The notes under the pieces are model-generated. The model saw only the letters and a program-made list of their open reading frames with translations. It was not told where the DNA came from and did not search any database. Below are positions 1-64,000 of a stretch of 64,000 nucleotides of DNA, in pieces; within the stretch, counting starts at the first letter, position 1; each line of letters begins with the position of its first letter. A program made the translations under genes and the position numbers. The stretch lies in the NCBI RefSeq assembly GCF_024699925.1, contig NZ_JAJOMX010000001.1:868001-932000 (forward strand), read 5' to 3'. Origin of the DNA: Mesorhizobium sp. J428 (GTDB taxonomy: Bacteria; Pseudomonadota; Alphaproteobacteria; Rhizobiales; Rhizobiaceae).

Positions 1-997
1 GCGGCAGCTTGTCCATGACGTCCTGCGGGATCACGCCGCGCTTGGCCATGTCGTTGAAGCGGATCGGGTGGCAGTAGCCCTTGAGCCAGCCGAGCTGGCC
101 CTCGTCGGAGTAGAGATACTCCATCCACAGCTTCGCCGCGTTCGGATGCGGCGCGTAGGCGCTGATCGCCTGGACGTAGACGCCGGCGAGCACGCCCGAC
201 TTAGGCACCACGACCTCGACCGGCGGGTTGCCGGCGAGCGTGTCCTTGGCGGCGAGCGCATTATAGTCCCACATCACGACGATGGGGGTGGCGCCCTGCG
301 CCAGCGTGCCGGCCTTGCCGATCACCGGAACGAAGTTGCCGGCCTTGTTCAGCTCGGCGAAGAACTCGAGGCCCTTCTCGCCGGCTTCCTTGCCCGACTT
401 GCCGCCCGTGGAGATGCCGGCGGCGAGGGCCGCGAGGATCGCCTGGTTCGAGGCGCGCGGATCACCGGCGAGCGCCACCTGGCCCTTGTGCTCAGGCTTG
501 AGCAGGTCGGCCCAGTCGGCCGGCGCGTTCGGCACGAGGTCCTTGTTCACGAGGAACGACATCACGCCGTAATAGTCGCCGTACCAGTAGCCCTCCGGAT
601 CCTTGGCGCCCTCGGGGATCGAGTCCCAGGTCGAGACCTTATAGGGCTGCACCAGGCCTTCGGCCTTGGACGACGGGCCGAAGGCCAGGCCGACGTCGAT
701 CACGTCTGGCGCCTGCGGGCCCTTGTTGTCCTTGTTCGCCTTGATCGCCTCGATCTCGTCCGCGGAACCCGCGTCGGGATTGAGCTCGTTGACGGTGATT
801 TCCGGATACTTCTTCTTGAAGCCCTCGATGACCGCGCCGTAGCCGCACCAGTCGTGCGGCAGCGCGATCGTGGTGAGCATGCCTTCCGCCTTCGCGGCGG
901 CTTCGATCGCCGCCAGGTCCTGAGCCGACGAAATCGCCGACGAGGCCATCAGCGTCGCCGCCGTGACCGAGAGAACCTTCCCCATAGCCTTGAACAT
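1..997 (-). CDS. ABC transporter periplasmic substrate-binding protein, family 1 (C-terminus cut by window edge)
   Basis: Periplasmic binding protein of an ABC importer; about 332 residues are visible and the reading frame runs off the left edge without a stop. The N-terminus MFKAMGKVLSVTAATLMASS followed by AISSAQD is a classical signal peptide with cleavage expected after SSA. ATG 997 is preceded by AAGGAGAAG at good spacing. Internal features such as GYGAVIEGFKKKYPEI, a DVIDVGLAFGPSSKAEG stretch and VMWDYNALAAKDTLAG resemble the extracellular solute-binding family 1 proteins that carry polyamines, iron or other small ligands. The ligand cannot be read from sequence. It lies 202 bases beyond the iron alcohol dehydrogenase, in the same direction as the amino-alcohol operon, so co-regulation is possible, but it has its own leader. 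Transport permease and ATPase genes would be expected further left, outside the window. Confidence 0.85.
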   Translation of the reverse strand, partial: MFKAMGKVLSVTAATLMASSAISSAQDLAAIEAAAKAEGMLTTIALPHDWCGYGAVIEGFKKKYPEITVNELNPDAGSADEIEAIKANKDNKGPQAPDVIDVGLAFGPSSKAEGLVQPYKVSTWDSIPEGAKDPEGYWYGDYYGVMSFLVNKDLVPNAPADWADLLKPEHKGQVALAGDPRASNQAILAALAAGISTGGKSGKEAGEKGLEFFAELNKAGNFVPVIGKAGTLAQGATPIVVMWDYNALAAKDTLAGNPPVEVVVPKSGVLAGVYVQAISAYAPHPNAAKLWMEYLYSDEGQLGWLKGYCHPIRFNDMAKRGVIPQDVMDKLP

Positions 998-1199
998 ATT
1001 CTTCTCCTTGAGACTGACGCCCACAGGCACCGGCAACGCGGGTAGCCGTTTCCCATGACAACTGGATGAACGTTATGCGAAGTCTGCGCCCTGCCGAAAT
1101 TAAAGCGTTTTCCGACTTTCCCCGCAATCAGGCCGCAGAATTAATTTCTTCGGCTAACGACCGGGATATTGGCGGACGACCCTTGCCGCCCGCCTCTCC

Positions 1200-2372
1200 T
1201 CAAAGCTTGCCTTCGATGGCGTTCTCGAGAACTTCAAGCGCCGCCTTCTTGGTGAACTTGACCGGATTGGAGCCTGTCGACGGATCGGCGACCGCCATCT
1301 CGGCGATCATCGCCTTGCGCTTCTTGTCCATATCCAGGCCCTTGATCAGCTCGGGCAGCGTGTTCGGCACCTTCAGCTGCTTACGTAGCTTGAGCACCGC
1401 CTTGGCGAAGCCCTCATAGCCGCCCTTGATACCGAGATAGGCGGCAGCACGCGCCAGCCGCTCCTCGATGGCGGGACGGTTGAATTCCAGCACATAGGGC
1501 ATGAAAACGCCGTTGGTCATGCCGTGATGGGTGTCGTAGAGCGCGCCGATCGGATGCGACAGCGAGTGGATGGCACCCAGCCCCTTCTGGAAGGCGGTGG
1601 CGCCCATGGCGGCCGCGCTCATCATGTGGGCGCGGGCGGTCAGGTCGCCCGGATTGGCGACGGCCTTGGGCAGGTTCTCGAACACCAGCCGCATACCTTC
1701 CAGCGCGATGCCGTCGGCCATCGGATGGTATCCGGGCGCACAATAGGCTTCCAGGCAGTGGGCGAGCGCATCCATGCCGGTGCCGACGGTGATGAAGGCC
1801 GGCATGCCGACCGTCAGCTCCGGATCGGCGATGACGATCTGCGGCAAGAGCTTCGGATGGAAGATGATCTTCTTGGTATGGCTCTCCTCGTTGGTCAGCA
1901 CCGCGGCGCGGCCGACCTCGGAGCCGGTGCCGGCCGTGGTGGGCACCGCGATGATCGGCGCGATCTTCGAGGCGTCGGCGCGTGTCCACCAGTCGCCGAT
2001 GTCCTCGAAATCCCAGACCGGACGGGTCTGGCCGGCCTGGAAGGCGATCAGCTTGCCGAGGTCGAGCGCCGAACCGCCGCCGAACACGATCGCGCCGTCG
2101 TGCTTGCCCTTCTTCCAGACCGCGATGCCGGCGGTAAGGTTCGCCTCAACCGGGTTCGGCTTGACGTCGGAGAAGACGCCGTAGGGCACGCCGGCATCGT
2201 CGAGGATCTTCAGCGTCTTGGCCACAACCGGCAGCTTCACGAGGCCGGGATCGGTGATGAAGAGCGGCTTCTTGATGCCCGCGGCCGCCAGCGCATCCGG
2301 CAGTTCGGAGACGCGGCCGGCGCCGAAGCGGACGGTGGTCGGGTAGTTCCATTTGGAGACGAGCTTGGTCAT
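1200..2372 (-). CDS. Iron-containing alcohol dehydrogenase
   Basis: Group III (Fe-ADH) NAD(P)-dependent alcohol dehydrogenase, 390 aa, full family length. The nucleotide-binding GGGSALDLGK sits near residue 98 and PTTAGTGSEVG near 144. The four metal ligands expected for this family are visible: D201 and H205 in GTGMDALAHCLEAY, H269 in AIHSLSHPIGALYD, and H283 in THHGMTNGVF. It is the last gene of the operon, 20 bases after the sulfotransferase-like gene. In this context (amide ligase, aldehyde dehydrogenase, ethanolamine-type permease) it would oxidise the hydroxyl of a gamma-glutamylated amino alcohol to an aldehyde; that substrate is inferred from neighbours only. Fe-ADHs are diverse, so another primary alcohol or semialdehyde reduction is possible. 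Confidence 0.9.
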   Translation of the reverse strand: MTKLVSKWNYPTTVRFGAGRVSELPDALAAAGIKKPLFITDPGLVKLPVVAKTLKILDDAGVPYGVFSDVKPNPVEANLTAGIAVWKKGKHDGAIVFGGGSALDLGKLIAFQAGQTRPVWDFEDIGDWWTRADASKIAPIIAVPTTAGTGSEVGRAAVLTNEESHTKKIIFHPKLLPQIVIADPELTVGMPAFITVGTGMDALAHCLEAYCAPGYHPMADGIALEGMRLVFENLPKAVANPGDLTARAHMMSAAAMGATAFQKGLGAIHSLSHPIGALYDTHHGMTNGVFMPYVLEFNRPAIEERLARAAAYLGIKGGYEGFAKAVLKLRKQLKVPNTLPELIKGLDMDKKRKAMIAEMAVADPSTGSNPVKFTKKAALEVLENAIEGKL

Positions 2373-2392
2373 GGGGTACTCTGGAGAGAAAG

Positions 2393-3496
2393 TCAGGTGG
2401 TCGCGTATGTTCGATGGGCCGCCGGAGCGGTCAGCCTTGCGCCGGGCTGCCGGCCGGACAGGATCTTCTCCGCCACGCGATCGACGAAGCCGCGCATGCC
2501 GGGAACCGTCAGCGCCTCCGCATGGCCGATGGTCCAGTAGTGCGCCGCCGACGGCTTCCTCGGAGGGAAGAGCCGGTCGTCAGGCAGATTGACGAACAGC
2601 CCACGGTAGCGCTCGAGCTCGCCCGCGGCGGGCGGGTCCCAATCAGCGGCGAAGGACCGCTCCACGGCGCTGCCGCGCCCGAGCGCCGTCACGGCCTCGC
2701 GCAGCTCCCGCGGAATCTCGCGAACGGCCTGATGCGCCTGGTAGATGGTCTCGCACCGCTTTCCGGCGCCGGCGCAGTCGAAGAGTTCGTCGGGCGCAAC
2801 GCCGAAACGCGCCGACATCGCGCCGTGGACAAGGCGCGTGATCTCGACCAGCTCGGGATCCGTGTTCCGATGCGCCCAGTGGTGGCGGGCGGCAGCGGTG
2901 AGTAACGCGCCGTCGTCGATGCCCAACACGGACAAAAGGGTCGGCAAGACGCTGCCGTCGCGCGCGACGGCCCAGTCGAACGAGATCGCTCTGACCCTGC
3001 CGCTTGCGGCCGAGATCGCCCGTTCGAGGAGGAGGTCGAACTGGTAGTCGACCCGGCGTCCGATCACCACCTTTTCCAGAAACTCCGGGAAGGACTGTGC
3101 GTCGCGCCTACGCGAATATTGGGCCCAGCGCGACGGCAGGTAGCCCGCCCAGTGGCGGAACGCGAAGATGAAGGAAAGGTCGCAGTCAGCAAAGCAATCG
3201 GCCAGCTTGCGCAGGGCTTCCGGCGGAAACATCGTCACCGCCTCCGCGGAGAGCACCAGCTTGCTGGCGCCCCGGGCGTTCGCGTTGTCCACCACCTTGC
3301 GCAGCTCGGCCGGATTCCAGTCCGGGCCGATGGCATAGAGCAACAACCCGTGCTGCCCGTCCGGCCCCGGCGGATAGACTAAGCCCGCCGCGAGAAACTC
3401 CTCGCGGCGTGCATCCATGAAGGTCTGGAACGAGGTCGTGCCCGTCTTGTGCATCCCGCCGTGGATGAAGACCTCGAGCCTGTGGCCGTTGGGCAT
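2393..3496 (-). CDS. Sulfotransferase-like protein
   Basis: 367 aa from ATG 3496; an in-frame upstream extension exists but is rejected because it runs into the aldehyde dehydrogenase. The start overlaps the aldehyde dehydrogenase stop by one base (TGATG), implying translational coupling. The N-terminus EVFIHGGMHKTGTTSFQTFM is the P-loop-like 5'-phosphosulfate loop of sulfotransferase-fold proteins (HKTGTTS). The next beta strand SKLVLSAEAVTMF and the FAFRHWAGYLPSRWAQYSRR segment fit the 3'-phosphate-binding region, although the usual RxPxxRxxS is degenerate. No signal peptide or membrane helix is seen. The acceptor is unknown. A sulfotransferase within an amino-alcohol catabolic operon is unusual; members of this fold in bacteria include uncharacterised and possibly non-sulfating proteins. 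Confidence 0.75.
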   Translation of the reverse strand: MPNGHRLEVFIHGGMHKTGTTSFQTFMDARREEFLAAGLVYPPGPDGQHGLLLYAIGPDWNPAELRKVVDNANARGASKLVLSAEAVTMFPPEALRKLADCFADCDLSFIFAFRHWAGYLPSRWAQYSRRRDAQSFPEFLEKVVIGRRVDYQFDLLLERAISAASGRVRAISFDWAVARDGSVLPTLLSVLGIDDGALLTAAARHHWAHRNTDPELVEITRLVHGAMSARFGVAPDELFDCAGAGKRCETIYQAHQAVREIPRELREAVTALGRGSAVERSFAADWDPPAAGELERYRGLFVNLPDDRLFPPRKPSAAHYWTIGHAEALTVPGMRGFVDRVAEKILSGRQPGARLTAPAAHRTYATT

Positions 3497-4882
3497 CAGA
3501 CCTGTCTCAGATGATAGCTCTTCGGCCGCGTGAGGTTGTCGTAGCCGATGGCCGAGAGCGCCGCGCCCTTGCCGGTGTCCTTGACGCCGGTCCACACCAG
3601 AGCCGGGTCGAGATAGTCGCAGCGGTTCATGAACAGCGTGCCGGTCTCGACCCTGTCGCCGATCTTCTCGGCGTGCTCCAGGTCCCTGGTCCAGATCGAG
3701 GCGGTGAGGCCGTAGGGGCTGTCGTTCATCAGCGCGATCGCGTCCTCGTCGCTGCGCACCTTCATGATGCCGACGACCGGGCCGAAGCTTTCCTCGCGCA
3801 TGACGCTCATCTGGTGGTCGACATTGGTCAGCACCTCGACCGGCAGGTAGGGCGAGCCGGCGACGTCGCGGCCGTCCTTCGTGTTGAGATGCGCCGTCGC
3901 GCCCTTGCGCAGGGCTTCGGCCTTCTGCTCGCGGATGAAGTCGGCGAAGCGCGCCTGCGCCATCGGTCCCATCACAGTATCGGCCTTGGTCGGGTCGCCG
4001 AGCGTCCAGTTGCGGCTCTCGGCGATGAAGCCGTCGACGAAATCGTCGTAGACCTTCTCATGCACGTAGATGCGCTCGATGCCGCAGCAGCACTGGCCTG
4101 AATTGTAGAATGCGCCCTCGGCGAGGTTGGCGATCGCGTGATCGAGCTTAGCGTCCGGCAGGACATAGGCCGGGTCCTTGCCGCCGAGTTCGAGACCCAT
4201 CGTCATGAAGGTCCCCGCGCCCGCCTTCTCGATCGCACGCCCGCCGGCGACCGAGCCGGTGAAGTTGACGTGGTCGATCTTGCCCGAGGCGAGCAGCTTC
4301 TCGGTCTGCGAATGGTTCATCACCAGGTTCTGGAACAGGCCCTTCGGCAGCCCCGCCGCATCGAACGCCTTCTGGAAGCGCTCGCCGACGAGGAGTGTCT
4401 GCGCGGCGTGCTTGAGGATGACGGCCGAGCCCGCGATCAGCGCCGGCACGATGGTGTTGACGGCGGTGAGATACGGATAGTTCCACGGCGCAATGACCAT
4501 CACCACGCCGAGCGGCTCTCGCTTGACGTAGCGCTTGAAGCCTTCCTTCGGGTTCGACGCCATGACCGGCTTCAGCGCCTGTTCGGCGATCTCGACCATG
4601 TACTGGACGCGTTCCTTCACGCCGCCGAACTCGCCGCCATACTTGATCGGCCGGCCCATCTGCCAGGCGAGCTCGGGCACGATCTCGTCCGTCATCCCGA
4701 CCAGCGCCTCGAGCATGGCGAGCATATATTTGCAGCGCTCGGCGGCCGGGCACGTCGACCCACTTCGCCTGCGCCGCCTTGGCGCGCTCGACGGCTGCAT
4801 TGACCGCCTGGTCTGTGGCCACCGGCCGCTCGGCATAGATCGAGCCGTCGACAGGGGATTTGATCTTGACCGTTTCGGTCAT
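3496..4882 (-). pseudogene. Aldehyde dehydrogenase, interrupted by a single-base frameshift near its N-terminus
   Basis: NAD(P)-dependent aldehyde dehydrogenase. The first ~45 residues (MTETVKIKSPVDGSIYAERP onward) read in one frame from ATG 4882; an ATG two codons earlier, at 4888, is too close to the GAGG Shine-Dalgarno. The rest reads in another frame. The switch lies at the GGG run 4748-4750 (+ strand), where removing one base restores ...AKWVDVPAAERCKYML. Downstream, all family motifs are intact: NTIVPALIAGSAVILKHA, FTGSVAGGRAI, catalytic-base Glu in LELGGKDPAYV, the active-site FYNSGQCCCGIERIYVH and EESFGPVVGI. The downstream gene is coupled to its stop. In pathway terms it would convert gamma-glutamyl-aminoaldehyde to the acid. 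One missing or extra base in an otherwise perfect gene suggests sequence error; true inactivation cannot be excluded. Confidence 0.8.
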
Positions 4883-4908
4883 GGGCATTTCCTCGTGTTC
4901 TTGAAGTG

Positions 4909-6279
4909 TCAGTATCTCTCGAAGCCGCGGTGCAGCTCCCAGTCGGTGATGCGGCGGTCGTATTCGAACTGTTCCCAGCGCGCAGTGTGGACGTAGTGTT
5001 CTACCACATCCTCGCCGAGGGCCGATTTCAGCATCTTCGACTTCGCCAGCGTCTCGGTCGCCTCGCGCAGGGTCTTCGGGATTTCCGGCAGCTTAGACGC
5101 CTGGTAGGCGTCGCCGACGAAGGGCTTCTGCAGCTCCAGCTTTTCGTCGATGCCAGCAAGACCGGCGGCGATCAGGGCAGCGAAGGCGAGATAAGGGTTT
5201 AAATCCGCGCCGCCGATGCGGCACTCCATGCGGATGCCCTTGGTCCCCTCCCCGCAGAGACGGAAGCCGGCGGTGCGGTTGTCCTCCGACCACATGATCT
5301 TGGTCGGTGCGAAAGTGCCCGACTGGAAGCGCTTGTAGGAGTTGATGTAGGGCGCGAGGAACCAGGTGAATTCCTTGGCGTATTTGATCTGGCCGGCAGA
5401 CCACTGCTGGCCGAGCTTGGATAAGGTCCACGGCTCCTTTTTGTCGAAGAAGAGCGGCGTCTTGCCGTCGGCGCTCCAGAGCGAGTTGTGGATGTGCGAC
5501 GAGTTGCCGGCGAGCGCATAGTTGTACTTGGCCATGAAGGTGACGGCCTTGCCCTCCTGGTCGGCGATCTCCTTGGCACCGTTCTTCAGGAAGACGTGCC
5601 GGTCGGCCATTTCGAGCGCCTCGGCATAGCGCACGTTGACCTCCTCTTGGCCCGGCCCCCACTCGCCCTTGGAGTTCTCGACCGGGATGCCGGCGGCGTG
5701 CATCTCGTTGCGCAGCCGGCGCATGTAACCTTCTTCCTTGGTGGTGATGCCGATCTGGTAGTCGCCGATATGCTTCGAGGCGGTTTCGAGGTTCTGCCAG
5801 TGCTTGGCGCGCGCCGTGTCGTAGGTCTCGCTGAGCAGGTAGAATTCGAGCTCGGACGCGAAATAGCCGATGTATCCGCGCTCTGCGAGGCGAGCGACCT
5901 GCTTGCGCAGGATGGCCCGCGGCGAATGCGGCAGATCCTCGTGATGGTGATGGTCCTGGATGTCGCAGATGACCAGCGCGGTCTTTTCGAGCCACGGCAC
6001 CCGGCGCAGCGTATTCATGTCGGGCTTCAGAACAAAATCGCCGTAGCCCTGGCTCCAGCTCGCCGCCTTGTAGCCGGGCACCGGCTCCATATCTATATCG
6101 AGGGCGAGCAGGTAGTTGCAGCCATGCGTCTCGTCATAAGCGGATTCCGCAAAGAACGAGGCGAGGAAGCGCTTGCCGAACAGCCGGCCCTGCATGTCCA
6201 CGCCGCAGGCGAGCACGGTGTCGATCTCGCCCGATGCGATCGCCTTCTTCAGGTCTGCGAAGGAAAGATTTCCAGCCAC
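4909..6279 (-). CDS. Glutamine-synthetase-family ligase (gamma-glutamylamide synthetase-like)
   Basis: 456 aa from GTG 6279, chosen because GAGGAG lies six bases upstream; a longer in-frame ATG at 6333 falls inside the hairpin and lacks a ribosome site. The glutamine synthetase fold is clear: beta-grasp domain, then ASELEFYLL, the metal/ATP site SSHIHNSLW, INSYKRFQSGTFAPTK, NRTAGFRLCG and the glutamate-binding RIGGADLNPYLAFAALIAAG. Together with its short length and the operon, this places it with GS-like enzymes that ligate glutamate to amines (PuuA, IpuC and the GlnA3/GlnA4 types) rather than assimilatory GlnA; there is no GlnB or adenylylation context. Next to an ethanolamine-type permease it is expected to form gamma-glutamylethanolamide or a close analogue. 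The gene ends 20-odd bases before the aldehyde dehydrogenase start. Confidence 0.85.
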   Translation of the reverse strand: MAGNLSFADLKKAIASGEIDTVLACGVDMQGRLFGKRFLASFFAESAYDETHGCNYLLALDIDMEPVPGYKAASWSQGYGDFVLKPDMNTLRRVPWLEKTALVICDIQDHHHHEDLPHSPRAILRKQVARLAERGYIGYFASELEFYLLSETYDTARAKHWQNLETASKHIGDYQIGITTKEEGYMRRLRNEMHAAGIPVENSKGEWGPGQEEVNVRYAEALEMADRHVFLKNGAKEIADQEGKAVTFMAKYNYALAGNSSHIHNSLWSADGKTPLFFDKKEPWTLSKLGQQWSAGQIKYAKEFTWFLAPYINSYKRFQSGTFAPTKIMWSEDNRTAGFRLCGEGTKGIRMECRIGGADLNPYLAFAALIAAGLAGIDEKLELQKPFVGDAYQASKLPEIPKTLREATETLAKSKMLKSALGEDVVEHYVHTARWEQFEYDRRITDWELHRGFERY

Positions 6280-6315
6280 TGGCGGCTCCTCAATACATAT
6301 ACATGACGACAGTTC

Positions 6316-6345
6316 GCACCCGGCCGGTTTCACCCGGCCGGGTGC
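6316..6345 (-). terminator. Perfect 12-bp hairpin between the permease and ligase genes
   Basis: Arms 6316-6327 and 6334-6345 (GCACCCGGCCGG and its complement) pair perfectly around a six-base loop. The hairpin begins 17 bases after the permease stop and ends about 37 bases before the ligase start. There is no U-tract on the minus strand, so it may act as an mRNA 3'-end protector or processing site that sets relative expression within the operon rather than as a full terminator. Confidence 0.55.
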
Positions 6346-6361
6346 ATGTTCTAGCAGGCAA

Positions 6362-7861
6362 TCAGGCTTTCGCCTTGTGTTCCAGCGCGAATTCTTCCTC
6401 GGGCGACAGGATCAGCTTGTGCCGGCCGACCAGGGCGAAATAGACGATGCCGACCGCGAACCAAAGGATGACCCATATCACGCCCTTGAAGAAGTTCGGA
6501 TCCTGGACCTGATAGAACAGGGTGGTCAGTGCGATGATGATCGTCACCACGGCGCCGGGAACGCCGAACGGGCTGCGGTAGGGGCGGTTGATGTTCGGCT
6601 GGTTCTTCCTGAGCAGGATGAAGGAAATCGCCTGCGCGATGTAGGAGCACATCGCGCCGAACACCGCCATGTTGAGCAGCACGGAGCCGATCAGCGAGCC
6701 GGCCGCCTCGCCGCCGAGCGAGAACCACATCACCAGCATGATCGCCAGGCCGAGGATCGCGCCGCCGAGCATCGCGACATGCGGGGTCTTGTAGGTCTGG
6801 TGCGTCACCGACAGGCTGTTCGGGAAATATCCCGCGCGCGCCAATGAGTAGACCTGCCGTCCCATCGCGAACAGGATCGTGTGGAACGAGGCGATCAGGC
6901 CGATCAGAGCGACGAGGCCGAGAACCACTGCCCCGGCATCGCCGTAGATCGCCCGGAAGCCGTCGAGCAGCGGCTCGGCGGACGAGCCCAGCGCGAAGGA
7001 GCCGATGCCGATCACCGACGGGTTGAGCAGCACGATCATGAAGGCGGAGACCACCAGCGTCAGGAAACCGGCGATGATGCCGCGCGGCATGTCGCGCTTC
7101 GGATCGACCGATTCCTCGGCCGCGAGCGGAAGCTGCTCGATGGCGAGGAAGAGCCAGACGGCGAAGGGAAGCGTCGCCAGGACGCCTGAAAAGCCGAACG
7201 GGAAGAGCGGGCCGTTTCCTTCGGGCAGTTCGACCGCCGCACCGTCGGGCCCGACGCCGATGTTGAGCGCCCAGCGCGAGAAATCCATGTTGGGGATGGC
7301 GGATAGCCAGAACACCACCAGCACCGCCAACGACGCCAGCGTGACGATCAGCGTCACCCGGAACGACAGCGCCACGCCGAAGACGTTGAGCGCCAGGAAG
7401 GCGATGTAGGTGATGATCCACCAGACATAGGGCGGGATATCGCCACCCACGATGCCGCCGACATAAGAGCCGATGAAGAAGGCGATGACGGCCGGCGTCA
7501 CCACATATTCGACGTTCTCGCACAGGCCGGTGATGAAGCCGCCCCACGGCCCCATCGCGGTGCGGGCGAAGGAGTAGGCGGCACCGGTGTGCGGCAGCGC
7601 CGGGCTCATCTCGGCGATGCAGAACACCAGTCCGAGATACATGATCGCGATGATGATGCCGGCGACGAGCATGCCCCCCCAGCCGCCGGTGGCGAAGCCG
7701 AAGTTCCAGCCCGAGAAGTGGCCGGAGATGACCGCGCCGACGCCCAGGGCCCAAAGGTGCCGGACATTGGCGTGCCGGACGAGTTCACGCGCTTCGAAAT
7801 AGGACTTGTCGCGGCGTTCGTATGCTATGCCGCCTGCCTCGTGTCGTGACGTGTCAGCCAT
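6362..7861 (-). CDS. APC-superfamily amino acid/ethanolamine permease
   Basis: 499 aa inner-membrane transporter with about 12 hydrophobic segments. The N-terminal part (HLWALGVGAVISGHFSGWNF, then MLVAGIIIAIMYLGLVFCIA and EMSPALPHTGAAYSFARTAM) is the pattern of the ethanolamine permease (Eat) branch of the APC superfamily. It sits 15 bases after the amidohydrolase-like gene, in the same operon as the amide ligase and the two dehydrogenases. That supports uptake of ethanolamine or a similar small amino alcohol. Substrate specificity is inference; related permeases carry other amines and amino acids. The unusually charged C-terminal tail (PEEEFALEHKAKA) is cytoplasmic by prediction. Confidence 0.88.
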   Translation of the reverse strand: MADTSRHEAGGIAYERRDKSYFEARELVRHANVRHLWALGVGAVISGHFSGWNFGFATGGWGGMLVAGIIIAIMYLGLVFCIAEMSPALPHTGAAYSFARTAMGPWGGFITGLCENVEYVVTPAVIAFFIGSYVGGIVGGDIPPYVWWIITYIAFLALNVFGVALSFRVTLIVTLASLAVLVVFWLSAIPNMDFSRWALNIGVGPDGAAVELPEGNGPLFPFGFSGVLATLPFAVWLFLAIEQLPLAAEESVDPKRDMPRGIIAGFLTLVVSAFMIVLLNPSVIGIGSFALGSSAEPLLDGFRAIYGDAGAVVLGLVALIGLIASFHTILFAMGRQVYSLARAGYFPNSLSVTHQTYKTPHVAMLGGAILGLAIMLVMWFSLGGEAAGSLIGSVLLNMAVFGAMCSYIAQAISFILLRKNQPNINRPYRSPFGVPGAVVTIIIALTTLFYQVQDPNFFKGVIWVILWFAVGIVYFALVGRHKLILSPEEEFALEHKAKA

Positions 7862-7876
7862 CAGAGTATTCCCCTC

Positions 7877-8701
7877 TCATGAATTGGCATGTTGAGCCGG
7901 CCGTTCTCCGCCGGTATGGGACTGCTGCTGTTCAAGCCCCCGCAGGATGCCTGCAAGGCGTTCCGCCCAAATCCGTTGCCCGGCTTCGCCGGATACTTCG
8001 TCGTTGCGGATTTCGATCATCGCGCAGGCGAGGCCGCGCGAGCGCGCATGCCTTTCCAGCGTGAAATAGACCCGGTCTGCCGGGCTGTAGGGTTGGTTGA
8101 CACCGACGCACAGGTGTTTGTCCCGGCGCAGCGCAGATATCATCGGGCCGGCGAGCCGCTCGTCCTCGTCGTGGATGATGCCGATCTGCCAGGGACGCGG
8201 CTGCCCCTTGTAGACCGGCGTGAACGTATGGATCGCCACGATGCGCGTCTCCAGCCCGGCGGCGAGGCGCCGGTCGATGACGTCCGACAGCGTGTCGTGG
8301 AAGGGAGCATACGAAACCGCGACCCGCTCGGCGCGACCCGCAGCGGAAAGGCCGGCATTGCCGGGGATCACCGTCAGCTCGCTCGTTTCAGGAACCAGGT
8401 CCGGCGCGTCGAGCGGGCGGTTGCAGTCGATGACGAGCCGCGAAATGCAGGACTCGACGAGAGGACCGTCCAGGATTTCCGAAAGACGACGGGCGACCGG
8501 AAGCGCGCCGGGATCCCACGCGATGTGGCGCACGAGATCCGAAGGGGCAAGGCCCAGCGTCCCGAACCTGCGCGGCAGATGGTTGGAAGCGTGCTCGCAG
8601 ACGAAAAGGTATGGACCCGCGCCATCCGGATTGACGACCCGAACCGGCACGTCGTGGCCCTTGCCCGCTGATCGCTCGTCCAACGCCAAGACACCCCTCA
8701 C
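7877..8701 (-). CDS. N-formylglutamate amidohydrolase family protein
   Basis: Up to 274 aa from GTG 8701; the ribosome site is weak, and a TTG a few codons later, behind GAGGGG, is an alternative start. The family signature YLFVCEHASNHLPRRFG near residue 32 and the later IHTFTPVYKG and LRRDKHLCVGVNQPYSP segments match N-formylglutamate amidohydrolase/HutG-like proteins, which hydrolyse N-acyl bonds on glutamate or aspartate. It is the promoter-proximal gene of the operon, divergent from the RpiR regulator. A plausible local role is hydrolysis of a gamma-glutamyl or N-acyl intermediate to release glutamate and the oxidised amine (glycine if the substrate is ethanolamine). No histidine-degradation genes are nearby, which argues against the classical HutG role. 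Confidence 0.85.
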   Translation of the reverse strand: MRGVLALDERSAGKGHDVPVRVVNPDGAGPYLFVCEHASNHLPRRFGTLGLAPSDLVRHIAWDPGALPVARRLSEILDGPLVESCISRLVIDCNRPLDAPDLVPETSELTVIPGNAGLSAAGRAERVAVSYAPFHDTLSDVIDRRLAAGLETRIVAIHTFTPVYKGQPRPWQIGIIHDEDERLAGPMISALRRDKHLCVGVNQPYSPADRVYFTLERHARSRGLACAMIEIRNDEVSGEAGQRIWAERLAGILRGLEQQQSHTGGERPAQHANS

Positions 8702-8708
8702 CGCGCTG

Positions 8709-8786
8709 TACCGTTTGATACGTCTTACTGTTCATTGCGCAGGCAAGTATGATTTCATACATAGTTGAGGACTTTGTCAAACGGTA
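8709..8786. promoter_or_regulatory. Candidate RpiR operator region: spaced 10-bp inverted repeat plus internal palindrome
   Basis: In the 135-bp divergent spacer, TACCGTTTGA (8709-8718) is repeated as its exact reverse complement at 8777-8786, centre-to-centre 68 bp. Between them, at 8747-8760, lies GTATGA-TT-TCATAC, a perfect 6-bp dyad. The left arm lies just upstream of the catabolic operon start and the right arm just upstream of the regulator gene, so both promoters could be controlled by one protein. Binding by the adjacent RpiR-type protein is inferred. Confidence 0.5.
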
Positions 8787-8836
8787 AACGCGCGGTGCCG
8801 GTGGACAACGAGGTCGTTCGCGGGAGGGAGAGGCAT

Positions 8837-9669
8837 ATGTCGTCGAGCATCGCCGAAACGATCGCCGCCAGGATCGACACGATGCCGAGCGGGGAGCGCA
8901 AGGCTGCGCATGCGCTGATAGCCAATTATCCGATGCTCGGCCTGCGCACCGTTGCCGAATTCTCGGCGCGCGCCGGCGTCTCCTCCCCCACCATCCTCCG
9001 CTTCGTGGCGAGGCTCGGCTTCGGCAACTATGCCGAATTCCAGACCGCGCTGAACGACGAGCTGGCGGCCCAGTTGCAATCGCCACTGTCCCGCACCGGA
9101 AACAGGCGGCAGGCGCGCGAGGGCGAAGCCTCCCCCTGCTCGCGGCAACGCTGGACAATGTCTCGGAGACGTTCCGGGTGGTGTCGGAAAAGCAGCTGGG
9201 CGAGATCGTCTCGGTGCTGTCCGACACCAGGCGCAGGGTTCACCTCGTCGGCGGCCGCTTCACCGATCCGATCGCACGGTATCTGACCGCCCACCTCGCC
9301 ATCATCCGGCCGGGTGTGGTGCATCTCGACGGGCAGGAAAACCTGTGGCGCGACCGGCTGATCGACATGGGAAAGCGCGACGTGCTGCTGCTGTTCGACA
9401 TCCGCCGCTACCAGGACAGCCTGCTGGCTTTCGCCGAGAAGGCGGGTTCGAGGGGCGTGACGATCATCCTGCTGACCGATCAATGGCTGTCGCCGATCGC
9501 CCGTTTCGCCACCCACGTGATCGCCGCCCGCACGTCGGTTCCATCCGCCTGGGATTCGTCGGCGGCGCTGTTCATCCTCGCCGAGCACCTGATCGCCGGT
9601 ATCACCGACAGGCTGCCGGAACAGAGTGCGGCGCGCATCAGCGAGATGGACGCGCTACGGCGCGAATAA
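8837..9669 (+). pseudogene. MurR/RpiR-family transcriptional regulator, interrupted by one frameshift
   Basis: Starts at ATG 8837 behind GGGAGGGAG. The N-terminal HTH_6 domain reads AARIDTMPSGERKAAHALIA, then VAEFSARAGVSSPTILRFVA, RLGFGNYAEFQ. The C-terminal sugar-isomerase (SIS) fold reads VHLVGGRFTDPIARYLTAHL, RDVLLLFDIRRYQDSLLAFA, VTIILLTDQWLSPIA. The two halves are in different frames; the join falls at the C5 run 9132-9136, where one added C gives a continuous ...EGEASPLLAATLDNVSETF. Missing one base in a homopolymer suggests a sequencing error. It is divergent from the amino-alcohol operon and is its likely regulator, sensing a pathway metabolite through the SIS domain, which has lost sugar-specific context in many such regulators. 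Confidence 0.8.
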
Positions 9670-9676
9670 CGCAGTC

Positions 9677-9696
9677 GTGATGCAATGCAGCATCAC
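9677..9696 (+). terminator. Possible weak terminator hairpin after the RpiR gene
   Basis: GTGATGC (9677-9683) pairs with GCATCAC (9690-9696) around a six-base loop, eight bases after the regulator stop. No U-tract follows, so the assignment is tentative. Confidence 0.3.
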
Positions 9697-9753
9697 ACGA
9701 CACGTCTGGCGCACCACATTACCAAACTTTAAGATGACACCGGTGGCGACGAC

Positions 9754-9767
9754 GACGACATGTCGTC
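9754..9767. promoter_or_regulatory. 14-bp perfect palindrome upstream of the efflux operon
   Basis: GACGACATGTCGTC is its own reverse complement and lies 113 bases before the efflux adaptor start, in the gene-free stretch 9670-9879. It could be an operator, but no regulator of this pump is adjacent. Confidence 0.35.
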
Positions 9768-9879
9768 TGGTGCGTTTCGTGATGCACGCCCGGCCGGGAC
9801 CGCCAGGCGTGTGAAAAACCTTTAGCGAACGGCATGCCAGGACGCGGGTGGGCGTCGAGGCATCGAACCGGAGTAGCGA

Positions 9880-11070
9880 ATGTCGTTCTGGAAACAGGCA
9901 CTTGTATCGGTAGTGCTGCTTGCCGCGGCCTTTCTGGGCTGGGCGAAGTTTTTCCCGGGCGCAGGCGACGTGCTGGCCCGCTGGGGCGTCGACTGGGTGC
10001 CGTTTGCCACCGCCGACGCGCGTCCTTCCGAACAGGCGCGGAATGCGGGCGGCAATGGAAACGGCCAGCCGCGCATCCAGCAGCCCGTCATCGCCGCCAC
10101 GGTCACGCAGGAGACGATCAACAGCCGGCTGTCTTCGATCGGAACCGGGCGGGCGAAGCAGACGGTCGCCGTCACGCCCTATGCATCGGGCCGGATGACG
10201 GAAATGCTGGTGACGTCGGGCGCCACCGTGCAGGAGGGCGAGATGATCGCGCGCCTCGACGACGAGACGGAAAAGATCGCCGTCGATCGCGCCAAGTTCG
10301 CGCTGGACGACGCGCTGGCCAAGCAGGAGCGCATCCAGCAGCTACGCGCCACCAACACGGCGACCAACGTGCAGGTGAACGAGGCCGCACTCGCCGTCGA
10401 CAATGCACGGCTTGCGGTCCGCGATGCGGAGCTGGCATTGGAGCGCCGCTCAATCCGCGCACCCATCTCCGGCATCGTCGGCATCCTGCCGGTCGCGGCG
10501 GGCAACTATGTCGCCACGACCACCGAGATCGCCCGCATCGACGACCGCTCCTCGATCCTGGTCGACTTCTGGGTGCCTGAGCGCTACGCGAGCATGATCG
10601 AGGTGGGGATGCCCCTTTCCGCCGCCTCCGTCGCGCGGCCGGGCGAGGCCTATCAGGGCAAGGTCAGCGCGCTCGACAACCGCATCGACGATCAGAGCCG
10701 CACGCTGCAGGTGCAGGCCCTGCTGGAGAACCCCGACGACCGGCTGCGCGCCGGCATGTCGTTCCAGGTGACGATGGAGTTCCCGGGCGACGTCTTCCCG
10801 GCCGTCGACCCGCTGGCCGTCCAATGGGGATCGGGCGGCGCCTATGTCTGGCTGGTCAGGGACGGCAAGGCAGTGCGCACGGACGTCAAGATCATCCAGC
10901 GCAACACCGATTCCGTCCTCGTGCAGGCGGCGATCACTCCCGGCGAGATCGTGGTGACGGAAGGTGTCCATGCGGTGCGCGACGGCCAGCCGGTCACGAT
11001 CGCTCGCACCAATGGGGCGTCGGAAGCCTCGCCCGCCGCGTCGGCGCAGACCACGGCCAGCGGAACCTGA
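9880..11070 (+). CDS. RND efflux periplasmic adaptor subunit (membrane fusion protein)
   Basis: 396 aa. An N-terminal membrane anchor/uncleaved signal (WKQALVSVVLLAAAFLGWAKF) is followed by a low-complexity linker and then the adaptor core. The first lipoyl half is ASGRMTEMLVTSGATVQEGE, then an alpha-hairpin (about residues 140-185), then the second lipoyl half SIRAPISGIVGILPVAAGNY, then beta-barrel and membrane-proximal domains. It bridges the inner-membrane pump to an outer-membrane channel. The start ATG has GGAG upstream. The pump gene follows after three bases, so they form an operon. No outer-membrane factor gene is present here, so a TolC-like protein from elsewhere would be needed. 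The C-terminal tail is Ala/Ser/Thr-rich. Confidence 0.93.
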   Translation: MSFWKQALVSVVLLAAAFLGWAKFFPGAGDVLARWGVDWVPFATADARPSEQARNAGGNGNGQPRIQQPVIAATVTQETINSRLSSIGTGRAKQTVAVTPYASGRMTEMLVTSGATVQEGEMIARLDDETEKIAVDRAKFALDDALAKQERIQQLRATNTATNVQVNEAALAVDNARLAVRDAELALERRSIRAPISGIVGILPVAAGNYVATTTEIARIDDRSSILVDFWVPERYASMIEVGMPLSAASVARPGEAYQGKVSALDNRIDDQSRTLQVQALLENPDDRLRAGMSFQVTMEFPGDVFPAVDPLAVQWGSGGAYVWLVRDGKAVRTDVKIIQRNTDSVLVQAAITPGEIVVTEGVHAVRDGQPVTIARTNGASEASPAASAQTTASGT

Positions 11071-11073
11071 CCG

Positions 11074-14000
11074 ATGAGCGGCGCCCCCCAGGCCAGCCCG
11101 GAAAACGGCATAACCGCGCTGTTCGTGCGGCGGCCGGTGCTGGCCTTCGTGCTCAACGTCCTCATCATTGTCGCAGGCATGGCTGCCTTCCTTGCAGTCG
11201 AGATCCGCGAGCTGCCGGACGTCGACCGGCCGGTGGTGACGATCAATGCAGACTTCTCCGGTGCGGCGGCCGAGACGATCGACCGTGAGCTCACCTCGAT
11301 CCTCGAAGGCGCCGTCTCGCGCGTCTCGGGCGTCAAGTCGATCTCGTCTTCGTCCTCCTTCGGCCGCAGCCGCGTCACGGTGGAGTTCAACGACGGCGTC
11401 AACCTCGACGTCGCGGCCTCCGACATGCGCGACGCGATCAGCCGCGTGCAGAACGACCTGCCGGACGATGCGGACGTGCCGCGCATCGTCAAGGCGGACG
11501 CCAATGCCGACGCGGTCATGCGCCTCGCCGTCACCTCCGACACGATGTCGATCGAGGACTTGACCATCTTCGTGGAGGACCAGATCGTCGACGCCCTGTC
11601 GGCCGTTTCCGGCGTGGCGGACGTCCAGATCTTCGGCGATCGCGCGAAGATCTTCCGCGTCGACATCAACCAGTCGCGGCTTTCCGCGCTCGGTCTCACG
11701 GTCGCCGACGTCCGCAACGCCCTCGCCTCCGTCGCGTTCGACACGCCTGCCGGCTCGCTGACCAGCAACTCGCAGGATCTCGTTGTGCGTGCGACCGCAT
11801 CCGTCTCGACGCCCGAGCAGTTCGAGAACCTCGCGGTCGGCAACAACGCGGCGATGATCAAGCTGCGCGATGTCGCATCCGTCACGCTGGGCGCCGACAT
11901 CGGCCAGTCGTCGCTGCGCGCCAACGGCAAGCCCGGCATCGGCCTCGGCATCATCCGCCAGGCGCAGTCGAATACGCTGCGCATCTCGGAAGGCGTGCGC
12001 GCCGCGATCGCCACGCTGAACGAATCGCTGCCGCCGGGCGTTGCAATCCGCATCACCAGCGACGACGCGATCTTCGTGGACGGCGCGATCCATGAGGTGG
12101 AGATCGCCCTCGGCCTGTCGGTGTCGCTGGTGCTGCTCGTCATCTACATGTTCCTGCGCGACTGGCGCGCCACCCTCATCCCAGGCCTGTCGCTGCCGGT
12201 GGCGCTGGTCGGGACAATCGCCGCGATCTACCTCGTCGGCTTCTCGCTCAACATCCTCACCCTCCTGGCGCTGGTGCTGGCGACGGGCCTCGTCGTCGAC
12301 GACGCGATCGTGGTGCTGGAGAACATCCGTATGCGCCGCCGCAACGAAGGCATGGGGCCGCGCGCGGCAGCCGTGCTTGGCGCGCAGGAAGTCTTCTTCG
12401 CCGTCATCGCCACCACCGCGACGCTGGTGGCCGTGTTCGTGCCGCTGTCCTTCCTTCCCGGCCAGACGGGCGGCCTGTTCCGCGAGTTCGGCTTCGTGCT
12501 GGCGATCTCGGTGACGCTGTCCGCCGTGGTCGCGCTCTCGCTCTGCCCGATGCTCGCCTCGCGCATGCTGCGCGGGCATTCGCATGAGGAAGACAACGGC
12601 GTGCTCGCCCGCATCGGCGGCGCCCTGGCCGGGCTCTACAAGCGGCTGTTGCGGGCCTGCCTCGACGCGCCGCTGATCCTCGTGCTGGTCTCGCTCCTGT
12701 TCGGCGCGGCCGCCTGGGGCGTGTCGGGCGCCATCAAGTCGGAGCTCACGCCTCCGGAAGACCGCTCGCAGCTGTTCCTGCGCATCAACGCGCCGCAGGG
12801 CGTGTCGATCGATTATCTCGGCCAGCGGATCAACGAGATCGAACGCATCCTCCAGCCACTGCGCGACAATGGCGAGCTGACCAACACGTTCGGCATCGCG
12901 GGCGCGCAGGGGTCCTCCAACAACGGCTTCCTCGTGCTCACCCTCGCTCCCTGGAGCGAGCGCGAGCGAACGCAGCAGCAGATCGTCGCCGAGGTGGAAC
13001 AGCTCGTCGTGAACGTGCCGGGCGTGCGCGTCTTTGCCAACCAGCCCAACAGCCTCGGCATCCGCGGCGCGGGCAGCGGCCTGCAGTTCGCCATCGCCGG
13101 CAACAGCTACGCCGAGCTTGGACAGGCAGCACAGGCTGTCGTGGCGGAACTGGAGAAAGATCCACGCTTCACCCAGCCGCGCCTCTCGCAGGACACGACC
13201 CAGCCGCAGCTGTCGGTCGAGATCGACCGCGAGCGCGCCTCCGACCTCGGTATCGACATTACCGGCCTCGCGGAGGCGATGCAGGCGATGCTTGACGGCC
13301 GCGAAGTGGGCTCGGTCTTCATCGAGGATCGCAGCTTCGACGTGAAGCTCGTCTCCACCACCAATCCGATCAACGACCCGACGGACCTGGAGAACATCTT
13401 CCTCAAGACGCGCGACGGCCGCTTCGTGCCGATGTCGACCATCGCGTCGCTGACCGAGCGTGCCGTGCCGCCGTCACTGGCGCGCGAGCAGCAGCTGCGC
13501 GCGGTCGCAATCACCGCAGGCCTGAGGCCCGATTTCGCGCTCGGCGAAGCCTATCAGGTCGCGCAGGAGATCGCCCGTCCCCACCTGCCGCCTGGCTCGC
13601 GCATCATCCCGCTGGCGGAGACCGCGACGCTCGGCGAATCCACCGGGTCGATGCTCACGACCTTCGGCTTTGCGATCGTGATCATCCTCCTGGTTCTCGC
13701 GGCCCAGTTCGAGAGCTTCGTCAGCGCGATCATCATCATGGCCACGGTTCCGCTCGGGCTCGCCTGCGCGATCTTCGCCATGCTGCTCACCGGGACCAGC
13801 CTCAACGTCTACAGCCAGATCGGACTCGTGCTGCTCGTCGGCATCATGGCCAAGAACGGCATCCTGATCGTCGAGTTCGCCAACCAGTTGCGCGACCGCG
13901 GCCAGGGCGTGCGCGAGGCGATCGAAAACGCGGCGAACATCCGCCTGCGGCCCGTGATGATGACGATGATCTGCACCATCCTCGGCGGCCTGCCGCTGAT

Positions 14001-14217
14001 CCTGGCGTCCGGCGCCGGCGCCGAGGCGCGCATCGCGCTCGGCTGGATCATCGTCGGCGGGCTCGGTCTCGCCACCGCCTCGACGCTGTTCCTGACCCCG
14101 GTCGCCTATGTCCTGCTTGGCCGTTTCGTAACGCCGAAGGTCGACGAGGAAAAGCGCCTGCATCGCGAACTGGAAGACGCCGAGGCGCTGGAGAAGCGTC
14201 TGTCTCCGGCGGAGTAG
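11074..14217 (+). CDS. RND efflux transporter permease subunit
   Basis: 1047 aa, normal AcrB/MexB-family length, with the duplicated architecture of TM1, porter domain, TM2-7, second porter domain, TM8-12. It begins ALFVRRPVLAFVLNVLIIVA. The proton-relay pair D-D is in TM4 (LVVDDAIVVLENIRMRR, around residue 410), and the conserved Lys is in GIMAKNGILIVEFANQLRDR. The tail has further RND motifs (RPVMMTMICTILGGLPLIL). It is an inner-membrane proton-drug or metabolite antiporter. Sequence alone does not give the substrate; the short central loop and overall look match the HAE1 group of Gram-negative multidrug pumps. It is cotranscribed with the adaptor. Confidence 0.95.
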   Translation: MSGAPQASPENGITALFVRRPVLAFVLNVLIIVAGMAAFLAVEIRELPDVDRPVVTINADFSGAAAETIDRELTSILEGAVSRVSGVKSISSSSSFGRSRVTVEFNDGVNLDVAASDMRDAISRVQNDLPDDADVPRIVKADANADAVMRLAVTSDTMSIEDLTIFVEDQIVDALSAVSGVADVQIFGDRAKIFRVDINQSRLSALGLTVADVRNALASVAFDTPAGSLTSNSQDLVVRATASVSTPEQFENLAVGNNAAMIKLRDVASVTLGADIGQSSLRANGKPGIGLGIIRQAQSNTLRISEGVRAAIATLNESLPPGVAIRITSDDAIFVDGAIHEVEIALGLSVSLVLLVIYMFLRDWRATLIPGLSLPVALVGTIAAIYLVGFSLNILTLLALVLATGLVVDDAIVVLENIRMRRRNEGMGPRAAAVLGAQEVFFAVIATTATLVAVFVPLSFLPGQTGGLFREFGFVLAISVTLSAVVALSLCPMLASRMLRGHSHEEDNGVLARIGGALAGLYKRLLRACLDAPLILVLVSLLFGAAAWGVSGAIKSELTPPEDRSQLFLRINAPQGVSIDYLGQRINEIERILQPLRDNGELTNTFGIAGAQGSSNNGFLVLTLAPWSERERTQQQIVAEVEQLVVNVPGVRVFANQPNSLGIRGAGSGLQFAIAGNSYAELGQAAQAVVAELEKDPRFTQPRLSQDTTQPQLSVEIDRERASDLGIDITGLAEAMQAMLDGREVGSVFIEDRSFDVKLVSTTNPINDPTDLENIFLKTRDGRFVPMSTIASLTERAVPPSLAREQQLRAVAITAGLRPDFALGEAYQVAQEIARPHLPPGSRIIPLAETATLGESTGSMLTTFGFAIVIILLVLAAQFESFVSAIIIMATVPLGLACAIFAMLLTGTSLNVYSQIGLVLLVGIMAKNGILIVEFANQLRDRGQGVREAIENAANIRLRPVMMTMICTILGGLPLILASGAGAEARIALGWIIVGGLGLATASTLFLTPVAYVLLGRFVTPKVDEEKRLHRELEDAEALEKRLSPAE

Positions 14218-14284
14218 GAGGCCGGCGGTAGCGAGGCGAGGACGCGCTTCTGCTTTTCGTCAAGCGACTCCGCATCTCCCGGAC

Positions 14285-14393
14285 GTCATCCTCGGGCTTG
14301 TCCCGAGGATCTACCGACGTCGACGAGAGCGCAAGGACGTTATCGTGAACTGGTTCGGCGGCAGTAGATCCTCGGGACAAGCCCGAGGATGAC
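14285..14393. repeat. 29-bp perfect inverted repeat, REP-like alphaproteobacterial element
   Basis: Positions 14285-14313 and 14365-14393 are exact reverse complements, separated by 51 bases, starting 68 bases after the pump stop. Each arm contains its own 7-bp hairpin (CCTCGGG-CTTGT-CCCGAGG). Such GTCATCCTCGGGCTTG-type sequences are common dispersed palindromes in alphaproteobacterial genomes. Lying between convergent genes, it may also act in termination or transcript stability. Confidence 0.75.
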
Positions 14394-14403
14394 AGCATTG
14401 GAG

Positions 14404-14434
14404 AAAAAGGCCGCGCCGGTTTCCCGGCGCGGCC
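14404..14434 (-). terminator. Rho-independent terminator of the livJ-type gene (possibly bidirectional)
   Basis: An 11-bp perfect stem (14409-14419 with 14424-14434, GGCCGCGCCGG type) has a four-base loop. On the minus strand it is followed by five U residues, ideal for ending the binding-protein transcript. On the plus strand it is followed by TTCTT, so it may also stop transcripts from the efflux operon. Confidence 0.8.
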
Positions 14435-14454
14435 TTCTTCATCGAGCGTTCAGC

Positions 14455-15636
14455 TCACTGCGACTTGGTCGGATCGACGCGGCCGATCTCCACCCATTTG
14501 CCGTCCTTGATCTGCGAGATGAAGATCAGGTCGCCGCCCTGGTGGTCGTTCGGGCCGTATTTGACCGGAACGTCGCCGGAGATCACGTCGGTATATTCGA
14601 GGCTTTCCACACCCTTCTGGAAGCTCTCGGCCGTCAGGTCCTTGCCGGCGGCCTCAAGCCCCCGGATCAGCACCGTCGCGGCGCCGTAGCCAAGGATGGC
14701 CGCGGTGCCGGCCGGCTCACCGGTCTTGGCCTTGTAGTTGTCAGCCCAGGCCTTCACCTCCGGATTGTCCATGCGGGCTTCATGATCGGTCCACCCGGCG
14801 GAAGCGTAGTAGCCTTCGGTCACGCCCTCCGGCACCTTGGCAACGGCGGTGTTGAAGCCCGCCGACGAGCCGATGAATGCCGCATCCGTCCAGCCGAGCT
14901 TCTTCGCAGTGCCATACGCCACGATGGTCTGCCTCACGCCAACGGCAGTCGCAACGATGTCGCACTTGGCGTCGCGCAGCTTGGAGATCGTGCCGACGAA
15001 GTCCTGCTCGTCCGGCTTGTGCGTGGTCTCGGCCGCGAAGGTGAGGCCAAGCGCCGTAGCCTCGTCCTTCGTGCCTTCATAGACTTCCAGGCCGAAGTCG
15101 GTCGGCAGGTACATCGCGCAGACGTTCTTCGCGTTCCTTTCCTTGGCGAGGTAGCGGACGCCAGCGCGCATCTGGTCGTAATAGGACGAGAAACCCGCAT
15201 ATTTGTAGGTGATGTCACCCTCGAGCATCTGCCGGGCGGCGGTGAGCGGGCCGATATTGGCCACCTGCTTGGCCTGCATCATCGGGAAGCCGGCGATGTT
15301 ATGCGGCGTGCCGAGATTGAGGATCATCGCGAACACCTTGTCCGAGTTGATCAGCTTGTTGAAGTTCTGGACGGCCTTCGGCACCTGGTAGCCGTGGTCC
15401 TCCACCACGAAGCGGATCTTGCGGCCGTGGATGCCGCCCTTCTCGTTGACCTCGTCGAACATGACCTGCGCGGCCTTGATCGCGCCGACGTTGAAGGCGG
15501 CAAAGATGCCGGACAGGTCGCCGTTCGAGCCGATGACGATCTCGGTGTCGGTGACGCCCTGGGTCGCGAACGCGGCCGAACTCATGCCGAGCGCCAACCC
15601 CGCCGCGAGAATGGATGTCCTGAGTGCAGTTTTCAT
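14455..15636 (-). CDS. HAAT-family ABC transporter substrate-binding protein (LivJ-like)
   Basis: 393 aa from ATG 15636, chosen because AGGAGGAG stands just upstream; a longer frame start at 15669 overlaps the ligase. The signal peptide MKTALRTSILAAGLALGMSS ends near AAFA. The mature protein starts GVTDTEIVIGSNGDLSG, the typical opening of Leu/Ile/Val-type periplasmic binding proteins, with GIHGRKIRFVVEDHGYQ and ATAVGVRQTIVAYGTAKKLG later. It is the last gene of a livH-M-G-F-ligase-J operon and ends at a strong terminator. Coupling to an acyl-CoA ligase and catabolic genes suggests that the ligand is an aromatic, aliphatic or isoprenoid-type acid rather than a branched-chain amino acid, but that is inference from context. 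Confidence 0.9.
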   Translation of the reverse strand: MKTALRTSILAAGLALGMSSAAFATQGVTDTEIVIGSNGDLSGIFAAFNVGAIKAAQVMFDEVNEKGGIHGRKIRFVVEDHGYQVPKAVQNFNKLINSDKVFAMILNLGTPHNIAGFPMMQAKQVANIGPLTAARQMLEGDITYKYAGFSSYYDQMRAGVRYLAKERNAKNVCAMYLPTDFGLEVYEGTKDEATALGLTFAAETTHKPDEQDFVGTISKLRDAKCDIVATAVGVRQTIVAYGTAKKLGWTDAAFIGSSAGFNTAVAKVPEGVTEGYYASAGWTDHEARMDNPEVKAWADNYKAKTGEPAGTAAILGYGAATVLIRGLEAAGKDLTAESFQKGVESLEYTDVISGDVPVKYGPNDHQGGDLIFISQIKDGKWVEIGRVDPTKSQ

Positions 15637-15665
15637 AAAGGTCTCCTCCTGGTTTGTGACGTGAG

Positions 15666-17567
15666 TCATGCGGCGTCCTTGCCGTACATCTCGTCGATCA
15701 GCTTCTTGTGTTTCTTTTCAACGAAGCTGCGTTTCAGCTTCATCGTGGCTGTCAGTTCCTCATCCTCTGCGGTCAACAGCACATCGATCAAGCGGAAATC
15801 CTTGATTTGCTCCACCCGGGCGAACTCGCGGTTGGTGTCCTCGATCACGCCCGCGATCAGGTCGCGCACCTCCTGCGCGGCGCACAGCGAACGGAAGTCG
15901 GAGAACGGCACCCTGTTGTCCTGCGCGAACTTCTCGACGTTCTCCTGGTCGATCATCACCAGGCAGGAGAGGAACTTGCGCCTGTCGCCGATCACCACCG
16001 CGTCGGAGATGTAAGGGCTGAACTTCAGCCGGTTCTCGATCTCGGCCGGCGTGATGTTCTTGCCGCCGGCGGTGATGATGATGTCCTTGGCGCGGCCGGT
16101 GATGGTGAGGAAGCCCTCATTGTCGATGCGGCCGACGTCGCCGGTCTTGAGCCAGCCGTCGGGCGTGACGGTCTCCGCCGTCTTTTCCGGCTTGTTCCAG
16201 TAGCCCTTGAAGACGTTGGCGCCCCGGTAGAGGATCTCGCCGTCCGGCCCGATCGCGACCTCGCCGCCAGGCACCACCTTGCCGATGCTGCCGGTCTTGT
16301 AGTCCTCGATCACGTTCACCGAGATGACGCCGGAGCTTTCTGTCATGCCGTAGCCTTCGAGCACGGTCACGCCGATGGCGCGGTACCAGCGCAGGAGATC
16401 GGGCGAGATCGGCGCGGCGCCCGTCGTGCCGCGGCGCAGCCGCTCCAGCCCGATCATCCGCCTGAGGTTCTTCAGCACCGCGAAGTCCCAGAAGGCGTAG
16501 GCGAGGCGTGTGCCGAGCGGCACTGTCCTGCCCTCCTCGATCAGCATCTGGCGCTTCATGCCGGTGGCGACCGCCATCTTGTAGGCGAGCTTGCCGAGCC
16601 GGGTTGCTTCGTTCGACATGATCGTGATGCGCGAATAGACCTTCTCCCAGACGCGCGGCACGGCAGTGAAGACATGCGGCGAGACCTCGCGGACATTGTC
16701 GAACACCGTCTCCGGGCTTTCGGCAAAGTTCACCGTCGAGCCCATGCCGATCGGGATGAATGCGGTGATGAGCCGCTCCAGGATGTGGCAGAGCGGCAGG
16801 AAGCAGACCTGCTCGTCACTCTCGGTGACCGGAAGGGTGATTGCCGCGCCGATGATCGAGACGATGATGTTCTCATGGCTGATCATCGCGCCCTTGGGCG
16901 GGCCGGTTGTGCCGGACGTATAGACCAGGATGGCGGTATCCTTGGCCGAGGAATTCGCGATCTCCTCCTCGAAACGGTTCGGGTTCTGCTTCAGGAAGTC
17001 GCGACCGATCCGGTAGAGGTCGTCGAGGAAGATCACCCGGTCGTCGGAGAAGCCGTGCAGCCCGTCGCGGTCGTAGACGATCACCCAGGCCAGCCCGGGC
17101 ATCTCGTCGCGCACCGACAGGTATTTGTCGAGCTGCTCGTCGTTCTCGACGAACAGGAAGCGGCTGTCGGAATCGTTGACCAGATATTTGAGCTGGGCGG
17201 CGGAATCGGTGGTGTAGACGCCGGATGCGATGCCGCCGACGCTCTGCACGCCGAGATCGGTGTAGAGCCATTCCTTGTTGTCTTCCGACAGGATCGACAC
17301 CACCTCGCCGCGCCGCAGGCCGAGCGACAGAAGGCCGAGCCCGATCAGGCGTGCATTGTCGTAGAACTCGGTCCAGGAATAGGCGAGCCAGATGCCGTAG
17401 TCCTTCTCGCGATGCGCGATCTTCTGGCCCCAGCGCTTGCAGCTCTCGCGGAACAGCTTCGGCAGCGTGTCGCAGCCGTCGAAATAATACGGTCCCTTCG
17501 CCAGGTCCTCGTTGAAGGAATGGCCGTTCAGCGTCCGCTGGGCGGGGATCTTGCCGGCAATCGTCAT
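15666..17567 (-). CDS. AMP-dependent acyl-CoA synthetase (long-chain fatty-acid-CoA ligase type)
   Basis: 633 aa ANL-superfamily ligase that activates a carboxylic acid to its CoA thioester through an acyl-adenylate. Motifs: P-loop VYTSGTTGPPKGAMISHENI (around residue 220), GYGMTESSGVISVNV, hinge TGDVGRIDNEGFLTITGRAK, and the catalytic Lys in the C-terminal lid (TMKLKRSFVEKKH). Its length and N-terminal layout match the large FadD15/ACSL-like branch. It lies between livF and livJ within the transport operon, so it most likely activates the imported substrate at the membrane. The second ligase in this window (58609-60594) occupies an equivalent place in another transporter cluster. Confidence 0.93.
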   Translation of the reverse strand: MTIAGKIPAQRTLNGHSFNEDLAKGPYYFDGCDTLPKLFRESCKRWGQKIAHREKDYGIWLAYSWTEFYDNARLIGLGLLSLGLRRGEVVSILSEDNKEWLYTDLGVQSVGGIASGVYTTDSAAQLKYLVNDSDSRFLFVENDEQLDKYLSVRDEMPGLAWVIVYDRDGLHGFSDDRVIFLDDLYRIGRDFLKQNPNRFEEEIANSSAKDTAILVYTSGTTGPPKGAMISHENIIVSIIGAAITLPVTESDEQVCFLPLCHILERLITAFIPIGMGSTVNFAESPETVFDNVREVSPHVFTAVPRVWEKVYSRITIMSNEATRLGKLAYKMAVATGMKRQMLIEEGRTVPLGTRLAYAFWDFAVLKNLRRMIGLERLRRGTTGAAPISPDLLRWYRAIGVTVLEGYGMTESSGVISVNVIEDYKTGSIGKVVPGGEVAIGPDGEILYRGANVFKGYWNKPEKTAETVTPDGWLKTGDVGRIDNEGFLTITGRAKDIIITAGGKNITPAEIENRLKFSPYISDAVVIGDRRKFLSCLVMIDQENVEKFAQDNRVPFSDFRSLCAAQEVRDLIAGVIEDTNREFARVEQIKDFRLIDVLLTAEDEELTATMKLKRSFVEKKHKKLIDEMYGKDAA

Positions 17568-17580
17568 GCTGTCCTCCTCC

Positions 17581-18390
17581 TCACCGCCACGTCTTCTTCT
17601 GCTTCCAGCGCTTCTGGCCGCGCTGGGTCTCGCCCTGGACGCCGAGATAGAATTCCTGGATGTCCTTCGAGGCGAGCAGCCGCGCAGAGTCGTCGGCCAT
17701 CACCATGCGGCCGAGCTCCATGACGTATCCGTAGTCGGCGACCTCGAGCGCCACCTTGGCGTTCTGCTCGACAAGCATCATGGTGACGCCCTGCTCGCGG
17801 TTGAGCCGGCGGATGATGGTGAAGATCTCCTTCACCAGCAGCGGCGAGAGGCCGAGCGACGGCTCGTCGAGCAGCATCAGCTTCGGTCGCGCCATCAGGC
17901 CGCGCGCAATCGCGAGCATCTGCTGCTGGCCGCCCGACATCGTGCCCGCCGCTTGCCGACGGCGCTCCTTCAGGATCGGGAAATAGCCGTAGACCATCTC
18001 CTCGTCGGCCTTGATGCCGGCGGTGTCGCTGCGGACATAGGAGCCCATGCGCAGGTTCTCCTCGACTGTCAGCAACGGGAACACCTCGCGCCCCTCCGGC
18101 ACGTGGACGATGCCGGCCTTGACGACGCGGTCCGGCTCCTCGCCGGCGATGTTGCGGCCGCCGCACCAGATCTCGCCCTTCTCCGGGTTCATCACGCCGG
18201 AGATGGTCTTCAGGAGCGTCGTCTTGCCGGCGCCGTTAGCGCCGAGCACGGTGACGATCTGACCCTGGCGCACGTCGAGACTGACGCCGCGGATCGCCAT
18301 GATCGGCCCGTAATAGCTTTCGAGGTTGCGGACCGACAGCACGGCTTCCGCCGTGGAGGATGCGAGGTTGATCGCCTGCTTCAGCATCAC
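17581..18390 (-). CDS. HAAT-family ABC transporter ATP-binding protein (LivF-like)
   Basis: 269 aa. Walker A is GANGAGKTTLLKTISG, signature TMSGGQQQMLAIARGLMARP and Walker B LMLLDEPSLGLSP, with the LivF-specific HVPEGREVFPLLTVEENLRM and VEQNAKVALEVADYGYVMEL. It pairs with the neighbouring LivG as the cytoplasmic motor. The C-terminus carries a basic extension (QRGQKRWKQKKTWR), also seen in the other LivF here (52867-53700, KHYKRRKRWLS), a feature often found in LivF proteins encoded next to acyl-CoA ligases. It overlaps livG by an ATGA and the ligase follows after 13 bases. Confidence 0.93.
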   Translation of the reverse strand: MMLKQAINLASSTAEAVLSVRNLESYYGPIMAIRGVSLDVRQGQIVTVLGANGAGKTTLLKTISGVMNPEKGEIWCGGRNIAGEEPDRVVKAGIVHVPEGREVFPLLTVEENLRMGSYVRSDTAGIKADEEMVYGYFPILKERRRQAAGTMSGGQQQMLAIARGLMARPKLMLLDEPSLGLSPLLVKEIFTIIRRLNREQGVTMMLVEQNAKVALEVADYGYVMELGRMVMADDSARLLASKDIQEFYLGVQGETQRGQKRWKQKKTWR

Positions 18391-19172
18391 GCGACCACCC
18401 TTTCGTTCTCGTCGGCGACGCCGATATAGGCCTCGATCACCTTGGGATGGTTCTGCACCTCCTGCGCCGAGCCGATCGCCAGCATCTTGCCGTCGGCGAG
18501 CGCCATCACCCGGTCGGAGACCGAGGCGACGAGGTGCATGTCGTGCTCGACCATCAGCACTGTAATGCCCATCTGGGTCTTGATGTCCTCGATCCAGAAG
18601 GCGACGTCCTGCGTCTCCTCGACCGACAGGCCGGACGCCGGCTCATCGAGCAGCAGGAGGCGCGGCTCGATCGCCAGCGCGCGGCCCATCTCCACCACCT
18701 TGCGCACGCCGTACGGCAGGCCGGCGATGTATTTCTCGCGATAGGCCTGCAGGTCGAGGAAATCGATCACCTTCTCCACCGCCTCGCGGTGCCGCCGCTC
18801 TTCCCTGCGGACGAAGGGGGTGAACAGCATTTCGTTGAACATGTTGCCGCGGCGGTGGCGATGGCGGCCGACCAGAAGGTTCTGCAGCACGGTCGCCTGG
18901 TCGAACAGTTCGATGTTCTGGAAGGTGCGCGCGATGCCGAGCCGGGCGATCTCGTGCGGCGCCTTCTTGAGGATCGACTCACCCGCGAAGCGGATGTCGC
19001 CGGCGACCGGGTCGTAGAAGCGCGAGACGAGGTTGAAGAGCGTCGACTTGCCGGCGCCGTTCGGTCCGACAAGGGCGAACACCTCGCCCTCCTCGACCGA
19101 GAAGGAGACATTGTTCACCGCGGTGACGCCGCCGAACTTGAGGGTGACGTTTTCGACTTCCAGCAGGCTCAT
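18387..19172 (-). CDS. HAAT-family ABC transporter ATP-binding protein (LivG-like)
   Basis: 261 aa with Walker A GPNGAGKSTLFNLVSRFY, the Q-loop region ARTFQNIELFDQATVLQNLL, the signature-equivalent LPYGVRKVVEMGRALAIEPR and Walker B LLLLDEPASGLSVEET. The LPYGxxKxxE motif instead of a full LSGGQ is normal for LivG. It ends in the A-YIGVADE pattern typical of the family. ATGA overlaps join it to livM upstream and livF downstream, implying balanced synthesis of the transporter complex. Confidence 0.93.
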   Translation of the reverse strand: MSLLEVENVTLKFGGVTAVNNVSFSVEEGEVFALVGPNGAGKSTLFNLVSRFYDPVAGDIRFAGESILKKAPHEIARLGIARTFQNIELFDQATVLQNLLVGRHRHRRGNMFNEMLFTPFVRREERRHREAVEKVIDFLDLQAYREKYIAGLPYGVRKVVEMGRALAIEPRLLLLDEPASGLSVEETQDVAFWIEDIKTQMGITVLMVEHDMHLVASVSDRVMALADGKMLAIGSAQEVQNHPKVIEAYIGVADENERVVA

Positions 19173-20266
19173 CGCATGCGCTCCGTCTTGAGGTAGCTCC
19201 GCTGCCGGCGGAACATGTCGCGGCGGTAGAACGGGAACAGCTCGAAATAGGTGCGGATCTTCAGCCAGCGGCCGTAGATGCCCATCGGCTCGAACAGGAT
19301 GAACAGGATCAGGATCGCGCCGAACACGGCCGACTCCAGCCCCGGTATGGTGATCGCGGTTCCGGTGATCGAGCCGACCCAGTCGCGCAGCTGCGCGATC
19401 GCCTGCGGCAGGAGCGCGATGACCATGGCGCCGAAGAAGGCGCCGTGGATGGAGCCGAGCCCGCCGATGACGATCATCAGGAGCATCTGGATCGAGATGA
19501 TGATGGTGAAGGTCTCGTTGTTGAAGATGCCCGCGAAGTGCCCCATCAGCGCGCCGGCAAGGCCGGTGATCGCCGTCGACAGGCCGAAGGCGACCGCCTT
19601 GGTGCGTGCGACGTTGACGCCCATTGCCTGCGCCGAGATCTCGGAGTCGCGCACCGCGGCGAGCGAACGGCCGAGCGGCGTGCGCAGGATGTTGCGGTAA
19701 GCGAGCACCACCAGGACCGTGACAAACAGGATCAGACCGTAGAACCGCACCGGCGTGGCATAGCGGTCGAACTGGATGCCGAAGATGTCGATGGTCGGCG
19801 CCAGCAGGCCGTTGATGCCGCCGGTGAGCGGCTCGGCGATGACGATGAGGTCGTCGACCAGGATCGACACGGCGAGCGTGCCGATGGCGAGGTAGATGCC
19901 ATGCAGCTTCGACGTCGGGATTGCCAAGGCCACGCCGGCAAGGCCGGCGATGATGCCCGCGAGCGGCAGCGACAGGATGAAGGGCAGGCCGAGCCGGTCC
20001 TGCAGAAGCACGTTGGCGTAGCAGCCGACGGCCAGGAAAGCCGCGTGGCCGAGGCTTGCCTGGCCGGTCTGTCCGACGAGCAGCATCAGCCCCATGCCGG
20101 CGATCGCCCAGATGAGCACGTTGGTGACCTCGCCGAGCGCGAAATCGGACAGGACGAAGGGCAGCACGAGCATCGATGCCATCAACAGCAGGTACCAGAA
20201 GGCCTGCGCGCCGTGGCGGAAGAGGTTGATGTCGGCGTCGTAGCTGGTCTTGAAGACGGTGCGCAT
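19169..20266 (-). CDS. HAAT-family ABC transporter permease (LivM-like)
   Basis: 365 aa inner-membrane permease with about ten hydrophobic segments. The family motif GQTGQASLGHAAFLAVGCYA is near residue 65, and AVRDSEISAQAMGVNVARTK is the cytoplasmic loop that contacts the ATPases. IGGLGSIHGAFFGAMVIALL is the second conserved helix. The N-terminal MRTVFKTSYDADINLFRHGA is the extended cytoplasmic leader typical of LivM proteins linked to acyl-CoA ligases. Four bases separate it from livH and it overlaps livG. Confidence 0.93.
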   Translation of the reverse strand: MRTVFKTSYDADINLFRHGAQAFWYLLLMASMLVLPFVLSDFALGEVTNVLIWAIAGMGLMLLVGQTGQASLGHAAFLAVGCYANVLLQDRLGLPFILSLPLAGIIAGLAGVALAIPTSKLHGIYLAIGTLAVSILVDDLIVIAEPLTGGINGLLAPTIDIFGIQFDRYATPVRFYGLILFVTVLVVLAYRNILRTPLGRSLAAVRDSEISAQAMGVNVARTKAVAFGLSTAITGLAGALMGHFAGIFNNETFTIIISIQMLLMIVIGGLGSIHGAFFGAMVIALLPQAIAQLRDWVGSITGTAITIPGLESAVFGAILILFILFEPMGIYGRWLKIRTYFELFPFYRRDMFRRQRSYLKTERMR

Positions 20267-20269
20267 CGG

Positions 20270-21145
20270 TTACACCTTCTTCCTGTGGATCTGGGCCAGG
20301 ATGCCGTGCGGCCTGAACACCAGGATCACGAACAACAGCAGATAGGGCATGATCTGCGAGTAACCGGCGGCGATGTAGTAGGAGGCGAAGGGCTCGATCA
20401 GCCCGACGATGATGCCGCCCAGCAACGCGCCCGGAAGCGAGCCGAAGCCGCCGATGACCGCCGCCGCGAAGGCCTTGATTCCGAGCAGCCCGATCGACGG
20501 GTCGATCGATCCCTTCGAGGCGAAGAGGATGCCGGCAACCGCCGCGACCATGCCGGCCAGCGCCCAGATCAGCGAGTGCACGCGCTTGACCGGGATGCCC
20601 ATGTAGTAGGCGGCGAGCTGGTTCTGCGAGGCGGCCTGCATCGCCACGCCGAGCTTGGTAACGTTGAAGAAGAAGTAGAGCAGGATCGTCGAGATGATCG
20701 TCACCGCGATGACGACGATCTCGTCAAGGCCGAGCACGAGGCCGCCGAAGCGCACATCCTTGCCGGCGATGGGCGATTCCAGCGCGATCGGCTCGTTGCC
20801 CCAGATCAGCCCCGCCGCGAAGCGCAGCACGAAGCCCATGGCAATGGTGAGGATCACGATCGAAACCTGGGACTGGCCGAACATGCGGCGCAGCACGATC
20901 ATCTCGATCAGGTAGCCGAACAGGCCCATCGCGGCGATGGCGATCGGCACCGAGAGCCAGAACGGCAGGCCCCAGAACTGGTCGTTGGTGAGGCCGAGCG
21001 TGATGAAGGCGCCCAGCATCATGAAGTCGCCCTGGGCGAAATTGACCGCTTCCGTGGCCTTGTAGATGAGCACGAAACCAAGCGCGATGAGGCCGTAGAC
21101 ACAGCCGTTCGCAAGGCCGCTCACAAAGAGCTGCAATACGTCCAA
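20270..21145 (-). CDS. HAAT-family ABC transporter permease (LivH-like)
   Basis: 291 aa inner-membrane permease and first gene of the transport operon. Characteristic parts are SGLANGCVYGLIALGFVLIY, KATEAVNFAQGDFMMLGAFI, the loop AMQAASQNQLAAYYMGIPVK, and VIGGFGSLPGALLGGIIVGL. The 98-base gap upstream (21146-21243) would hold the operon promoter; no clear operator was recognised there. The start ATG has GGGAGGAG just upstream. Confidence 0.93.
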   Translation of the reverse strand: MDVLQLFVSGLANGCVYGLIALGFVLIYKATEAVNFAQGDFMMLGAFITLGLTNDQFWGLPFWLSVPIAIAAMGLFGYLIEMIVLRRMFGQSQVSIVILTIAMGFVLRFAAGLIWGNEPIALESPIAGKDVRFGGLVLGLDEIVVIAVTIISTILLYFFFNVTKLGVAMQAASQNQLAAYYMGIPVKRVHSLIWALAGMVAAVAGILFASKGSIDPSIGLLGIKAFAAAVIGGFGSLPGALLGGIIVGLIEPFASYYIAAGYSQIMPYLLLFVILVFRPHGILAQIHRKKV

Positions 21146-21243
21146 AGACGTTCTCCTCCCAATGTCGTCGCGGTCTTATGCCGCGTTTGGTTCGACTATA
21201 GACGGCCGTGCCCCCAGCACAAGCCGCGCACATTCACTAACGT

Positions 21244-22284
21244 TTATGGTGCGATGAAGACCTTTCCATTCGGCTTAGCCAGCTCTTCCGGCACCCTTTT
21301 CATCGCGTCCGCGAACGGAACGATCGCCGTCACGTCGGTCGACCAACGTCCGTCGGCGAAGCGCTTCTGCGCCTCCATCACGGCAGCCCCCTTGCGCTGC
21401 GGATCCGTGGACCGCATCCACTCCGTCAGCCAGAATCCCTCGATCTTCTTGTGCATGAAGATCAGCTGTCCGGGCTCCTGGATCGGCGTCTCGGCCTGGT
21501 CGAGCCGCCCGTATATGATCCACCGCGCGCGCCGCGGCATCGCGTTGAAAATCGTCGCCGCCAGCGGCCCGGTCACGGCATCGAGCAGGATGCGCGGCTT
21601 TTCATTCTTGCACGTCTCCGCCAGCCGCTGCCCGAAATCGGGCGCTTCGGCGTTCAGCACGATTGCCGCCCCCGCCTTTTCCAGGAGCGGAATCTGGTCG
21701 TCGCGGCGCACGATGGCAATCGGACGATATCCCTCGTCGCGCGCGATTCCCATGATCAGCTTGCAGAGCTGGCTGGCGGCAGCGGTCAGGATGAAGGCCT
21801 TCTCGCCCTCCTGCTTGACGATGTCGAACATTGCGATCGCCGTCAGCGGATTGACGATCATCGCCGCGCCGTCGACATCCTTGACGCCGTCGATCAGCGG
21901 CAGGCAGGCCGCCGCCTCGGCGACGGCATACTCCGCCCAGGCACCCCAGTTGGAGATGCCCGTGGCAAACGCGACCCGCTTGCCGACCAGCTTCTGCGCG
22001 CCTGCATCTTCGCCTGCCGCGACCACTTCGCCGACGCCCTCGAATCCCGCCGGCTGCCCCTTTGCCCGAGGCTGGCCATACATGCCCTTGATGAACATGA
22101 CGTCCGACGGGTTGATCGAGGCCAGCGCGACCTTGACAAGCACCTGGCTGGCCTTCGGCGTGGGGACGGCAATGGTGCCAGGCGTCACATAGGGCTCCAT
22201 CGCCTCCAGCACGCTTCCCGAGGGACGGGTCGTGTAGCCGTCGTCGTTGAGGAGCAGTGCGCGCATGGTGGCGGGGAGCGTCAT
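21244..22284 (-). CDS. MDR-superfamily zinc-independent alcohol dehydrogenase / quinone oxidoreductase
   Basis: 346 aa medium-chain dehydrogenase/reductase. The GroES-like N-terminal domain contains NPSDVMFIKGMYGQ and AGFEGVGEVVAAG. The Rossmann part is degenerate at the usual GxGxxG (ILTAAASQLCKLIMGIARDE), a pattern of the quinone-reductase-like branch. No structural-zinc cysteine cluster and no catalytic zinc ligand set is visible. It follows the second MDR gene by ten bases and probably shares its transcript. In the acyl-CoA island it could reduce an enone or oxidise an alcohol intermediate; the substrate is unknown. Confidence 0.8.
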   Translation of the reverse strand: MTLPATMRALLLNDDGYTTRPSGSVLEAMEPYVTPGTIAVPTPKASQVLVKVALASINPSDVMFIKGMYGQPRAKGQPAGFEGVGEVVAAGEDAGAQKLVGKRVAFATGISNWGAWAEYAVAEAAACLPLIDGVKDVDGAAMIVNPLTAIAMFDIVKQEGEKAFILTAAASQLCKLIMGIARDEGYRPIAIVRRDDQIPLLEKAGAAIVLNAEAPDFGQRLAETCKNEKPRILLDAVTGPLAATIFNAMPRRARWIIYGRLDQAETPIQEPGQLIFMHKKIEGFWLTEWMRSTDPQRKGAAVMEAQKRFADGRWSTDVTAIVPFADAMKRVPEELAKPNGKVFIAP

Positions 22285-22294
22285 CGTCGGGGTC

Positions 22295-23263
22295 CTACGG
22301 CTTGAGGATCAGCTTGCCCGCGACGGCACGGTCGTGGATACGCCTAAGCACGTCCTTGGCCTCGGCGAGCGGGTAGATGCCTTCGATCACCGGCTTGAGC
22401 TTTCCGGCCACCAGCCAGTCCATCAGTTCGTGCATGTTCTCCTCATGCGCCTGCGGCTCCTTGGCCGTGAAGGTGCCCCAGAACACGCCGACGACGCTGA
22501 AGCCCTTCACCAGCGCGAGGTTGACCGGGAACTGAGGTATCTTGCCGGAGGTGAAGCCGATGACGAGCAGGCGGCCGTTCCAGGCCATCGAGCGCGCCAA
22601 CACGTCGAACATGTCGCCGCCGACGGGATCGTAGCCGACGTCGACGCCCTTGCCGCCGGTGGCTTCCTTCAGCGTCTCCCTGAGGTTCTCGTAGCCGAGC
22701 GTGATGTCCGCGCCCGCCGCCTTCGCGACCTCGCGCTTCTCTGGCGTGGAGGCGACCGCGATCACCTTAGCGCCCATGATCTTGCCGATCTGAATCGCCG
22801 CGAGGCCGGTGGTGCCGGCGGCGCCCAGCACGACGAGCGTCTCGCCGGGCTTGATCTGCGCCCGCTGCTTCAGCGCGTAGTGCGAGGTGCCGTAGCCGCA
22901 GATCAGCGCGCAGGCATCCGCGCCGGAGACATTGTCGGGCAGCTTGACGACGACGGACTCGTCCACGCCGATCTTCTCGGCATAGGCGCCGAGCGGCGTG
23001 AAGGAGACGACGCGGTCGCCAACCTTGAACTTCGTCACGGCCTCGCCGACGGCGGACACGCGGCCGGCCATCTCCATGCCGGGGACGAAGGGCGTCGGCG
23101 GCTTGGCCTGGTAGAGGCCCTGAACCAGCAACCCGTCCGGATAGTTCACGCCGATCGCCTCCGCCTCGATGACGACGGTGCGGCCGGTCGCCTTCGGCTC
23201 CGGCCAGTCCGCATAGTCGAGGTTCTCGATCGGTCCGTATTCGCGTGCGACGATCGCCTTCAT
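22295..23263 (-). CDS. NADPH:quinone oxidoreductase family protein (MDR superfamily)
   Basis: 322 aa from ATG 23263; the much longer open frame upstream overlaps the dehydrogenase gene and is rejected. It begins MKAIVAREYGPIENLDYADW, with NYPDGLLVQGLYQAKPPTPF and VPGMEMAGRVSAVG in the GroES domain. The NADPH site is VLGAAGTTGLAAIQIGKIMG. GGKGVDVGYDPVGGDMFDVL completes the quinone oxidoreductase pattern. No zinc ligands are seen. It sits five bases after the acyl-CoA dehydrogenase, in the same operon. Likely NADPH-dependent reduction of an activated alkene, or enoyl-CoA reduction. Confidence 0.87.
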   Translation of the reverse strand: MKAIVAREYGPIENLDYADWPEPKATGRTVVIEAEAIGVNYPDGLLVQGLYQAKPPTPFVPGMEMAGRVSAVGEAVTKFKVGDRVVSFTPLGAYAEKIGVDESVVVKLPDNVSGADACALICGYGTSHYALKQRAQIKPGETLVVLGAAGTTGLAAIQIGKIMGAKVIAVASTPEKREVAKAAGADITLGYENLRETLKEATGGKGVDVGYDPVGGDMFDVLARSMAWNGRLLVIGFTSGKIPQFPVNLALVKGFSVVGVFWGTFTAKEPQAHEENMHELMDWLVAGKLKPVIEGIYPLAEAKDVLRRIHDRAVAGKLILKP

Positions 23264-23268
23264 TGTCG

Positions 23269-24507
23269 TCACACCTTTTCCTGCGTGTATTTCTTCAGTT
23301 CCTGCCGGGCGATCTGCCGGCGGTGCACGGCGTCCGGCCCGTCGACGATGCGCAGCGTGCGCAGGTTCTTCCAGGTGCGCGCCAGCGGCGTGTCCTGGCT
23401 GACGCCGGCCGCGCCATGCAGCTGCACCGCCTCGTCGGCGATCTTCAGCGCGACCCTCGGGGCGACGACCTTGATCTGGCTGATCCACGGCGCCGCGGCC
23501 TTGGGGTCGCCCTGATCCATCATCCAGGCCGCCTTGAGACAGAGCAGGCGGGCCATCTCGATCTCCATCCGCGCCTCGGCGATGATGTCGTAGTTGGCGC
23601 CGAGCTTGGCGAGCGGTTGGCCGAAGGCCTCGCGGCGCATCGAACGGCGGCACATCGTCTCCAGCGCCATCTCGGCCTGGCCGATCGCACGCATGCAGTG
23701 ATGGATGCGGCCCGGGCCGAGACGGCCCTGCGCGATCTCGAAGCCCCTGCCCTCACCGAGCAGCAGGTTCGATGCCGGCACGCGCACATTGGTGAAGCGC
23801 ATGTGCAGGTGGCCGTGCGGCGCGTCGTCGTCGCCGTAGATCGTCATCGCGCGGACCTTCTCGACGCCGGCGGTGTCGGCCGGCACGAGGATCATCGAGT
23901 GCTGCGCGTGCTTGGGGCCGTCCTTCGAAGTGCGCACCATGACGATGTAGATGGCGCAGCGCGGATCGCCCGCGCCCGAGGACCACCACTTCTCGCCGTT
24001 GAGCACGTAATGGTCGCCGTCGCGCTCGCAGCGCATCGAGATGTTGGTGGCGTCGGAGGAGGCGACGTCGGGCTCGGTCATCAGGAAGGCGGAGCGGATC
24101 TTGCCCTCGAGCAGCGGCTTCAGCCACTTCTCCTTGTGCTCGCTGGCGCCGTAGCGCTCCAGCACCTCCATGTTGCCGGTGTCCGGAGCCGAGCAGTTGA
24201 ACACCTCGGCGCCGATATGGGCCTTGCCCATCTCCTCGGCGAGATAGGCGTATTCGACAGTCGTCAGGCCGTAGCCCTGGTCGGAATTGGTCAGCCAGAA
24301 GTTCCAAAGGCCGCGCTCCTTGGCCTTCGCCTTGAGGCCTTCGAGGATGTCCGACTGGCGCTTCGTGAACGACCAGCGGTCGCCGTCCTTGCCGACCTCG
24401 GCGAGGAACTCCTCGTCGAGCGGAATGACCTCGTCCCGGATCATCGCCGCCACCCGCGCATGGATCGGCTTCAGCTTCTCGGTCAATCCGAGGTTCATGT
24501 CACTCAT
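23269..24507 (-). CDS. Acyl-CoA dehydrogenase, ACAD11-like
   Basis: 412 aa flavoprotein of the acyl-CoA dehydrogenase fold. It carries the stretch EVFNCSAPDTGNMEVLERYG, FAD/substrate motif MTEPDVASSDATN, NGEKWWSSGAGDPRC, QHSMILVPADTAGVE and LGEGRGFEIAQGRLGPGRIH, then LHGAAGVSQDTPLA and RTLRIVDGPDAVH near the end. These phrases match the C-terminal dehydrogenase domain of ACAD10/ACAD11 far better than short- or medium-chain dehydrogenases. The kinase domain that is fused in animal ACAD10/11 is encoded separately at 26621-27652. It overlaps the TetR gene by ATGA. Expected role: acting on a 4-phospho- or 4-hydroxyacyl-CoA; this rests on family knowledge. Confidence 0.9.
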   Translation of the reverse strand: MSDMNLGLTEKLKPIHARVAAMIRDEVIPLDEEFLAEVGKDGDRWSFTKRQSDILEGLKAKAKERGLWNFWLTNSDQGYGLTTVEYAYLAEEMGKAHIGAEVFNCSAPDTGNMEVLERYGASEHKEKWLKPLLEGKIRSAFLMTEPDVASSDATNISMRCERDGDHYVLNGEKWWSSGAGDPRCAIYIVMVRTSKDGPKHAQHSMILVPADTAGVEKVRAMTIYGDDDAPHGHLHMRFTNVRVPASNLLLGEGRGFEIAQGRLGPGRIHHCMRAIGQAEMALETMCRRSMRREAFGQPLAKLGANYDIIAEARMEIEMARLLCLKAAWMMDQGDPKAAAPWISQIKVVAPRVALKIADEAVQLHGAAGVSQDTPLARTWKNLRTLRIVDGPDAVHRRQIARQELKKYTQEKV

Positions 24508-25157
24508 GGTCTTTCCTTGCCTTTTCCACCTAAGCCGCCGCGCGCGAACGCCACGACCTGGTCAACGATATTGTCGATGTCCTGCCTGCTCTCGCCGGGG
24601 CGCGGCTTGTACCAGAAGATCGGCGAGTTGAGCGCCATGAACATCATCTGGTTGGCGATGCTGAGATCGGCGAAGTGCATGTCGCCCTGGTCGCGCGCCC
24701 TCGCCATCTGCAGCCGGAAGACGTTGCTGTACTGGGACCGATACTCGACCAGCTCGTTCAGCTGGCTGCGCTGCTCCGGCGTGGTCGCGCCGCGCAGATG
24801 CATCTCGACACCCTCCCAGACCACGCGCTGATACGCCCGGGTCACGATCATCTGCCGCACATGGGTGTGCGCCATCTTCGTCCAGACAGCCACCGCCGGC
24901 TCGTCGAGCGACCGGAAAGGCTCGATCGCCGCGAAGTTCATATCCATGCCGGTGCGGAAGATCTGCGCAAACAGATCCGCCTTGGAGGAGAAGTGATGGT
25001 AGATACGGCCCTTGGTCGCCCGCAGCCTGCGCGCCACGTCGTCGATGGACGTCGCCGCATAGCCGCGTTCCATGAAACATGCGGCGGCCGCATCGAGAAT
25101 CTCGACGCGTGCCCTTTCGGTAACCGGCTCGCCGGCGCCAACTTCGGCCAGAACCAT
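24504..25157 (-). CDS. TetR-family transcriptional regulator
   Basis: 217 aa. An N-terminal helix-turn-helix reads ILDAAAACFMERGYAATSID, DVARRLRATKGRIYHHFSSK, ADLFAQIF, followed by a variable all-helical ligand domain that ends basic. It is the first gene of the minus-strand group TetR - acyl-CoA dehydrogenase - MDR - MDR and is divergent from the SDR-MaoC-kinase-SDR group. One dyad in the spacer (25226-25245) could let it repress both groups, with an acyl-CoA intermediate as inducer, as for many FadR/PaaR-type TetR proteins. ATGA overlap couples it to the dehydrogenase. Confidence 0.9.
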   Translation of the reverse strand: MVLAEVGAGEPVTERARVEILDAAAACFMERGYAATSIDDVARRLRATKGRIYHHFSSKADLFAQIFRTGMDMNFAAIEPFRSLDEPAVAVWTKMAHTHVRQMIVTRAYQRVVWEGVEMHLRGATTPEQRSQLNELVEYRSQYSNVFRLQMARARDQGDMHFADLSIANQMMFMALNSPIFWYKPRPGESRQDIDNIVDQVVAFARGGLGGKGKERP

Positions 25158-25225
25158 GACCTCCCTTTCCCGCAGACCTTTTGTGCGGCGTTGCCGATCG
25201 GGTCTTTACGGACAGGCAAATAATG

Positions 25226-25245
25226 AACATACTACTCGGTATGTT
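25226..25245. promoter_or_regulatory. Candidate TetR operator
   Basis: AACATAC (25226-25232) and GTATGTT (25239-25245) form a perfect 7-bp dyad with a six-base spacer, in the 141-bp divergent region between the TetR gene and the SDR gene. The size and symmetry fit TetR-family operators. Binding by the neighbouring regulator is inferred. Confidence 0.6.
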
Positions 25246-25298
25246 GTCAACGCGGCATCCGGCCCGTCCGGAGAATAAGCCCGCGAGGGGGAGGAAGA

Positions 25299-26114
25299 AT
25301 GGCCTATCTGGACGAACTGTTTTCGGTTGCCGGCAAGACGGCGCTGGTGACCGGTGCCGCGACCGGCATCGGCCGGATGATCGCCACTGCCCTCGTCCAG
25401 GGTGGCGCCCGCGTGCTGATCGCCTCGCGCAAGGCCGCCGACTGCGAGAAGGTCGCCGCCGAGCTCAACGCGCTGGGCGCGCCGGGCAGCGCCGAGGGAT
25501 TCGGCGCGGACGTGAGCACCGAGCAGGGCGTCGATGCGCTGGCCGCCGAGGTGAAGGCGCGCACCGGCAAGCTGCACATCCTAGTCAACAATGCCGGCGT
25601 GTCGTGGGGCGCCCCGCTCGAGGCCTTCCCCTATTCGGGCTGGGCAAAGGTGCTGAACGTCAACGTCACCGGCCTGTTCCACGTGACCAGGCAGCTCCTG
25701 CCGCTGCTCGACGCGGCCGCGGGCGACGACGACCCGGCCCGCATCATTAATCTCGGCTCGGTGATGGGCACCCAGCCGCTCGCCGACGACGCCTATTCCT
25801 ACACCGCCTCGAAGGCAGCCGTTCACCACCTGACGAAGACGCTCGCCAACGAATTCGCCAGCCGCCGCATCACCGTCAACGCGTTTGCGCCGGGCCCCTT
25901 CCAGAGCCGCATGACGGCCTTCGCCACCGCGAGCGACGACCAGGCCAAGACCGTCGGCAGCCGCGTTCCGCTGGGACGCATCGGCGCGCCGTCCGACATC
26001 GCCGCGGCCACCCTGTTCCTCTGCGGCCGGGGCGGCAGCTACGTCACCGGCGCAATCCTTCCGCTTGACGGCGGCCAATCGGTCCAGCATGGCATGACGC
26101 TGTTCAAGGAATGA
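25299..26114 (+). CDS. Short-chain dehydrogenase/reductase
   Basis: 271 aa classical SDR. The cofactor site is TGAATGIGRMIATALVQGGA (near residue 18), NNAG is in ILVNNAGVSWGAPLEAFP, catalytic Ser lies in NLGSVMG, and Tyr-Lys in YSYTASKAAVHHLTK. The ending DGGQSVQHG is normal. SD GAGG precedes the ATG. It opens a four-gene operon with a MaoC hydratase, a phosphotransferase and a second SDR. In an acyl-CoA pathway it would oxidise a 3-hydroxyacyl-CoA or a related secondary alcohol. Substrate not determined by sequence. Confidence 0.9.
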   Translation: MAYLDELFSVAGKTALVTGAATGIGRMIATALVQGGARVLIASRKAADCEKVAAELNALGAPGSAEGFGADVSTEQGVDALAAEVKARTGKLHILVNNAGVSWGAPLEAFPYSGWAKVLNVNVTGLFHVTRQLLPLLDAAAGDDDPARIINLGSVMGTQPLADDAYSYTASKAAVHHLTKTLANEFASRRITVNAFAPGPFQSRMTAFATASDDQAKTVGSRVPLGRIGAPSDIAAATLFLCGRGGSYVTGAILPLDGGQSVQHGMTLFKE

Positions 26115-26129
26115 GCGGCGAGGGCAGCC

Positions 26130-26624
26130 ATGCTGCAGGGAAGGAAGGAGCCGGTCACCGTCGACGTGATGGTCCGGCTGGTCGGCAAGGAGGTGGGGGT
26201 CTCGCCCTGGCGGACGGTCTCGCAGGAGATGATCGACCGCTTCGCCGACGCCACGGACGACCACCAGTTCATCCATGTCGACCCTGAGCGCGCCAAGGCA
26301 GAGACGCCCTATGGCGGCACGATCGCGCACGGCTTCCTGCTGCTGTCGTTGCTCTCGCCGATGACCTACGAGACGCTGCCGCCGCTGGAGGGCGCAGGGA
26401 TGGCGATCAACCACGGCTTCGACAAGATCCGCTTCACTGCGCCGGTTCGCTCCGGCGCGCGCGTGCGCACCCGTTTCGTGCTGGCCGAGATGAATGCGCG
26501 CCCCTCCGGCATGGTCCAGATCGGCTACGACGTGACAATGGAAATCGAGAATTCGCTGAAGCCGGCGCTGACCGCGCGCTGGCAGACGATCGCGGTGATG
26601 GACCGCAGGGACGAGCCGGCATGA
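26130..26624 (+). CDS. MaoC-like hydratase
   Basis: 164 aa hot-dog-fold protein. The MaoC hydratase-2 motif is DATDDHQFIHVDPERA (catalytic Asp/His pair) followed by YGGTIAHGFLLLSLLSPM. Members hydrate trans-2-enoyl-CoA to (R)-3-hydroxyacyl-CoA or act in related hydrations; the NodN-like branch is also close. No separate enoyl-CoA hydratase occurs in the cluster, so this gene probably provides that step. Its stop overlaps the start of the phosphotransferase (ATGA). Confidence 0.88.
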   Translation: MLQGRKEPVTVDVMVRLVGKEVGVSPWRTVSQEMIDRFADATDDHQFIHVDPERAKAETPYGGTIAHGFLLLSLLSPMTYETLPPLEGAGMAINHGFDKIRFTAPVRSGARVRTRFVLAEMNARPSGMVQIGYDVTMEIENSLKPALTARWQTIAVMDRRDEPA

Positions 26625-27652
26625 GCGATCCGAACGCGCTGGATGCGGGGGCGCTGGGCCCCTACCTCGCCGGGTATATCGACGGCTTCGGCACGCTCGA
26701 CGAGATCGTCAAGTTCAACGCCGGCCAGTCCAACCCGACCTATCTGCTGAAGACCTCCACCGGCCGCTTCGTGCTGCGCGCCAAGCCGCCAGGCGAACTC
26801 TTGAAATCGGCGCACCAGGTCGACCGCGAATACCGCGTCATGAAGGCGCTGGAACATACCGACGTGCCGGTGCCGCGCATGCTGCACCTGTCGGGCGACG
26901 ACTCGCCGATCGGCCGCCAGTTCTTCGTCATGGAGTTCCTCGACGGCCGCATCCTGTGGGACCCCGCGCTCGGCGAGATCGCCACAAATGCCGAGCGGGG
27001 CGCTATCTACGATTCCATGAACGCGACCCTGGCCAAGCTGCACGGCGTCGACATCCAGGCGCATGGGCTTTCCGACTTCGGCAAGCCGGGCAGCTATTTC
27101 GAGCGGCAGCTCACCCGCTGGACCAGCCAGTACCGCGCCTCCGAGACCGGCGCGATCGCCGACATGAACCGGCTGATCGAATGGCTGGAGAAGCGCATCC
27201 CCGCCGACGACGGGCTGGTGTCGCTGGTGCATGGCGACTACCGGCTCGACAACATGATGTTCGCCAGGGACAGGCCAGAAGTGATCGCCGTGCTCGATTG
27301 GGAACTGTCGACGCTCGGCCACCCCTATTCCGACATCGCCTACCAGTGCATGCAGTGGCGGCTGCCACACTCCTCCGGCTTCCGCGGTCTCGGCGGGGTC
27401 GACCGCAAGGCCGTCGGCCTGCCGAGCGAGGAAGAATATGTCGCGCTCTACTGCCGGCGGCGCGGCATCGCCGGCATCGACAACTGGACGTTCTATCTCG
27501 CCTTCTCCTTCTTCCGGCTCGCCGCGATCTGCCAGGGCGTCTACAAGCGCGCGCTCGACGGCAATGCGTCCAACCCGGAAAAGGCGAAGACCTATGGCGA
27601 AGCGGTCCGCCTCCTGTCCGCACTGGCTGTTGAACTGATCGACGGAGAATGA
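26621..27652 (+). CDS. APH-fold phosphotransferase, ACAD10/11 N-terminal domain type (acyl-CoA hydroxyl kinase candidate)
   Basis: 343 aa. A kinase-like fold shows the N-lobe FNAGQSNPTYLLKTSTGRFV, LRAKPPGELLKSAHQVDREY, and the catalytic motif VHGDYRLDNMMFA with the metal motif VLDWELSTLGHPYSDIAY. Segments such as IGRQFFVMEFLDGRILWDPA and QYRASETGAIADMNRLIEWL are those of the kinase domain of ACAD10/11 and of LvaA-type 4-hydroxyacyl-CoA kinases. This is not an antibiotic-resistance kinase: the family phosphorylates the gamma-hydroxyl of hydroxyacyl-CoAs, and a partner dehydrogenase then removes the phosphate. The matching dehydrogenase is 2.1 kb away (23269-24507). Function in this organism is inferred from family and neighbours. 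Confidence 0.88.
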   Translation: MSDPNALDAGALGPYLAGYIDGFGTLDEIVKFNAGQSNPTYLLKTSTGRFVLRAKPPGELLKSAHQVDREYRVMKALEHTDVPVPRMLHLSGDDSPIGRQFFVMEFLDGRILWDPALGEIATNAERGAIYDSMNATLAKLHGVDIQAHGLSDFGKPGSYFERQLTRWTSQYRASETGAIADMNRLIEWLEKRIPADDGLVSLVHGDYRLDNMMFARDRPEVIAVLDWELSTLGHPYSDIAYQCMQWRLPHSSGFRGLGGVDRKAVGLPSEEEYVALYCRRRGIAGIDNWTFYLAFSFFRLAAICQGVYKRALDGNASNPEKAKTYGEAVRLLSALAVELIDGE

Positions 27653-27653
27653 T

Positions 27654-28430
27654 GTGGCGCGTTTTTCAGGGCTGACCGCGATCATCACGGGCGCCACGGG
27701 CGGCTTCGGCCGCCGCACGGCGGAACGGCTGGCCGAAGAGGGGGGGCGCCTCGTGCTCTCCGACGTGCGCGAGGAACCGCTGCGGGAATTCGCCGCCTCG
27801 CTGCCGACCGAGACCGCGATCCGCGCCGGCGACATTTCGGACGAGGCGCTATCGGAGGCGCTGGTCGCGCTCGCAGTCGAGCGCTTCGGCGGGCTCGACA
27901 TCGCCATCAACAATGCCGGCGTGGCGCAGAGCTTCGTCAAGCTGCCGCTGGTGCCTTCGGACGAAGCTCGGCGCATCCTCGAGATCGACCTGCTCGGAGT
28001 GTTTTTCGCGCTCAAGCACCAGCTGCCGGTGATGGAGAAGCAGAACCGCGCTTCGGGCCGGCTCGGTGCCATCGTCAATATCGCGTCCGTGGCAGGCGTC
28101 TCCGGTGCGCCGCGGCTCGCGGTCTATTCCGCCGCCAAGCACGGCGTCGTCGGCCTCACCCGCTCGGCGGCGGCCGAATACGCCACCAAGGGCATCCGCG
28201 TGAACGCGGTCTGCCCCTCCTTCGCCCGCACCGCGATGGCGCTCGACTTCCTGAAGATGTCGCCGGCCGGCATCGAGGAAAGTGCCGCCAACCTGACGCG
28301 CGGCGTGCCGATGAAGCGGCTGGCCGAAGTGGACGAGGTGGTCGAGGTGATCCTCTTCGCCTGCGACCCCAAGAACACCTTCATGACCGGCCAGACCTTC
28401 GGCGTCGACGGCGGCATCACCGCCATCTGA
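27654..28430 (+). CDS. Short-chain dehydrogenase/reductase
   Basis: 258 aa from GTG 27654, one base after the phosphotransferase stop; GGAG at 27644-27647 supports the GTG start. Cofactor motif TGATGGFGRRTAERLAEEGG, NNAG in DIAINNAGVAQSFVKLPLVP, catalytic Ser in IVNIASVAGVSG, and Y-x3-K in LAVYSAAKHGVVGLTRSAA. The end TFGVDGGITAI is complete. It differs substantially from the first SDR at 25299, so the two are not a recent duplication. Possible 3-hydroxyacyl-CoA dehydrogenase in the pathway. It converges on soxG with a five-base gap. Confidence 0.9.
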   Translation: MARFSGLTAIITGATGGFGRRTAERLAEEGGRLVLSDVREEPLREFAASLPTETAIRAGDISDEALSEALVALAVERFGGLDIAINNAGVAQSFVKLPLVPSDEARRILEIDLLGVFFALKHQLPVMEKQNRASGRLGAIVNIASVAGVSGAPRLAVYSAAKHGVVGLTRSAAAEYATKGIRVNAVCPSFARTAMALDFLKMSPAGIEESAANLTRGVPMKRLAEVDEVVEVILFACDPKNTFMTGQTFGVDGGITAI

Positions 28431-28435
28431 GCCGC

Positions 28436-28993
28436 CTACTGGACAAGCGCAGCGTCGGCCGCCGCCTCTTCCAGGAAGTCGAAGGCATAGGCCGAGAACG
28501 ACCGCCAGCACTCGACACGGAACGTCGCCTCGCCGGTGCGCCAGATCACGACCTCGATCTTGCCGAGGATGGTGCGCGAGCACGCGCCGACCGGGAAAGC
28601 GGACAGCGACAGGTCCTGCGGGCAACCGGCATTGAGCGTCGCCTCCGCTCCCCTGCCCTCGACCAGGATCGCGGTGTTGCGGTGTGAGATGTCGACGGCG
28701 GAGTGAAGCGCCTTCGCCTTGGCGCAGTCTGCAAGCGGATCGCCGCTGGCGGTGTCGATGACGAGCCACTCGTCGGGGCCGAGCCAAAGGGCTGCGCGCC
28801 CGCCGGACTTCGACAGGGCGGATGTCTTCGGCTTCACCGGCAGCTTGACACCGACAGCCTTGGACAGCGCAGCGACGCCATCCGGCCCGGCGCGCAGCGA
28901 CAGGCGCGCGGCGGGTTCGGCGGGCGTGACCGTCACGGCGGGATTGGCGACCGTGCGGCCGGCGAGCGGGTGGGTGCGCAGCAGCTCAGCCAT
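28436..28993 (-). CDS. soxG: Sarcosine oxidase gamma subunit
   Basis: 185 aa from ATG 28993; the in-frame upstream extension lies within soxA and is rejected. The small gamma subunit resembles a truncated aminomethyltransferase domain: LWLGPDEWLVIDTASGD, HSAVDISHRNTAILVEGRG, NAGCPQDLSLSAFPVGACSR and FRVECWRSFSAYAFDFLEEA. It overlaps the alpha-subunit stop by eight bases. It is part of the heterotetrameric enzyme that demethylates sarcosine to glycine, yielding H2O2 and methylene-tetrahydrofolate. This is the last gene of the sox operon. Confidence 0.9.
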   Translation of the reverse strand: MAELLRTHPLAGRTVANPAVTVTPAEPAARLSLRAGPDGVAALSKAVGVKLPVKPKTSALSKSGGRAALWLGPDEWLVIDTASGDPLADCAKAKALHSAVDISHRNTAILVEGRGAEATLNAGCPQDLSLSAFPVGACSRTILGKIEVVIWRTGEATFRVECWRSFSAYAFDFLEEAAADAALVQ

Positions 28994-31976
28994 GGAGACG
29001 CTCTCCCTTCTCATCGAAGAACACCTGCCCGACCACCTCGACCTCGATGGTGCGATCCGGCATCGGCACGTGAAGCGTCTCACCCATGCGGTCGAAGCCG
29101 CCGGCGACCAGCGCCAGCGCGATGGAGCGGCCGCAGTTCTCCGACCAGTAGCTCGACGTCACATGGCCGATCATCTTCATCGGGATCGGCTGTTTCGGGT
29201 CCTCGACGATCTGCGCGCCCTCTTCCAGAACCACCTTCGGATCCTTCGTCCTCAAGCCGACGAGCTGCTTGCGGCCCTTGGCCGTGAGGTCCGCGCGCTT
29301 CAGGCCGCGGATGCCGACAAAATCGGTCTTCTTCTTGCCGATCGCCCAGTCGAGGCCGGCGTCCTGCGGCGTCACCGTGCCGTCGGTGTCCTGGCCGACG
29401 ATGATATAGCCCTTCTCGGCGCGCAGGATGTGCATCGCCTCGGTGCCATAGGCGCAGGCGCCGTGCTTCTGGCCTTCGGCCCAGACGGCATCCCAGACAG
29501 CGGCGGCGTAGTCGGCCGGCACGTTGATTTCAAAGCCGCGCTCGCCGGTGAAGGACATGCGGAACAGCCGCGTCGGCACACCGCAGATCCTGCCTTCGCG
29601 CACCGACATGTGCGGCATGGCGGCGTCGGACATGTTGATGCCCTCGACCAGCGGCTGAATGATGTCGCGACTCTTCGGACCCTGAACCGCGATGACCGCC
29701 CACTGTTCGGAGATCGAGGTCAGCCAGACGTCGAGATGCGGGAACTCGGTCTGGAGGTAGTCCTCCATGTGGTTCATCACGCGGGCAGCGCCGCCGGTCG
29801 TCGTGGTGACGTGGAAGCGGTCGGCTGCCAGCCGGCCCACGACGCCATCGTCGTAGATGAAGCCGTCCTCGCGCAGCATGATGCCATAGCGGCAGCGGCC
29901 GGGCTCCAGCTTCTCCCACGGATTGGTGTAAAGCAGTTCCATGAACTTCGCCGCATCCGGGCCGACGATCTCGATCTTGCCGAGCGTCGATGCGTCGAAG
30001 ATACCGGCGGCCTTGCGCACGGTGACGCACTCGCGGTCGACGGCCTTGTGCATGTCCTCGCCGGCGCGCGGATAGTGCACCAGGCGCGCTTCCACTGGCC
30101 GACATCCTCGAACACCGCGCCGAGCTTTTCCTCCTGCGCATGGAACGGCGTGCGGCGGGTCGGGTCGAACAGCTTGCCCTTGGCGTGGCCGATCAGCGCG
30201 CCGAAGGTGACGGGCGTGTACGGCGCGCGGAAGGTGGTGAGGCCGACCTCCGGCATCTCCTTGCCGAGCGCTTCCGCCGCGATCGCCAGGCCGTGGATGT
30301 TCGACGTCTTGCCCTGGTCGGTCGCCATGCCGTTGGTGGTGAAACGCTTGACGTGCTCGATCGAGCGCATGCCCTCGTGCACGGCCTGGCGGATGTCCTT
30401 CGCCGTGACGTCGTTCTGGAAGTCGACGAAGGCCTTTCCGGTCGATCCCGATCCGGCGCCCGGGGCAGCACCCACTATGCCGCCGGCCCAGCTCTCGGTC
30501 GTATCGGCCTTCAGCTTCGTTCCTGAAACCTTGGCAGCACCGGCGGCTTTCGCCGCCTTCTCGCCGGCGGCGAGCGCTTCCTTGACGGTGTCGGCGAGCG
30601 TGTCGGTGCCGGCGCAGGCGCCGACCGAAACGCAGTCCTGCGCATAGGTGCCCGGCAGGAAGCGGCGCGTGGCGCTGTCGAAGGCGACCTTGCCGCGCGA
30701 CTGCGAGAAGAGATGCACCGACGGCGTCCAGCCGGCCGACATCAGCAGCGCATCGACCGGGATCGAGCGCTCCGGCCCGCCCGCGGACGCACGGACGGAA
30801 ATGGAGGAGACACGCAGGCCCCCCCGACGCCTTGACCACCGTGCGGCCAGGCAGAACCTCGATGCCGAGGCGGCGCGCCTCGTCGAACAGCGGTCCAGCC
30901 GGGTTGTCGCGCAGGTCGACGATCGCCGCGATGGAAGCGCCGGCCTTCTTGAGGTCGATCGCAGCGGCATAGGCCGAATCTCCGGCCGTGAAGACGCCAA
31001 CATTCTTCCCGACCAGCACGCCGTAGTGGTTGAGATAGGTGCGCGCGGCCGACGCCAGCATCACGCCGGGCTTGTCGTTGCCGTCGAACACCATATGCCG
31101 CTCGATCGCGCCGGAGGCGAGGATCACGCGCTTCGCCCGAACCTGCCACAGCCGCTCGCGCGGCAGGTCGCCGGGGGCGGCGAGATGGTCGCTGACGCGT
31201 TCGACCAGACCGACGAGGTTCTGGGCGTAGTAGCCGAAGGCGGTGGTGCGGGTGAGCACGCGGACGTTGCCGAGCGCCGCGAGCCGCACCGCCGTCGCCT
31301 GCGCCCAGTCCCAGCCGGCCGCGCCATCGATCGTGGCGCCTGCCTCGAAGCGCAGCGCGCCGCCAAGCTGAGCCTGCTCGTCGGCGAGGATGACACGCGC
31401 GCCGCTTTCGGCCGCGGCAAGGGCTGCGGACAGACCGGCCCCGCCGCCGCCCAGCACCAGCACATCGCAATGCGCGTAACGCGAGGCGTAGCGGTCGGGG
31501 TCGGCCTTGTCCGGCGCGACGCCCAAGCCCGCGGCTGCGCGGATGTTGGGCTCGTAGACCGATTTCCACGCCGCCTTCGGCCACATGAAGGTCTTGTAGT
31601 AGAAGCCGGCCGAGAACATTGGCGAGGCGATGTCGTTGACCGCGCCGACGTCGAAGGCGAGCGACGGCCAGCGGTTCTGCGACACGGCGGTCAGGCCGTC
31701 ATAGACCTCCTGCACGGTGGCGCGGACGTTCGGCGTTTTCCTTGCCTCGTCGCGGTGTATACCGACCAGCGCGTTCGGCTCCTCGGCGCCGGCCGAGAGC
31801 ACGCCGCGTGGCCGGTGATACTTGAACGAACGACCCATGAGATGAACGCCGTTCGCGAGCAGCGCGGAGGCCAGAGTGTCGCCCTCGAGCCCCTGATAGG
31901 ACGCGCCATCGAAGGAAAAACGGACGGCCTTGCCGCTGAGGCGGCCGGCGCCGGTGGTGCGAAATGCCGCGGTCAT
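28986..31976 (-). pseudogene. soxA: Sarcosine oxidase alpha subunit, two compensating frameshifts
   Basis: Spans 997 codons in total, the usual length of the alpha subunit, from ATG 31976 (ATGA overlap with soxD). Domains in order: N-terminal 2Fe-2S-like/NADH-oxidase part with GVHLMGRSFKYHRPRGVL, FAD/NAD site LVLGGGGAGLSAALAAAESG, a pyridine-nucleotide oxidoreductase region, then a C-terminal folate-binding aminomethyltransferase domain beginning ASTLGKIEIVGPDAAKFMEL. Two single-base shifts break it. One extra C lies in the C7 run 30819-30825, and about one base is missing near 30082-30092, between ...DVGQWKRA and LVHYPRAGEDM. Between them the middle ~245 residues (VSSISVRASAGGPERSIPVD onward) read well in the other frame. 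Both look like sequence errors. Confidence 0.85.
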
Positions 31977-32332
31977 TTGCCCGCTCCCTTCGGCTTCTCG
32001 TTCAGCTGGTCCGGCGGGCGGTTGCCCCACGCGGCGGGGCCGCTGTCGCTGGCGCTGATCGCCGGCTTCTTCTCGCCGGCCTTGTATGTCGTCAAAAACT
32101 TGTCGGAGACACTGTCGCGCACCGCGTTGAAGAACCGCCCGCAGCCGTGGATATGCCGCCAGCGCTCGTAGACGAGACCCTTCGGATTCGAGCGGATGAA
32201 GAAGAACTGCGCGAATTCCTCATCGGAAATCTCGGCGATGTTCGCCGGCCGCGCGATGTGCGCCTCGCCGGCGCCGCGGAACTCAAGCTCCGGGCGCTCT
32301 TCCTCGCAATAGGGGCAGTGAATCAGAAGCAT
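31973..32332 (-). CDS. soxD: Sarcosine oxidase delta subunit
   Basis: 119 aa from ATG 32332, which overlaps the hydrolase stop by one base (TGATG). The zinc-binding MLLIHCPYCEEERPELEFR opens the protein. The delta-subunit core GLVYERWRHIHGCGRFFNAV and RDSVSDKFLTTYKAGEK is present. The tail is Lys/Pro-rich. Normally soxD follows soxB directly; here a hydrolase gene intervenes. Stop and soxA start overlap as ATGA. Confidence 0.93.
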   Translation of the reverse strand: MLLIHCPYCEEERPELEFRGAGEAHIARPANIAEISDEEFAQFFFIRSNPKGLVYERWRHIHGCGRFFNAVRDSVSDKFLTTYKAGEKKPAISASDSGPAAWGNRPPDQLNEKPKGAGK

Positions 32333-33171
32333 CAGTGCGTAACCCCCGAAGGAGACAGTGTTTCGATCGATGCGAGGATGCGCCTGCCGGCTAGGTCGGG
32401 TGCTTCCAACTGCGGTAGGTGTCCAACGTCCTTCAGCACCTCGAAGGTCGAGCCCGGCATGATCGCATGCAGCTGGCGACCGCGTGAGAGCGGAATCCAC
32501 GGATCCTTTTCGCCCCACAGAATGGCCACGGGGCACCGCATCTGGTCGAGCTTCTCGGCGAACTCGCTTGTGTAGCGTTCGTCGGCCTGTGCGAACTGCC
32601 GGTAGAAGCTGACCCGTCCTTCCGCGCTCAGCCACGGATCGCATAGCTGCTGGAAGTCGTCATCCGCGAGATCGTTGATCAGCGCACCCTCGATATAGGC
32701 GCCGACGATCGCGCGATGGATGTGCGGTGGAACGCCGACGAACGCGTCGATATGGCGCCTGACATGGTCGAAGAATTCGGACCCCCAGGGGTTGAGCGCA
32801 ACGACATTCATCATGACGAGCGCCCGGTAGTCGACCCCGTGCAGAAGGTGGGCCCGCAGAGTGACGGCCCCGCTCATATCATGCGCGACGACGCAGGGGT
32901 TCTCCAACCCCCAGATTTTCAGCATCTCGGCGAAGACCTCGCCCTGCACATTCAATGCCGTTGAAGCGCGGGCCGGCATTTCTGACCTGCCATAGCCGGG
33001 CATGTCGAACCAGTAGACCGTGTGGCTCTTGGCAAGCAGGGAAATCACCCGGTGCCAGCTGAACGACGACCAGGGCCAGCCATGCGCCAGGACGAGGGAT
33101 GGGCCGTTGCCGGCCATACCCCACGCAACCTCACCGGCTCGTGTGTCGGTCCTGTGATCGACGGTCCACAC
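32332..33171 (-). CDS. Alpha/beta hydrolase with aspartate at the nucleophile position, inserted in the sox operon
   Basis: 279 aa, complete alpha/beta hydrolase fold. The oxyanion region is LVLAHGWPWSSFSWHRVISL and the strand-turn is VYWFDMPGYGRSEMP. The nucleophile elbow reads CVVAHDMSGAVTLR, so the nucleophile is Asp rather than Ser. That is the arrangement in haloalkane and haloacid dehalogenases and epoxide hydrolases. The distal acid is in ILWGEKDPWIPL and the catalytic His in LKDVGHLPQLEAPD. No signal peptide. It sits 11 bases after soxB and is coupled to soxD, so it is cotranscribed with sarcosine oxidase. Substrate unknown; dehalogenase, epoxide hydrolase or a related C-O/C-N hydrolase are options. 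Confidence 0.82.
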   Translation of the reverse strand: MWTVDHRTDTRAGEVAWGMAGNGPSLVLAHGWPWSSFSWHRVISLLAKSHTVYWFDMPGYGRSEMPARASTALNVQGEVFAEMLKIWGLENPCVVAHDMSGAVTLRAHLLHGVDYRALVMMNVVALNPWGSEFFDHVRRHIDAFVGVPPHIHRAIVGAYIEGALINDLADDDFQQLCDPWLSAEGRVSFYRQFAQADERYTSEFAEKLDQMRCPVAILWGEKDPWIPLSRGRQLHAIMPGSTFEVLKDVGHLPQLEAPDLAGRRILASIETLSPSGVTH

Positions 33172-33182
33172 CCGCGTTGACC

Positions 33183-34436
33183 TCAGTGCGCCACGGCGGC
33201 CGCGGCCGCTTCGTCGATCAGCCGGCCGGAGCGGAAGCGCTCCAGCGTGAAGCCGGCATTGATCGGGTGCGGGTTGTCGTTGGCGATGGTGTGGGCGAAG
33301 ACGTGGCCGGAGCCCGGCGTCGCCTTGAAGCCGCCCGTTCCCCAGCCGCAGTTGACGTAAAGGCCCGGCACCGGCGTCTTGGCGAGGATCGGCGAGCGGT
33401 CGGGCGTGACGTCGACGATGCCGCCCCAGGAACGCAGCATCTTCATGCGGCCGAACATCGGGAACATCTCGCAGATGGCGTCCAGCGTATGCGTCAGGAT
33501 GTGCATGCCGCCGGTCTGCGAATAGGAGATGTACTGGTCGGTGCCGGCGCCGATGACCAGTTCACCCTTGTCGGACTGGGAAATGTAGGCGTGCACCGTG
33601 TTGGACATGACCACGCAGGGGAAGACCGGCTTGACCGGCTCCGACACCAGCGCCTGCAGCGGGTAGCTTTCGAGCGGCATCCGCACATCGGCCATCTGCA
33701 TCAGCACCGACGTGTGGCCGGCCGCGACCACGCCGATCTTCCTCGCGCCGATGAAGCCGCGCGTGGTCTCGACGCCGGTGACATGACCGTTGGACGAGCG
33801 ACGGATGCCCTTGACCTCGCAGTTCTGGATGATGTGGACGCCGCGGTCCGACGCCGCGCGCGCATAGCCCCAGGCGACCGCGTCATGGCGGGCCGTGCCG
33901 CCGCGCCGCTGCAGCGTCGCGCCGACGACCGGATACCGCGCGTCGGCCGAAATGTTGAGCGGCGGGCAGTAGTCCTTGGCCTGCTGCGGCGTCAGCCATT
34001 CGTTGTCGATGCCGTTCAGCCGGTTGGCATGCACGTGACGCTTCAGCGACTGCACGTCGTGGACGTTGTGCGCCAGCATCATCACGCCGCGCGCCGAATA
34101 CATGACGTTGTAGTTGAGGTCCTGTGACAGCCCGTCCCACAGCTTGACGGCGTGGTCGTAGATACCGGCGCTCTCGTCATACAGATAATTGGAGCGGATG
34201 ATCGTGGTGTTGCGGCCGGTGTTACCGCCGCCGAGCCAGCCTTTTTCCAGCACCGCGATGTTGGTGATGCCGTGCTCCTTGGCGAGGTAGTAGGCGGTCG
34301 CGAGCCCGTGGCCGCCCGCGCCGACGATGATGACGTCGTATTCCGAGCGGGGCTCGGGCGAAGACCACTGCTCCTCCCAGCCCTTGTGGGCGCGCATGGC
34401 CTCGCGGGCAATCGCGAACACGGAGTATTTGCGCAT
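33183..34436 (-). CDS. soxB: Sarcosine oxidase beta subunit
   Basis: 417 aa from ATG 34436, the standard beta-subunit start ([20 protein letters not shown]); a longer open frame upstream is not supported. The FAD site is [20 protein letters not shown] (from about residue 34). The His in [13 protein letters not shown] (about 184) stands where characterised beta subunits carry the covalent [23 protein letters not shown] closes the FAD domain. It is the first gene of soxB-hydrolase-D-A-G, oxidising sarcosine from glycine betaine or creatinine breakdown. The 265-base spacer to the divergent M15 gene would hold its promoter; GTTTGCG (34533-34539) and CGCAAAC (34566-34572) there are a weak spaced dyad. 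Confidence 0.95.
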
Positions 34437-34624
34437 CGTCTTGACCTCTGGACGGGTTCGGCACCGGGAGCATGGCGGCCCCGCGGACACCGAGCGTATC
34501 ACTACCGAAAATGCGTCGGAAGCAAGTGCGCTGTTTGCGACGGCGCTTGCCGCTTTGCGCCATCGCGCAAACAACCCGTTCTCCGACCCCGGCCGAACCT
34601 TTCCACCTGCCGTACCACATCCCG

Positions 34625-34700
34625 GTTGTATTAACTTTTAGTTGCATTAAAGAGGATATACTGTAATCTTAAGTTGCATATCGATCTTGGGGAGGGGAAG
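34625..34700 (+). promoter_or_regulatory. AT-rich promoter region of the cell-wall hydrolase pair with direct repeats
   Basis: This stretch is markedly AT-rich compared with its surroundings. AGTTGCAT occurs at 34640-34647 and again at 34672-34679, 32 bp apart (about three helical turns), and a related GTTGTA lies at 34625. TTGCAT at 34642 and TAATCT 16 bases later could form -35/-10 elements. GGAGGGGAAGG immediately precedes the ATG at 34702. Repeated half-sites on one face of DNA suggest an activator or repressor site. Confidence 0.45.
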
Positions 34701-34701
34701 G

Positions 34702-35247
34702 ATGGCGGCTGATCTCGGTTTGTTGGTGCCCGAGTTTGGGAAAGCATGCCGTGAGCTGATCAAGAATTGTCAGGCACGCGGCATCGAGATGCGACCCAAT
34801 GAAGGGCTGCGAAATCCGTGGAAGCAGGCGAAATACTGGCGGCAGTCGCGCTCGATCCAGGAGATCAACGACAGGATCGCAGGACTGAAAGCAGCGGGTG
34901 CTCCGTTCATCGCTCACATGATCGACAGTGTCGGCCCCCAGCACGGTCCTCCGGTCACCAACGCCTTGCCGGGCGCGAGCTGGCATCAGTGGGGTGAGGC
35001 ACTCGATTGCTTCTGGGTCGTTGGCGGCAAGGCCGAGTGGAGCACGACTAAGAAGGTCAACGGTCTGAACGGATACCGCACCTATGCCGAGGAGGCGGTG
35101 AACCTCGGCCTCACTGCCGGCGGCTTGTGGACCTCGATCAAGGACTGGCCGCACGTGCAGAAACGTGCGGCTGCCAGTCCGCTCAGCGGCGGCTTGTCCT
35201 GGCCCAAGATCGACGCGGAAATGCGCACCCGCTTTCCGAATCCATAG
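34702..35247 (+). CDS. M15-family peptidoglycan peptidase (endolysin-like D-Ala-D-Ala/L-Ala-D-Glu hydrolase)
   Basis: 181 aa from ATG 34702 with a strong SD; a TTG start five codons earlier is unlikely. The metallopeptidase M15 zinc motif appears as SWHQWGEALDCFWV (His and Asp ligands), with the third ligand in IKDWPHVQ near residue 155. An N-terminal GLRNPWKQAKYWRQSRS segment is shared with phage endopeptidases and bacterial VanY-like enzymes. No signal peptide or membrane anchor is present, so export would need holin-like or other help, or the protein acts on lysis. It is followed 26 bases later by a second wall-hydrolase gene. Confidence 0.85.
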   Translation: MAADLGLLVPEFGKACRELIKNCQARGIEMRPNEGLRNPWKQAKYWRQSRSIQEINDRIAGLKAAGAPFIAHMIDSVGPQHGPPVTNALPGASWHQWGEALDCFWVVGGKAEWSTTKKVNGLNGYRTYAEEAVNLGLTAGGLWTSIKDWPHVQKRAAASPLSGGLSWPKIDAEMRTRFPNP

Positions 35248-35273
35248 TCTCCGCCGAGCGGGAGTTGCAGCAA

Positions 35274-36230
35274 GTGCCAAGAACATATTTCCGCAAGGCA
35301 AATGCCGGCGACGTTCTGGTCTCGGGAATTGCCGTTTCCTCGCTGCAAGAGGGGCTGAATGCCCTGTCGGTCGTCAACATTGTGGCCGACGGCATCTACG
35401 GTTCGAACACGCGGGATGCCGTAAAGGCTTACCAGAGCTCTGCCGGCCTTCCGCCCACCGGCGAAGTCGACGACGCGACATGGCGATCGCTGATGCGCAG
35501 CGACGAACCCTCGATCTTCGCCCGCTGCCTGCAGGTGACAGCACATTTTGAGGGGACCGGATTCGAACGCTGCGTCGGCAACTTCGATGGCGCAGGCCTC
35601 ACCTGGGGCATCATCGGCTTCACGCTGTCCAACGGCGAACTGGGTGCGGTGCTGAAAACGATAAATGCAACGGTCCCCAACCTCCTGAGCAAGGCATTCG
35701 GCAGCGACGCCAAGACGATCATGGAGGTGGTCGCGCTGCCGGCGGCTGAACGCATCGCGTGGGGGAATTCAGTTTCGCGAGGGTCAAACAATTTGTCCGT
35801 CGCCGAGCCCTGGCGCACCTACTTCCACGATCTGGGCACTTACCGCGAAGTCCAGTTGATCCAAATGGCACGCGCGCGCGACATCTACTGGGCTATCGCG
35901 ACGCGCGACGCGGACAGTCTCGCCATGCACGAGGAATGCGACTACGCACTGCTGTATGACGTGGCGGTGCAGAACGGCGGTATGGAGAGCAAAGGTCGGC
36001 GCAAGACGGCGCTGCAAGAGTTCGCCAAACTGAACCCGGACACGCCAACCGGTCGGCGTCGCGTCGTCACCGAAACAGTGGTCGTCACATCAAAGAAGGT
36101 TTGGCAAGCGGACGTGCGAAGCCGCAAGGCGGCGATCTCCGACGGCGCCGGCACGGTGCACGGCGGGAGATATGTCCTGGAAGATTGGGGCATCATGGCA
36201 GGCGTAACACCGCTCGATCGGAACGCCTGA
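35274..36230 (+). CDS. Peptidoglycan-binding domain protein with lysozyme/chitosanase-like domain
   Basis: 318 aa from GTG 35274 (GGGAG upstream); the longer open frame would overlap the M15 gene by 121 bases. Residues about 10-78 form a PG_binding_1 repeat (SLQEGLNALSVVNIVADGIY, then GSNTRDAVKAYQSSAGLPPT, GEVDDATWRSLM). The rest is helical with VTAHFEGTGFERCVGNFDGA and GLTWGIIGFTLSNGELGAVL, a layout like lysozyme-superfamily GH46-type hydrolases, with Glu of FEGTGF as the candidate catalytic acid. No signal peptide. It is paired with the M15 peptidase and together they would cut both glycan and peptide parts of the wall. Exact glycosidase family not certain. Confidence 0.65.
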   Translation: MPRTYFRKANAGDVLVSGIAVSSLQEGLNALSVVNIVADGIYGSNTRDAVKAYQSSAGLPPTGEVDDATWRSLMRSDEPSIFARCLQVTAHFEGTGFERCVGNFDGAGLTWGIIGFTLSNGELGAVLKTINATVPNLLSKAFGSDAKTIMEVVALPAAERIAWGNSVSRGSNNLSVAEPWRTYFHDLGTYREVQLIQMARARDIYWAIATRDADSLAMHEECDYALLYDVAVQNGGMESKGRRKTALQEFAKLNPDTPTGRRRVVTETVVVTSKKVWQADVRSRKAAISDGAGTVHGGRYVLEDWGIMAGVTPLDRNA

Positions 36231-36275
36231 ACACGCGCCTGTGGCCTGGACCCGTCGCGCGGACGAGCGGCGACG

Positions 36276-37532
36276 TCAACGAAACTTGCGCTGCGCGTCG
36301 AGCGCAAGCCCGAGACCGACGCTGCCGAAGGCGTCGCCCTCGACGACACGCGCACCCGGAAACATGGCGCGGACGGCGTTGCGCATCTGCGGGATTGCGG
36401 TCGAGCCGCCGGTGAGGAACAGCGTCTCGATCTGCGCCGGCGCGAGACCGGCGTCGCGGACCGTGGCCGAAGCGATCTCGACGATGCGGGCGATGGCGGG
36501 CGCGATCGCCGCGTTCATCCGCTCCTGTGTCAGCGGAATGTCGACCCTGTCGTCGACGAGCGGCAGCGGAATCGATGCGAGCGGCTGCGCGGTCAGCTCG
36601 ATCTTGGCCTGCTCTACGCGTCCGGCCAGCGCATGCCCCTGGCGATGGCGGACAATGTCGATCATGCGCTCGACCAGATCCGGCTCGGCCGCCTCCTGCC
36701 GGATCTGCCTGAGATCGGTCATGGCGCGATTGGAATAGAGCTGGTTGATGCGCTGCCACGTGGCGAGGTCGTTGAAATAGGAGACCGGCAGGTTGCGCTT
36801 GCCATCTTTGGTCGGCGTGCCGTAGCCGAGAGCCGGCATGACGTTGGCGATGCTGATCAGCCGATCGAAATCCGTGCCGCCGACATGGACGCCGGAATTG
36901 GCGAGCACGTCGGCCTTGCGGTCGGGCCGGCGCGCGCCTTGCGGCGATACGCGCACGATCGAGAAGTCGGACGTGCCGCCGCCGATATCGACGATGAGCG
37001 CCAGTTCCTCGCCGCTCACGCTCTGTTCGTAGTCGAGCGCGGCGGCGATCGGCTCGAACTGGAACTCGATGTCGCGAAAGCCCTGCGCGCGTGCCGCCTG
37101 CTCCAGCTCGGACTGCGCGGCGCGGTCGGCGGTCTCGTCGCCGTCGACGAAATGGACCGGGCGCCCGAGCACGACGCGCCCGACGTCGCCGCCCGCGGCC
37201 GCGTCGAGCTGCCGCTTCAGGTTTTTCAGGAACAGGCCGATGATGTCGGTGAAGGCCATCGAACGCGCCTTGATGCGCGTCTTCTCATTGACCAGCGACG
37301 AGCCGAGCACGCTCTTGAGCGCCCTCAGCAGCCGGCCTTCCGAATTCAGCGTGTAGTCCTCGATCGCGCGGCGGCCGTAATAGGTGCGATCGTCCTCGAA
37401 ATTGAAGAAAACGGCGCTCGGCAGCGTGACATGGTCGCCCTCGAGCGGCACGAGGCGCGGCCGCCCGGCCCGCATGATGCCCACGGTCGAATTTGACGTG
37501 CCGAAGTCGATCCCGCCGAAGCTGGTCTGCAT
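36276..37532 (-). CDS. Hsp70-family ATPase lacking the substrate-binding domain (YegD-like)
   Basis: 418 aa from ATG 37532. Actin/Hsp70 ATPase motifs are intact: phosphate-1 GGIDFGTSNSTVGIM, phosphate-2 LALIVDIGGGTSDFSIVRVS, adenosine motif ETLFLTGGSTAIPQMRNAVR. The chain ends soon after the ATPase domain (FGSVGLGLALDAQRKFR), so there is no peptide-binding domain or C-terminal lid as in DnaK. This is the pattern of YegD-type proteins, whose role is poorly known. Cytoplasmic. It is divergent from rpsU with a 238-base spacer, and its stop faces the wall-hydrolase gene across 45 bases. Confidence 0.9.
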   Translation of the reverse strand: MQTSFGGIDFGTSNSTVGIMRAGRPRLVPLEGDHVTLPSAVFFNFEDDRTYYGRRAIEDYTLNSEGRLLRALKSVLGSSLVNEKTRIKARSMAFTDIIGLFLKNLKRQLDAAAGGDVGRVVLGRPVHFVDGDETADRAAQSELEQAARAQGFRDIEFQFEPIAAALDYEQSVSGEELALIVDIGGGTSDFSIVRVSPQGARRPDRKADVLANSGVHVGGTDFDRLISIANVMPALGYGTPTKDGKRNLPVSYFNDLATWQRINQLYSNRAMTDLRQIRQEAAEPDLVERMIDIVRHRQGHALAGRVEQAKIELTAQPLASIPLPLVDDRVDIPLTQERMNAAIAPAIARIVEIASATVRDAGLAPAQIETLFLTGGSTAIPQMRNAVRAMFPGARVVEGDAFGSVGLGLALDAQRKFR

Positions 37533-37770
37533 GATGGTGGCTCCGCTCGGGATGCTGGAAAGAGGAGCGGGATAGTCGCGCAGGCGCGGCAAGTCCACCA
37601 CCAAACACGAAAGGCAGGTATCCTCTCGACAACCGCGATCGATTCTGCTAACAGCCGCCGCAATTCGCGGTGGGTGTCCATCGCGGACGCCTTTCGCTTA
37701 CCCGTCCGTCTCACGACCAGCCAGGCCAGCGACAGCGTTTTATCCCGGTTTCGAAGCTACAGGATCGCAC

Positions 37771-38022
37771 GTGCAGGTGCTCGTCCGCGACAACAATGTT
37801 GACCAGGCGCTCCGCGCTCTGAAGAAGAAAATGCAGCGCGAAGGCATCTTCCGCGAGATGAAGATGCGCGACCACTACGAGAAGCCGTCGGAGAAGCGCG
37901 CCCGCGAGAAGGCGGAAGGCATCCGCCGCGCCCGCAAGATGGCCCGCAAGAAGCTGCAGCGCGAAGGCCTGCTGCCGCCCTCGCCCAAGCCGGCGGCGAC
38001 TGCCCGTCCCGCGGCTCGCTGA
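37771..38022 (+). CDS. rpsU: 30S ribosomal protein S21
   Basis: 83 aa, basic. [20 protein letters not shown] opens the protein and [20 protein letters not shown] continues it, the bS21 pattern that binds near the 3' end of 16S rRNA. The tail is extended with Pro/Ala ([18 protein letters not shown]), common in alphaproteobacterial S21. The start is GTG with AGGA six bases upstream. It stands alone and is followed by a strong hairpin terminator. Confidence 0.95.
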
Positions 38023-38061
38023 TCTCCGCCGCTATTTCGTCCCTTTCGGGCCATAGGAACG

Positions 38062-38087
38062 TGGCGCGGTTTCGGCCGCGCCATTTT
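38062..38087 (+). terminator. Rho-independent terminator of rpsU
   Basis: TGGCGCGG (38062-38069) pairs with CCGCGCCA (38076-38083) around a six-base loop and is followed by four T residues. It lies about 40 bases after the rpsU stop. Confidence 0.8.
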
Positions 38088-38176
38088 CGTTTCATCGCCT
38101 GTGGGGACAGGTTGCATTCGAGCGAAAGCCGGTCGCGGGGGGAAGACCGGTCAGAGGACGAAGGGATTCGCCTGCG

Positions 38177-39019
38177 ATGAATGATGTGCGTCTCAACCGC
38201 TCGGCCACCAGGGGCGCGGCAGTTGCGCTGCTTCTGGCCGCCGCACTCGGGCTCGCCGGCTGCCAGACGGCCGCGATCAGCGACATCGCGACCGTCGAGG
38301 AGGCGCAGGGTTCTTCGGAGAACATCTCCTCGCTGACGGCGGTGATCGCGCGCAACCCGAACGATCCGGAAGCCTACAACGTGCGCGGCTTCGCCTATGG
38401 CCGCGGCGGGCGCTACACCGAGGCGCTGAAGGACTTCGACACCGCCATCAAGCTCAATCCCGGCTTCTACCAGGCCTATGCCAATCGCGGCTTGATCTAC
38501 CGCTTCCTCGGCAGGAACGCGGAAGCGATCGCCGACTACAACCGCTCGATCCAGCTCAATTCGAGCTACGACACCGCCTATATCGGCCGCGGCGAGGTCT
38601 ACCGCACCTCCGGCCGCACCCAGGAGGCCTTCAACGACTTCGAGAAGGCTATCCAGCTCGACACGACCGATCCCCGCGCCTACCATCGCCGCGGCCTGCT
38701 CTACCAGATCCGCGGCCAGCACGACTTCGCCATCGAGGATTTCTCGACCGCGATCTCGATGTCCGGCGGCTCGCCCGAGCCGTACAACGGCCGCGGCCTG
38801 TCCTATCTGGCACGCGGCGACGAGGACAATGCGTTCGCCGACTTCAATACCGCCATCAGCCTCAACGACAAGGTCGCCGAGAGCTGGGCCAACCAGGCGC
38901 TGATCTACGAACGCCGCGGCGACAAGGCACGCGCGGCCAAGTCCTACGCCCGCGCGGTGCAGCTCGATCCGAACTACAAGCCCGCCGTCGACGGCCTCTC
39001 GCGTACCAAGACCTCCTGA
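38177..39019 (+). CDS. Tetratricopeptide-repeat lipoprotein
   Basis: 280 aa. The N-terminus has a signal peptide and lipobox LGLAGC (Cys about residue 31), so the protein should be lipid-anchored facing the periplasm. About six consecutive TPR units follow, each with the regular NxRGxxYxxxGxxxxAxxDFxxAI pattern (for example AYNVRGFAYGRGGRYTEALK and AYANRGLIYRFLGRNAEAIA). No enzymatic domain is present, so it is likely a scaffold in envelope assembly, similar in size and type to NlpI. It has its own leader region with no clear operator. Confidence 0.9.
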   Translation: MNDVRLNRSATRGAAVALLLAAALGLAGCQTAAISDIATVEEAQGSSENISSLTAVIARNPNDPEAYNVRGFAYGRGGRYTEALKDFDTAIKLNPGFYQAYANRGLIYRFLGRNAEAIADYNRSIQLNSSYDTAYIGRGEVYRTSGRTQEAFNDFEKAIQLDTTDPRAYHRRGLLYQIRGQHDFAIEDFSTAISMSGGSPEPYNGRGLSYLARGDEDNAFADFNTAISLNDKVAESWANQALIYERRGDKARAAKSYARAVQLDPNYKPAVDGLSRTKTS

Positions 39020-39102
39020 TCCGGCATGCCGGCCGGGAACCATGCGCCGCGCCGGAAGTTGTGCTGTCTCAGATGGACATGTGCTCAGCTGGAGTTTCCA
39101 AG

Positions 39103-39582
39103 ATGATGAAGGTTCTTGCTTCCGTCACCCTTCTCGCAGCGATCCTGGCGACGCCCGCCGGTGCGCAGAAGCAGGGCGTTGAACTCGGCGTGCTCGACTG
39201 TGTGATCGATGGCGGCACCGGTTTCGTCTTCGGCTCGACAAAGGATCTGAGCTGCACATTCCGTCCCGCCAACACCGCCAATGCGCCCGAGGACTATTTC
39301 GGCGTGGTGCGTAAATACGGGCTGGACGTAGGTACCACCGGCACGACCTTCATGCAGTGGGTGGTGCTCGCTCCGACCGCCAACATCTACGCACCCGGCG
39401 CACTGGCCGGCGACTATGTCGGGGCAAGCGCCGGCGCGACGGTCGGAGTCGGCGCCGGCGCCAATCTCCTGGTCGGCGGCTCCGGTTCCTCCTTCACGCT
39501 CCAGCCGCTGAGCGTCGAGGCGCAGACGGGCCTGAATCTGGCTATCGGCGTCAGCTCGTTCCAGCTGCGCAGCGCGGACTGA
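39103..39582 (+). CDS. DUF992-family secreted protein
   Basis: 159 aa from ATG 39103 (GGAG nine bases upstream). A signal peptide MMKVLASVTLLAAILATPAG precedes AQKQGVELGVLDCVIDGGTG. The rest matches DUF992: DLSCTFRP, EDYFGVVRKYGLDVG and Gly-rich YVGASAGATVGVGAGANLLV with FTLQPLSVEAQTGLNLAIGV. DUF992 is a Hyphomicrobiales-enriched family without assigned function; the two Cys residues likely pair in the periplasm. No partner gene is evident. Confidence 0.9.
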   Translation: MMKVLASVTLLAAILATPAGAQKQGVELGVLDCVIDGGTGFVFGSTKDLSCTFRPANTANAPEDYFGVVRKYGLDVGTTGTTFMQWVVLAPTANIYAPGALAGDYVGASAGATVGVGAGANLLVGGSGSSFTLQPLSVEAQTGLNLAIGVSSFQLRSAD

Positions 39583-39598
39583 TCCTTGCCCGCACGAG

Positions 39599-39615
39599 CC
39601 GCCCTTCCTGGGCGG
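39599..39615 (+). terminator. Possible terminator after the DUF992 gene
   Basis: CCGCCC (39599-39604) and GGGCGG (39610-39615) form a 6-bp stem with a five-base loop, 17 bases after the stop, followed by ATTCT. Moderate at best. Confidence 0.4.
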
Positions 39616-39691
39616 ATTCTCGACCGATGATTGCATTGACGCGCATCGATTTCACCAATCCTTAAACGCGCCTGTCTAGGGTGCCTCCCGT

Positions 39692-41740
39692 GTGGAGGTG
39701 CCTGAGTTGCGGCGTTTGAACAGACTGTCGATCTTCAAGAAGAACGGCGGACGTCGCAGCCTCCAGTCCCATCTCTTCGCGATCATGCTGTTTGCCGTAG
39801 TGCCGGTGGTTGCAGCGACTGCGCTTGCCGTCTGGCAGGCCGGCACAGCCTTTCACAGCTCGTCGGAAAGCCGACTGCGCGATACTGCACAAACCCTCGC
39901 AAACGCCGTCGAGGCGGAACTCGTCGGCACATTCACCTCGCTCTCGACCCTTGCCAATCTCTATGCCGGCGGCCGCAATACCGCCCAGTCGTTCGAACCC
40001 TGGCTGAACGAGGCCGGCACCCATCTCGGCGGAACGCTGCATGTCGTGGCCAGGGGATCGACCGACACAGGGCCGGGCAACGCGGCATACGCGACCGGAC
40101 TGCGCGCGATCGAGAGCCGCAGCCGCGCCATCTCGAACCTGATCGATCCCGCCCTGGGCAAGGACGCCCGCATCGCCCTCGCGGTGCCGTTCGAAACCGT
40201 CGGAGGGCAGCTCCAGGCGCTCGTCTTCGTCGCGGGACCTGACAGGCTCGTGCACCTGCTCCAGGGGGCCGGACTGGAAGGGTCGGATTTCCTCGTCGCC
40301 GTGACCGACGGCGCCGGCCATCTCGTCGGGCGCTCGCGCGACGCCGACAGGTTCATCGGCAAGCCGGTGCCCGACTGGGGCAAGCTTCAGGGCATGGACC
40401 GTGCCAGCGGCATCTTCGACGCAACGACCAAGGAAGGCAGCGAGGTCATGTTCTCCTTCCGCAAGCTCGCCGGCACACCGGGCTGGGTCGTGGTCGTCGG
40501 CGAGAATCTGGATGCGTTCAACGCGCGCTGGCAGGGGCCGCTCGCGACCCTTGCGCTCAGCGCGATGATCGCCTTTTCCATCGCGCTCCTCGGCGCCGTG
40601 TGGATGGCACAGCGCATCCTGGCGCCCGTGAAAGCGCTGGCCGCCTATGGCCGCGGTATCGCCGAGGGCGAGCAGCTGTCCGACGGGGCACACCTGCGGC
40701 GCTCCTCGATCGCCGAGTTCGAAAGCCTCCGCGAGAGCTTCATCGCCGCGCAGACGGAGCTGCGCGAGCGGGCGGAGCGCGAGAAAGAGATCGCCGGCAC
40801 GCTAGCGTTGAGCGAACGGCGCTACCGCGCGGTCGCCGAGGCGGGCGCGCTGGTCTTCTGGCAACGCGACCGCGCCGGCCCGATCACGCAGGTCACCGGC
40901 TGGCGCGAACTCACCGGCCGCAGCGACGCCGACGCCGTCGGCCTGGGCTGGATGGCCAGCGTCCATGCGGAGGACCTGCCGGTGGTGGAATCCGCCTGGG
41001 CCGAATGCGTTGCGAAGGGCAGCGACGTCGATGTCGAGGCTAGGGTTCTCACGCCGGCGGGATGGAAATGGGTCAGGGCCCGCGGCGCACCGATCCGCGA
41101 TGCGGCGGGAGAGATCGTCGAATGGGTCGGCTCGCTGGAAGACATCGATGCCCGCCGCAACGCCCAGGCGCGCATCGCCCACATGGCGCACCACGATTCG
41201 CTGACCGGGCTCGGCAACCGCGCCCTCATGGCCAGGCGCATGGCCGAGGCGATCCAGGCAACACGCGACGGCGGCTGCTCGGCTTTGCTGTGCATCGACC
41301 TCGACCGCTTCAAGCTGGTGAACGACACGATGGGCCACCCGGTGGGCGATGCCCTGCTGTGCGCGGTCGCCGCGAGGCTGAAGCAGTGCGTGGCCGACAC
41401 CGATGTCGTCATCCGCACCGGCGGCGACGAATTCGCCGTCATCCAGGCGAACTCCAGCTGGGCGACGGCGAGCCAGCTGTCGGCGAAGATCGTTAGGTCG
41501 CTGTCCGATCCTTTCACGCTGCGCCGCCAGCCCGTGTCCATCGGCGCGAGCATCGGCGTCGCGTTCATCGACGATCCGCGCATCGGGGACAGCGAGTTGA
41601 TGCGGCGCGCCGACCTCGCCCTTTACGCAGCGAAGACGGCCGGGCGCGGGCAGTTCCATCTCTTCGACCCGAGGACGGACCTGCCGCGCCGACCGGCAAG
41701 ACCGAAGCCGGCCGTGCGCGAGAAGATGCGCAGCCGCTGA
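39692..41740 (+). CDS. Membrane-bound PAS-GGDEF diguanylate cyclase
   Basis: 682 aa with a GTG start. Layout: TM helix (LFAIMLFAVVPVVAATALAV) near residue 30, a periplasmic sensor region to about 285, second TM (ALSAMIAFSIALLGAVWMAQ), HAMP-like linker, PAS with PAC (about 370-490; AEAGALVFWQRDRAGPITQV, VEWVGSLEDIDARRNAQARI), then GGDEF domain with LTGLGNRALMARRMAEAIQ and IRTGGDEFAVIQ near 576. The catalytic GGDEF is intact; the RxxD allosteric site upstream is not seen, so product inhibition may be absent. No EAL domain. It makes cyclic di-GMP in response to an unknown periplasmic and cytoplasmic cue. Confidence 0.9.
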   Translation: MEVPELRRLNRLSIFKKNGGRRSLQSHLFAIMLFAVVPVVAATALAVWQAGTAFHSSSESRLRDTAQTLANAVEAELVGTFTSLSTLANLYAGGRNTAQSFEPWLNEAGTHLGGTLHVVARGSTDTGPGNAAYATGLRAIESRSRAISNLIDPALGKDARIALAVPFETVGGQLQALVFVAGPDRLVHLLQGAGLEGSDFLVAVTDGAGHLVGRSRDADRFIGKPVPDWGKLQGMDRASGIFDATTKEGSEVMFSFRKLAGTPGWVVVVGENLDAFNARWQGPLATLALSAMIAFSIALLGAVWMAQRILAPVKALAAYGRGIAEGEQLSDGAHLRRSSIAEFESLRESFIAAQTELRERAEREKEIAGTLALSERRYRAVAEAGALVFWQRDRAGPITQVTGWRELTGRSDADAVGLGWMASVHAEDLPVVESAWAECVAKGSDVDVEARVLTPAGWKWVRARGAPIRDAAGEIVEWVGSLEDIDARRNAQARIAHMAHHDSLTGLGNRALMARRMAEAIQATRDGGCSALLCIDLDRFKLVNDTMGHPVGDALLCAVAARLKQCVADTDVVIRTGGDEFAVIQANSSWATASQLSAKIVRSLSDPFTLRRQPVSIGASIGVAFIDDPRIGDSELMRRADLALYAAKTAGRGQFHLFDPRTDLPRRPARPKPAVREKMRSR

Positions 41741-41832
41741 CCGGCCGCCCTGGCGCAAGTGCTCCGCCGGACTGCCTCCTGCCCCCGAGGCGCATCTCCG
41801 GTAATTGCTTCGACAGGCAAAGGCGCTGCGAA

Positions 41833-43239
41833 ATGGTCGAACGATCCGGACAGCGGGTAGACTGGCGCGCGCTGTGGGCGAGCGGCGACCTCGGCCTGTT
41901 CTGCTTCGTCAGCCTCGGTATTCTTCTCCACGCCACCATGGAAACCATGATGGCGACGATCATGCCGGCCCTCGTAGGCGACCTCGAGGGCGTGACGCTC
42001 GTCGGCTGGACCTTCGCCATCTACGAACTCGGTGCGATCGTGGCCGGCACGGCCGCCGGCCGGCTGGTGTCCTATGTCTCCCTGCGCGGCAACATGGTCG
42101 GCGCGGCCACTCTCTACGGCTGCGGGGCGCTGATTTGCGCGCTGGCGCCGACGATGCCGATCCTGCTGGCCGGGCGGCTGATCGAAGGGCTCGGCGGCGG
42201 CGGGCTCGTCTCGCTCGCCTATGTCTCGGTCGAGCGGTTGTTCGCGCGGGCGATCTGGCCGCAGCTCTTCGGCATCATGTCCGCCATCTGGGGCGTGGCC
42301 GCGTTCAGCGGGCCGCTGCTCGGCGCCCTGATCTCGACGGCCTTCGGCTGGCGCTGGACCTTCGGCGCCTTCGCGATCGCCGGTGTCGCCATGGCGGCGG
42401 TCAGCTATGTGGTGCTGCGCATGCCCGAGGCGCGGCGCGTCACCGGCGACGAGCCGCCGCCATTTCCGGTTCCAGCGCTCGCCACACTGGCCTGCGCTGT
42501 GATCCTGATCGCGTTTGCCGGTGTCACGGCCAGTGCCTACGCCTCGCTCGCGCTGCTGGCGGCAGGCGTCTTCGGCCTGTGGCTGTTCTTCAGGGTGGAC
42601 GCGCTGATGCCGCGGTCGCGCCTGTTTCCGCACCGGCCCTTCGACTGGTCGACGGCGCTGGGATCGGGCATGACGATGGTCGCCGCCCTGTCCGTCTCGA
42701 CCGTGTCCTTCGCGATCTATGCGCCGTTGCTGCTGACCAGCCTGCACGGCGTCCCAGTGCTGACGACGGGCTACATCATCGCGGCCGAATCGATCGCGTG
42801 GTCGATCCTGTCGATCCTCGTGGCGGGCGCACCGCCGCATCGCGAGCGCCTCATCATCGTCGGCGGCGCACTGATGATCACGGCGGGGCTGGCCGGCTTC
42901 TCGGTGGCGATCCCCGCCGGCAACATCCCGGCGATCCTCTTTTGTGCGCTGCTGCAGGGCGGCGGCTTCGGCATCGCGTGGCCGTTCGTGACGCGGATCA
43001 TCGTCGCATCCGCTCCCCCGCAGGACAGCACGGTCGCCTCCTCGGCGGTACCGGCGCTGCAGCGGATCGGCTACGCGACGGGGGCGGCGGCCGCCGGCAT
43101 CGTCGCCAATTCCAGCGGCTTCGCCGAGGGGCTTTCGGGCGAGACCGCGGCAGGCGTCGCCCGCTGGCTGTTCCTCGCCTTCCTGCCGCTAGCGCTGATC
43201 GGCTGCGCGGCGGCGATCAGGATGTCGCGCGCCGGCTGA
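41833..43239 (+). CDS. Major facilitator superfamily transporter
   Basis: 468 aa inner-membrane protein with about 12-14 hydrophobic helices. The conserved first-half loop is seen in AGRLVSYVSLRGNMVGAATL, the GLGGGGLVSLAYVSVERLFA helix lies near residue 120, and VWGVAAFSGPLLGALIS-type helix 5 (AIWGVAAFSGPLLGALISTA) is the antiporter motif. The overall look fits DHA-type drug/proton antiporters. The N-terminus MVERSGQRVDWRALWASGDL is cytoplasmic. It converges on the hydrolase gene with three bases between them. Substrate unknown. Confidence 0.88.
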   Translation: MVERSGQRVDWRALWASGDLGLFCFVSLGILLHATMETMMATIMPALVGDLEGVTLVGWTFAIYELGAIVAGTAAGRLVSYVSLRGNMVGAATLYGCGALICALAPTMPILLAGRLIEGLGGGGLVSLAYVSVERLFARAIWPQLFGIMSAIWGVAAFSGPLLGALISTAFGWRWTFGAFAIAGVAMAAVSYVVLRMPEARRVTGDEPPPFPVPALATLACAVILIAFAGVTASAYASLALLAAGVFGLWLFFRVDALMPRSRLFPHRPFDWSTALGSGMTMVAALSVSTVSFAIYAPLLLTSLHGVPVLTTGYIIAAESIAWSILSILVAGAPPHRERLIIVGGALMITAGLAGFSVAIPAGNIPAILFCALLQGGGFGIAWPFVTRIIVASAPPQDSTVASSAVPALQRIGYATGAAAAGIVANSSGFAEGLSGETAAGVARWLFLAFLPLALIGCAAAIRMSRAG

Positions 43240-43242
43240 CGG

Positions 43243-44040
43243 CTACAGCTTCTCCGCCCAGTCGAGCACGTAGGCCGCCACCTTCTCGTGGCCCGGCTCG
43301 GCCGCGAGGAAATGCGACAGCCCGGGGAACTCGACGAAATCGGTGCGCGCAGCCGACTTCTTCTGCTTGCGCCAGATGGCGCGGGACAACGCGGGCGCCA
43401 CGGTACGGTCGTGCTCGGCCGCGGTGACCAGCAAGGGCTGCTTGCGCGCCTTCGTATCAACGCCGACGCCGATGCCGGTGGCCGCCTGCGCGAAGAGACG
43501 GCCCGAGGTCGGCACAACATACTTGTCGTAAGCCTCGTCACGCAGCGCCGGCGGCGCGGTGTTGGCGAAGCGGGCGTCGAACGTCGCCTTCGGCAGCGTG
43601 TAGGTGCGGTTCCAGGCGTTCCAGCGCAGCAGCACGGGAATGGCCGCGGTGAGCGACAGAAAGTCGGGGATGACACCCGCGATTGGACCCGGGTCCAGAG
43701 CCACGCCGGCGACGCCGTATCCCCTGTCGAGCAGGAGCTGGGTCACCAGCCCGCCCATCGAATGGCCGATGATCAGCGGCTTTTCCGGCAGCGTGTCGAT
43801 GAACTTCGCGTAGTGATCGGCGATCGCGCCGGCGGTCAGCCGGCCAAGACCTTCCGGCGGGTTCGCGCGCAGTTCCGCGGCGGTGCCCTTCTCAAGATAG
43901 GGCCAGGTCGGCGTATGGACGGTGTAGCCAGCTGCCTCCAGCGGCTTGCGGAAGTTGTCCCAGGACGCCGACGTCATCCACGCGCCGTGGATGAGGACGA
44001 TCGTATTGGTGAGGCGGTTGGGGTGGGAAGTCGTGGCCAT
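43243..44040 (-). CDS. Alpha/beta hydrolase (esterase/lipase-like)
   Basis: 265 aa. The oxyanion motif is IVLIHGAWMTSASWDNFRKP, the Ser-nucleophile elbow GHSMGG in PLIIGHSMGGLVTQLLLDRG, the acid in LVTAAEHDRTVAP and His in FPGLSHFLAAEPGHEKVA. No signal peptide. It is divergent from a MarR/OhrR-like regulator, and an imperfectly symmetric operator pair lies in the shared 131-base spacer, so regulation by that protein is likely. It resembles hydrolases co-regulated by peroxide or electrophile sensors. Substrate not known. Confidence 0.88.
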   Translation of the reverse strand: MATTSHPNRLTNTIVLIHGAWMTSASWDNFRKPLEAAGYTVHTPTWPYLEKGTAAELRANPPEGLGRLTAGAIADHYAKFIDTLPEKPLIIGHSMGGLVTQLLLDRGYGVAGVALDPGPIAGVIPDFLSLTAAIPVLLRWNAWNRTYTLPKATFDARFANTAPPALRDEAYDKYVVPTSGRLFAQAATGIGVGVDTKARKQPLLVTAAEHDRTVAPALSRAIWRKQKKSAARTDFVEFPGLSHFLAAEPGHEKVAAYVLDWAEKL

Positions 44041-44097
44041 CTCGGTGCTCTCCTATGGGGGGTGGCGGCATCGCTGTGTCTCTATAGTTTTGATTTA

Positions 44098-44167
44098 ATC
44101 GTGCGCGATCTAATCGTCAACGAGTTCACAATTAGTTGATCGGCATTGCGATAAGATCGCGCACGAT
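44098..44167. promoter_or_regulatory. Two inverted copies of a 14-bp operator for the MarR-type regulator
   Basis: ATCGTGCGCGATCT (44098-44111) and its exact reverse complement (44154-44167) are separated by 42 bases in the divergent spacer. Each copy is itself dyad-like (GATCG-CGCA-CGATC in the right copy). The right copy ends four bases before the regulator ATG, which would make autorepression very direct; the left copy lies 57 bases upstream of the hydrolase start. Confidence 0.65.
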
Positions 44168-44171
44168 CTAA

Positions 44172-44690
44172 ATGGACCGCATGACCGACGCCCCTTCCCC
44201 GCTCGACATCGATTTCGTCGCCCACCCCGAACTTATGGATCAGGTCACGCTCGACGTGATGCCCTGCTTCGCGATCTATTCCGCCGCCAATGCGGTGACG
44301 CGATTCTATCGCAAGGCGCTCGCCGAGACCGGGCTGACCTATCCGCAATATCTGGTGATGATGGTGCTGTGGGAGACCAAGGGCGTCACCATGAAGGCCC
44401 TGGGCGAACGCCTCGGGCTGGACTCCAACACCTTGACCCCCCTGGTGAAGAAGCTGGAAACGCGCGGGCTGGTGACACGCGCCCGGAGCAAGGCGGACGA
44501 GCGCCTGCTCGACATCGCGCCCACCGAAGCCGGCATGGCGCTGCGCCGGACCGGCTGCGAGGCGGCGATCGCCATGACCGCCAACTCGGGCGAAACCTTC
44601 GAGAGTCAGGCGGAGCTTAGGGCGCGCATCATGCGGGTGCGCGACGGGCTTGACGCCTTCGCCGCGGACATGCCGGCCGATGCGGCCTGA
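44172..44690 (+). CDS. MarR/OhrR-like transcriptional regulator
   Basis: 172 aa from ATG 44172; an ATG at 44181 is an alternative, and neither has a Shine-Dalgarno, so the mRNA may be leaderless. The winged-helix segment is LTYPQYLVMMVLWETKGVTM, then KALGERLGLDSNTLTPLVKK and LETRGLVTRARSKADERLLD. The single Cys near the N-terminus in VMPCFAIYSAANAVTRFYRK occupies the position of the peroxide-sensing Cys of OhrR. This suggests control by organic hydroperoxide or another electrophile. Target: the divergent hydrolase and itself. The C-terminal helix is longer than in OhrR. Confidence 0.87.
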   Translation: MDRMTDAPSPLDIDFVAHPELMDQVTLDVMPCFAIYSAANAVTRFYRKALAETGLTYPQYLVMMVLWETKGVTMKALGERLGLDSNTLTPLVKKLETRGLVTRARSKADERLLDIAPTEAGMALRRTGCEAAIAMTANSGETFESQAELRARIMRVRDGLDAFAADMPADAA

Positions 44691-44692
44691 GC

Positions 44693-45173
44693 TCAGTCCA
44701 GCGGCTTTGCCATGTTGGTGGAGTGCGAGCGGAAGCCGAACTTCCGATAGGCCTCGGCTGCGCCGTCATTACCTTCGATGACGTGCAGCATCATCCGCGA
44801 CAGGCCGCGCTCCCGCGTCAGGCGCTCCGCCTCTTCGAGGAGCGCCTTGCCGACGCCCTTGCCACGATGCCTTGTCGCGACCACAAGCGCGTCGACCTTG
44901 CCGTAGCGGCGGAATTTCTCCGCGAGATAGCTCTCGCCGGTGGCGACGTGACCAGATCAGCAGGCCCGCCGGCTCGCCGTCGATTTCGGCCAGCACCACA
45001 GCCGCGTCCCATTCGGCCAGGATCTCCTCCGCCTCTATCGCCCCGATCTCGGCCGTTTCCGCATCGACCAGCGATTCGCCCGAGATCGCGTTCTCATGCC
45101 GATTGAGATCGAGCAGCAGCGCCGTCATGACGGCACGGTCGGAAGGCTGATACGGCCGCAGCAGGATCGTCAC
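44693..45173 (-). pseudogene. GNAT-family N-acetyltransferase, one frameshift
   Basis: From GTG 45173 (VTILLRPYQPSDRAVMTALL), whose start overlaps the upstream stop as GTGA. The first ~75 residues (up to DGEPAGLLIWS) read in one frame. The C-terminal half, VATGESYLAEKFRRYGKVDA, the acetyl-CoA site ATRHRGKGVGKALLEEAERL and GNDGAAEAYRKFGFRSHS, reads in another. One extra base near 44944-44951 explains the break; the total of 481 bases is one more than 160 codons. Probably an intact cytoplasmic acetyltransferase in the organism. Substrate unknown. It is coupled to the membrane hydrolase gene. Confidence 0.75.
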
Positions 45174-46609
45174 GGCGCGCCACCCTCGACGCGCAGCAGG
45201 TCGAGGGCCTCCCGCAGCGCGGCCAGATGCGCCTCCCCTTTTCCGTCCGACCAGCCTCCGACCGGGTCGGCCTCGACGTCGGGCGACCAGTAGTCTGTAT
45301 GGGTGAACAGGCGCGGGCTGAGCCATCCGCCCGGCTTTCTGATCTCGACCTGGAACTCCTTGACGCCCCAGCCGAAATTCTCCCGCACCGACCCCGAGAT
45401 CGGGTCGCCGCTCCATAGGAAGTTGCCGAGGTCGTAGATGTTGCTCCAGCGCGTCGCCGCAAAGCAGGCGGCGTGGTGCACGGCCCAGACCTTCGGCTTG
45501 CTGTTGTACCGCACGTCTGGCTCGGTCGCCTTGTTCGACTGCGGTGGCGAGGTGGAGAACAGCCGCTCCGCGATACCCTTCCGAAGTTCCTGCCCATCCT
45601 GCGCCATCAGGAACTCGGCATGCGTCAGCGGACTGCCGACTGTGACGAAGTCGCTGATCTTCCAGGACGGCTGTATGGCATCGCCGTCCCGCAGCGAGAC
45701 ATAGAGGCCCCATTGGGCGGCACGGAACTCGGAGACGTCCGTTCCTGCCGGCGCCGATCCGTCCGCCAGCGTGGCGAAACGACCGACGGCGCGGATCGTC
45801 TTCATCAGCGCGCCGTGACCTGCCACGGTCATGTCGCGCGGCCGGCGCTCGTCCCAGAGAAGCTGCAGCAGGTCGTAGGCGAGGATCGAGCCAAGGCTGT
45901 GGCCGACCACTACGATCCGGTCGTATTCCGGATCATCTGAGAGCTTGCGCAGGAGCCCGAGACCCCGTTCCCGCACGGCGGCGCGCTGTGCAACCGTCTC
46001 GGGCGTCGCCCGCGCATAGCTCGCCACATCGCCGAGATAAGGCAGGAGGAGACGGTCCCCAATCCAGGACAGAAGTGCCGCGATCGCCGCGACGACCACG
46101 GCCACGAACGGGCTGAGGACCACCGAGACGGCGACCAGCAGCCCGATCGCCAGATAGACGGTGGCCGCCACCATGGTCGCGCGATAGATCGGCAGGGCGT
46201 CGGACGGGATCGTGCTCTTGTCGCGCCAGAGCAGTTCCTTGATCCAGGCGAAGAGCCGCGACCGGGTGCTCCCCTGCATCAGGTCGGCCCAGTAGAGCTC
46301 GTAGAAGTCGGTGCGGATCTTGACCTTCTCCGCCTTGGGTGGATGGAAGACGTAAGCCGTTACGATGCGTCGCAACTCGTGCGATCCGGTCCGCTCGTCG
46401 GGGCTGATCCACGTCTTGGCGCCGTTGGGGTGGCCGGCGGCCTCGACGACCTTCGGGTCGCGGGTCCACACGCCCTCGACAAAGCTGCGCAGCGTCGACA
46501 TCGGCCACTGCTCGCCCATGCCGTGAACCACGACAACGGCCTGTTTCAGCCGCCTCTCGTCCGCCGGCGGCCCGTCCTCCGGCTCTGTCGTTTCGGGGGC
46601 AAGCGCCAA
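45170..46609 (-). CDS. Membrane-associated alpha/beta hydrolase (lipase-like)
   Basis: 479 aa from TTG 46609, supported by GGGAG seven bases upstream. An N-terminal LKQAVVVVHGMGEQWPM gives the oxyanion loop. Two adjacent TM helices (AATVYLAIGLLVAVSVVL, FVAVVVAAIAALLSWIG) sit mid-protein around residues 148-190, and the nucleophile motif is IVVVGHSLGSILAYDLLQLL. The remainder is acidic-loop rich, with HHAACFAATRWSNIYDLGNF. The topology suggests a hydrolase domain held at the inner membrane. The acetyltransferase gene is translationally coupled downstream. Function unknown; the layout resembles uncharacterised predicted lipases. Confidence 0.75.
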   Translation of the reverse strand: MALAPETTEPEDGPPADERRLKQAVVVVHGMGEQWPMSTLRSFVEGVWTRDPKVVEAAGHPNGAKTWISPDERTGSHELRRIVTAYVFHPPKAEKVKIRTDFYELYWADLMQGSTRSRLFAWIKELLWRDKSTIPSDALPIYRATMVAATVYLAIGLLVAVSVVLSPFVAVVVAAIAALLSWIGDRLLLPYLGDVASYARATPETVAQRAAVRERGLGLLRKLSDDPEYDRIVVVGHSLGSILAYDLLQLLWDERRPRDMTVAGHGALMKTIRAVGRFATLADGSAPAGTDVSEFRAAQWGLYVSLRDGDAIQPSWKISDFVTVGSPLTHAEFLMAQDGQELRKGIAERLFSTSPPQSNKATEPDVRYNSKPKVWAVHHAACFAATRWSNIYDLGNFLWSGDPISGSVRENFGWGVKEFQVEIRKPGGWLSPRLFTHTDYWSPDVEADPVGGWSDGKGEAHLAALREALDLLRVEGGAP

Positions 46610-46687
46610 GCAGATACTCCCTGCGGCAAACGTAAAATCTACTACGACATGGTCCTGGACGGAAGGGTAGCTCGCCGCAGCAGGCCC

Positions 46688-47581
46688 CTAGCGCACGTCG
46701 CGCTGCTCGAACCATTCGACGACGAGGTCGCGCACCCACTCTGCGCCGACGCCCGTCTCCAGCGCACCGGCATATTCCGACAGCCGCATCGCCGCGGTGA
46801 GAAGGAAGATGCGCCGCAGGCTCACCTCGCGTCCCGACGCCGCGGCATAGGCGCGGGCAGTGCGCGCGGCGAGGTCGGGAGCGACGAGCGATACAGGCGC
46901 AAACTCGCGGTGCACCGGCCCGAAGCCGGAATCGGCGAAGTCGAAGATCCCGTTCAGCCGCCCGGCCCTGACATCGAAGGCCATGTTCCAGCCATGGGCG
47001 TCGAAGAAGCCGTAGCGCTCGCCGAGCGGATCGGGCGGCAAGTTCCGATAGGCCGCAATCGCCTTGCGCCCCTCTTCGGCGATCGAACGCGGCAGACGCT
47101 CCCACACTGGTGCCAGGGTCTCATCGTGCGTGTCCCACCAGCCGACGGGTTCCGCCCCGGCGGCGCGCATGGCCTGCGGCTCGATCGCGTGCAGGTCGGC
47201 GAAGAAGCGCGCGAGATCGCCGGCGAGCCCGTCGCGTTGCGCCTGTGTCAGCGCATCATAGGCGGCTCGCTCCAGCGTGACGCCGGGCAGCTTGTCGTGA
47301 CGGGAAAAAAGCGGCGGCCCGTCATGCAGCGTCATGCGGGGAACGGGCAGAGAGACACGTGGCGCCACCGCCTGCAGCAGCCTGGCTTCGCGCCGCAGCG
47401 CCGTCTCGGCCTCCTCGCCTTCGGGGAACTTGAAGATCAGCCGGTCGTCGACCTCGATCGCGAGGCTGTGCCAGCCTTTGCCGGCGACCGAGAAATCCGC
47501 GTCGGCGAGTTCGGGAAAGACCGTTTCGACGGCCCGGCGCAGTTCCGCCGGGACCGTCTGAGGTGGCGTCAGGATGCTCAG
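46688..47581 (-). CDS. Aminoglycoside-phosphotransferase-family kinase with probable CTG start
   Basis: About 297 aa. Homologous sequence (TVPAELRRAVETVFPELADA, then FSVAGKGWHSLAIEVDDRLI, FKFPEGEEAETALRREARLL) continues far upstream of the first ATG/GTG/TTG (GTG 47368). The frame opens at CTG 47581, whose CTGA overlaps the pntB stop exactly like the common ATGA overlaps here. The kinase core is YGFFDAHGWNMAFDVRAGRL and GIFDFADSGFGPVHREFAPV, corresponding to the HxDxxxxN and DxD motifs of small-molecule kinases. An alternative is an ATC start or a missed base. Its substrate is not evident; clustering with transhydrogenase genes is unusual. Confidence 0.7.
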   Translation of the reverse strand: MSILTPPQTVPAELRRAVETVFPELADADFSVAGKGWHSLAIEVDDRLIFKFPEGEEAETALRREARLLQAVAPRVSLPVPRMTLHDGPPLFSRHDKLPGVTLERAAYDALTQAQRDGLAGDLARFFADLHAIEPQAMRAAGAEPVGWWDTHDETLAPVWERLPRSIAEEGRKAIAAYRNLPPDPLGERYGFFDAHGWNMAFDVRAGRLNGIFDFADSGFGPVHREFAPVSLVAPDLAARTARAYAAASGREVSLRRIFLLTAAMRLSEYAGALETGVGAEWVRDLVVEWFEQRDVR

Positions 47582-48978
47582 TGATCCAGCGCCTTGACGA
47601 TTTCCTCGGTCATCTTCTTGGCGTCGCCGAGCAGCATCATGGTGCCGTCCTTGTAGAACAGCGTGTTGTCGATGCCGGCATAGCCGGAGCCGAGCGAGCG
47701 CTTGACGAACAGGCAGGTGCGGGCCTTGTCGACGTCGAGGATCGGCATGCCGTAGATCGGCGAGGACTTGTCGTCGCGCGCGGACGGGTTGGTCACGTCG
47801 TTGGCGCCAATGACATAGGCGACGTCGGCCTGCGCGAACTCGGAGTTGATGTCCTCCAGCTCGAACACCTCGTCATAGGGCACATTGGCCTCGGCGAGCA
47901 GCACGTTCATGTGGCCGGGCATGCGGCCCGCGACCGGATGGATCGCATATTTCACCTCGACGCCCTTGGCCTTGAGCTTGTCGGCCATCTCGCGCAGTGC
48001 ATGCTGCGCCTGGGCGACCGCCATGCCGTAGCCAGGCACGATGATGACCTTCTGCGCATTGGCCATCAGATAGGCGGCATCGTCCGCCGAACCCTGCTTG
48101 ACCGTGCGCTGGATGCCGTCGTCGCCGGCAGCCGCCGCCGTCTCGCCGCCGAAGCCGCCGAGGATGACGGAGATGAAGGAGCGGTTCATGCCCTTGCACA
48201 TGATGTAGGACAGAATCGCGCCGGACGAGCCGACCAGCGCGCCCGTGATGATCAGCGCGAGGTTGCCGAGCGTGAAGCCCAAGGCCGCCGCCGCCCAGCC
48301 GGAATAGGAGTTCAGCATCGACACGACGACCGGCATGTCGGCGCCGCCGATCGGCACGATGAGCAGCACGCCCAGCACCAGCGAGGCGATCACGATCAGC
48401 CAGAAGATGGTGTAGCTCTGCGTCGTGACGAGCAGCACGATCAGCACCACCAGCGCGATGCCGAGCGCCGCATTGATGACGTGGCGCATCGGCAGCAGGA
48501 TCGGCTTGCCGGACATCCGCCCGTCGAGCTTGAGGAAAGCGATGACCGAGCCGGTGAAGGTGATCGCGCCGATGGCGACGCCGAGGCTCATCTCGACCAG
48601 CGCCTGGCCGTGGATGTCGCCGATGGTGCCAATGCCGAAGCTTTCGGGCGCATACATGGCGGCTGCCGCCACCATCACTGCCGCCATGCCGACCAGCGAA
48701 TGGAAGGCGGCGACCAGCTGCGGCATCGAGGTCATGGCAATGCGCCGCGCGGTGATCGCGCCGACGCCGCCGCCGATGGCGAGGCCGACAAGGATCAGGC
48801 CGAAGCCGCTCGCCGACGGAGTCGCCAGCGCCAGCGTCGTGACGATGGCGATCGCCATGCCGATCATGCCGTAGATGTTGCCCTGGCGGCTGGTCGTCGG
48901 ATGCGACAGACCGCGCAGCGCCATGATGAACAGGACGCCGGAGACGAGGTAGAGGAAAGAGGCGAGATTGGCGGACAT
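47578..48978 (-). CDS. pntB: NAD(P)+ transhydrogenase beta subunit
   Basis: 466 aa. The N-terminal half is a membrane domain (ANLASFLYLVSGVLFIMALR onward, about nine helices). The C-terminal NADP-binding domain III has VIIVPGYGMAVAQAQHALRE, HPVAGRMPGHMNVLLAEA, ADVAYVIGANDVTNPSARDD and the end segment FVKRSLGSGYAGIDNTLFYK. It couples proton entry to reduction of NADP+ by NADH in the inner membrane. It follows pntA2 after five bases. Confidence 0.96.
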   Translation of the reverse strand: MSANLASFLYLVSGVLFIMALRGLSHPTTSRQGNIYGMIGMAIAIVTTLALATPSASGFGLILVGLAIGGGVGAITARRIAMTSMPQLVAAFHSLVGMAAVMVAAAAMYAPESFGIGTIGDIHGQALVEMSLGVAIGAITFTGSVIAFLKLDGRMSGKPILLPMRHVINAALGIALVVLIVLLVTTQSYTIFWLIVIASLVLGVLLIVPIGGADMPVVVSMLNSYSGWAAAALGFTLGNLALIITGALVGSSGAILSYIMCKGMNRSFISVILGGFGGETAAAAGDDGIQRTVKQGSADDAAYLMANAQKVIIVPGYGMAVAQAQHALREMADKLKAKGVEVKYAIHPVAGRMPGHMNVLLAEANVPYDEVFELEDINSEFAQADVAYVIGANDVTNPSARDDKSSPIYGMPILDVDKARTCLFVKRSLGSGYAGIDNTLFYKDGTMMLLGDAKKMTEEIVKALDH

Positions 48979-48983
48979 CGGCC

Positions 48984-49400
48984 TTACTTCTCTTTCTTCT
49001 TGTACATCGCCAGCATGCGCTGGGTGACGAGGAACCCGCCGAAGATGTTGACCGAGGCGAGCACCAGCGCGACGAAGCCGAAGCCGGTGGCAAGGCCTGA
49101 GGCCGAGATGCCGACCGCGAGCAGCGCGCCGACCACGATCACCGACGATATGGCGTTGGTGACGGCCATCAGCGGCGTGTGCAGCGCCGGTGTCACCGAC
49201 CAGACCACGTAGTAGCCGACGAAGATCGCCAGCACGAAGATCGCGAGGCGGAAGACGAAGGGATCGACCGCGCCGCCCGACACGCCGTGCGCCACAGCGC
49301 CCGCCGCGTCGGCGACATTGCTGTCAGAGAGCGCGATGCGAACCGCCGCGACCGCCTGGTCGAGCTGGTCCAACGCCCTTTCGAGAGCCGATTTTTCCAT
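48984..49400 (-). CDS. pntAB: NAD(P)+ transhydrogenase alpha subunit, membrane part
   Basis: 138 aa, the separately encoded C-terminal membrane segment of the alpha subunit. [40 protein letters not shown] and [20 protein letters not shown] are the conserved helices. Splitting of PntA into two proteins is typical of Alphaproteobacteria such as Rhodospirillum. The start overlaps the alpha-1 stop by one base. Confidence 0.95.
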
Positions 49401-50617
49401 TATGCCTCTCCCTTCTTGGCCGCCGGCTTGCGCGGGTCGCGCTTCTTGGGCTCGGTCGTCTCGACAGGCGTCGCCGGAGCGGCCTCGGCAGCCTTGGCAA
49501 AGGCCGGATGCACGACGGCGCCGCCATTGGTCAGCATCGTCGCCTTCTGCAACTCGTCCTCCGGATTGATCCGGATCGTCTTCGTCTCCTTGTCGACCAT
49601 TGTCTCGAGGAAGGCGAACAGGTTCTTGGCATAGAGCAGCGAAGCGGATGCGGCGATGCGGCCCGCCACGTTGAGATGGCCGACGATCTTCACGCCGTTC
49701 GCCGTGGTGACGACCTTGCCGGCTTGCGCGCCGTCGACATTGCCGCCGCGCTCGACCGCGAGGTCGACGATCACCGAGCCCGGCTTCATCGAGGCGACCA
49801 TCGCCGCCGAGACCAGCTTCGGTGCCGGCCGGCCGGGGATCAGCGCCGTGGTGATGACGATGTCCTGCTTGGCGATGTGCTCGGCGGTCAGCGCCGCCTG
49901 TTTCGCCTGGTATTCTTTGGACATTTCCTTGGCGTAGCCACCGGCGGTTTCGGCCGCCTTGAACTCCTCATCCTCGACGGCGAGGAACTTCGCGCCGAGC
50001 GAGGCGACCTGCTCCTTGGCCGCAGGCCGCACGTCGGTCGCGGTCACCACTGCGCCCATGCGGCGCGCGGTCGCGATCGCCTGCAGGCCGGCGACGCCGA
50101 CGCCCATCACGAACACCTTCGCAGCAGGCACGGTACCGGCCGCCGTCATCATCATCGGCAGCGCCCGGTCATATTCGGCCGCCGCGTCGATCACTGCCTG
50201 GTAGCCGGCAAGGTTCGCCTGCGAGGACAATACGTCCATGACTTGGGCGCGCGTGATGCGCGGCATGAACTCCATCGCGAATGCGGTGATCCCGGCCTTC
50301 GCCATAGCCTGCACGGCGGCGTCGTTGCCGTAAGGGTCCATCGTCGCGATGACGACCGCGCCGGTCTTGTAGCCCTTGAGGTCGGACGGACGGCGCACCC
50401 TGAGCACGACATCGGCCTTCGAGACATCGGAAGCCTTGCCGATGGAGGCGCCTACCTTGGCGAATTCGTCGTCGGGAATGCGGGAACCCTCGCCCGCGCC
50501 CGTCTCGACGATCACGTCGAAGCCGAGGCCGGCAAGGCGCTTGACGGTTTCCGGCGACGCGGCGACACGCGGTTCGCCCGCGCCTCCCTCAGCCGGCACG
50601 AAGATGATCTGCCCCAC
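49400..50617 (-). CDS. pntA: NAD(P)+ transhydrogenase alpha subunit 1 (NAD-binding)
   Basis: 405 aa from GTG 50617. Alanine-dehydrogenase/PntA fold with [20 protein letters not shown] at the start, the NAD-binding [20 protein letters not shown] and the conserved [20 protein letters not shown]. The C-terminal linker is Ala/Pro/Lys-rich. Cytoplasmic NAD(H)-binding domain I of the transhydrogenase; first gene of the pntA-pntA2-pntB-kinase operon. The start GTG has GGAGG about ten bases upstream. Confidence 0.95.
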
Positions 50618-50708
50618 GCCTGGTTATCCTCCCTGGAAGTCGAGCCTGCGGGTGATCCCGCCGAAGATGTATCGATCCGTCTGGCGGCGGTCGGCCGCCG
50701 ACGGCAGC

Positions 50709-50936
50709 CTAGCGAAGCAGGAAAATCCCGACTGCGCAGATCAGGACGAACAGGATGGTCGAGGAGACGAATCCGCCGCCGGCGAAGAAACCGAACGCCA
50801 TGGCGATCATCAGCGCTGCGCAGACGACCGTGCCGTATTTCACGAGATGGATGAAGAGCGAATAGGTCTTCTCATGCTCGGAGTAGTCCATCTTCGCGCC
50901 CATCTCGACCGGACCCGTCGGCGAATGATCAGCCAT
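50709..50936 (-). CDS. aa3-type cytochrome c oxidase subunit IV-like small membrane protein
   Basis: 75 aa from ATG 50936 (the longer open frame is not supported). A short charged N-terminus ending MDYSEHEKTYSLFIHLVKYG is followed by two helices (TVVCAALMIAMAFGFFAGGG and STILFVLICAVGIFLLR). This is the pattern of the small alphaproteobacterial COX4_pro_2 family. It commonly sits just upstream of the transhydrogenase genes in rhizobia, and here is 91 bases before pntA. The role of such proteins in the oxidase is minor or structural. Confidence 0.88.
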   Translation of the reverse strand: MADHSPTGPVEMGAKMDYSEHEKTYSLFIHLVKYGTVVCAALMIAMAFGFFAGGGFVSSTILFVLICAVGIFLLR

Positions 50937-51039
50937 CGTCTGTTTCCCCTGCAAAGTGACCGTGGGCCGACATAGCGAAAAGGTTACGTGATCGCAATGG
51001 CGTCGATGCCGCATCGCGACGTCTTCCCGCGGAATGCCA

Positions 51040-52620
51040 TTATGCAAGGGCGATGCGCCGGCCGATGTCCAGGCTTTCGAGGAAATCCTCGTCATGGCTG
51101 ACGACCAGCAAGGCGCCGTCGCACCGCTCCAGCGCGGATTCGATCGCGGCGACCGAATGAAGGTCGAGATGGTTGGTCGGTTCGTCGAGGATGAGCAGCG
51201 CCGGCGGCGTGCTTCCGCCCAGAACGCAGGCCAGGCCGGCGCGCAGCTTCTCGCCGCCGCTGAGTTCGGCGGGCGTCTTCAGCGCCTCGTCCGCCCTGAA
51301 CAGGAAGCGCGCAAGCGCGGCGCGGCACATATTGTCGTTGTCCTGTGGATTGATCCGCCGGAAATTGTCGACGAGCGTCCGGTCCGGATCAAGCAGCCGC
51401 ACATGCTGGTCGAGCATGGCAAAGGGCACATGCGGCACGACGGTACCGAACAATGGCGCGAGATCTCCCGAGGCAAGCCGCAACACGGTCGTCTTGCCCG
51501 ATCCGTTCGCACCGGTGATCGCCACACGCTCCGGCCCGACGATGGAAAAGCTAACGTCCCGCACCACCGGCCGCTGTGGATCGTATCCGCCGGTCACATG
51601 GTCGAAGGTAAGCACCGCCCGTCCCGCCGGGAGGCCTGTGCCCGGAAGTGCGAAGGACAGGTTTCTCGCCCGCTCGACATTGGCGCGCGCCTCCTCCAAT
51701 GCGGCCGTCGCCTCCGCGCGCTGTCGCGCGGCGAGGTTGCCGCCGCGCCCCCCGCTCTGCTCGGCCCGTTCCTTCTGTGCATCGAGCAGGATCGGCGCCT
51801 GTCCGCCGCGGGCGCGCGCCTTCTGGCCGGCTGCATCCCGCCTCGCCTTCCGCTCGCGCGCAAGCTGGATTTTCTCCTCGGCGAGCTTCGCCTGCCGCTC
51901 GGCCGACGCAAGGGCCGATTCCGCATTGGCAAGTTCCTCGGCCTTGCGCTCGGCGTAAAGGTCCCAGTTGCCGCCATAAACCTTCGCGCCGAGGCCGGAG
52001 AGTTCGACGATGCGGTCCATCTGCCGCAGGAGGGCGCGGTCGTGACTGACCACGACGGCCCCGCCCCGCCATCGCGCCAGAATCCGCCCGACCAGCGCGC
52101 GGCCGGCCGCATCGAGATTGTTGGTGGGCTCGTCCAACAGGATCATGTCGGGGCGATCGAAGGTCAGCGCGGCGAGCGCAATGCGCGTGCGCTGGCCCCC
52201 GCTCAGCGACGACAGCGGCCGCTCCAGCTCCATGCCGGCGAGACCGACGGCGGCGAGCGCCTCGGCCAGCCGCTCCTCCAGCGTCCAGTCGGCCTGCGCC
52301 ACATCATCGGCGGAGCCTTCGCCGGCCAGCGCCCGGCGCAATTGCGCGAGCGCGCCGGCAACGCCGAAGGCGCCGGCCACCGTCTGACCTGGACCGGCGG
52401 GCAGCTCCTGCCGCAGGACGCGGATCGTTCCCGCGCGCGTCACCGTCCCCGCAAGCGGAGCGAGTTCGCCCGTCGCGAGCTTGAGCAGCGTCGACTTGCC
52501 GGAGCCGTTGCGCCCGACGATGCCGGTGCGCTCCGCGCCGAAGGAGAGATCGATGGTATTGAAAAGGCTGGTGCCGTCAGGCGTGGCGCAGAAGACGGCG
52601 TGGAACGAGAGAATGGGCAT
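51040..52620 (-). CDS. ABC-F family ATPase
   Basis: 526 aa from ATG 52620; the upstream TTG is not favoured. Two ABC cassettes in one chain: first Walker A GRNGSGKSTLLKLATGE with signature LSGGQRTRIALAAL and Walker B MILLDEPTNNLDAAG; second Walker A GANGSGKTTVLRLASGD with LSGGEKLRAGLACVLG and ALLILDEPTNHLDLHS. No membrane segment. The inter-cassette linker is Arg/Lys/Glu-rich (about residues 220-310). ABC-F proteins act on ribosomes (EttA, Uup, YbiT type) or give antibiotic protection; this one most resembles the short, linker-poor housekeeping group. Stand-alone gene. Confidence 0.92.
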   Translation of the reverse strand: MPILSFHAVFCATPDGTSLFNTIDLSFGAERTGIVGRNGSGKSTLLKLATGELAPLAGTVTRAGTIRVLRQELPAGPGQTVAGAFGVAGALAQLRRALAGEGSADDVAQADWTLEERLAEALAAVGLAGMELERPLSSLSGGQRTRIALAALTFDRPDMILLDEPTNNLDAAGRALVGRILARWRGGAVVVSHDRALLRQMDRIVELSGLGAKVYGGNWDLYAERKAEELANAESALASAERQAKLAEEKIQLARERKARRDAAGQKARARGGQAPILLDAQKERAEQSGGRGGNLAARQRAEATAALEEARANVERARNLSFALPGTGLPAGRAVLTFDHVTGGYDPQRPVVRDVSFSIVGPERVAITGANGSGKTTVLRLASGDLAPLFGTVVPHVPFAMLDQHVRLLDPDRTLVDNFRRINPQDNDNMCRAALARFLFRADEALKTPAELSGGEKLRAGLACVLGGSTPPALLILDEPTNHLDLHSVAAIESALERCDGALLVVSHDEDFLESLDIGRRIALA

Positions 52621-52866
52621 GGCAGACTGCGATAACGGTTGCAAAGCGGGCGAAAGCTGCTTGCACTCCGAAATCCATGGCCTGCGATCCTCATCGTTCG
52701 TCGAAAGCGACTAGATAGGCGGCGAGGCGTGCTCGATCAACCCTTGATTGGCACCTTCATTCGCCGCGCCCCGCTTGCTGTGCTGCGGCGAGCGGCAGGG
52801 AAGCGCCATGCGAACCTACCACTCGCCAAGCTCCACGACGGAGCAGAGTCCGACCCGGTCTGACGT

Positions 52867-53700
52867 CTAGGACAGCCAGCGCTTGCGCCGCTTGTAGTGT
52901 TTCACATCCTTGAACGAGCGCCTGCCTTCTCCGCCGACACCGAGGTAGAATTCCTTCACGTCCTCGTTTTCGCGCAGCGCCGCCGCGTCGCCGTCCAGCA
53001 CGATACGGCCGGATTCGAGGATGTAGCCATATTTGGCATAGCGCAGCGCGACATTGGTGTTCTGCTCGGCAAGGAGGAAGGACACGCCCTGCTCCTCGTT
53101 CAGCTTTCGCACGATCTCGAAGATTTCTTCCACAAGCTGCGGCGCCAGTCCCATCGACGGTTCATCGAGCAGGATCATCTTCGGCCGGCTCATCAGCGCG
53201 CGGCCGATCGCCGTCATCTGCTGCTCGCCACCAGATGTGTAGCCCGCCTGGCTGGCGCGCCGCACCCTGAGACGCGGAAAGTAGTCGTAGACCATTTCAA
53301 GGTCCTGGCGGATCGCGGATGCCCCGTCGCGGCGCGTGAAGGCGCCCGTCATCAGGTTGTCCTCGACCGAAAGGTGGCCGAAGCAATGCCGGCCTTCCAT
53401 CACCTGGATGCAGCCCCGCCGCACGAGTTCATTCGGCGACAGCGACTGAACCTCCTGGCCCTCGAACAGGATGTTGCCCTTGGTCACAGCGCCGCGCTCG
53501 GCATGCAGCAGATTGGAGATCGCCTTGAGCGTCGTCGTCTTGCCGGCACCGTTTGCCCCGAGCAACGCCGTGATGCCGCTCGCCGGCACGGTGAGGGATA
53601 CGCCCTTGAGGACGAGGATGACGTGATCGTAGATCACCTCGATATTGTTGATCGAGAGGATCGGCTGGGCCGTCTCGGGCATCGGCACTGCGTTCGACAT
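52867..53700 (-). CDS. HAAT-family ABC transporter ATP-binding protein (LivF-like), second cluster
   Basis: 277 aa. Walker A GANGAGKTTTLKAISNLL, then QVMEGRHCFGHLSVEDNLMT, signature TSGGEQQMTAIGRALMSRPK and Walker B MILLDEPSMGLAP; LAEQNTNVALRYAKYGYILE is LivF-specific. The C-terminus is basic (VKHYKRRKRWLS). It completes the transporter formed by LivG (57788), LivH (56625), LivM (55541) and the binding protein (54132), although a DNA-binding-like gene and a terminator lie in between. Its start overlaps that gene's stop (TGATG). Confidence 0.93.
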   Translation of the reverse strand: MSNAVPMPETAQPILSINNIEVIYDHVILVLKGVSLTVPASGITALLGANGAGKTTTLKAISNLLHAERGAVTKGNILFEGQEVQSLSPNELVRRGCIQVMEGRHCFGHLSVEDNLMTGAFTRRDGASAIRQDLEMVYDYFPRLRVRRASQAGYTSGGEQQMTAIGRALMSRPKMILLDEPSMGLAPQLVEEIFEIVRKLNEEQGVSFLLAEQNTNVALRYAKYGYILESGRIVLDGDAAALRENEDVKEFYLGVGGEGRRSFKDVKHYKRRKRWLS

Positions 53701-54080
53701 CAGTCTCTTCCTCTACTTGTCTGTTCGATCATCGCAGCCAGCCGCTTCGGCAAGACCAGCCGATAGCTCCGCCTCACGATGGCATCGACTTCGTCCCAGT
53801 CGGGACCGCGGTCGAGCCGCATGCCAATCCATCCCTTCGGACCGACGTAGGGCGGCACGAAGAAGGTGTCCGGATCGGCACCGACCAGCACCTGCTGGCT
53901 GCCGGGCGGCGCCTTGCACCAGACCGAGACACGGCCATCGCCGGTCTTCACCATCGCGAAGATCTTGTCCCTTACCCGGAAGGTCGCGTCGCCCCACGCT
54001 TCCTTTTCTACGGCCTCGGGCAGACCCAGGCAGATGGAGCGGAGGTGCTCTGTCACCGCTTCTGACTGGCTCCGGTTCAT
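53700..54080 (-). CDS. MmcQ/YjbR-family protein
   Basis: 126 aa from ATG 54080; an open frame to 54125 would begin inside the terminator hairpin and is rejected. The fold is the YjbR double-wing: AVEKEAWGDATFRVRDKIFA, MVKTGDGRVSVWCKAPPGSQ and FVPPYVGPKGWIGMRLDRGP, then DWDEVDAIVRRSYRLVLPKR. The family is named for a predicted DNA-binding role that is unproven. It is sandwiched between the binding protein and livF of the second transporter. Its start lies 14 bases past the terminator's U-tract, so it probably has its own promoter or reads through. Confidence 0.88.
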   Translation of the reverse strand: MNRSQSEAVTEHLRSICLGLPEAVEKEAWGDATFRVRDKIFAMVKTGDGRVSVWCKAPPGSQQVLVGADPDTFFVPPYVGPKGWIGMRLDRGPDWDEVDAIVRRSYRLVLPKRLAAMIEQTSRGRD

Positions 54081-54093
54081 CCTCGTCTCATCG

Positions 54094-54124
54094 AAAATGG
54101 CCGGCCGGTTGCCCCGGCCGGCCA
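54094..54124 (-). terminator. Rho-independent terminator after the second binding-protein gene
   Basis: TGGCCGGCCGG (54098-54108) pairs perfectly with 54114-54124 around a five-base loop; four U residues follow on the minus strand (54097-54094). It lies eight bases after the substrate-binding-protein stop and before the MmcQ gene, which would favour high binding-protein relative to LivF expression. Confidence 0.8.
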
Positions 54125-54131
54125 CGCTTCG

Positions 54132-55439
54132 TCACTTGCACTCGGTCGAGATCGGCCAAGGCTTGTTGGCCTCGGCATATTCCTTCGCCTTGACCTCGAC
54201 GAGCGGGTCGATCGCAGCGCGGTCGGCCTGCATGACGTCTGACGCCTTGACGAACTTCGAGCCGTCCCATTCAAGGATCCATGCCCCGGCATGCCCGGTA
54301 TGGTTGGCGCAGGTCGTCTTGAATGGCGGAATCATGCCATCCAGTCCGAGCTCCTTGATGCGCGCCTCGGAGAAGTCGAGGTTCTCGAGACCCCAGCGCA
54401 CCTGCTCGGCATTGACGACCTTGGTGCCGAACTTATCCTGGGCGACCTTGATGCCTTCAACCCCCATGGCCGCGATCAGCACGCCGCGCTGGTAGAACAC
54501 CGTGTCGAACTCGCCGGGTGCTGCCTGCGACTTGCCGGCGTCGATGACGAGCTTCTTGATGTCCTTCATCGCCTGGGCTTCGTTGTTCGGGAAGCTCCAC
54601 GACACGGCACGATAGCCCTTGCCGGCCTCGCCGACGAGCTTCAGGTCTGCATCATGGCTCGCCCACCAGATGCCGAGGAACTTGTCCATCGGATACTTGG
54701 TCTTCGCGGCTTCGGTCAGCGCGCCGCCGTTCATGGCGCCCCAGCCCCACATCAGCACGAAGTCCGGCTTCTCGCGGCGGATCTGCAGCCACTGCGCCGA
54801 CTGGTTCTGCATCTCCTTGAGGCCGACCGGGATCGGCAGCAGGGTGAAGCCGTGCTTGGCGGCCAGCGCCTCCATCAGCGGGATCGGTTCCTTGCCGTAG
54901 GGATGGTCGAGGTGCAGCAGCGCGACCTTCTTGCCCTTTAGGTTGTCCAGGTTGCCGTCGGCGATCGTGTTGAGCAGGATCGAGGCACCGTCCCAGTAAG
55001 ACGACGGCGGATTGTAGGCCCATTCGAAGGTCTTGCCGTCCTGCATGGCCGAGAAGCCGTAACCGGGCGCCAGGATCGGGATCTTGTCGACATGCGACTT
55101 CGGCAGCACCTGCAGCGTGATGCCCGTCGACCAGGGCTGGGTCAGAACCGCGTTGCCCTTGGTCTTCTCGTAACACTCGACGCCCTTTTCGGTGTTGTAA
55201 CCCGTCTCGCACTCACTGCCGTCGAGCTTCACGCCGTTGATGCCGCCGTCGCGCTCGTTGAGCATGTTGAGATAGTCGAGCTGGCCGTTGGCGAGCGGCG
55301 TGCCGCTCGTGGCGAAGGGTCCGGTCCGGTAGGACAGGTTCGGCACGTGCAGCACGTCCTGCGCGAAGGCAGGCACGGAGAAGGCCCCGGCGACGAGCAC
55401 ACTCGTCGCCAGAAGGGTCGATTTCAGGATCTTCCTCAT
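54132..55439 (-). CDS. HAAT-family ABC transporter substrate-binding protein, second cluster
   Basis: 435 aa from ATG 55439; an ATG two codons earlier (55445) is too close to GGAGG. The signal peptide MRKILKSTLLATSVLVAGAF ends at PAFAQD. The mature protein opens VLHVPNLSYRTGPFATSG. Ligand-fold segments are LKGKKVALLHLDHPYGKEPI and FVLMWGWGAMNGGALTEAA, with a long C-terminal part. It is more divergent from classical LivJ than the protein at 14455. It follows LivM by about 100 bases. Ligand unknown; the flanking acyl-CoA ligase again suggests a carboxylate. Confidence 0.9.
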   Translation of the reverse strand: MRKILKSTLLATSVLVAGAFSVPAFAQDVLHVPNLSYRTGPFATSGTPLANGQLDYLNMLNERDGGINGVKLDGSECETGYNTEKGVECYEKTKGNAVLTQPWSTGITLQVLPKSHVDKIPILAPGYGFSAMQDGKTFEWAYNPPSSYWDGASILLNTIADGNLDNLKGKKVALLHLDHPYGKEPIPLMEALAAKHGFTLLPIPVGLKEMQNQSAQWLQIRREKPDFVLMWGWGAMNGGALTEAAKTKYPMDKFLGIWWASHDADLKLVGEAGKGYRAVSWSFPNNEAQAMKDIKKLVIDAGKSQAAPGEFDTVFYQRGVLIAAMGVEGIKVAQDKFGTKVVNAEQVRWGLENLDFSEARIKELGLDGMIPPFKTTCANHTGHAGAWILEWDGSKFVKASDVMQADRAAIDPLVEVKAKEYAEANKPWPISTECK

Positions 55440-55540
55440 TCTCATTTCCTCCACTAGTCCGTTTTCCCGATGTGGTGGGGTGAACCAACCCCGTCTCCTG
55501 CGGCCTGGAACAAGTCCTTGGCCGCGATCAGCGCCGCCCC

Positions 55541-56617
55541 TCAGTGAGGGAACGGCCAGATGATAAGCTTCTCCCTGAGCACAGCCCAGAACCGCGCCAG
55601 CCCGTGCGGCTCGACAATCAGGAAGAAGATGATAAGCGCGCCGACGACCATGGTGTTGAGATGCTCGACCATCGAGGAGCTGACCGGAATGCCGAGCGCA
55701 CCCGGCAGGAAGCTCAGCACGACCGGCAGCGCGACGATCAGCAAAGCGCCCAGGTAATTGCCGAGGATCGAGCCGAGACCGCCGATGATGGCGATGAACA
55801 GCACCCGGAACGACAGGGGGATGTCGAACAGGTTCGGCTCGGCGGCACCGCGCCACAGGAACACGAACAGCGCGCCCGAGATCCCGACGATGTAGGATGA
55901 CACGAAGAAGGCCGACAGCTTGGCCTTCATCAGGTTGATGCCGACCAGTTCGGCGGCGATGTCCATGTCGCGCACGGATTTCCAGATGCGTCCGATACGT
56001 CCGCGCGTGATGTTTATGGCAAGGATCGTGACGACGGTGACGACCGCAAGCACGAAGTAGTATTGCGTGATCGCCTTGGCGTTCGGACCTGCCACGACGA
56101 CGCCGAACATCTCGATCGTCGGCACCTGGATCGCGCCGGAGGCCGAGTAATTGTAGAGCCAGGCCCATTTCTCGAACAGCCACACGAGAAAGAACTGCGC
56201 CGCGAGCGTGGCGATGGCGAGGTAGAAGCCCTTGATCCTAAGCGACGGGACGCCGAACGCCACCCCTACGGCGGCCGAGAAGAAGCCGGAGAGGGCAATC
56301 GCGATCAGAAGGTTCATCTCCGGGAAGATCGTAATCAGCTTGTAGCAGGCATACGCCCCCACGCCCATGAAGGCGCCGGTGCCGAGCGAAAGCTGCCCCG
56401 CATAGCCGGTCAGGATGTTCAGCCCGAGCGCGGCCAGCGTGTAGATCAGCACCGGCACCAGCAGTGCCTTGAATGCGAACTCGTTGGCGGTGAGCGGCAG
56501 CACGACCCAGGCTATGGCAAGGATGACCGCCAGCAGGATGGCGTCCTGCCGGACGGGAAACAGCGCGTGGTCGGCTTCGTAGGTGGTCTTGAACTGGCCT
56601 GCGGTCCTGTAGAGCAT
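55541..56617 (-). CDS. HAAT-family ABC transporter permease (LivM-like), second cluster
   Basis: 358 aa from ATG 56617; the longer open frame overlaps livH and is rejected. MLYRTAGQFKTTYEADHALF is the cytoplasmic leader. GYAGQLSLGTGAFMGVGAYA, VPSLRIKGFYLAIATLAAQF and SVRDMDIAAELVGINLMKAK are the family segments, and IIGGLGSILGNYLGALLIVA lies late. About ten membrane helices. Seven bases follow the livH stop. Confidence 0.93.
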   Translation of the reverse strand: MLYRTAGQFKTTYEADHALFPVRQDAILLAVILAIAWVVLPLTANEFAFKALLVPVLIYTLAALGLNILTGYAGQLSLGTGAFMGVGAYACYKLITIFPEMNLLIAIALSGFFSAAVGVAFGVPSLRIKGFYLAIATLAAQFFLVWLFEKWAWLYNYSASGAIQVPTIEMFGVVVAGPNAKAITQYYFVLAVVTVVTILAINITRGRIGRIWKSVRDMDIAAELVGINLMKAKLSAFFVSSYIVGISGALFVFLWRGAAEPNLFDIPLSFRVLFIAIIGGLGSILGNYLGALLIVALPVVLSFLPGALGIPVSSSMVEHLNTMVVGALIIFFLIVEPHGLARFWAVLREKLIIWPFPH

Positions 56618-56624
56618 GTCGTCC

Positions 56625-57584
56625 TCACACCCGCTCGATGATGCGTTCGCCGAACAGGCCCTGCGGCCGGAACAGCAGGACGATGAGCGCCAGCACGAAG
56701 GCGAACCAGGTTTCGGTGTTGCCGCCGAGCAGCGGCTGGCCCCAATAGATCTCGAACAGCTTCTCGAGGATGCCGATGGCGAGCCCGCCGACGATCGCGC
56801 CAAGCACGCTTTCCAGCCCGCCCAGCATCAGCACCGGCAGCGCCTTGTAGGCGATCACCTCCAGCGCGAAGGAGACGCCGGCGCGGGAGCCCCAGACGAT
56901 GCCCGTCGCCAGCGCAATGACGCCGGCGATGAACCAGACGACGACCCAAATGGTCGACAGGGAGATGCCGACGGACAGTGCGGCCTGGTGGTCGTCGCCC
57001 AGCGCGCGGATGGCGCGGCCCATCTTCGACTTGTTGAGGAAGAGGAGGAGCGCTGCAACCAGGAGCACCGCGCCGACGACCGCGGTCACGTCGCGCTGCT
57101 CGATCGAGAGAAAGCCGCCGAAGGGCTCGAACTCCCACGAGCCTGTCGGGATGCCAAGCTGCTCGGTGATCATCACCTTGTTCTCGCCGCCGAAGATGAT
57201 CTCGCCGAAGCCGATCAGGAACAGCGTGATGCCGATGGTCGCCATGAACAGGATGATGTCCGGCTGGTTGACCAGCGGCCTCAGCACCACCCGCTCGATC
57301 GAAACGGCGAGCAGGAACATGACGAAGAGCGTCAGCGGAAGCGCGAGCCAGGCAGGCACCCCCTTCTCGTGCAGGCCGACCAGAGTCAGCGCCGCGAAGA
57401 CGACCATGATGCCTTGCGCGAAGTTGAAGATGCGCGACGACTTGTAGATCAGCATGAAGCCCAGCGCGATCAGCGCATAGAGCACGCCGGAGACCAGCCC
57501 TTCCCACAACACCTGCATGAGGAAGTCGGGCGCGCCGAACATGTCGGCGAACGGCTTGATGAGGATGGAGTTCAGGAATTCCAT
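56625..57584 (-). CDS. HAAT-family ABC transporter permease (LivH-like), second cluster
   Basis: 319 aa, longer at the N-terminus than the first LivH (MEFLNSILIKPFADMFGAPD). EGLVSGVLYALIALGFMLIY, KSSRIFNFAQGIMVVFAALT, the cytoplasmic loop AIRALGDDHQAALSVGISLS and VLMLGGLESVLGAIVGGLAI identify the family. About eight to ten helices. It follows the DUF3096 gene by 42 bases. Confidence 0.93.
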   Translation of the reverse strand: MEFLNSILIKPFADMFGAPDFLMQVLWEGLVSGVLYALIALGFMLIYKSSRIFNFAQGIMVVFAALTLVGLHEKGVPAWLALPLTLFVMFLLAVSIERVVLRPLVNQPDIILFMATIGITLFLIGFGEIIFGGENKVMITEQLGIPTGSWEFEPFGGFLSIEQRDVTAVVGAVLLVAALLLFLNKSKMGRAIRALGDDHQAALSVGISLSTIWVVVWFIAGVIALATGIVWGSRAGVSFALEVIAYKALPVLMLGGLESVLGAIVGGLAIGILEKLFEIYWGQPLLGGNTETWFAFVLALIVLLFRPQGLFGERIIERV

Positions 57585-57626
57585 GCCGTTGGCCTTTCAG
57601 TATCCGGCGCGCATTCGTTCATTGCA

Positions 57627-57776
57627 TCACCCTGCCAGCTGCGGGAACAGGCCGAGCAGGCCGACCACGATGAGGTAGATCGCCACGATGTAATTGAGCA
57701 GCCGCGGCATCAGGAGGATGAGCACGCCGGCGATCAGCGAGACGAGAGGGGTAAGAGGAAGAGTTCCGAGGTCCAT
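57627..57776 (-). CDS. DUF3096-type 49-residue membrane protein
   Basis: 49 aa: MDLGTLPLTPLVSLIAGVLI, then LLMPRLLNYIVAIYLIVVGL and LGLFPQLAG, two transmembrane helices joined by a short turn. This is the DUF3096 pattern (small integral membrane protein, found widely next to or within unrelated operons). ATG 57776 is preceded by AGGAA. It is inserted between livG and livH of the second transporter, with 11 and 42 bases on either side, so it is cotranscribed and could stabilise the transporter; its function is unknown. Confidence 0.85.
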   Translation of the reverse strand: MDLGTLPLTPLVSLIAGVLILLMPRLLNYIVAIYLIVVGLLGLFPQLAG

Positions 57777-57787
57777 GATCGTTCCTT

Positions 57788-58612
57788 TCAGTGTGCGACG
57801 CCAAGATAGGCGTCGATGACGTCCTGGTTGGACTTGACCTCCTCCGGCGTGCCGTCGGCGATCTTGCGTCCGTAGTCGAGAACGACCACCCGGTCCGAAA
57901 GGTCCATGACCACGCCCATGTCGTGCTCGATCAGTGCGATCGTGGTGCCGCGCTGCCGGTTCACGTCGAGGATGAAGCGGCTCATGTCCTCCTTCTCCTC
58001 GAGGTTCATGCCGGCCATCGGCTCGTCGAGCAGAAGCAGCGACGGCTCCATCGCCAGCGCGCGGCCGAGTTCCACCCGCTTCTGCAGCCCGTAGGGCAGC
58101 TTGCCGACCGGCGTGCGGCGGATGTGCTGGATCTCGAGGAAGTCGATGATCTCCTCGACCGCCTTGCGGTGCTCGATCTCCTCGGCAAGCGCCGGCCCGT
58201 GCCACAGCATCTGCCAGCCCAACCCGCGCTTCATCATCACCGAGCGGCCGGTCATGATGTTGTCGAGCGTCGACATGCCCTTGAACAGCGCGACGTTCTG
58301 GAAGGTGCGGGCGATCCCCTGCCCCACGGCATGGTGCGGCTTCATGCCGACGCGTTCCTTGCCGCGGAAGACGATCGTGCCCTTCTGTGGCGTGTAGAAG
58401 CCGTTGATGACGTTGAGCATCGACGTCTTGCCGGCGCCGTTGGGGCCGATGATGGCGCGGATCTCGCCTTTGCGGATGTCGAAGGAGATGTCGGTGATCG
58501 CCTTCACGCCGCCGAAGGCGAGCGACACGTTGCGCAGGTCGAGCAGCACCTCGCCATCGGCCATGCCCTCCAGCTTCGACGCGAATTCCCTGGGGTCCAC
58601 CGGCCGGTTCAT
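57788..58612 (-). CDS. HAAT-family ABC transporter ATP-binding protein (LivG-like), second cluster
   Basis: 274 aa. Walker A GPNGAGKTSMLNVINGFY, then ARTFQNVALFKGMSTLDNIM, LPYGLQKRVELGRALAMEPS and Walker B LLLLDEPMAGMNLEEKEDM; ALIEHDMGVVMDLSDRVVVL is typical. The start overlaps the ligase stop (ATGA). Its N-terminus is preceded by an extension (MNRPVDPREFASKLEGMADG) absent from the first LivG. Same role: cytoplasmic motor of the importer. Confidence 0.93.
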   Translation of the reverse strand: MNRPVDPREFASKLEGMADGEVLLDLRNVSLAFGGVKAITDISFDIRKGEIRAIIGPNGAGKTSMLNVINGFYTPQKGTIVFRGKERVGMKPHHAVGQGIARTFQNVALFKGMSTLDNIMTGRSVMMKRGLGWQMLWHGPALAEEIEHRKAVEEIIDFLEIQHIRRTPVGKLPYGLQKRVELGRALAMEPSLLLLDEPMAGMNLEEKEDMSRFILDVNRQRGTTIALIEHDMGVVMDLSDRVVVLDYGRKIADGTPEEVKSNQDVIDAYLGVAH

Positions 58613-60594
58613 TCCGCAGCCTCCCGCACGGGTTCCGCCGCGCCACCATAGGTGGGCGCGTCGACGATCCTGACGGTCGCGGCGATCTTTGCCTTACGGC
58701 CATCCTCGTAGGTGATCTCGGTCTCGACGCGCTTCGACGTCGAGCCGTCGTAGAGCGCCTCGATCAGTTCGCCGTAGCGCTCGGCGATGAAGGAGCGGCG
58801 CACCTTCTGGGTGCGGGTCAGCTCGCCATCGTCCGCATCGAGCTCCTTGTGCAGCACGAGGAAGCGCCGGATCTGCGAGGCGGCCATCATCGGCTCGGTC
58901 GCGAGCTTGCGGTTCGCCGCGTCGACATGCTCGGCAACCATCCTGTAGACGTCCGGATGGTTGGCGAGCTCCTGGTAGGAGGCATAGGCGACGTTGTTGC
59001 GCTCGGCCCAGGAGCCGACCGACTGCAGGTCGATGTTGACGAAGACCGCGCAGAAGTCGCGCCCGTCGCCGAAGGCCACCGCCTCCTTGATGTCGGGGAA
59101 GAACTTCAGCGCGTTCTCGATGTATTTCGGCGCGAACAGCGCGCCCGACTTCAGCCGCCCCACGTCCTTGGCGCGGTCGATGATCTTGAGATGCCCGTCG
59201 GCATTGAAGAAGCCGGCATCGCCCGTCTTCACCCAGCCGTCCGGCGTCTTGGTTTCCGCCGTCGCCTGATCGTTCTTGTAGTAGCCGATGAAGGTGCCGT
59301 CGGAACGGTAGAGCACCTCGCCATTGTCGGCGATCTTGATCTCGACGCCCGGCGACGGCAGCCCGACCGTGTCAGCCTGGATCTGCCCGTCCGGCTGGGC
59401 GGTGATGTAGACCGTCGCCTCTGTCTGCCCGTAAAGCTGCTTCAGGTTCAGCCCGATCGCTCGGTAGAAGCGGAAGAGCTCCGGCCCGATCGCCTCGCCG
59501 GCGGTGTAGGCGACGCGCAGCCGCGACAGGCCCATGCGGTTCTTCACCGGCCCGTAGACCAGGAACTCGCCCAGCGCGTATTTCAGCCGGTCCCACGCGC
59601 CGACGCTCTCGCCGTTGAGGATCTTCTCGCCGACCTTGCGCGCGTGCGCCATGAAAGTGTCGAACATCCGCTTCTTGGTGCGGCCGGCGTCCTCCATGCG
59701 CACCATCATCGCGGTGAGCAGGCCCTCGAACACGCGCGGCGGCGCGAAGAAATAGGTCGGCGCGATCTCGCGGCGATCTTCCGTCACCGTCTCCGGGCTT
59801 TCCGGGCAGGCGACGCAGAAGCCGGCCGTATAGGACTGCGAATAGGAGAAGACGTGGTCGCCCACCCAGGCGAGCGGCAGGTAGGCGATCGTCGTCTCGT
59901 TCTCGGTGAGGTGGTCGAAGGCGTTGCCGTGCAGCGCCGACTTCACGAGATTGTCGTTGGAGAGCATCACGCCTTTCGGCCGCCCGGTGGTGCCGGACGT
60001 ATAGAGCATGATGCCGAGATCCGAGCCCCTTCCCCTGGCGATCTCTGCCAGCCAGGCCTCGGCGGCGCCGTCGACCTCGAGCCGCTTCAGGCCGGCCTCG
60101 CGCACCTTCTCGTAGTCGTGCAGGCGCTTCGGGTCGTAGTCGCGCATGCCGCGCGGCTCATCGTAGACGATGTCGTGCAGCGACGGCACTTTGTCGGCGA
60201 TCGACAGCAGCTTGTCGACCTGTTCCTGGTTCTCGACGACGGCAAAGCGGACCTCGGCGTGGTCGAGCACGTAGGCCATCTCCTCGGCGACCGAGTCGGC
60301 GTAGACCGGCACCGGGATGCCGCCCAGCGCCTGCACCGCGGCGAAGGTCCAGTAGAGGCGCGGGCGGTTCGAGCCGACGACGGCGACCTTGTCGCCGCGC
60401 ACGACGCCGATCGCCTGCAGGCCGAGCGACAGCGCCCGCACCTCGGCAAGCTGCTCCTTCCAGGTCCAGCTCTGCCAGATGCCGTAGTTCTTGAAGCGCA
60501 TCGCCGGGCGGCCAGCGAAGCGCTCGGCGTTCCACAGCAGATACTTCGGAAACGTATCAAGCGGCCTTTCGGCGGCAGGTGCCGTCGAATCCAT
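58609..60594 (-). CDS. AMP-dependent acyl-CoA synthetase (long-chain fatty-acid-CoA ligase type), second cluster
   Basis: 661 aa, first gene of the second transport operon. P-loop MLYTSGTTGRPKGVMLSNDN, then LYGQTEATVYITAQ, hinge KTGDAGFFNADGHLKIIDRA and the lysine-bearing region TRTQKVRRSFIAERYGELIE. N-terminal part FPKYLLWNAERFAGRPAMRF. It would activate the transported acid. It is not a close copy of the ligase at 15666; motifs and ends differ, so the two clusters likely handle different acids. The 258-base spacer upstream (60595-60852) shows no gene and no clear operator. Confidence 0.93.
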   Translation of the reverse strand: MDSTAPAAERPLDTFPKYLLWNAERFAGRPAMRFKNYGIWQSWTWKEQLAEVRALSLGLQAIGVVRGDKVAVVGSNRPRLYWTFAAVQALGGIPVPVYADSVAEEMAYVLDHAEVRFAVVENQEQVDKLLSIADKVPSLHDIVYDEPRGMRDYDPKRLHDYEKVREAGLKRLEVDGAAEAWLAEIARGRGSDLGIMLYTSGTTGRPKGVMLSNDNLVKSALHGNAFDHLTENETTIAYLPLAWVGDHVFSYSQSYTAGFCVACPESPETVTEDRREIAPTYFFAPPRVFEGLLTAMMVRMEDAGRTKKRMFDTFMAHARKVGEKILNGESVGAWDRLKYALGEFLVYGPVKNRMGLSRLRVAYTAGEAIGPELFRFYRAIGLNLKQLYGQTEATVYITAQPDGQIQADTVGLPSPGVEIKIADNGEVLYRSDGTFIGYYKNDQATAETKTPDGWVKTGDAGFFNADGHLKIIDRAKDVGRLKSGALFAPKYIENALKFFPDIKEAVAFGDGRDFCAVFVNIDLQSVGSWAERNNVAYASYQELANHPDVYRMVAEHVDAANRKLATEPMMAASQIRRFLVLHKELDADDGELTRTQKVRRSFIAERYGELIEALYDGSTSKRVETEITYEDGRKAKIAATVRIVDAPTYGGAAEPVREAAE

Positions 60595-60852
60595 CTCGCC
60601 AACTCCTCCCGGTCCGCATTATTCGCGGTTTGTCCGGATTTTGATGCCCGTATGGCAGACGCGCAACCTATCTTTCGAAGTAGATGGCGCCGCCGGCCGG
60701 ATCCAATCCCGTGACTGTTCCTCGACAGGGAGAGTTTCACGTTGCGGCCTGCGGTTCAACGCCGCCATTGACAGACAGGTCGGGGAATTGTCAGTTAGCG
60801 CTGCGCCAATCATTGTCCCCGGCTACGCCAAGGGCGCGCGCGACGGGCAAAA

Positions 60853-61533
60853 TCAATCGTCTTCGTAGTTTCCAAGCGCTTCGACGTCGAAGACGACGAT
60901 TCGCGAATGCTCGACGCGCAGCAGCCCTTCCGCCTCCAGAGCCTGCAGGCTCTTGCTGACGACCGGCCGCGACACGCCCGCCAGCAGGCCGAGTTCCTCC
61001 TGCCCGATCTCGATCTCCGGTTTCGTCACCGGATAGAGGATCGGATTGAAGAACCAGGAGATGTTGCGCGCCACCCGCGCCTTGGGCGACAGGATGCGAT
61101 CGTATTCGATCGTCGCGATGAACTGGCCCATGCGCTCGTTAAGCTGCCGGACGAGGAAGCGGTTGAAGCCGGTCGAATTCTCGTAGAGCCACATGAAGGT
61201 GGCGCGCGGCATCATCGCCAGCCGCGTGTCGGCGATCGCCACCAGATCGTATTTGCGGGGCTCGTCCTTGAGGACCGAACCCTCGCCGAACCAGCCGCCC
61301 GCCCCCGCGCCGGCAAACGTCATCGCCTTGCCGCTGGCCGAGATGGCGCTGATCTTGACCAGGCCGCTGATCACCCCGGTCCAGTGGTCCAGCTTGTCGC
61401 CGCGATGGCAGATGTAGCCGCCTTTCGAGAACTGCTTCTCGATCACGCCACGGCGCGCACGCTCGATCTCCTCGGAAGTAAGCTCCCGGGCCCAGATGGC
61501 GTTGCGGACGAAATCGTCCCTGGTTTCCTTCAT
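60853..61533 (-). CDS. Crp/Fnr-family transcriptional regulator
   Basis: 226 aa. The N-terminal cyclic-nucleotide-binding-like barrel (EKQFSKGGYICHRGDKLDHW, FGEGSVLKDEPRKYDLVAIA, TRLAMMPRATFMWLYENSTG) is followed by the long dimer helix and a winged HTH with LGLLAGVSRPVVSKSLQALE, AEGLLRVEHSRIVVFDVEAL. The barrel lacks the Arg/Ser pair of cAMP-binding Crp and has no FNR cysteine set, so the effector is unknown. It lies upstream of, and in the same direction as, the second transporter/ligase cluster, which makes it a candidate regulator of it. Confidence 0.9.
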   Translation of the reverse strand: MKETRDDFVRNAIWARELTSEEIERARRGVIEKQFSKGGYICHRGDKLDHWTGVISGLVKISAISASGKAMTFAGAGAGGWFGEGSVLKDEPRKYDLVAIADTRLAMMPRATFMWLYENSTGFNRFLVRQLNERMGQFIATIEYDRILSPKARVARNISWFFNPILYPVTKPEIEIGQEELGLLAGVSRPVVSKSLQALEAEGLLRVEHSRIVVFDVEALGNYEDD

Positions 61534-61579
61534 CGACTGCTATGTTGGCCCAAGGACGGCCGTAAATGCAAATCCACGA

Positions 61580-62353
61580 TCAAGCGGCGCGTGCGACCAC
61601 GCTCGCCGTGGGGATGATGGTCAGCGGCGCTGGCTCGCCCTTCGCAGGCTTGCCGAACAGAAGCCGCTGCTCGGCCGGCGTTGCGTTGAAGAACGGATAG
61701 CGCCGCAGCGTCTTCTGCAGATTGATGGCGCAGTTCGAGTCGTAGAGCATGACTGGCACCGTGAACGGTGGATAGGCGCGCGGCTCGCCGACCTGCACGG
61801 CGCCGAAGATGCGGCGATAGAAGGCCGTATGCTCCTCGCGCACAACGCAGATGCAGCTCGTCGTGTCGAAATACGAGTTGGCGGCCACAGCCAGCCGCAG
61901 CGTCACATAGGGCAAGGCCGGAAAGACGCCGACGATCGACGGATCGGCCGCGAACAGGGTCGGGTTGATGAAGGTCTCGCCCCGCGCCAGCCGCGGTCCG
62001 ATGATGTCCTCGAAGGTGCTCAAGATCGACGAATACGGCTCCGCCGCGGTCATGTGATGGATGCGCACCGTCGAGATGAGCTGATCTTCGAGCCAGACGC
62101 CGAAGCGGTAGCTGTTAGGCGTCTCGTCATACGCGTCGGTCGTGATGCCGTCCGCGGATTCGGGTACGAAGCCGTGTGCGCGATAGGCGCGATAGCGCAG
62201 CCGGCAGATCGCCTCGAAGTCCTCGCCGCTGTCGCAGCGACGGTATTCGATGCGTTCGAGCATGGCCGAGACCTGCGCGACGAAGCCGGAAGGCTTCACG
62301 TCCACTTCAAGCGACTGCGCCACAGCGCGCAGCGCTGTACCATCCGTAATCAT
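61580..62353 (-). CDS. FeeM-type N-acyl amino acid synthase-like protein (acyltransferase of the GNAT/LuxI fold)
   Basis: 257 aa. The core ERIEYRRCDSGEDFEAICRL, RYRAYRAHGFVPESADGITT, SYRFGVWLEDQLISTVRIHH and GETFINPTLFAADPSIVGVF, plus AVAANSYFDTTSCICVVREE, resembles FeeM-type N-acyl amino acid synthases that use acyl-ACP donors, a fold shared with acyl-homoserine lactone synthases. FYRRIFGAVQVGEPRAYPPF continues it. No receptor gene is adjacent, though a Crp/Fnr regulator follows and a c-di-GMP protein precedes. It may make N-acyl amino acid lipids or signals. Donor and acceptor cannot be read here. Confidence 0.75.
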   Translation of the reverse strand: MITDGTALRAVAQSLEVDVKPSGFVAQVSAMLERIEYRRCDSGEDFEAICRLRYRAYRAHGFVPESADGITTDAYDETPNSYRFGVWLEDQLISTVRIHHMTAAEPYSSILSTFEDIIGPRLARGETFINPTLFAADPSIVGVFPALPYVTLRLAVAANSYFDTTSCICVVREEHTAFYRRIFGAVQVGEPRAYPPFTVPVMLYDSNCAINLQKTLRRYPFFNATPAEQRLLFGKPAKGEPAPLTIIPTASVVARAA

Positions 62354-62471
62354 GCCGATCTTCCCCGAAATCCGCCGTACGAGGACGTTAGGAAAATCGA
62401 CATCCTAGTAAAAGCCGAAAATGGTATTTCGTGCGTTTACCTATAGTTAACCTTAACGAACGGTAAATTTT

Positions 62472-62486
62472 CGCTAAATTTTAGCG
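62472..62486. promoter_or_regulatory. Palindrome in an AT-rich spacer upstream of the FeeM-type gene
   Basis: CGCTAAA-T-TTTAGCG (62472-62486) is a perfect 7-bp dyad in the AT-rich spacer 62354-62548, which also carries TTAACCTTAACG. It could be a promoter-proximal operator for the synthase gene or the end of the GGDEF-EAL transcript. Confidence 0.35.
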
Positions 62487-62548
62487 TTTTTGGCTGAAGA
62501 CGGCGGAATTTCGGGAGACAGGACGGCAATCGCGCCGCTCACTCCGCG

Positions 62549-64000
62549 CTAGGCGGAAAGGTGGTGCGAGGCGCGGCGGACAGCGTGGATGTCCTTCGCA
62601 AAGGGCCAGGTCGTGGTCGACATGGTCTCGATGCCCGAGGCCGACAGGGCAGAGCCGAACAGGAAGCCCTGAACCAGGTCCGGCTTCACGTCGAGGGCGA
62701 GCACCTTGAGCTGTTCGAACGTCTCCACGCCTTCGATCGTGACGGAAAGGCCGAGCGGGCGCGACAGGTTCACGACGCCGCGCAGCAGGTCGAGCGAACG
62801 CTCGTTGCGGGTGATGTCCTCGATGAAGGACCGGTCGATCTTGACCTTGTCGAGCGGCAGCGTGTGCAGGTAGCTCAGGCTCGAATAGCCGGTGCCGAAG
62901 TCGTCAAGCGCGATGCGGACGCCCAGCGCCTTCAGTTCCTCGAGGAGCACGCGCGTCGAAGACTTGTCGTCCAAAAGCGCCGTCTCCGTGACCTCGATCT
63001 CCATACGGTCGGGCGCGAGGCTTGCCTCCGTCAGCGCCTCCCTCACCAGCGCAACGATGTTTCTGCTGCGAAAATCCTTGGCGGACAGGTTGATCGAGAC
63101 GCGGATGTGTTCCGGCCACTTGGCGCATTCGGCGCTGGCGGCCTTAAGCATGAACTCGCTGATCGCCGAGATGATGCCCATTTCCTCGGCGAGCGGGATG
63201 AAGACGCCCGGAGAGACCGGTCCGATCTCCGGGTGGTCCCAGCGGCAGAGGGCCTCGCAGCTTGCGATGCGCATCGTGTCCATCGCCACGATCGGCTGGT
63301 AGACGACGCGCAGCAGCTTGTTCTCGACCGCGTGGCGAAGGTCCGCCTTCAGCACCTGGCGGTTGCGGAACTCCGCATCCATCGTCGCTTCGAAGACCTG
63401 CCAGCCGTTCTTGCCGAACTCCTTCGCCTTGTAGAGTGCGAGGTCCGCCTTGACGAACATTGAATCGACGTCGGTCTCGCTCACCTTCGCCAGCACGGCG
63501 CCGGCGCTCGCCTGTATCCGCAGCGAATGCCCCGCCACGTCGACCTCGCCCTGAAGCGCCTCGAAGATGCGCGAAAGCTCGAAGTGCAGCGCCTCTGTGC
63601 TCTCGACCTTGTCGAAATAGAGCATGAATTCGTCGCCGCCGAAGCGGCTGATCTTGACGTTCTCGCGGGCGAGCCCGGCGAGCTTCTGCGCCACGGAATA
63701 GATCATGCCGTCGCCGACCGGGTGGCCGAGCGTGTCGTTGATGTTCTTGAAGTCGTCGAGGTCGACGACGGCGAGCGCGCAATTCCGCTGCTGGTCGCCG
63801 CTGATGAGGTATTCCGCGACCATCTCGTGGAAATAGGCGCGGTTCGGCAGGCCGGTGAGGTTGTCGTAGCGCGCCATGTAGCGGATCTTTTCCTCCGCCT
63901 CGACGCGCGCCGTCACGTCCTCGAAGGTGATGACGCCGAGTTCGTCGCGGCCCTCGCGGGCCGAGAACTCGAAGTGCCGCCCGTTGGTGAAGTTCACCAG
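62549..64000 (-). CDS. GGDEF-EAL bifunctional cyclic di-GMP protein (N-terminus beyond window)
   Basis: At least 484 residues are visible; the open frame continues past the right edge (LVNFTNGRHFEFSAREGRDE looks internal, the end of a PAS domain). The GGDEF domain begins YDNLTGLPNRAYFHEMVAEY with an intact active site in ISRFGGDEFMLYFDKVES. The EAL domain has ASCEALCRWDHPEIGPVSPG, the DDFGTGYSS motif in ALDDFGTGYSSLSYLHTLP, VKIDRSFIEDI and LSVTIEGVETFEQLKVLALD, so cyclase and phosphodiesterase activities could both be present. Downstream lies an AT-rich spacer of 195 bases. The regulatory input sits outside the window. Confidence 0.93.
   Translation of the reverse strand: MVNFTNGRHFEFSAREGRDELGVITFEDVTARVEAEEKIRYMARYDNLTGLPNRAYFHEMVAEYLISGDQQRNCALAVVDLDDFKNINDTLGHPVGDGMIYSVAQKLAGLARENVKISRFGGDEFMLYFDKVESTEALHFELSRIFEALQGEVDVAGHSLRIQASAGAVLAKVSETDVDSMFVKADLALYKAKEFGKNGWQVFEATMDAEFRNRQVLKADLRHAVENKLLRVVYQPIVAMDTMRIASCEALCRWDHPEIGPVSPGVFIPLAEEMGIISAISEFMLKAASAECAKWPEHIRVSINLSAKDFRSRNIVALVREALTEASLAPDRMEIEVTETALLDDKSSTRVLLEELKALGVRIALDDFGTGYSSLSYLHTLPLDKVKIDRSFIEDITRNERSLDLLRGVVNLSRPLGLSVTIEGVETFEQLKVLALDVKPDLVQGFLFGSALSASGIETMSTTTWPFAKDIHAVRRASHHLSA

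Follow-up and report, generated by a model that had tools for sequence, protein, structure and literature searches.

The gene cassette described here, together with a distant operon that is preceded by the same palindrome, is best explained as a whole by a TetR-controlled catabolic unit for acids giving 4-hydroxyacyl-CoAs, a reading that we consider probable. Its direct basis is homology, active-site residues, conserved linkage and the palindrome with its adjoining genes. The cassette lies in the window, the whole 64,000 nt stretch of Mesorhizobium sp. J428 analysed (contig NZ_JAJOMX010000001.1, positions 868,001–932,000). A preliminary description had listed a TetR regulator, two SDRs, MaoC, MDR reductases and an adjoining transporter and ligase, and all its reading frames were found in the window at the coordinates it gave. 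The features are as follows.

14455–15669, minus strand: LivK-type solute-binding protein, by sequence nearest 4n03
15666–17567, minus strand: AMP-binding acyl-CoA ligase, highest score with the NCBIfam model FadD11 but below the cut-off of that model
17581–18390, minus strand: LivF-type ATPase, named by eye
18387–19172, minus strand: LivG-type ATPase, named by eye
19169–20266, minus strand: LivM-type ABC permease, named by eye
20270–21145, minus strand: LivH-type ABC permease, named by eye from sequence
21244–22284, minus strand: MDR2, QOR-like reductase
22295–23275, minus strand: MDR1, candidate PIG3/QOR-like enone or enoyl reductase (presumed role)
23269–24507, minus strand: acyl-CoA dehydrogenase (ACAD) of the 4-phosphoacyl-CoA type (ACAD10/11, LvaC type)
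24504–25157, minus strand: TetR-family regulator (TetR_N), co-occurring with the palindrome
25226–25245, no strand: AACATACTACTCGGTATGTT, candidate operator for TetR in the gap that separates tetR from the divergent sdr1
25299–26114, plus strand: SDR1, closest among solved structures to RhlG (2b4q); candidate reductase/dehydrogenase for 4-oxo- or 3-oxoacyl groups (presumed role)
26130–26624, plus strand: MaoC-type enoyl-CoA hydratase (presumed role), nearest solved structure Rv0130
26621–27652, plus strand: candidate 4-hydroxyacyl-CoA kinase, APH fold, ACAD10/11 kinase-domain type
27654–28430, plus strand: SDR2, candidate hydroxyacyl-CoA dehydrogenase (presumed role)

Several adjacent genes overlapped by 4–7 bp. 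The minus-strand run extended into livH-livM-livG-livF-fadD-livK (21145–14455) on the same strand throughout, the widest gap being 98 bp.

The preliminary description had seen in the kinase and the ACAD a two-gene version of ACAD10/11, and homology and residues both bear this out: they are separate-gene counterparts of the ACAD11 halves. For both proteins the top matches among solved structures included ACAD11, with a wide lead. The ACAD matched 4hr3, 8v3u, 8v3v and 2wbi at E-values from 1.8e-125 to 4.9e-119 (the last three being ACAD11 structures), and the next solved ACAD followed at 3.6e-44; judged from these alignments, the likeness to ACAD11 is not due to chance. Residues R262, R267, H270, R273 and D389 corresponded to R626, R631, H634, R637 and D753 of ACAD11, so that the phosphate-binding Arg, His and Arg and the catalytic Asp that replaces Glu were all present; ACAD11 is reported to require R626, H634, R637 and D753 (PMC12440821). 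The 77 ACAD hits were condensed to 41 rows (L018 and L019 are a single duplicated stretch), 33 of which had the R,R,H,R,D set and one further R,R,Y,R,D. Another row was the N-terminal part of a split gene whose partner part, within the 33, holds the set, and six rows (five distinct) were ordinary ACADs of this genome, all with xRxxE, taken from 21 such matches. The set was conserved in 80 of 80 named genome loci, the best 80 of at least 548 relatives. Pro463 of human ACAD11, a conserved proline, is reported to make the pocket wider; at this position the window ACAD has Ala100 in place of the mammalian Pro motif. Its own group had Ala or Gly in 20 of 20 rows, the 14 other pair-type rows covering the position had P (11), S (2) or N (1), and the 80 named loci had A (77), G (2) or P (1). 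We did not take this residue as defining, because it is outside the essential residues proven by mutagenesis and is variable in the bacterial family.

The kinase matched 3dxp at 8e-105 and ACAD11 at 5e-77. It retained D206, N211, D226, R69-E70 and R162, and the ACAD11 kinase counterparts tested (D220, N225, the Arg next to the alphaC Glu, and Arg176) were present. This Arg of ACAD11 is numbered R86 in the paper and 84 by our own count. The kinase residues were conserved in 32 of 33 rows, condensed from 67 hits, and the 33rd, partial, had those within its span; this count excludes the kinases of loci L056 and L057, whose scores were under the threshold. The kinase is a member of the broad Pfam family APH, which would suit an enzyme acting on an unrelated small molecule, an aminoglycoside or other, with the ACAD nearby by accident. 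This is extremely improbable, as the best solved relatives of the kinase include ACAD11 and a kinase accompanied the ACAD in 64 of 67 ACAD-chosen loci, the two gene starts never being more than 2247 bp from each other. The APH(3') model gave only 45 bits for a cut-off of 205, and an aminoglycoside kinase identity was ruled out. Kinase and ACAD have the residues required for the 4-phospho route, and would have the activity published for their homologues.

Mammalian ACAD10/11 (8v3u, 8v3v, 2wbi) shares with the cassette both domains, the kinase Asp/Asn, the phosphate-binding Arg/His/Arg and the catalytic Asp. It is fused, and in animals it opens 4-hydroxy fatty acids to oxidation, whereas here two genes lie on opposite strands, and the bacterial cassette adds a transporter, a ligase and TetR. 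Burkholderia two-gene orthologues substitute for each ACAD10 domain in vitro (PMC11342911); they are separate proteins (kinase Q63VL0), as in the window, but no cassette or regulon is described for them in the accessible part of that paper. Since the chemistry of LvaA/LvaC and of the Burkholderia pair is already published, the window pair is not new in kind. What is new is its setting: the palindrome, the uptake system and the second operon. No publication on such a regulon was found among the top-ranked results of the literature searched.

Among 61 genomes, kinase and ACAD occurred together in 28, the kinase alone in five, the ACAD alone in none, and neither in 28. The 67 loci mentioned above were those of at least 20 kb within the best 80, each at least 77% identical to the window ACAD. 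They contained SDR1 (62), any MDR (65), MaoC (60), SDR2 (50) and liv plus fadD (22), many neighbour genes having been named by eye from sequence starts. MDR1, taken as a strict core gene in the 61-genome set, lost this status, as MDR2 was the commoner (61 loci versus 32). Mesorhizobium strains with the full set of 14 genes include M. xinjiangense lm94 and M. albiziae DSM 21822.

The palindrome AACATAC-N6-GTATGTT, between the divergent operons, was present in 28 of 28 loci with a detected tetR versus three of 39 without (67 named loci; L140, scored as without, has a tetR match spanning just under half of the query). The reversed-sequence control for this comparison scanned one strand. The palindrome was also found in 40 of 41 tetR-sdr1 intergenic regions, two genomes being counted twice. 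The whole genome has two sites, one at the cassette and one more. In the 61 genomes, 27 of 28 sites were at the cassette, the pim operon described below, a transporter operon or another acyl-CoA dehydrogenase. The palindrome was missing from 16 of the 28 genomes that have both enzymes, in scans that permit three mismatches and that weaker sites escape. The common DNA site appears to tie the kinase/ACAD pair to the uptake system and to a distant beta-oxidation operon, the TetR protein being its presumed ligand.

This second copy is located 24 bp before an operon made of a pcaD-like gene and pimFABCD, 2.75 Mb from the cassette in contig coordinates. The operon includes a thiolase and its own ligase. 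In NCBIfam, PimC (679, cut-off 623.85) and the thiolase (616.4, cut-off 615) passed; PimD (516.9, cut-off 652.7) and PimA (651.5, cut-off 705.6; an ORF with an N-terminal extension) were best models below cut-off. No pimE was seen by eye adjoining it. The same operon followed the site in 10 of 14 further-site regions of relatives, and the pcaD-first order was found in 11 genomes including this one, two regions being cut by contig ends. The statement that the cluster has no thiolase holds for the window, but a thiolase sits in this operon; the suggested feeding into beta-oxidation is probable and is extended by an operon with the same palindrome.

The PcaD-type enol-lactonase at the operon head exceeded its NCBIfam cut-off, which gives a hint of the proposed lactone-type catabolism. 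It is only a hint, because the enzyme may simply provide this genome with its 3-oxoadipate enol-lactonase, the pca locus having no pcaD. The same gene bears on another explanation, in which muconolactone-like dead ends of aromatic-ring origin, either lactones or 4-hydroxy diacids, would undergo lactone opening, saturation by MDR, removal of the 4-hydroxyl by kinase/ACAD, and dicarboxylate beta-oxidation. Its position before PimA-like and PimC genes, and the repeated pcaD-first order, favour this origin of the substrates. We find it unlikely, given the simpler role open to the lactonase and the fact that no ring-opening gene was seen in the cassette.

On the uptake side, 4n03, the closest entry to LivK by sequence, bears the title of a fatty acid ABC transporter binding protein; in the structure comparison, Z was unable to tell a fatty-acid binder from an amino-acid binder. 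In R. palustris, LivK-type proteins bound fatty, dicarboxylic or aromatic acids, and two of them adjoin pimFABCDE (PMC3223731). The likeness to that system (pimFABCDE with RPA3723/RPA3724) resides in the pimF-A-B-C-D order and in LivK-type uptake of fatty or dicarboxylic acids. Unlike it, the operon here has a PcaD-like gene at its head and is linked by the common palindrome to a distant kinase/ACAD cassette.

Levulinate, named as a possible substrate in the preliminary description, is the part of its interpretation that did not stand; the two-gene pair, the 4-phospho residues and the link to beta-oxidation did. LvaB of the lva operon is the 12-kDa partner of LvaA, and DUF6285, which we take to be its family, had no match anywhere in the genome. 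The regulator is TetR, not the sigma54-type LvaR, and the LivK and pim genes suggest longer acids. Like the cassette, the P. putida lvaABCDE operon encodes its kinase and its dehydrogenase separately, uses the same chemistry and includes an SDR and a CoA ligase (PMC6692424, PMC11342911), and a levulinate or 4-hydroxyvalerate pathway equivalent to it would account for these genes. The lva operon lacks the ABC importer, MDR and MaoC genes of the cassette. A further pair of this genome (L056; ACAD 52% and kinase 28–32% identical to those of the window) indirectly resembles Lva more closely, the comparison being by published identity profile and not by Lva sequences; LvaA is 29% identical to ACAD10/11 kinases (PMC11342911). 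We rejected the lva operon as the family of the cassette on the regulator, the DUF6285 result and the substrate side, and regard a levulinate pathway as improbable. Several pairs per genome were dropped as an unusual feature, relatives also having up to three such ACADs (E ≤ 1e-90).

In betaproteobacteria, fatty-acid degradation is under the TetR regulator FadP, whose regulon has a mean of 17.9 genes (PMC5343134), and the second target here is a pim-like beta-oxidation operon with its own ligase. Two further sites in relatives adjoin ordinary acyl-CoA dehydrogenases of about 600 aa. A general fatty-acid or dicarboxylate regulon, the alphaproteobacterial counterpart of FadP, with the kinase/ACAD as a mere accessory and no dedicated 4-hydroxy substrate, is possible but doubtful. 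The kinase, SDR1, MaoC and an MDR persist in loci without transporter, ligase and tetR, and 10 of 14 site-bearing genomes have only two sites, a low number for a global regulator. Compared by regulator family and target genes, FadP and the present system both pair a TetR regulator with fatty-acid degradation genes, and they differ in lineage and in the few targets here. Another proposal is a dedicated regulon for hydroxylated fatty and dicarboxylic acids of the cutin/suberin type from plant polymers. In it a single TetR repressor and its operator would join LivK/FadD uptake, the kinase/ACAD pair as the remover of the blocking 4-hydroxyl, and the lactonase-headed pim operon, while the four additional kinase/ACAD pairs of the genome would handle different 4-hydroxy acids. 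This proposal is equally tentative.

We propose that the TetR-controlled unit for acids giving 4-hydroxyacyl-CoAs works as follows. LivKHMGF would bring in a carboxylic acid and FadD would convert it to its CoA thioester. If the compound has an enone or a 4-oxo group, these may be saturated and reduced by the MDR and SDR enzymes. Next, the acyl-CoA would be phosphorylated by the kinase at its 4-hydroxyl, and expulsion of this phosphate by the ACAD10/11-type dehydrogenase would yield a 2-enoyl-CoA. Beta-oxidation would be finished by MaoC/SDR and by the unlinked pcaD-like/pimFABCD operon. The likely role is that of a TetR regulon for the uptake and oxidation of medium- and long-chain acids that yield 4-hydroxyacyl-CoAs. 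Likely substrates are (di)carboxylic acids of medium or long chain, for instance plant fatty acids hydroxylated at an even-numbered position, or lactones related to them.

The ACAD10/11 reaction thereby gains a genetically tractable bacterial setting that combines a candidate switch site with an importer and an arm for beta-oxidation, and its natural substrate should therefore be findable through what releases the repressor. The finding suggests one physiological purpose of these enzymes in soil bacteria: when hydroxylated plant lipids are degraded, 4-hydroxyacyl-CoAs block beta-oxidation, and the enzymes would remove them.

The reading frames of the 14-gene cassette were confirmed at the coordinates given beforehand. 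The minus-strand genes from tetR to livK formed a single run, several of them overlapping by 4–7 bp, and MaoC and the kinase overlapped by 4 bp.

15669–14455, minus strand, livK, last of the run
17567–15666, minus strand, fadD, after livF
livH, livM, livG and livF, minus strand, same run, in that order after MDR2
22284–21244, minus strand, MDR2
23275–22295, minus strand, MDR1
24507–23269, minus strand, acyl-CoA dehydrogenase (ACAD)
25157–24504, minus strand, tetR
25226–25245, palindrome AACATACTACTCGGTATGTT, between tetR and SDR1
25299–28430, plus strand, SDR1, MaoC, kinase and SDR2, consecutive

The kinase and ACAD noticed in the preliminary description were confirmed, and their likening to the two halves of animal ACAD10/11 was borne out, ACAD11 being among the top solved-structure matches of both proteins. 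The ACAD matched 4hr3 and ACAD11 at E-values of 1.8e-125 to 4.9e-119, other acyl-CoA dehydrogenases starting at 3.6e-44, and the kinase matched 3dxp (8e-105) and ACAD11 (5e-77). On the APH(3') model, whose cut-off is 205, the kinase reached 45 bits. The RRHRD residues were kept: R262, R267, H270, R273 and D389 aligned with R626, R631, H634, R637 and D753 of ACAD11 (by our own count, the chain numbering in the alignment is the paper's minus one). According to passages of PMC12440821, R626, H634 and R637 contact the 4-phosphate in a model and the dehydrogenase step fails when they are mutated; D753 acts as catalytic base. The full set was present in 33 of the 41 ACAD rows inspected (one of the 41 is the N-terminal fragment of a split gene whose partner fragment is counted in the 33), with Tyr for His in one more, and in all 80 named loci, the best 80 of at least 548. 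Six rows (five distinct) were ordinary ACADs of the same genome, sampled from its 21 ordinary matches, and all had xRxxE. A proline described as highly conserved in this enzyme type (passages of PMC11342911) was absent from the window ACAD, where the alignment places Ala100; Ala or Gly occupied the position in 20/20 rows of its group and in 79 of the best 80 of at least 548 loci. The ACAD10/11-type identity of the pair is well supported.

Passages of PMC11342911 and PMC12440821 describe the conversion of 4-hydroxyacyl-CoA to 4-phosphoacyl-CoA and then 2-enoyl-CoA by P. putida LvaA/LvaC and by ACAD10/11, and the in vitro replacement of ACAD10 domains by Burkholderia orthologues of both halves. 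As those two-gene orthologues and LvaA/LvaC are already published, the two-gene bacterial version is not new. Levulinate, earlier put forward as a candidate substrate, was not supported.

Four more kinase and RRHRD-type dehydrogenase pairs lie on contig C1 of this 5.88 Mb genome, with different neighbours for each, mostly named by eye. The L058 ACAD and the L060 kinase are each split over two frames, by true breaks or assembly errors.

C1:614297–618621 (L056), TRAP/sugar ABC neighbours
C1:1308415–1310469 (L057), peptide ABC and CoA-transferase neighbours
C1:3125367–3127795 (L058), sugar ABC and fused double SDR neighbours
C1:4878033–4880246 (L060), crotonase, thiolase and ligase neighbours

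Positions 25337 and 5307432 of C1 (L018, L019) share 99.95% identity across 3987 bp, as if the circular contig were untrimmed, with an implied overlap of about 33.7 kb; contig C4 has a comparable doubled pair of matches.

The closest source-named matches of the kinase were from Mesorhizobium and related Rhizobiaceae. At thresholds of E ≤ 1e-60 (kinase) and E ≤ 1e-90 (ACAD), 28 of 61 genomes had both genes, five the kinase alone, none the ACAD alone and 28 neither. The complete 14-gene set, in identical order, was found in 9 of 20 relatives' kinase regions (L062–L070). Among 67 named loci spanning 20 kb or more, picked by ACAD from the best 80 of at least 548 relatives, 64 had the kinase, starting at most 2247 bp from the ACAD start; SDR1 was found in 62, MDR2 in 61, MaoC in 60, SDR2 in 50, MDR1 in 32, at least one MDR in 65, tetR in 28, livKHMGF with fadD in 22 and all 14 genes in 17. 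Genera in those best 80 of at least 548 include Mesorhizobium, Aquamicrobium, Hoeflea, Chelativorans and Nitratireductor. A sarcosine-oxidase-gamma-like gene (28436–29083, named by eye), near the cassette in 55 of the 67 loci from the same best 80 of at least 548, probably reflects chromosomal synteny. The ACAD block adjoins a thiolase and an additional SDR in L114 (profiled), L080 and L112 (by eye), and L078, found via the kinase, has the same company (named by eye). A histidine-phosphatase-like gene (by eye) separates ACAD and kinase in L080 (8763–9596); passages of PMC6692424 place a gene of the histidine phosphatase family in the P. citronellolis levulinate cluster. In four loci from more distant relatives of the same order (L125, L126, L128, L130), a 46–49% identical kinase lies near purD/xseA-like genes (by eye), with no dehydrogenase in the region read around it.

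The palindrome, slightly varied, was present in 40 of 41 tetR–SDR1 intergenic regions, two genomes being represented twice. In the 67 loci (from the best 80 of at least 548), tetR and the site occurred together in 28, tetR without the site in none, the site with no tetR detected in three and neither in 36. Fisher's test gives 8e-16, although the genomes are not independent; a one-strand scan with the sequence reversed gave 0 matches in the 67. Of the three loci with no tetR detected beside the site, two (L205, L212) share the kinase/ACAD layout of relative G020, and in L140 a partial tetR match falls slightly below the coverage limit.

The preliminary description had found no thiolase in the cluster; a candidate was found in a second operon bearing the same palindrome, one of only two sites with at most three mismatches in the whole genome.

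C1:3646864–3646883, second site, 24 bp upstream of a minus-strand operon
Operon genes: PcaD-like hydrolase, FadB-like PimF, PimA-like ligase, thiolase, PimC, PimD-like

PcaD (343.9 vs 255.85), PimC (679 vs 623.85) and the thiolase (616.4 vs 615) scored above cut-off, and PimA (651.5 vs 705.6) and PimD (516.9 vs 652.7) below. The first gene of this distant operon is the sole one above the PcaD cut-off in the genome. A pob/pca locus at C1:148001–167900 (L265) is without pcaD.

Scanning the 61 genomes gave 28 sites in 14 genomes, and two matches for the backwards pattern. By our own tally, 13 were at kinase/ACAD/tetR/SDR1 loci and 11 upstream of pcaD-pim (this genome and 10 of 14 other fetched regions). 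One, in G020, preceded tetR-livHMGF-fadD-livK, a group accompanied by a pimF-like gene (47%), two adjoined acyl-CoA dehydrogenases of about 600 aa (G020, G027), and one, in G037 of another family, had no gene of these kinds nearby, as checked by eye. G020 carries one site each at its kinase/ACAD locus, its tetR-transporter locus and its ~600-aa dehydrogenase. In G025 the kinase and ACAD blocks lie on separate contigs, and each carries one site. This distribution is as expected from a shared regulator, and the palindrome is a candidate TetR operator. Against this, 16 of the 28 genomes having kinase and ACAD showed no site with at most three mismatches, so such control would be confined to part of the group. 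The chemistry is known; the regulatory and metabolic setting is new.
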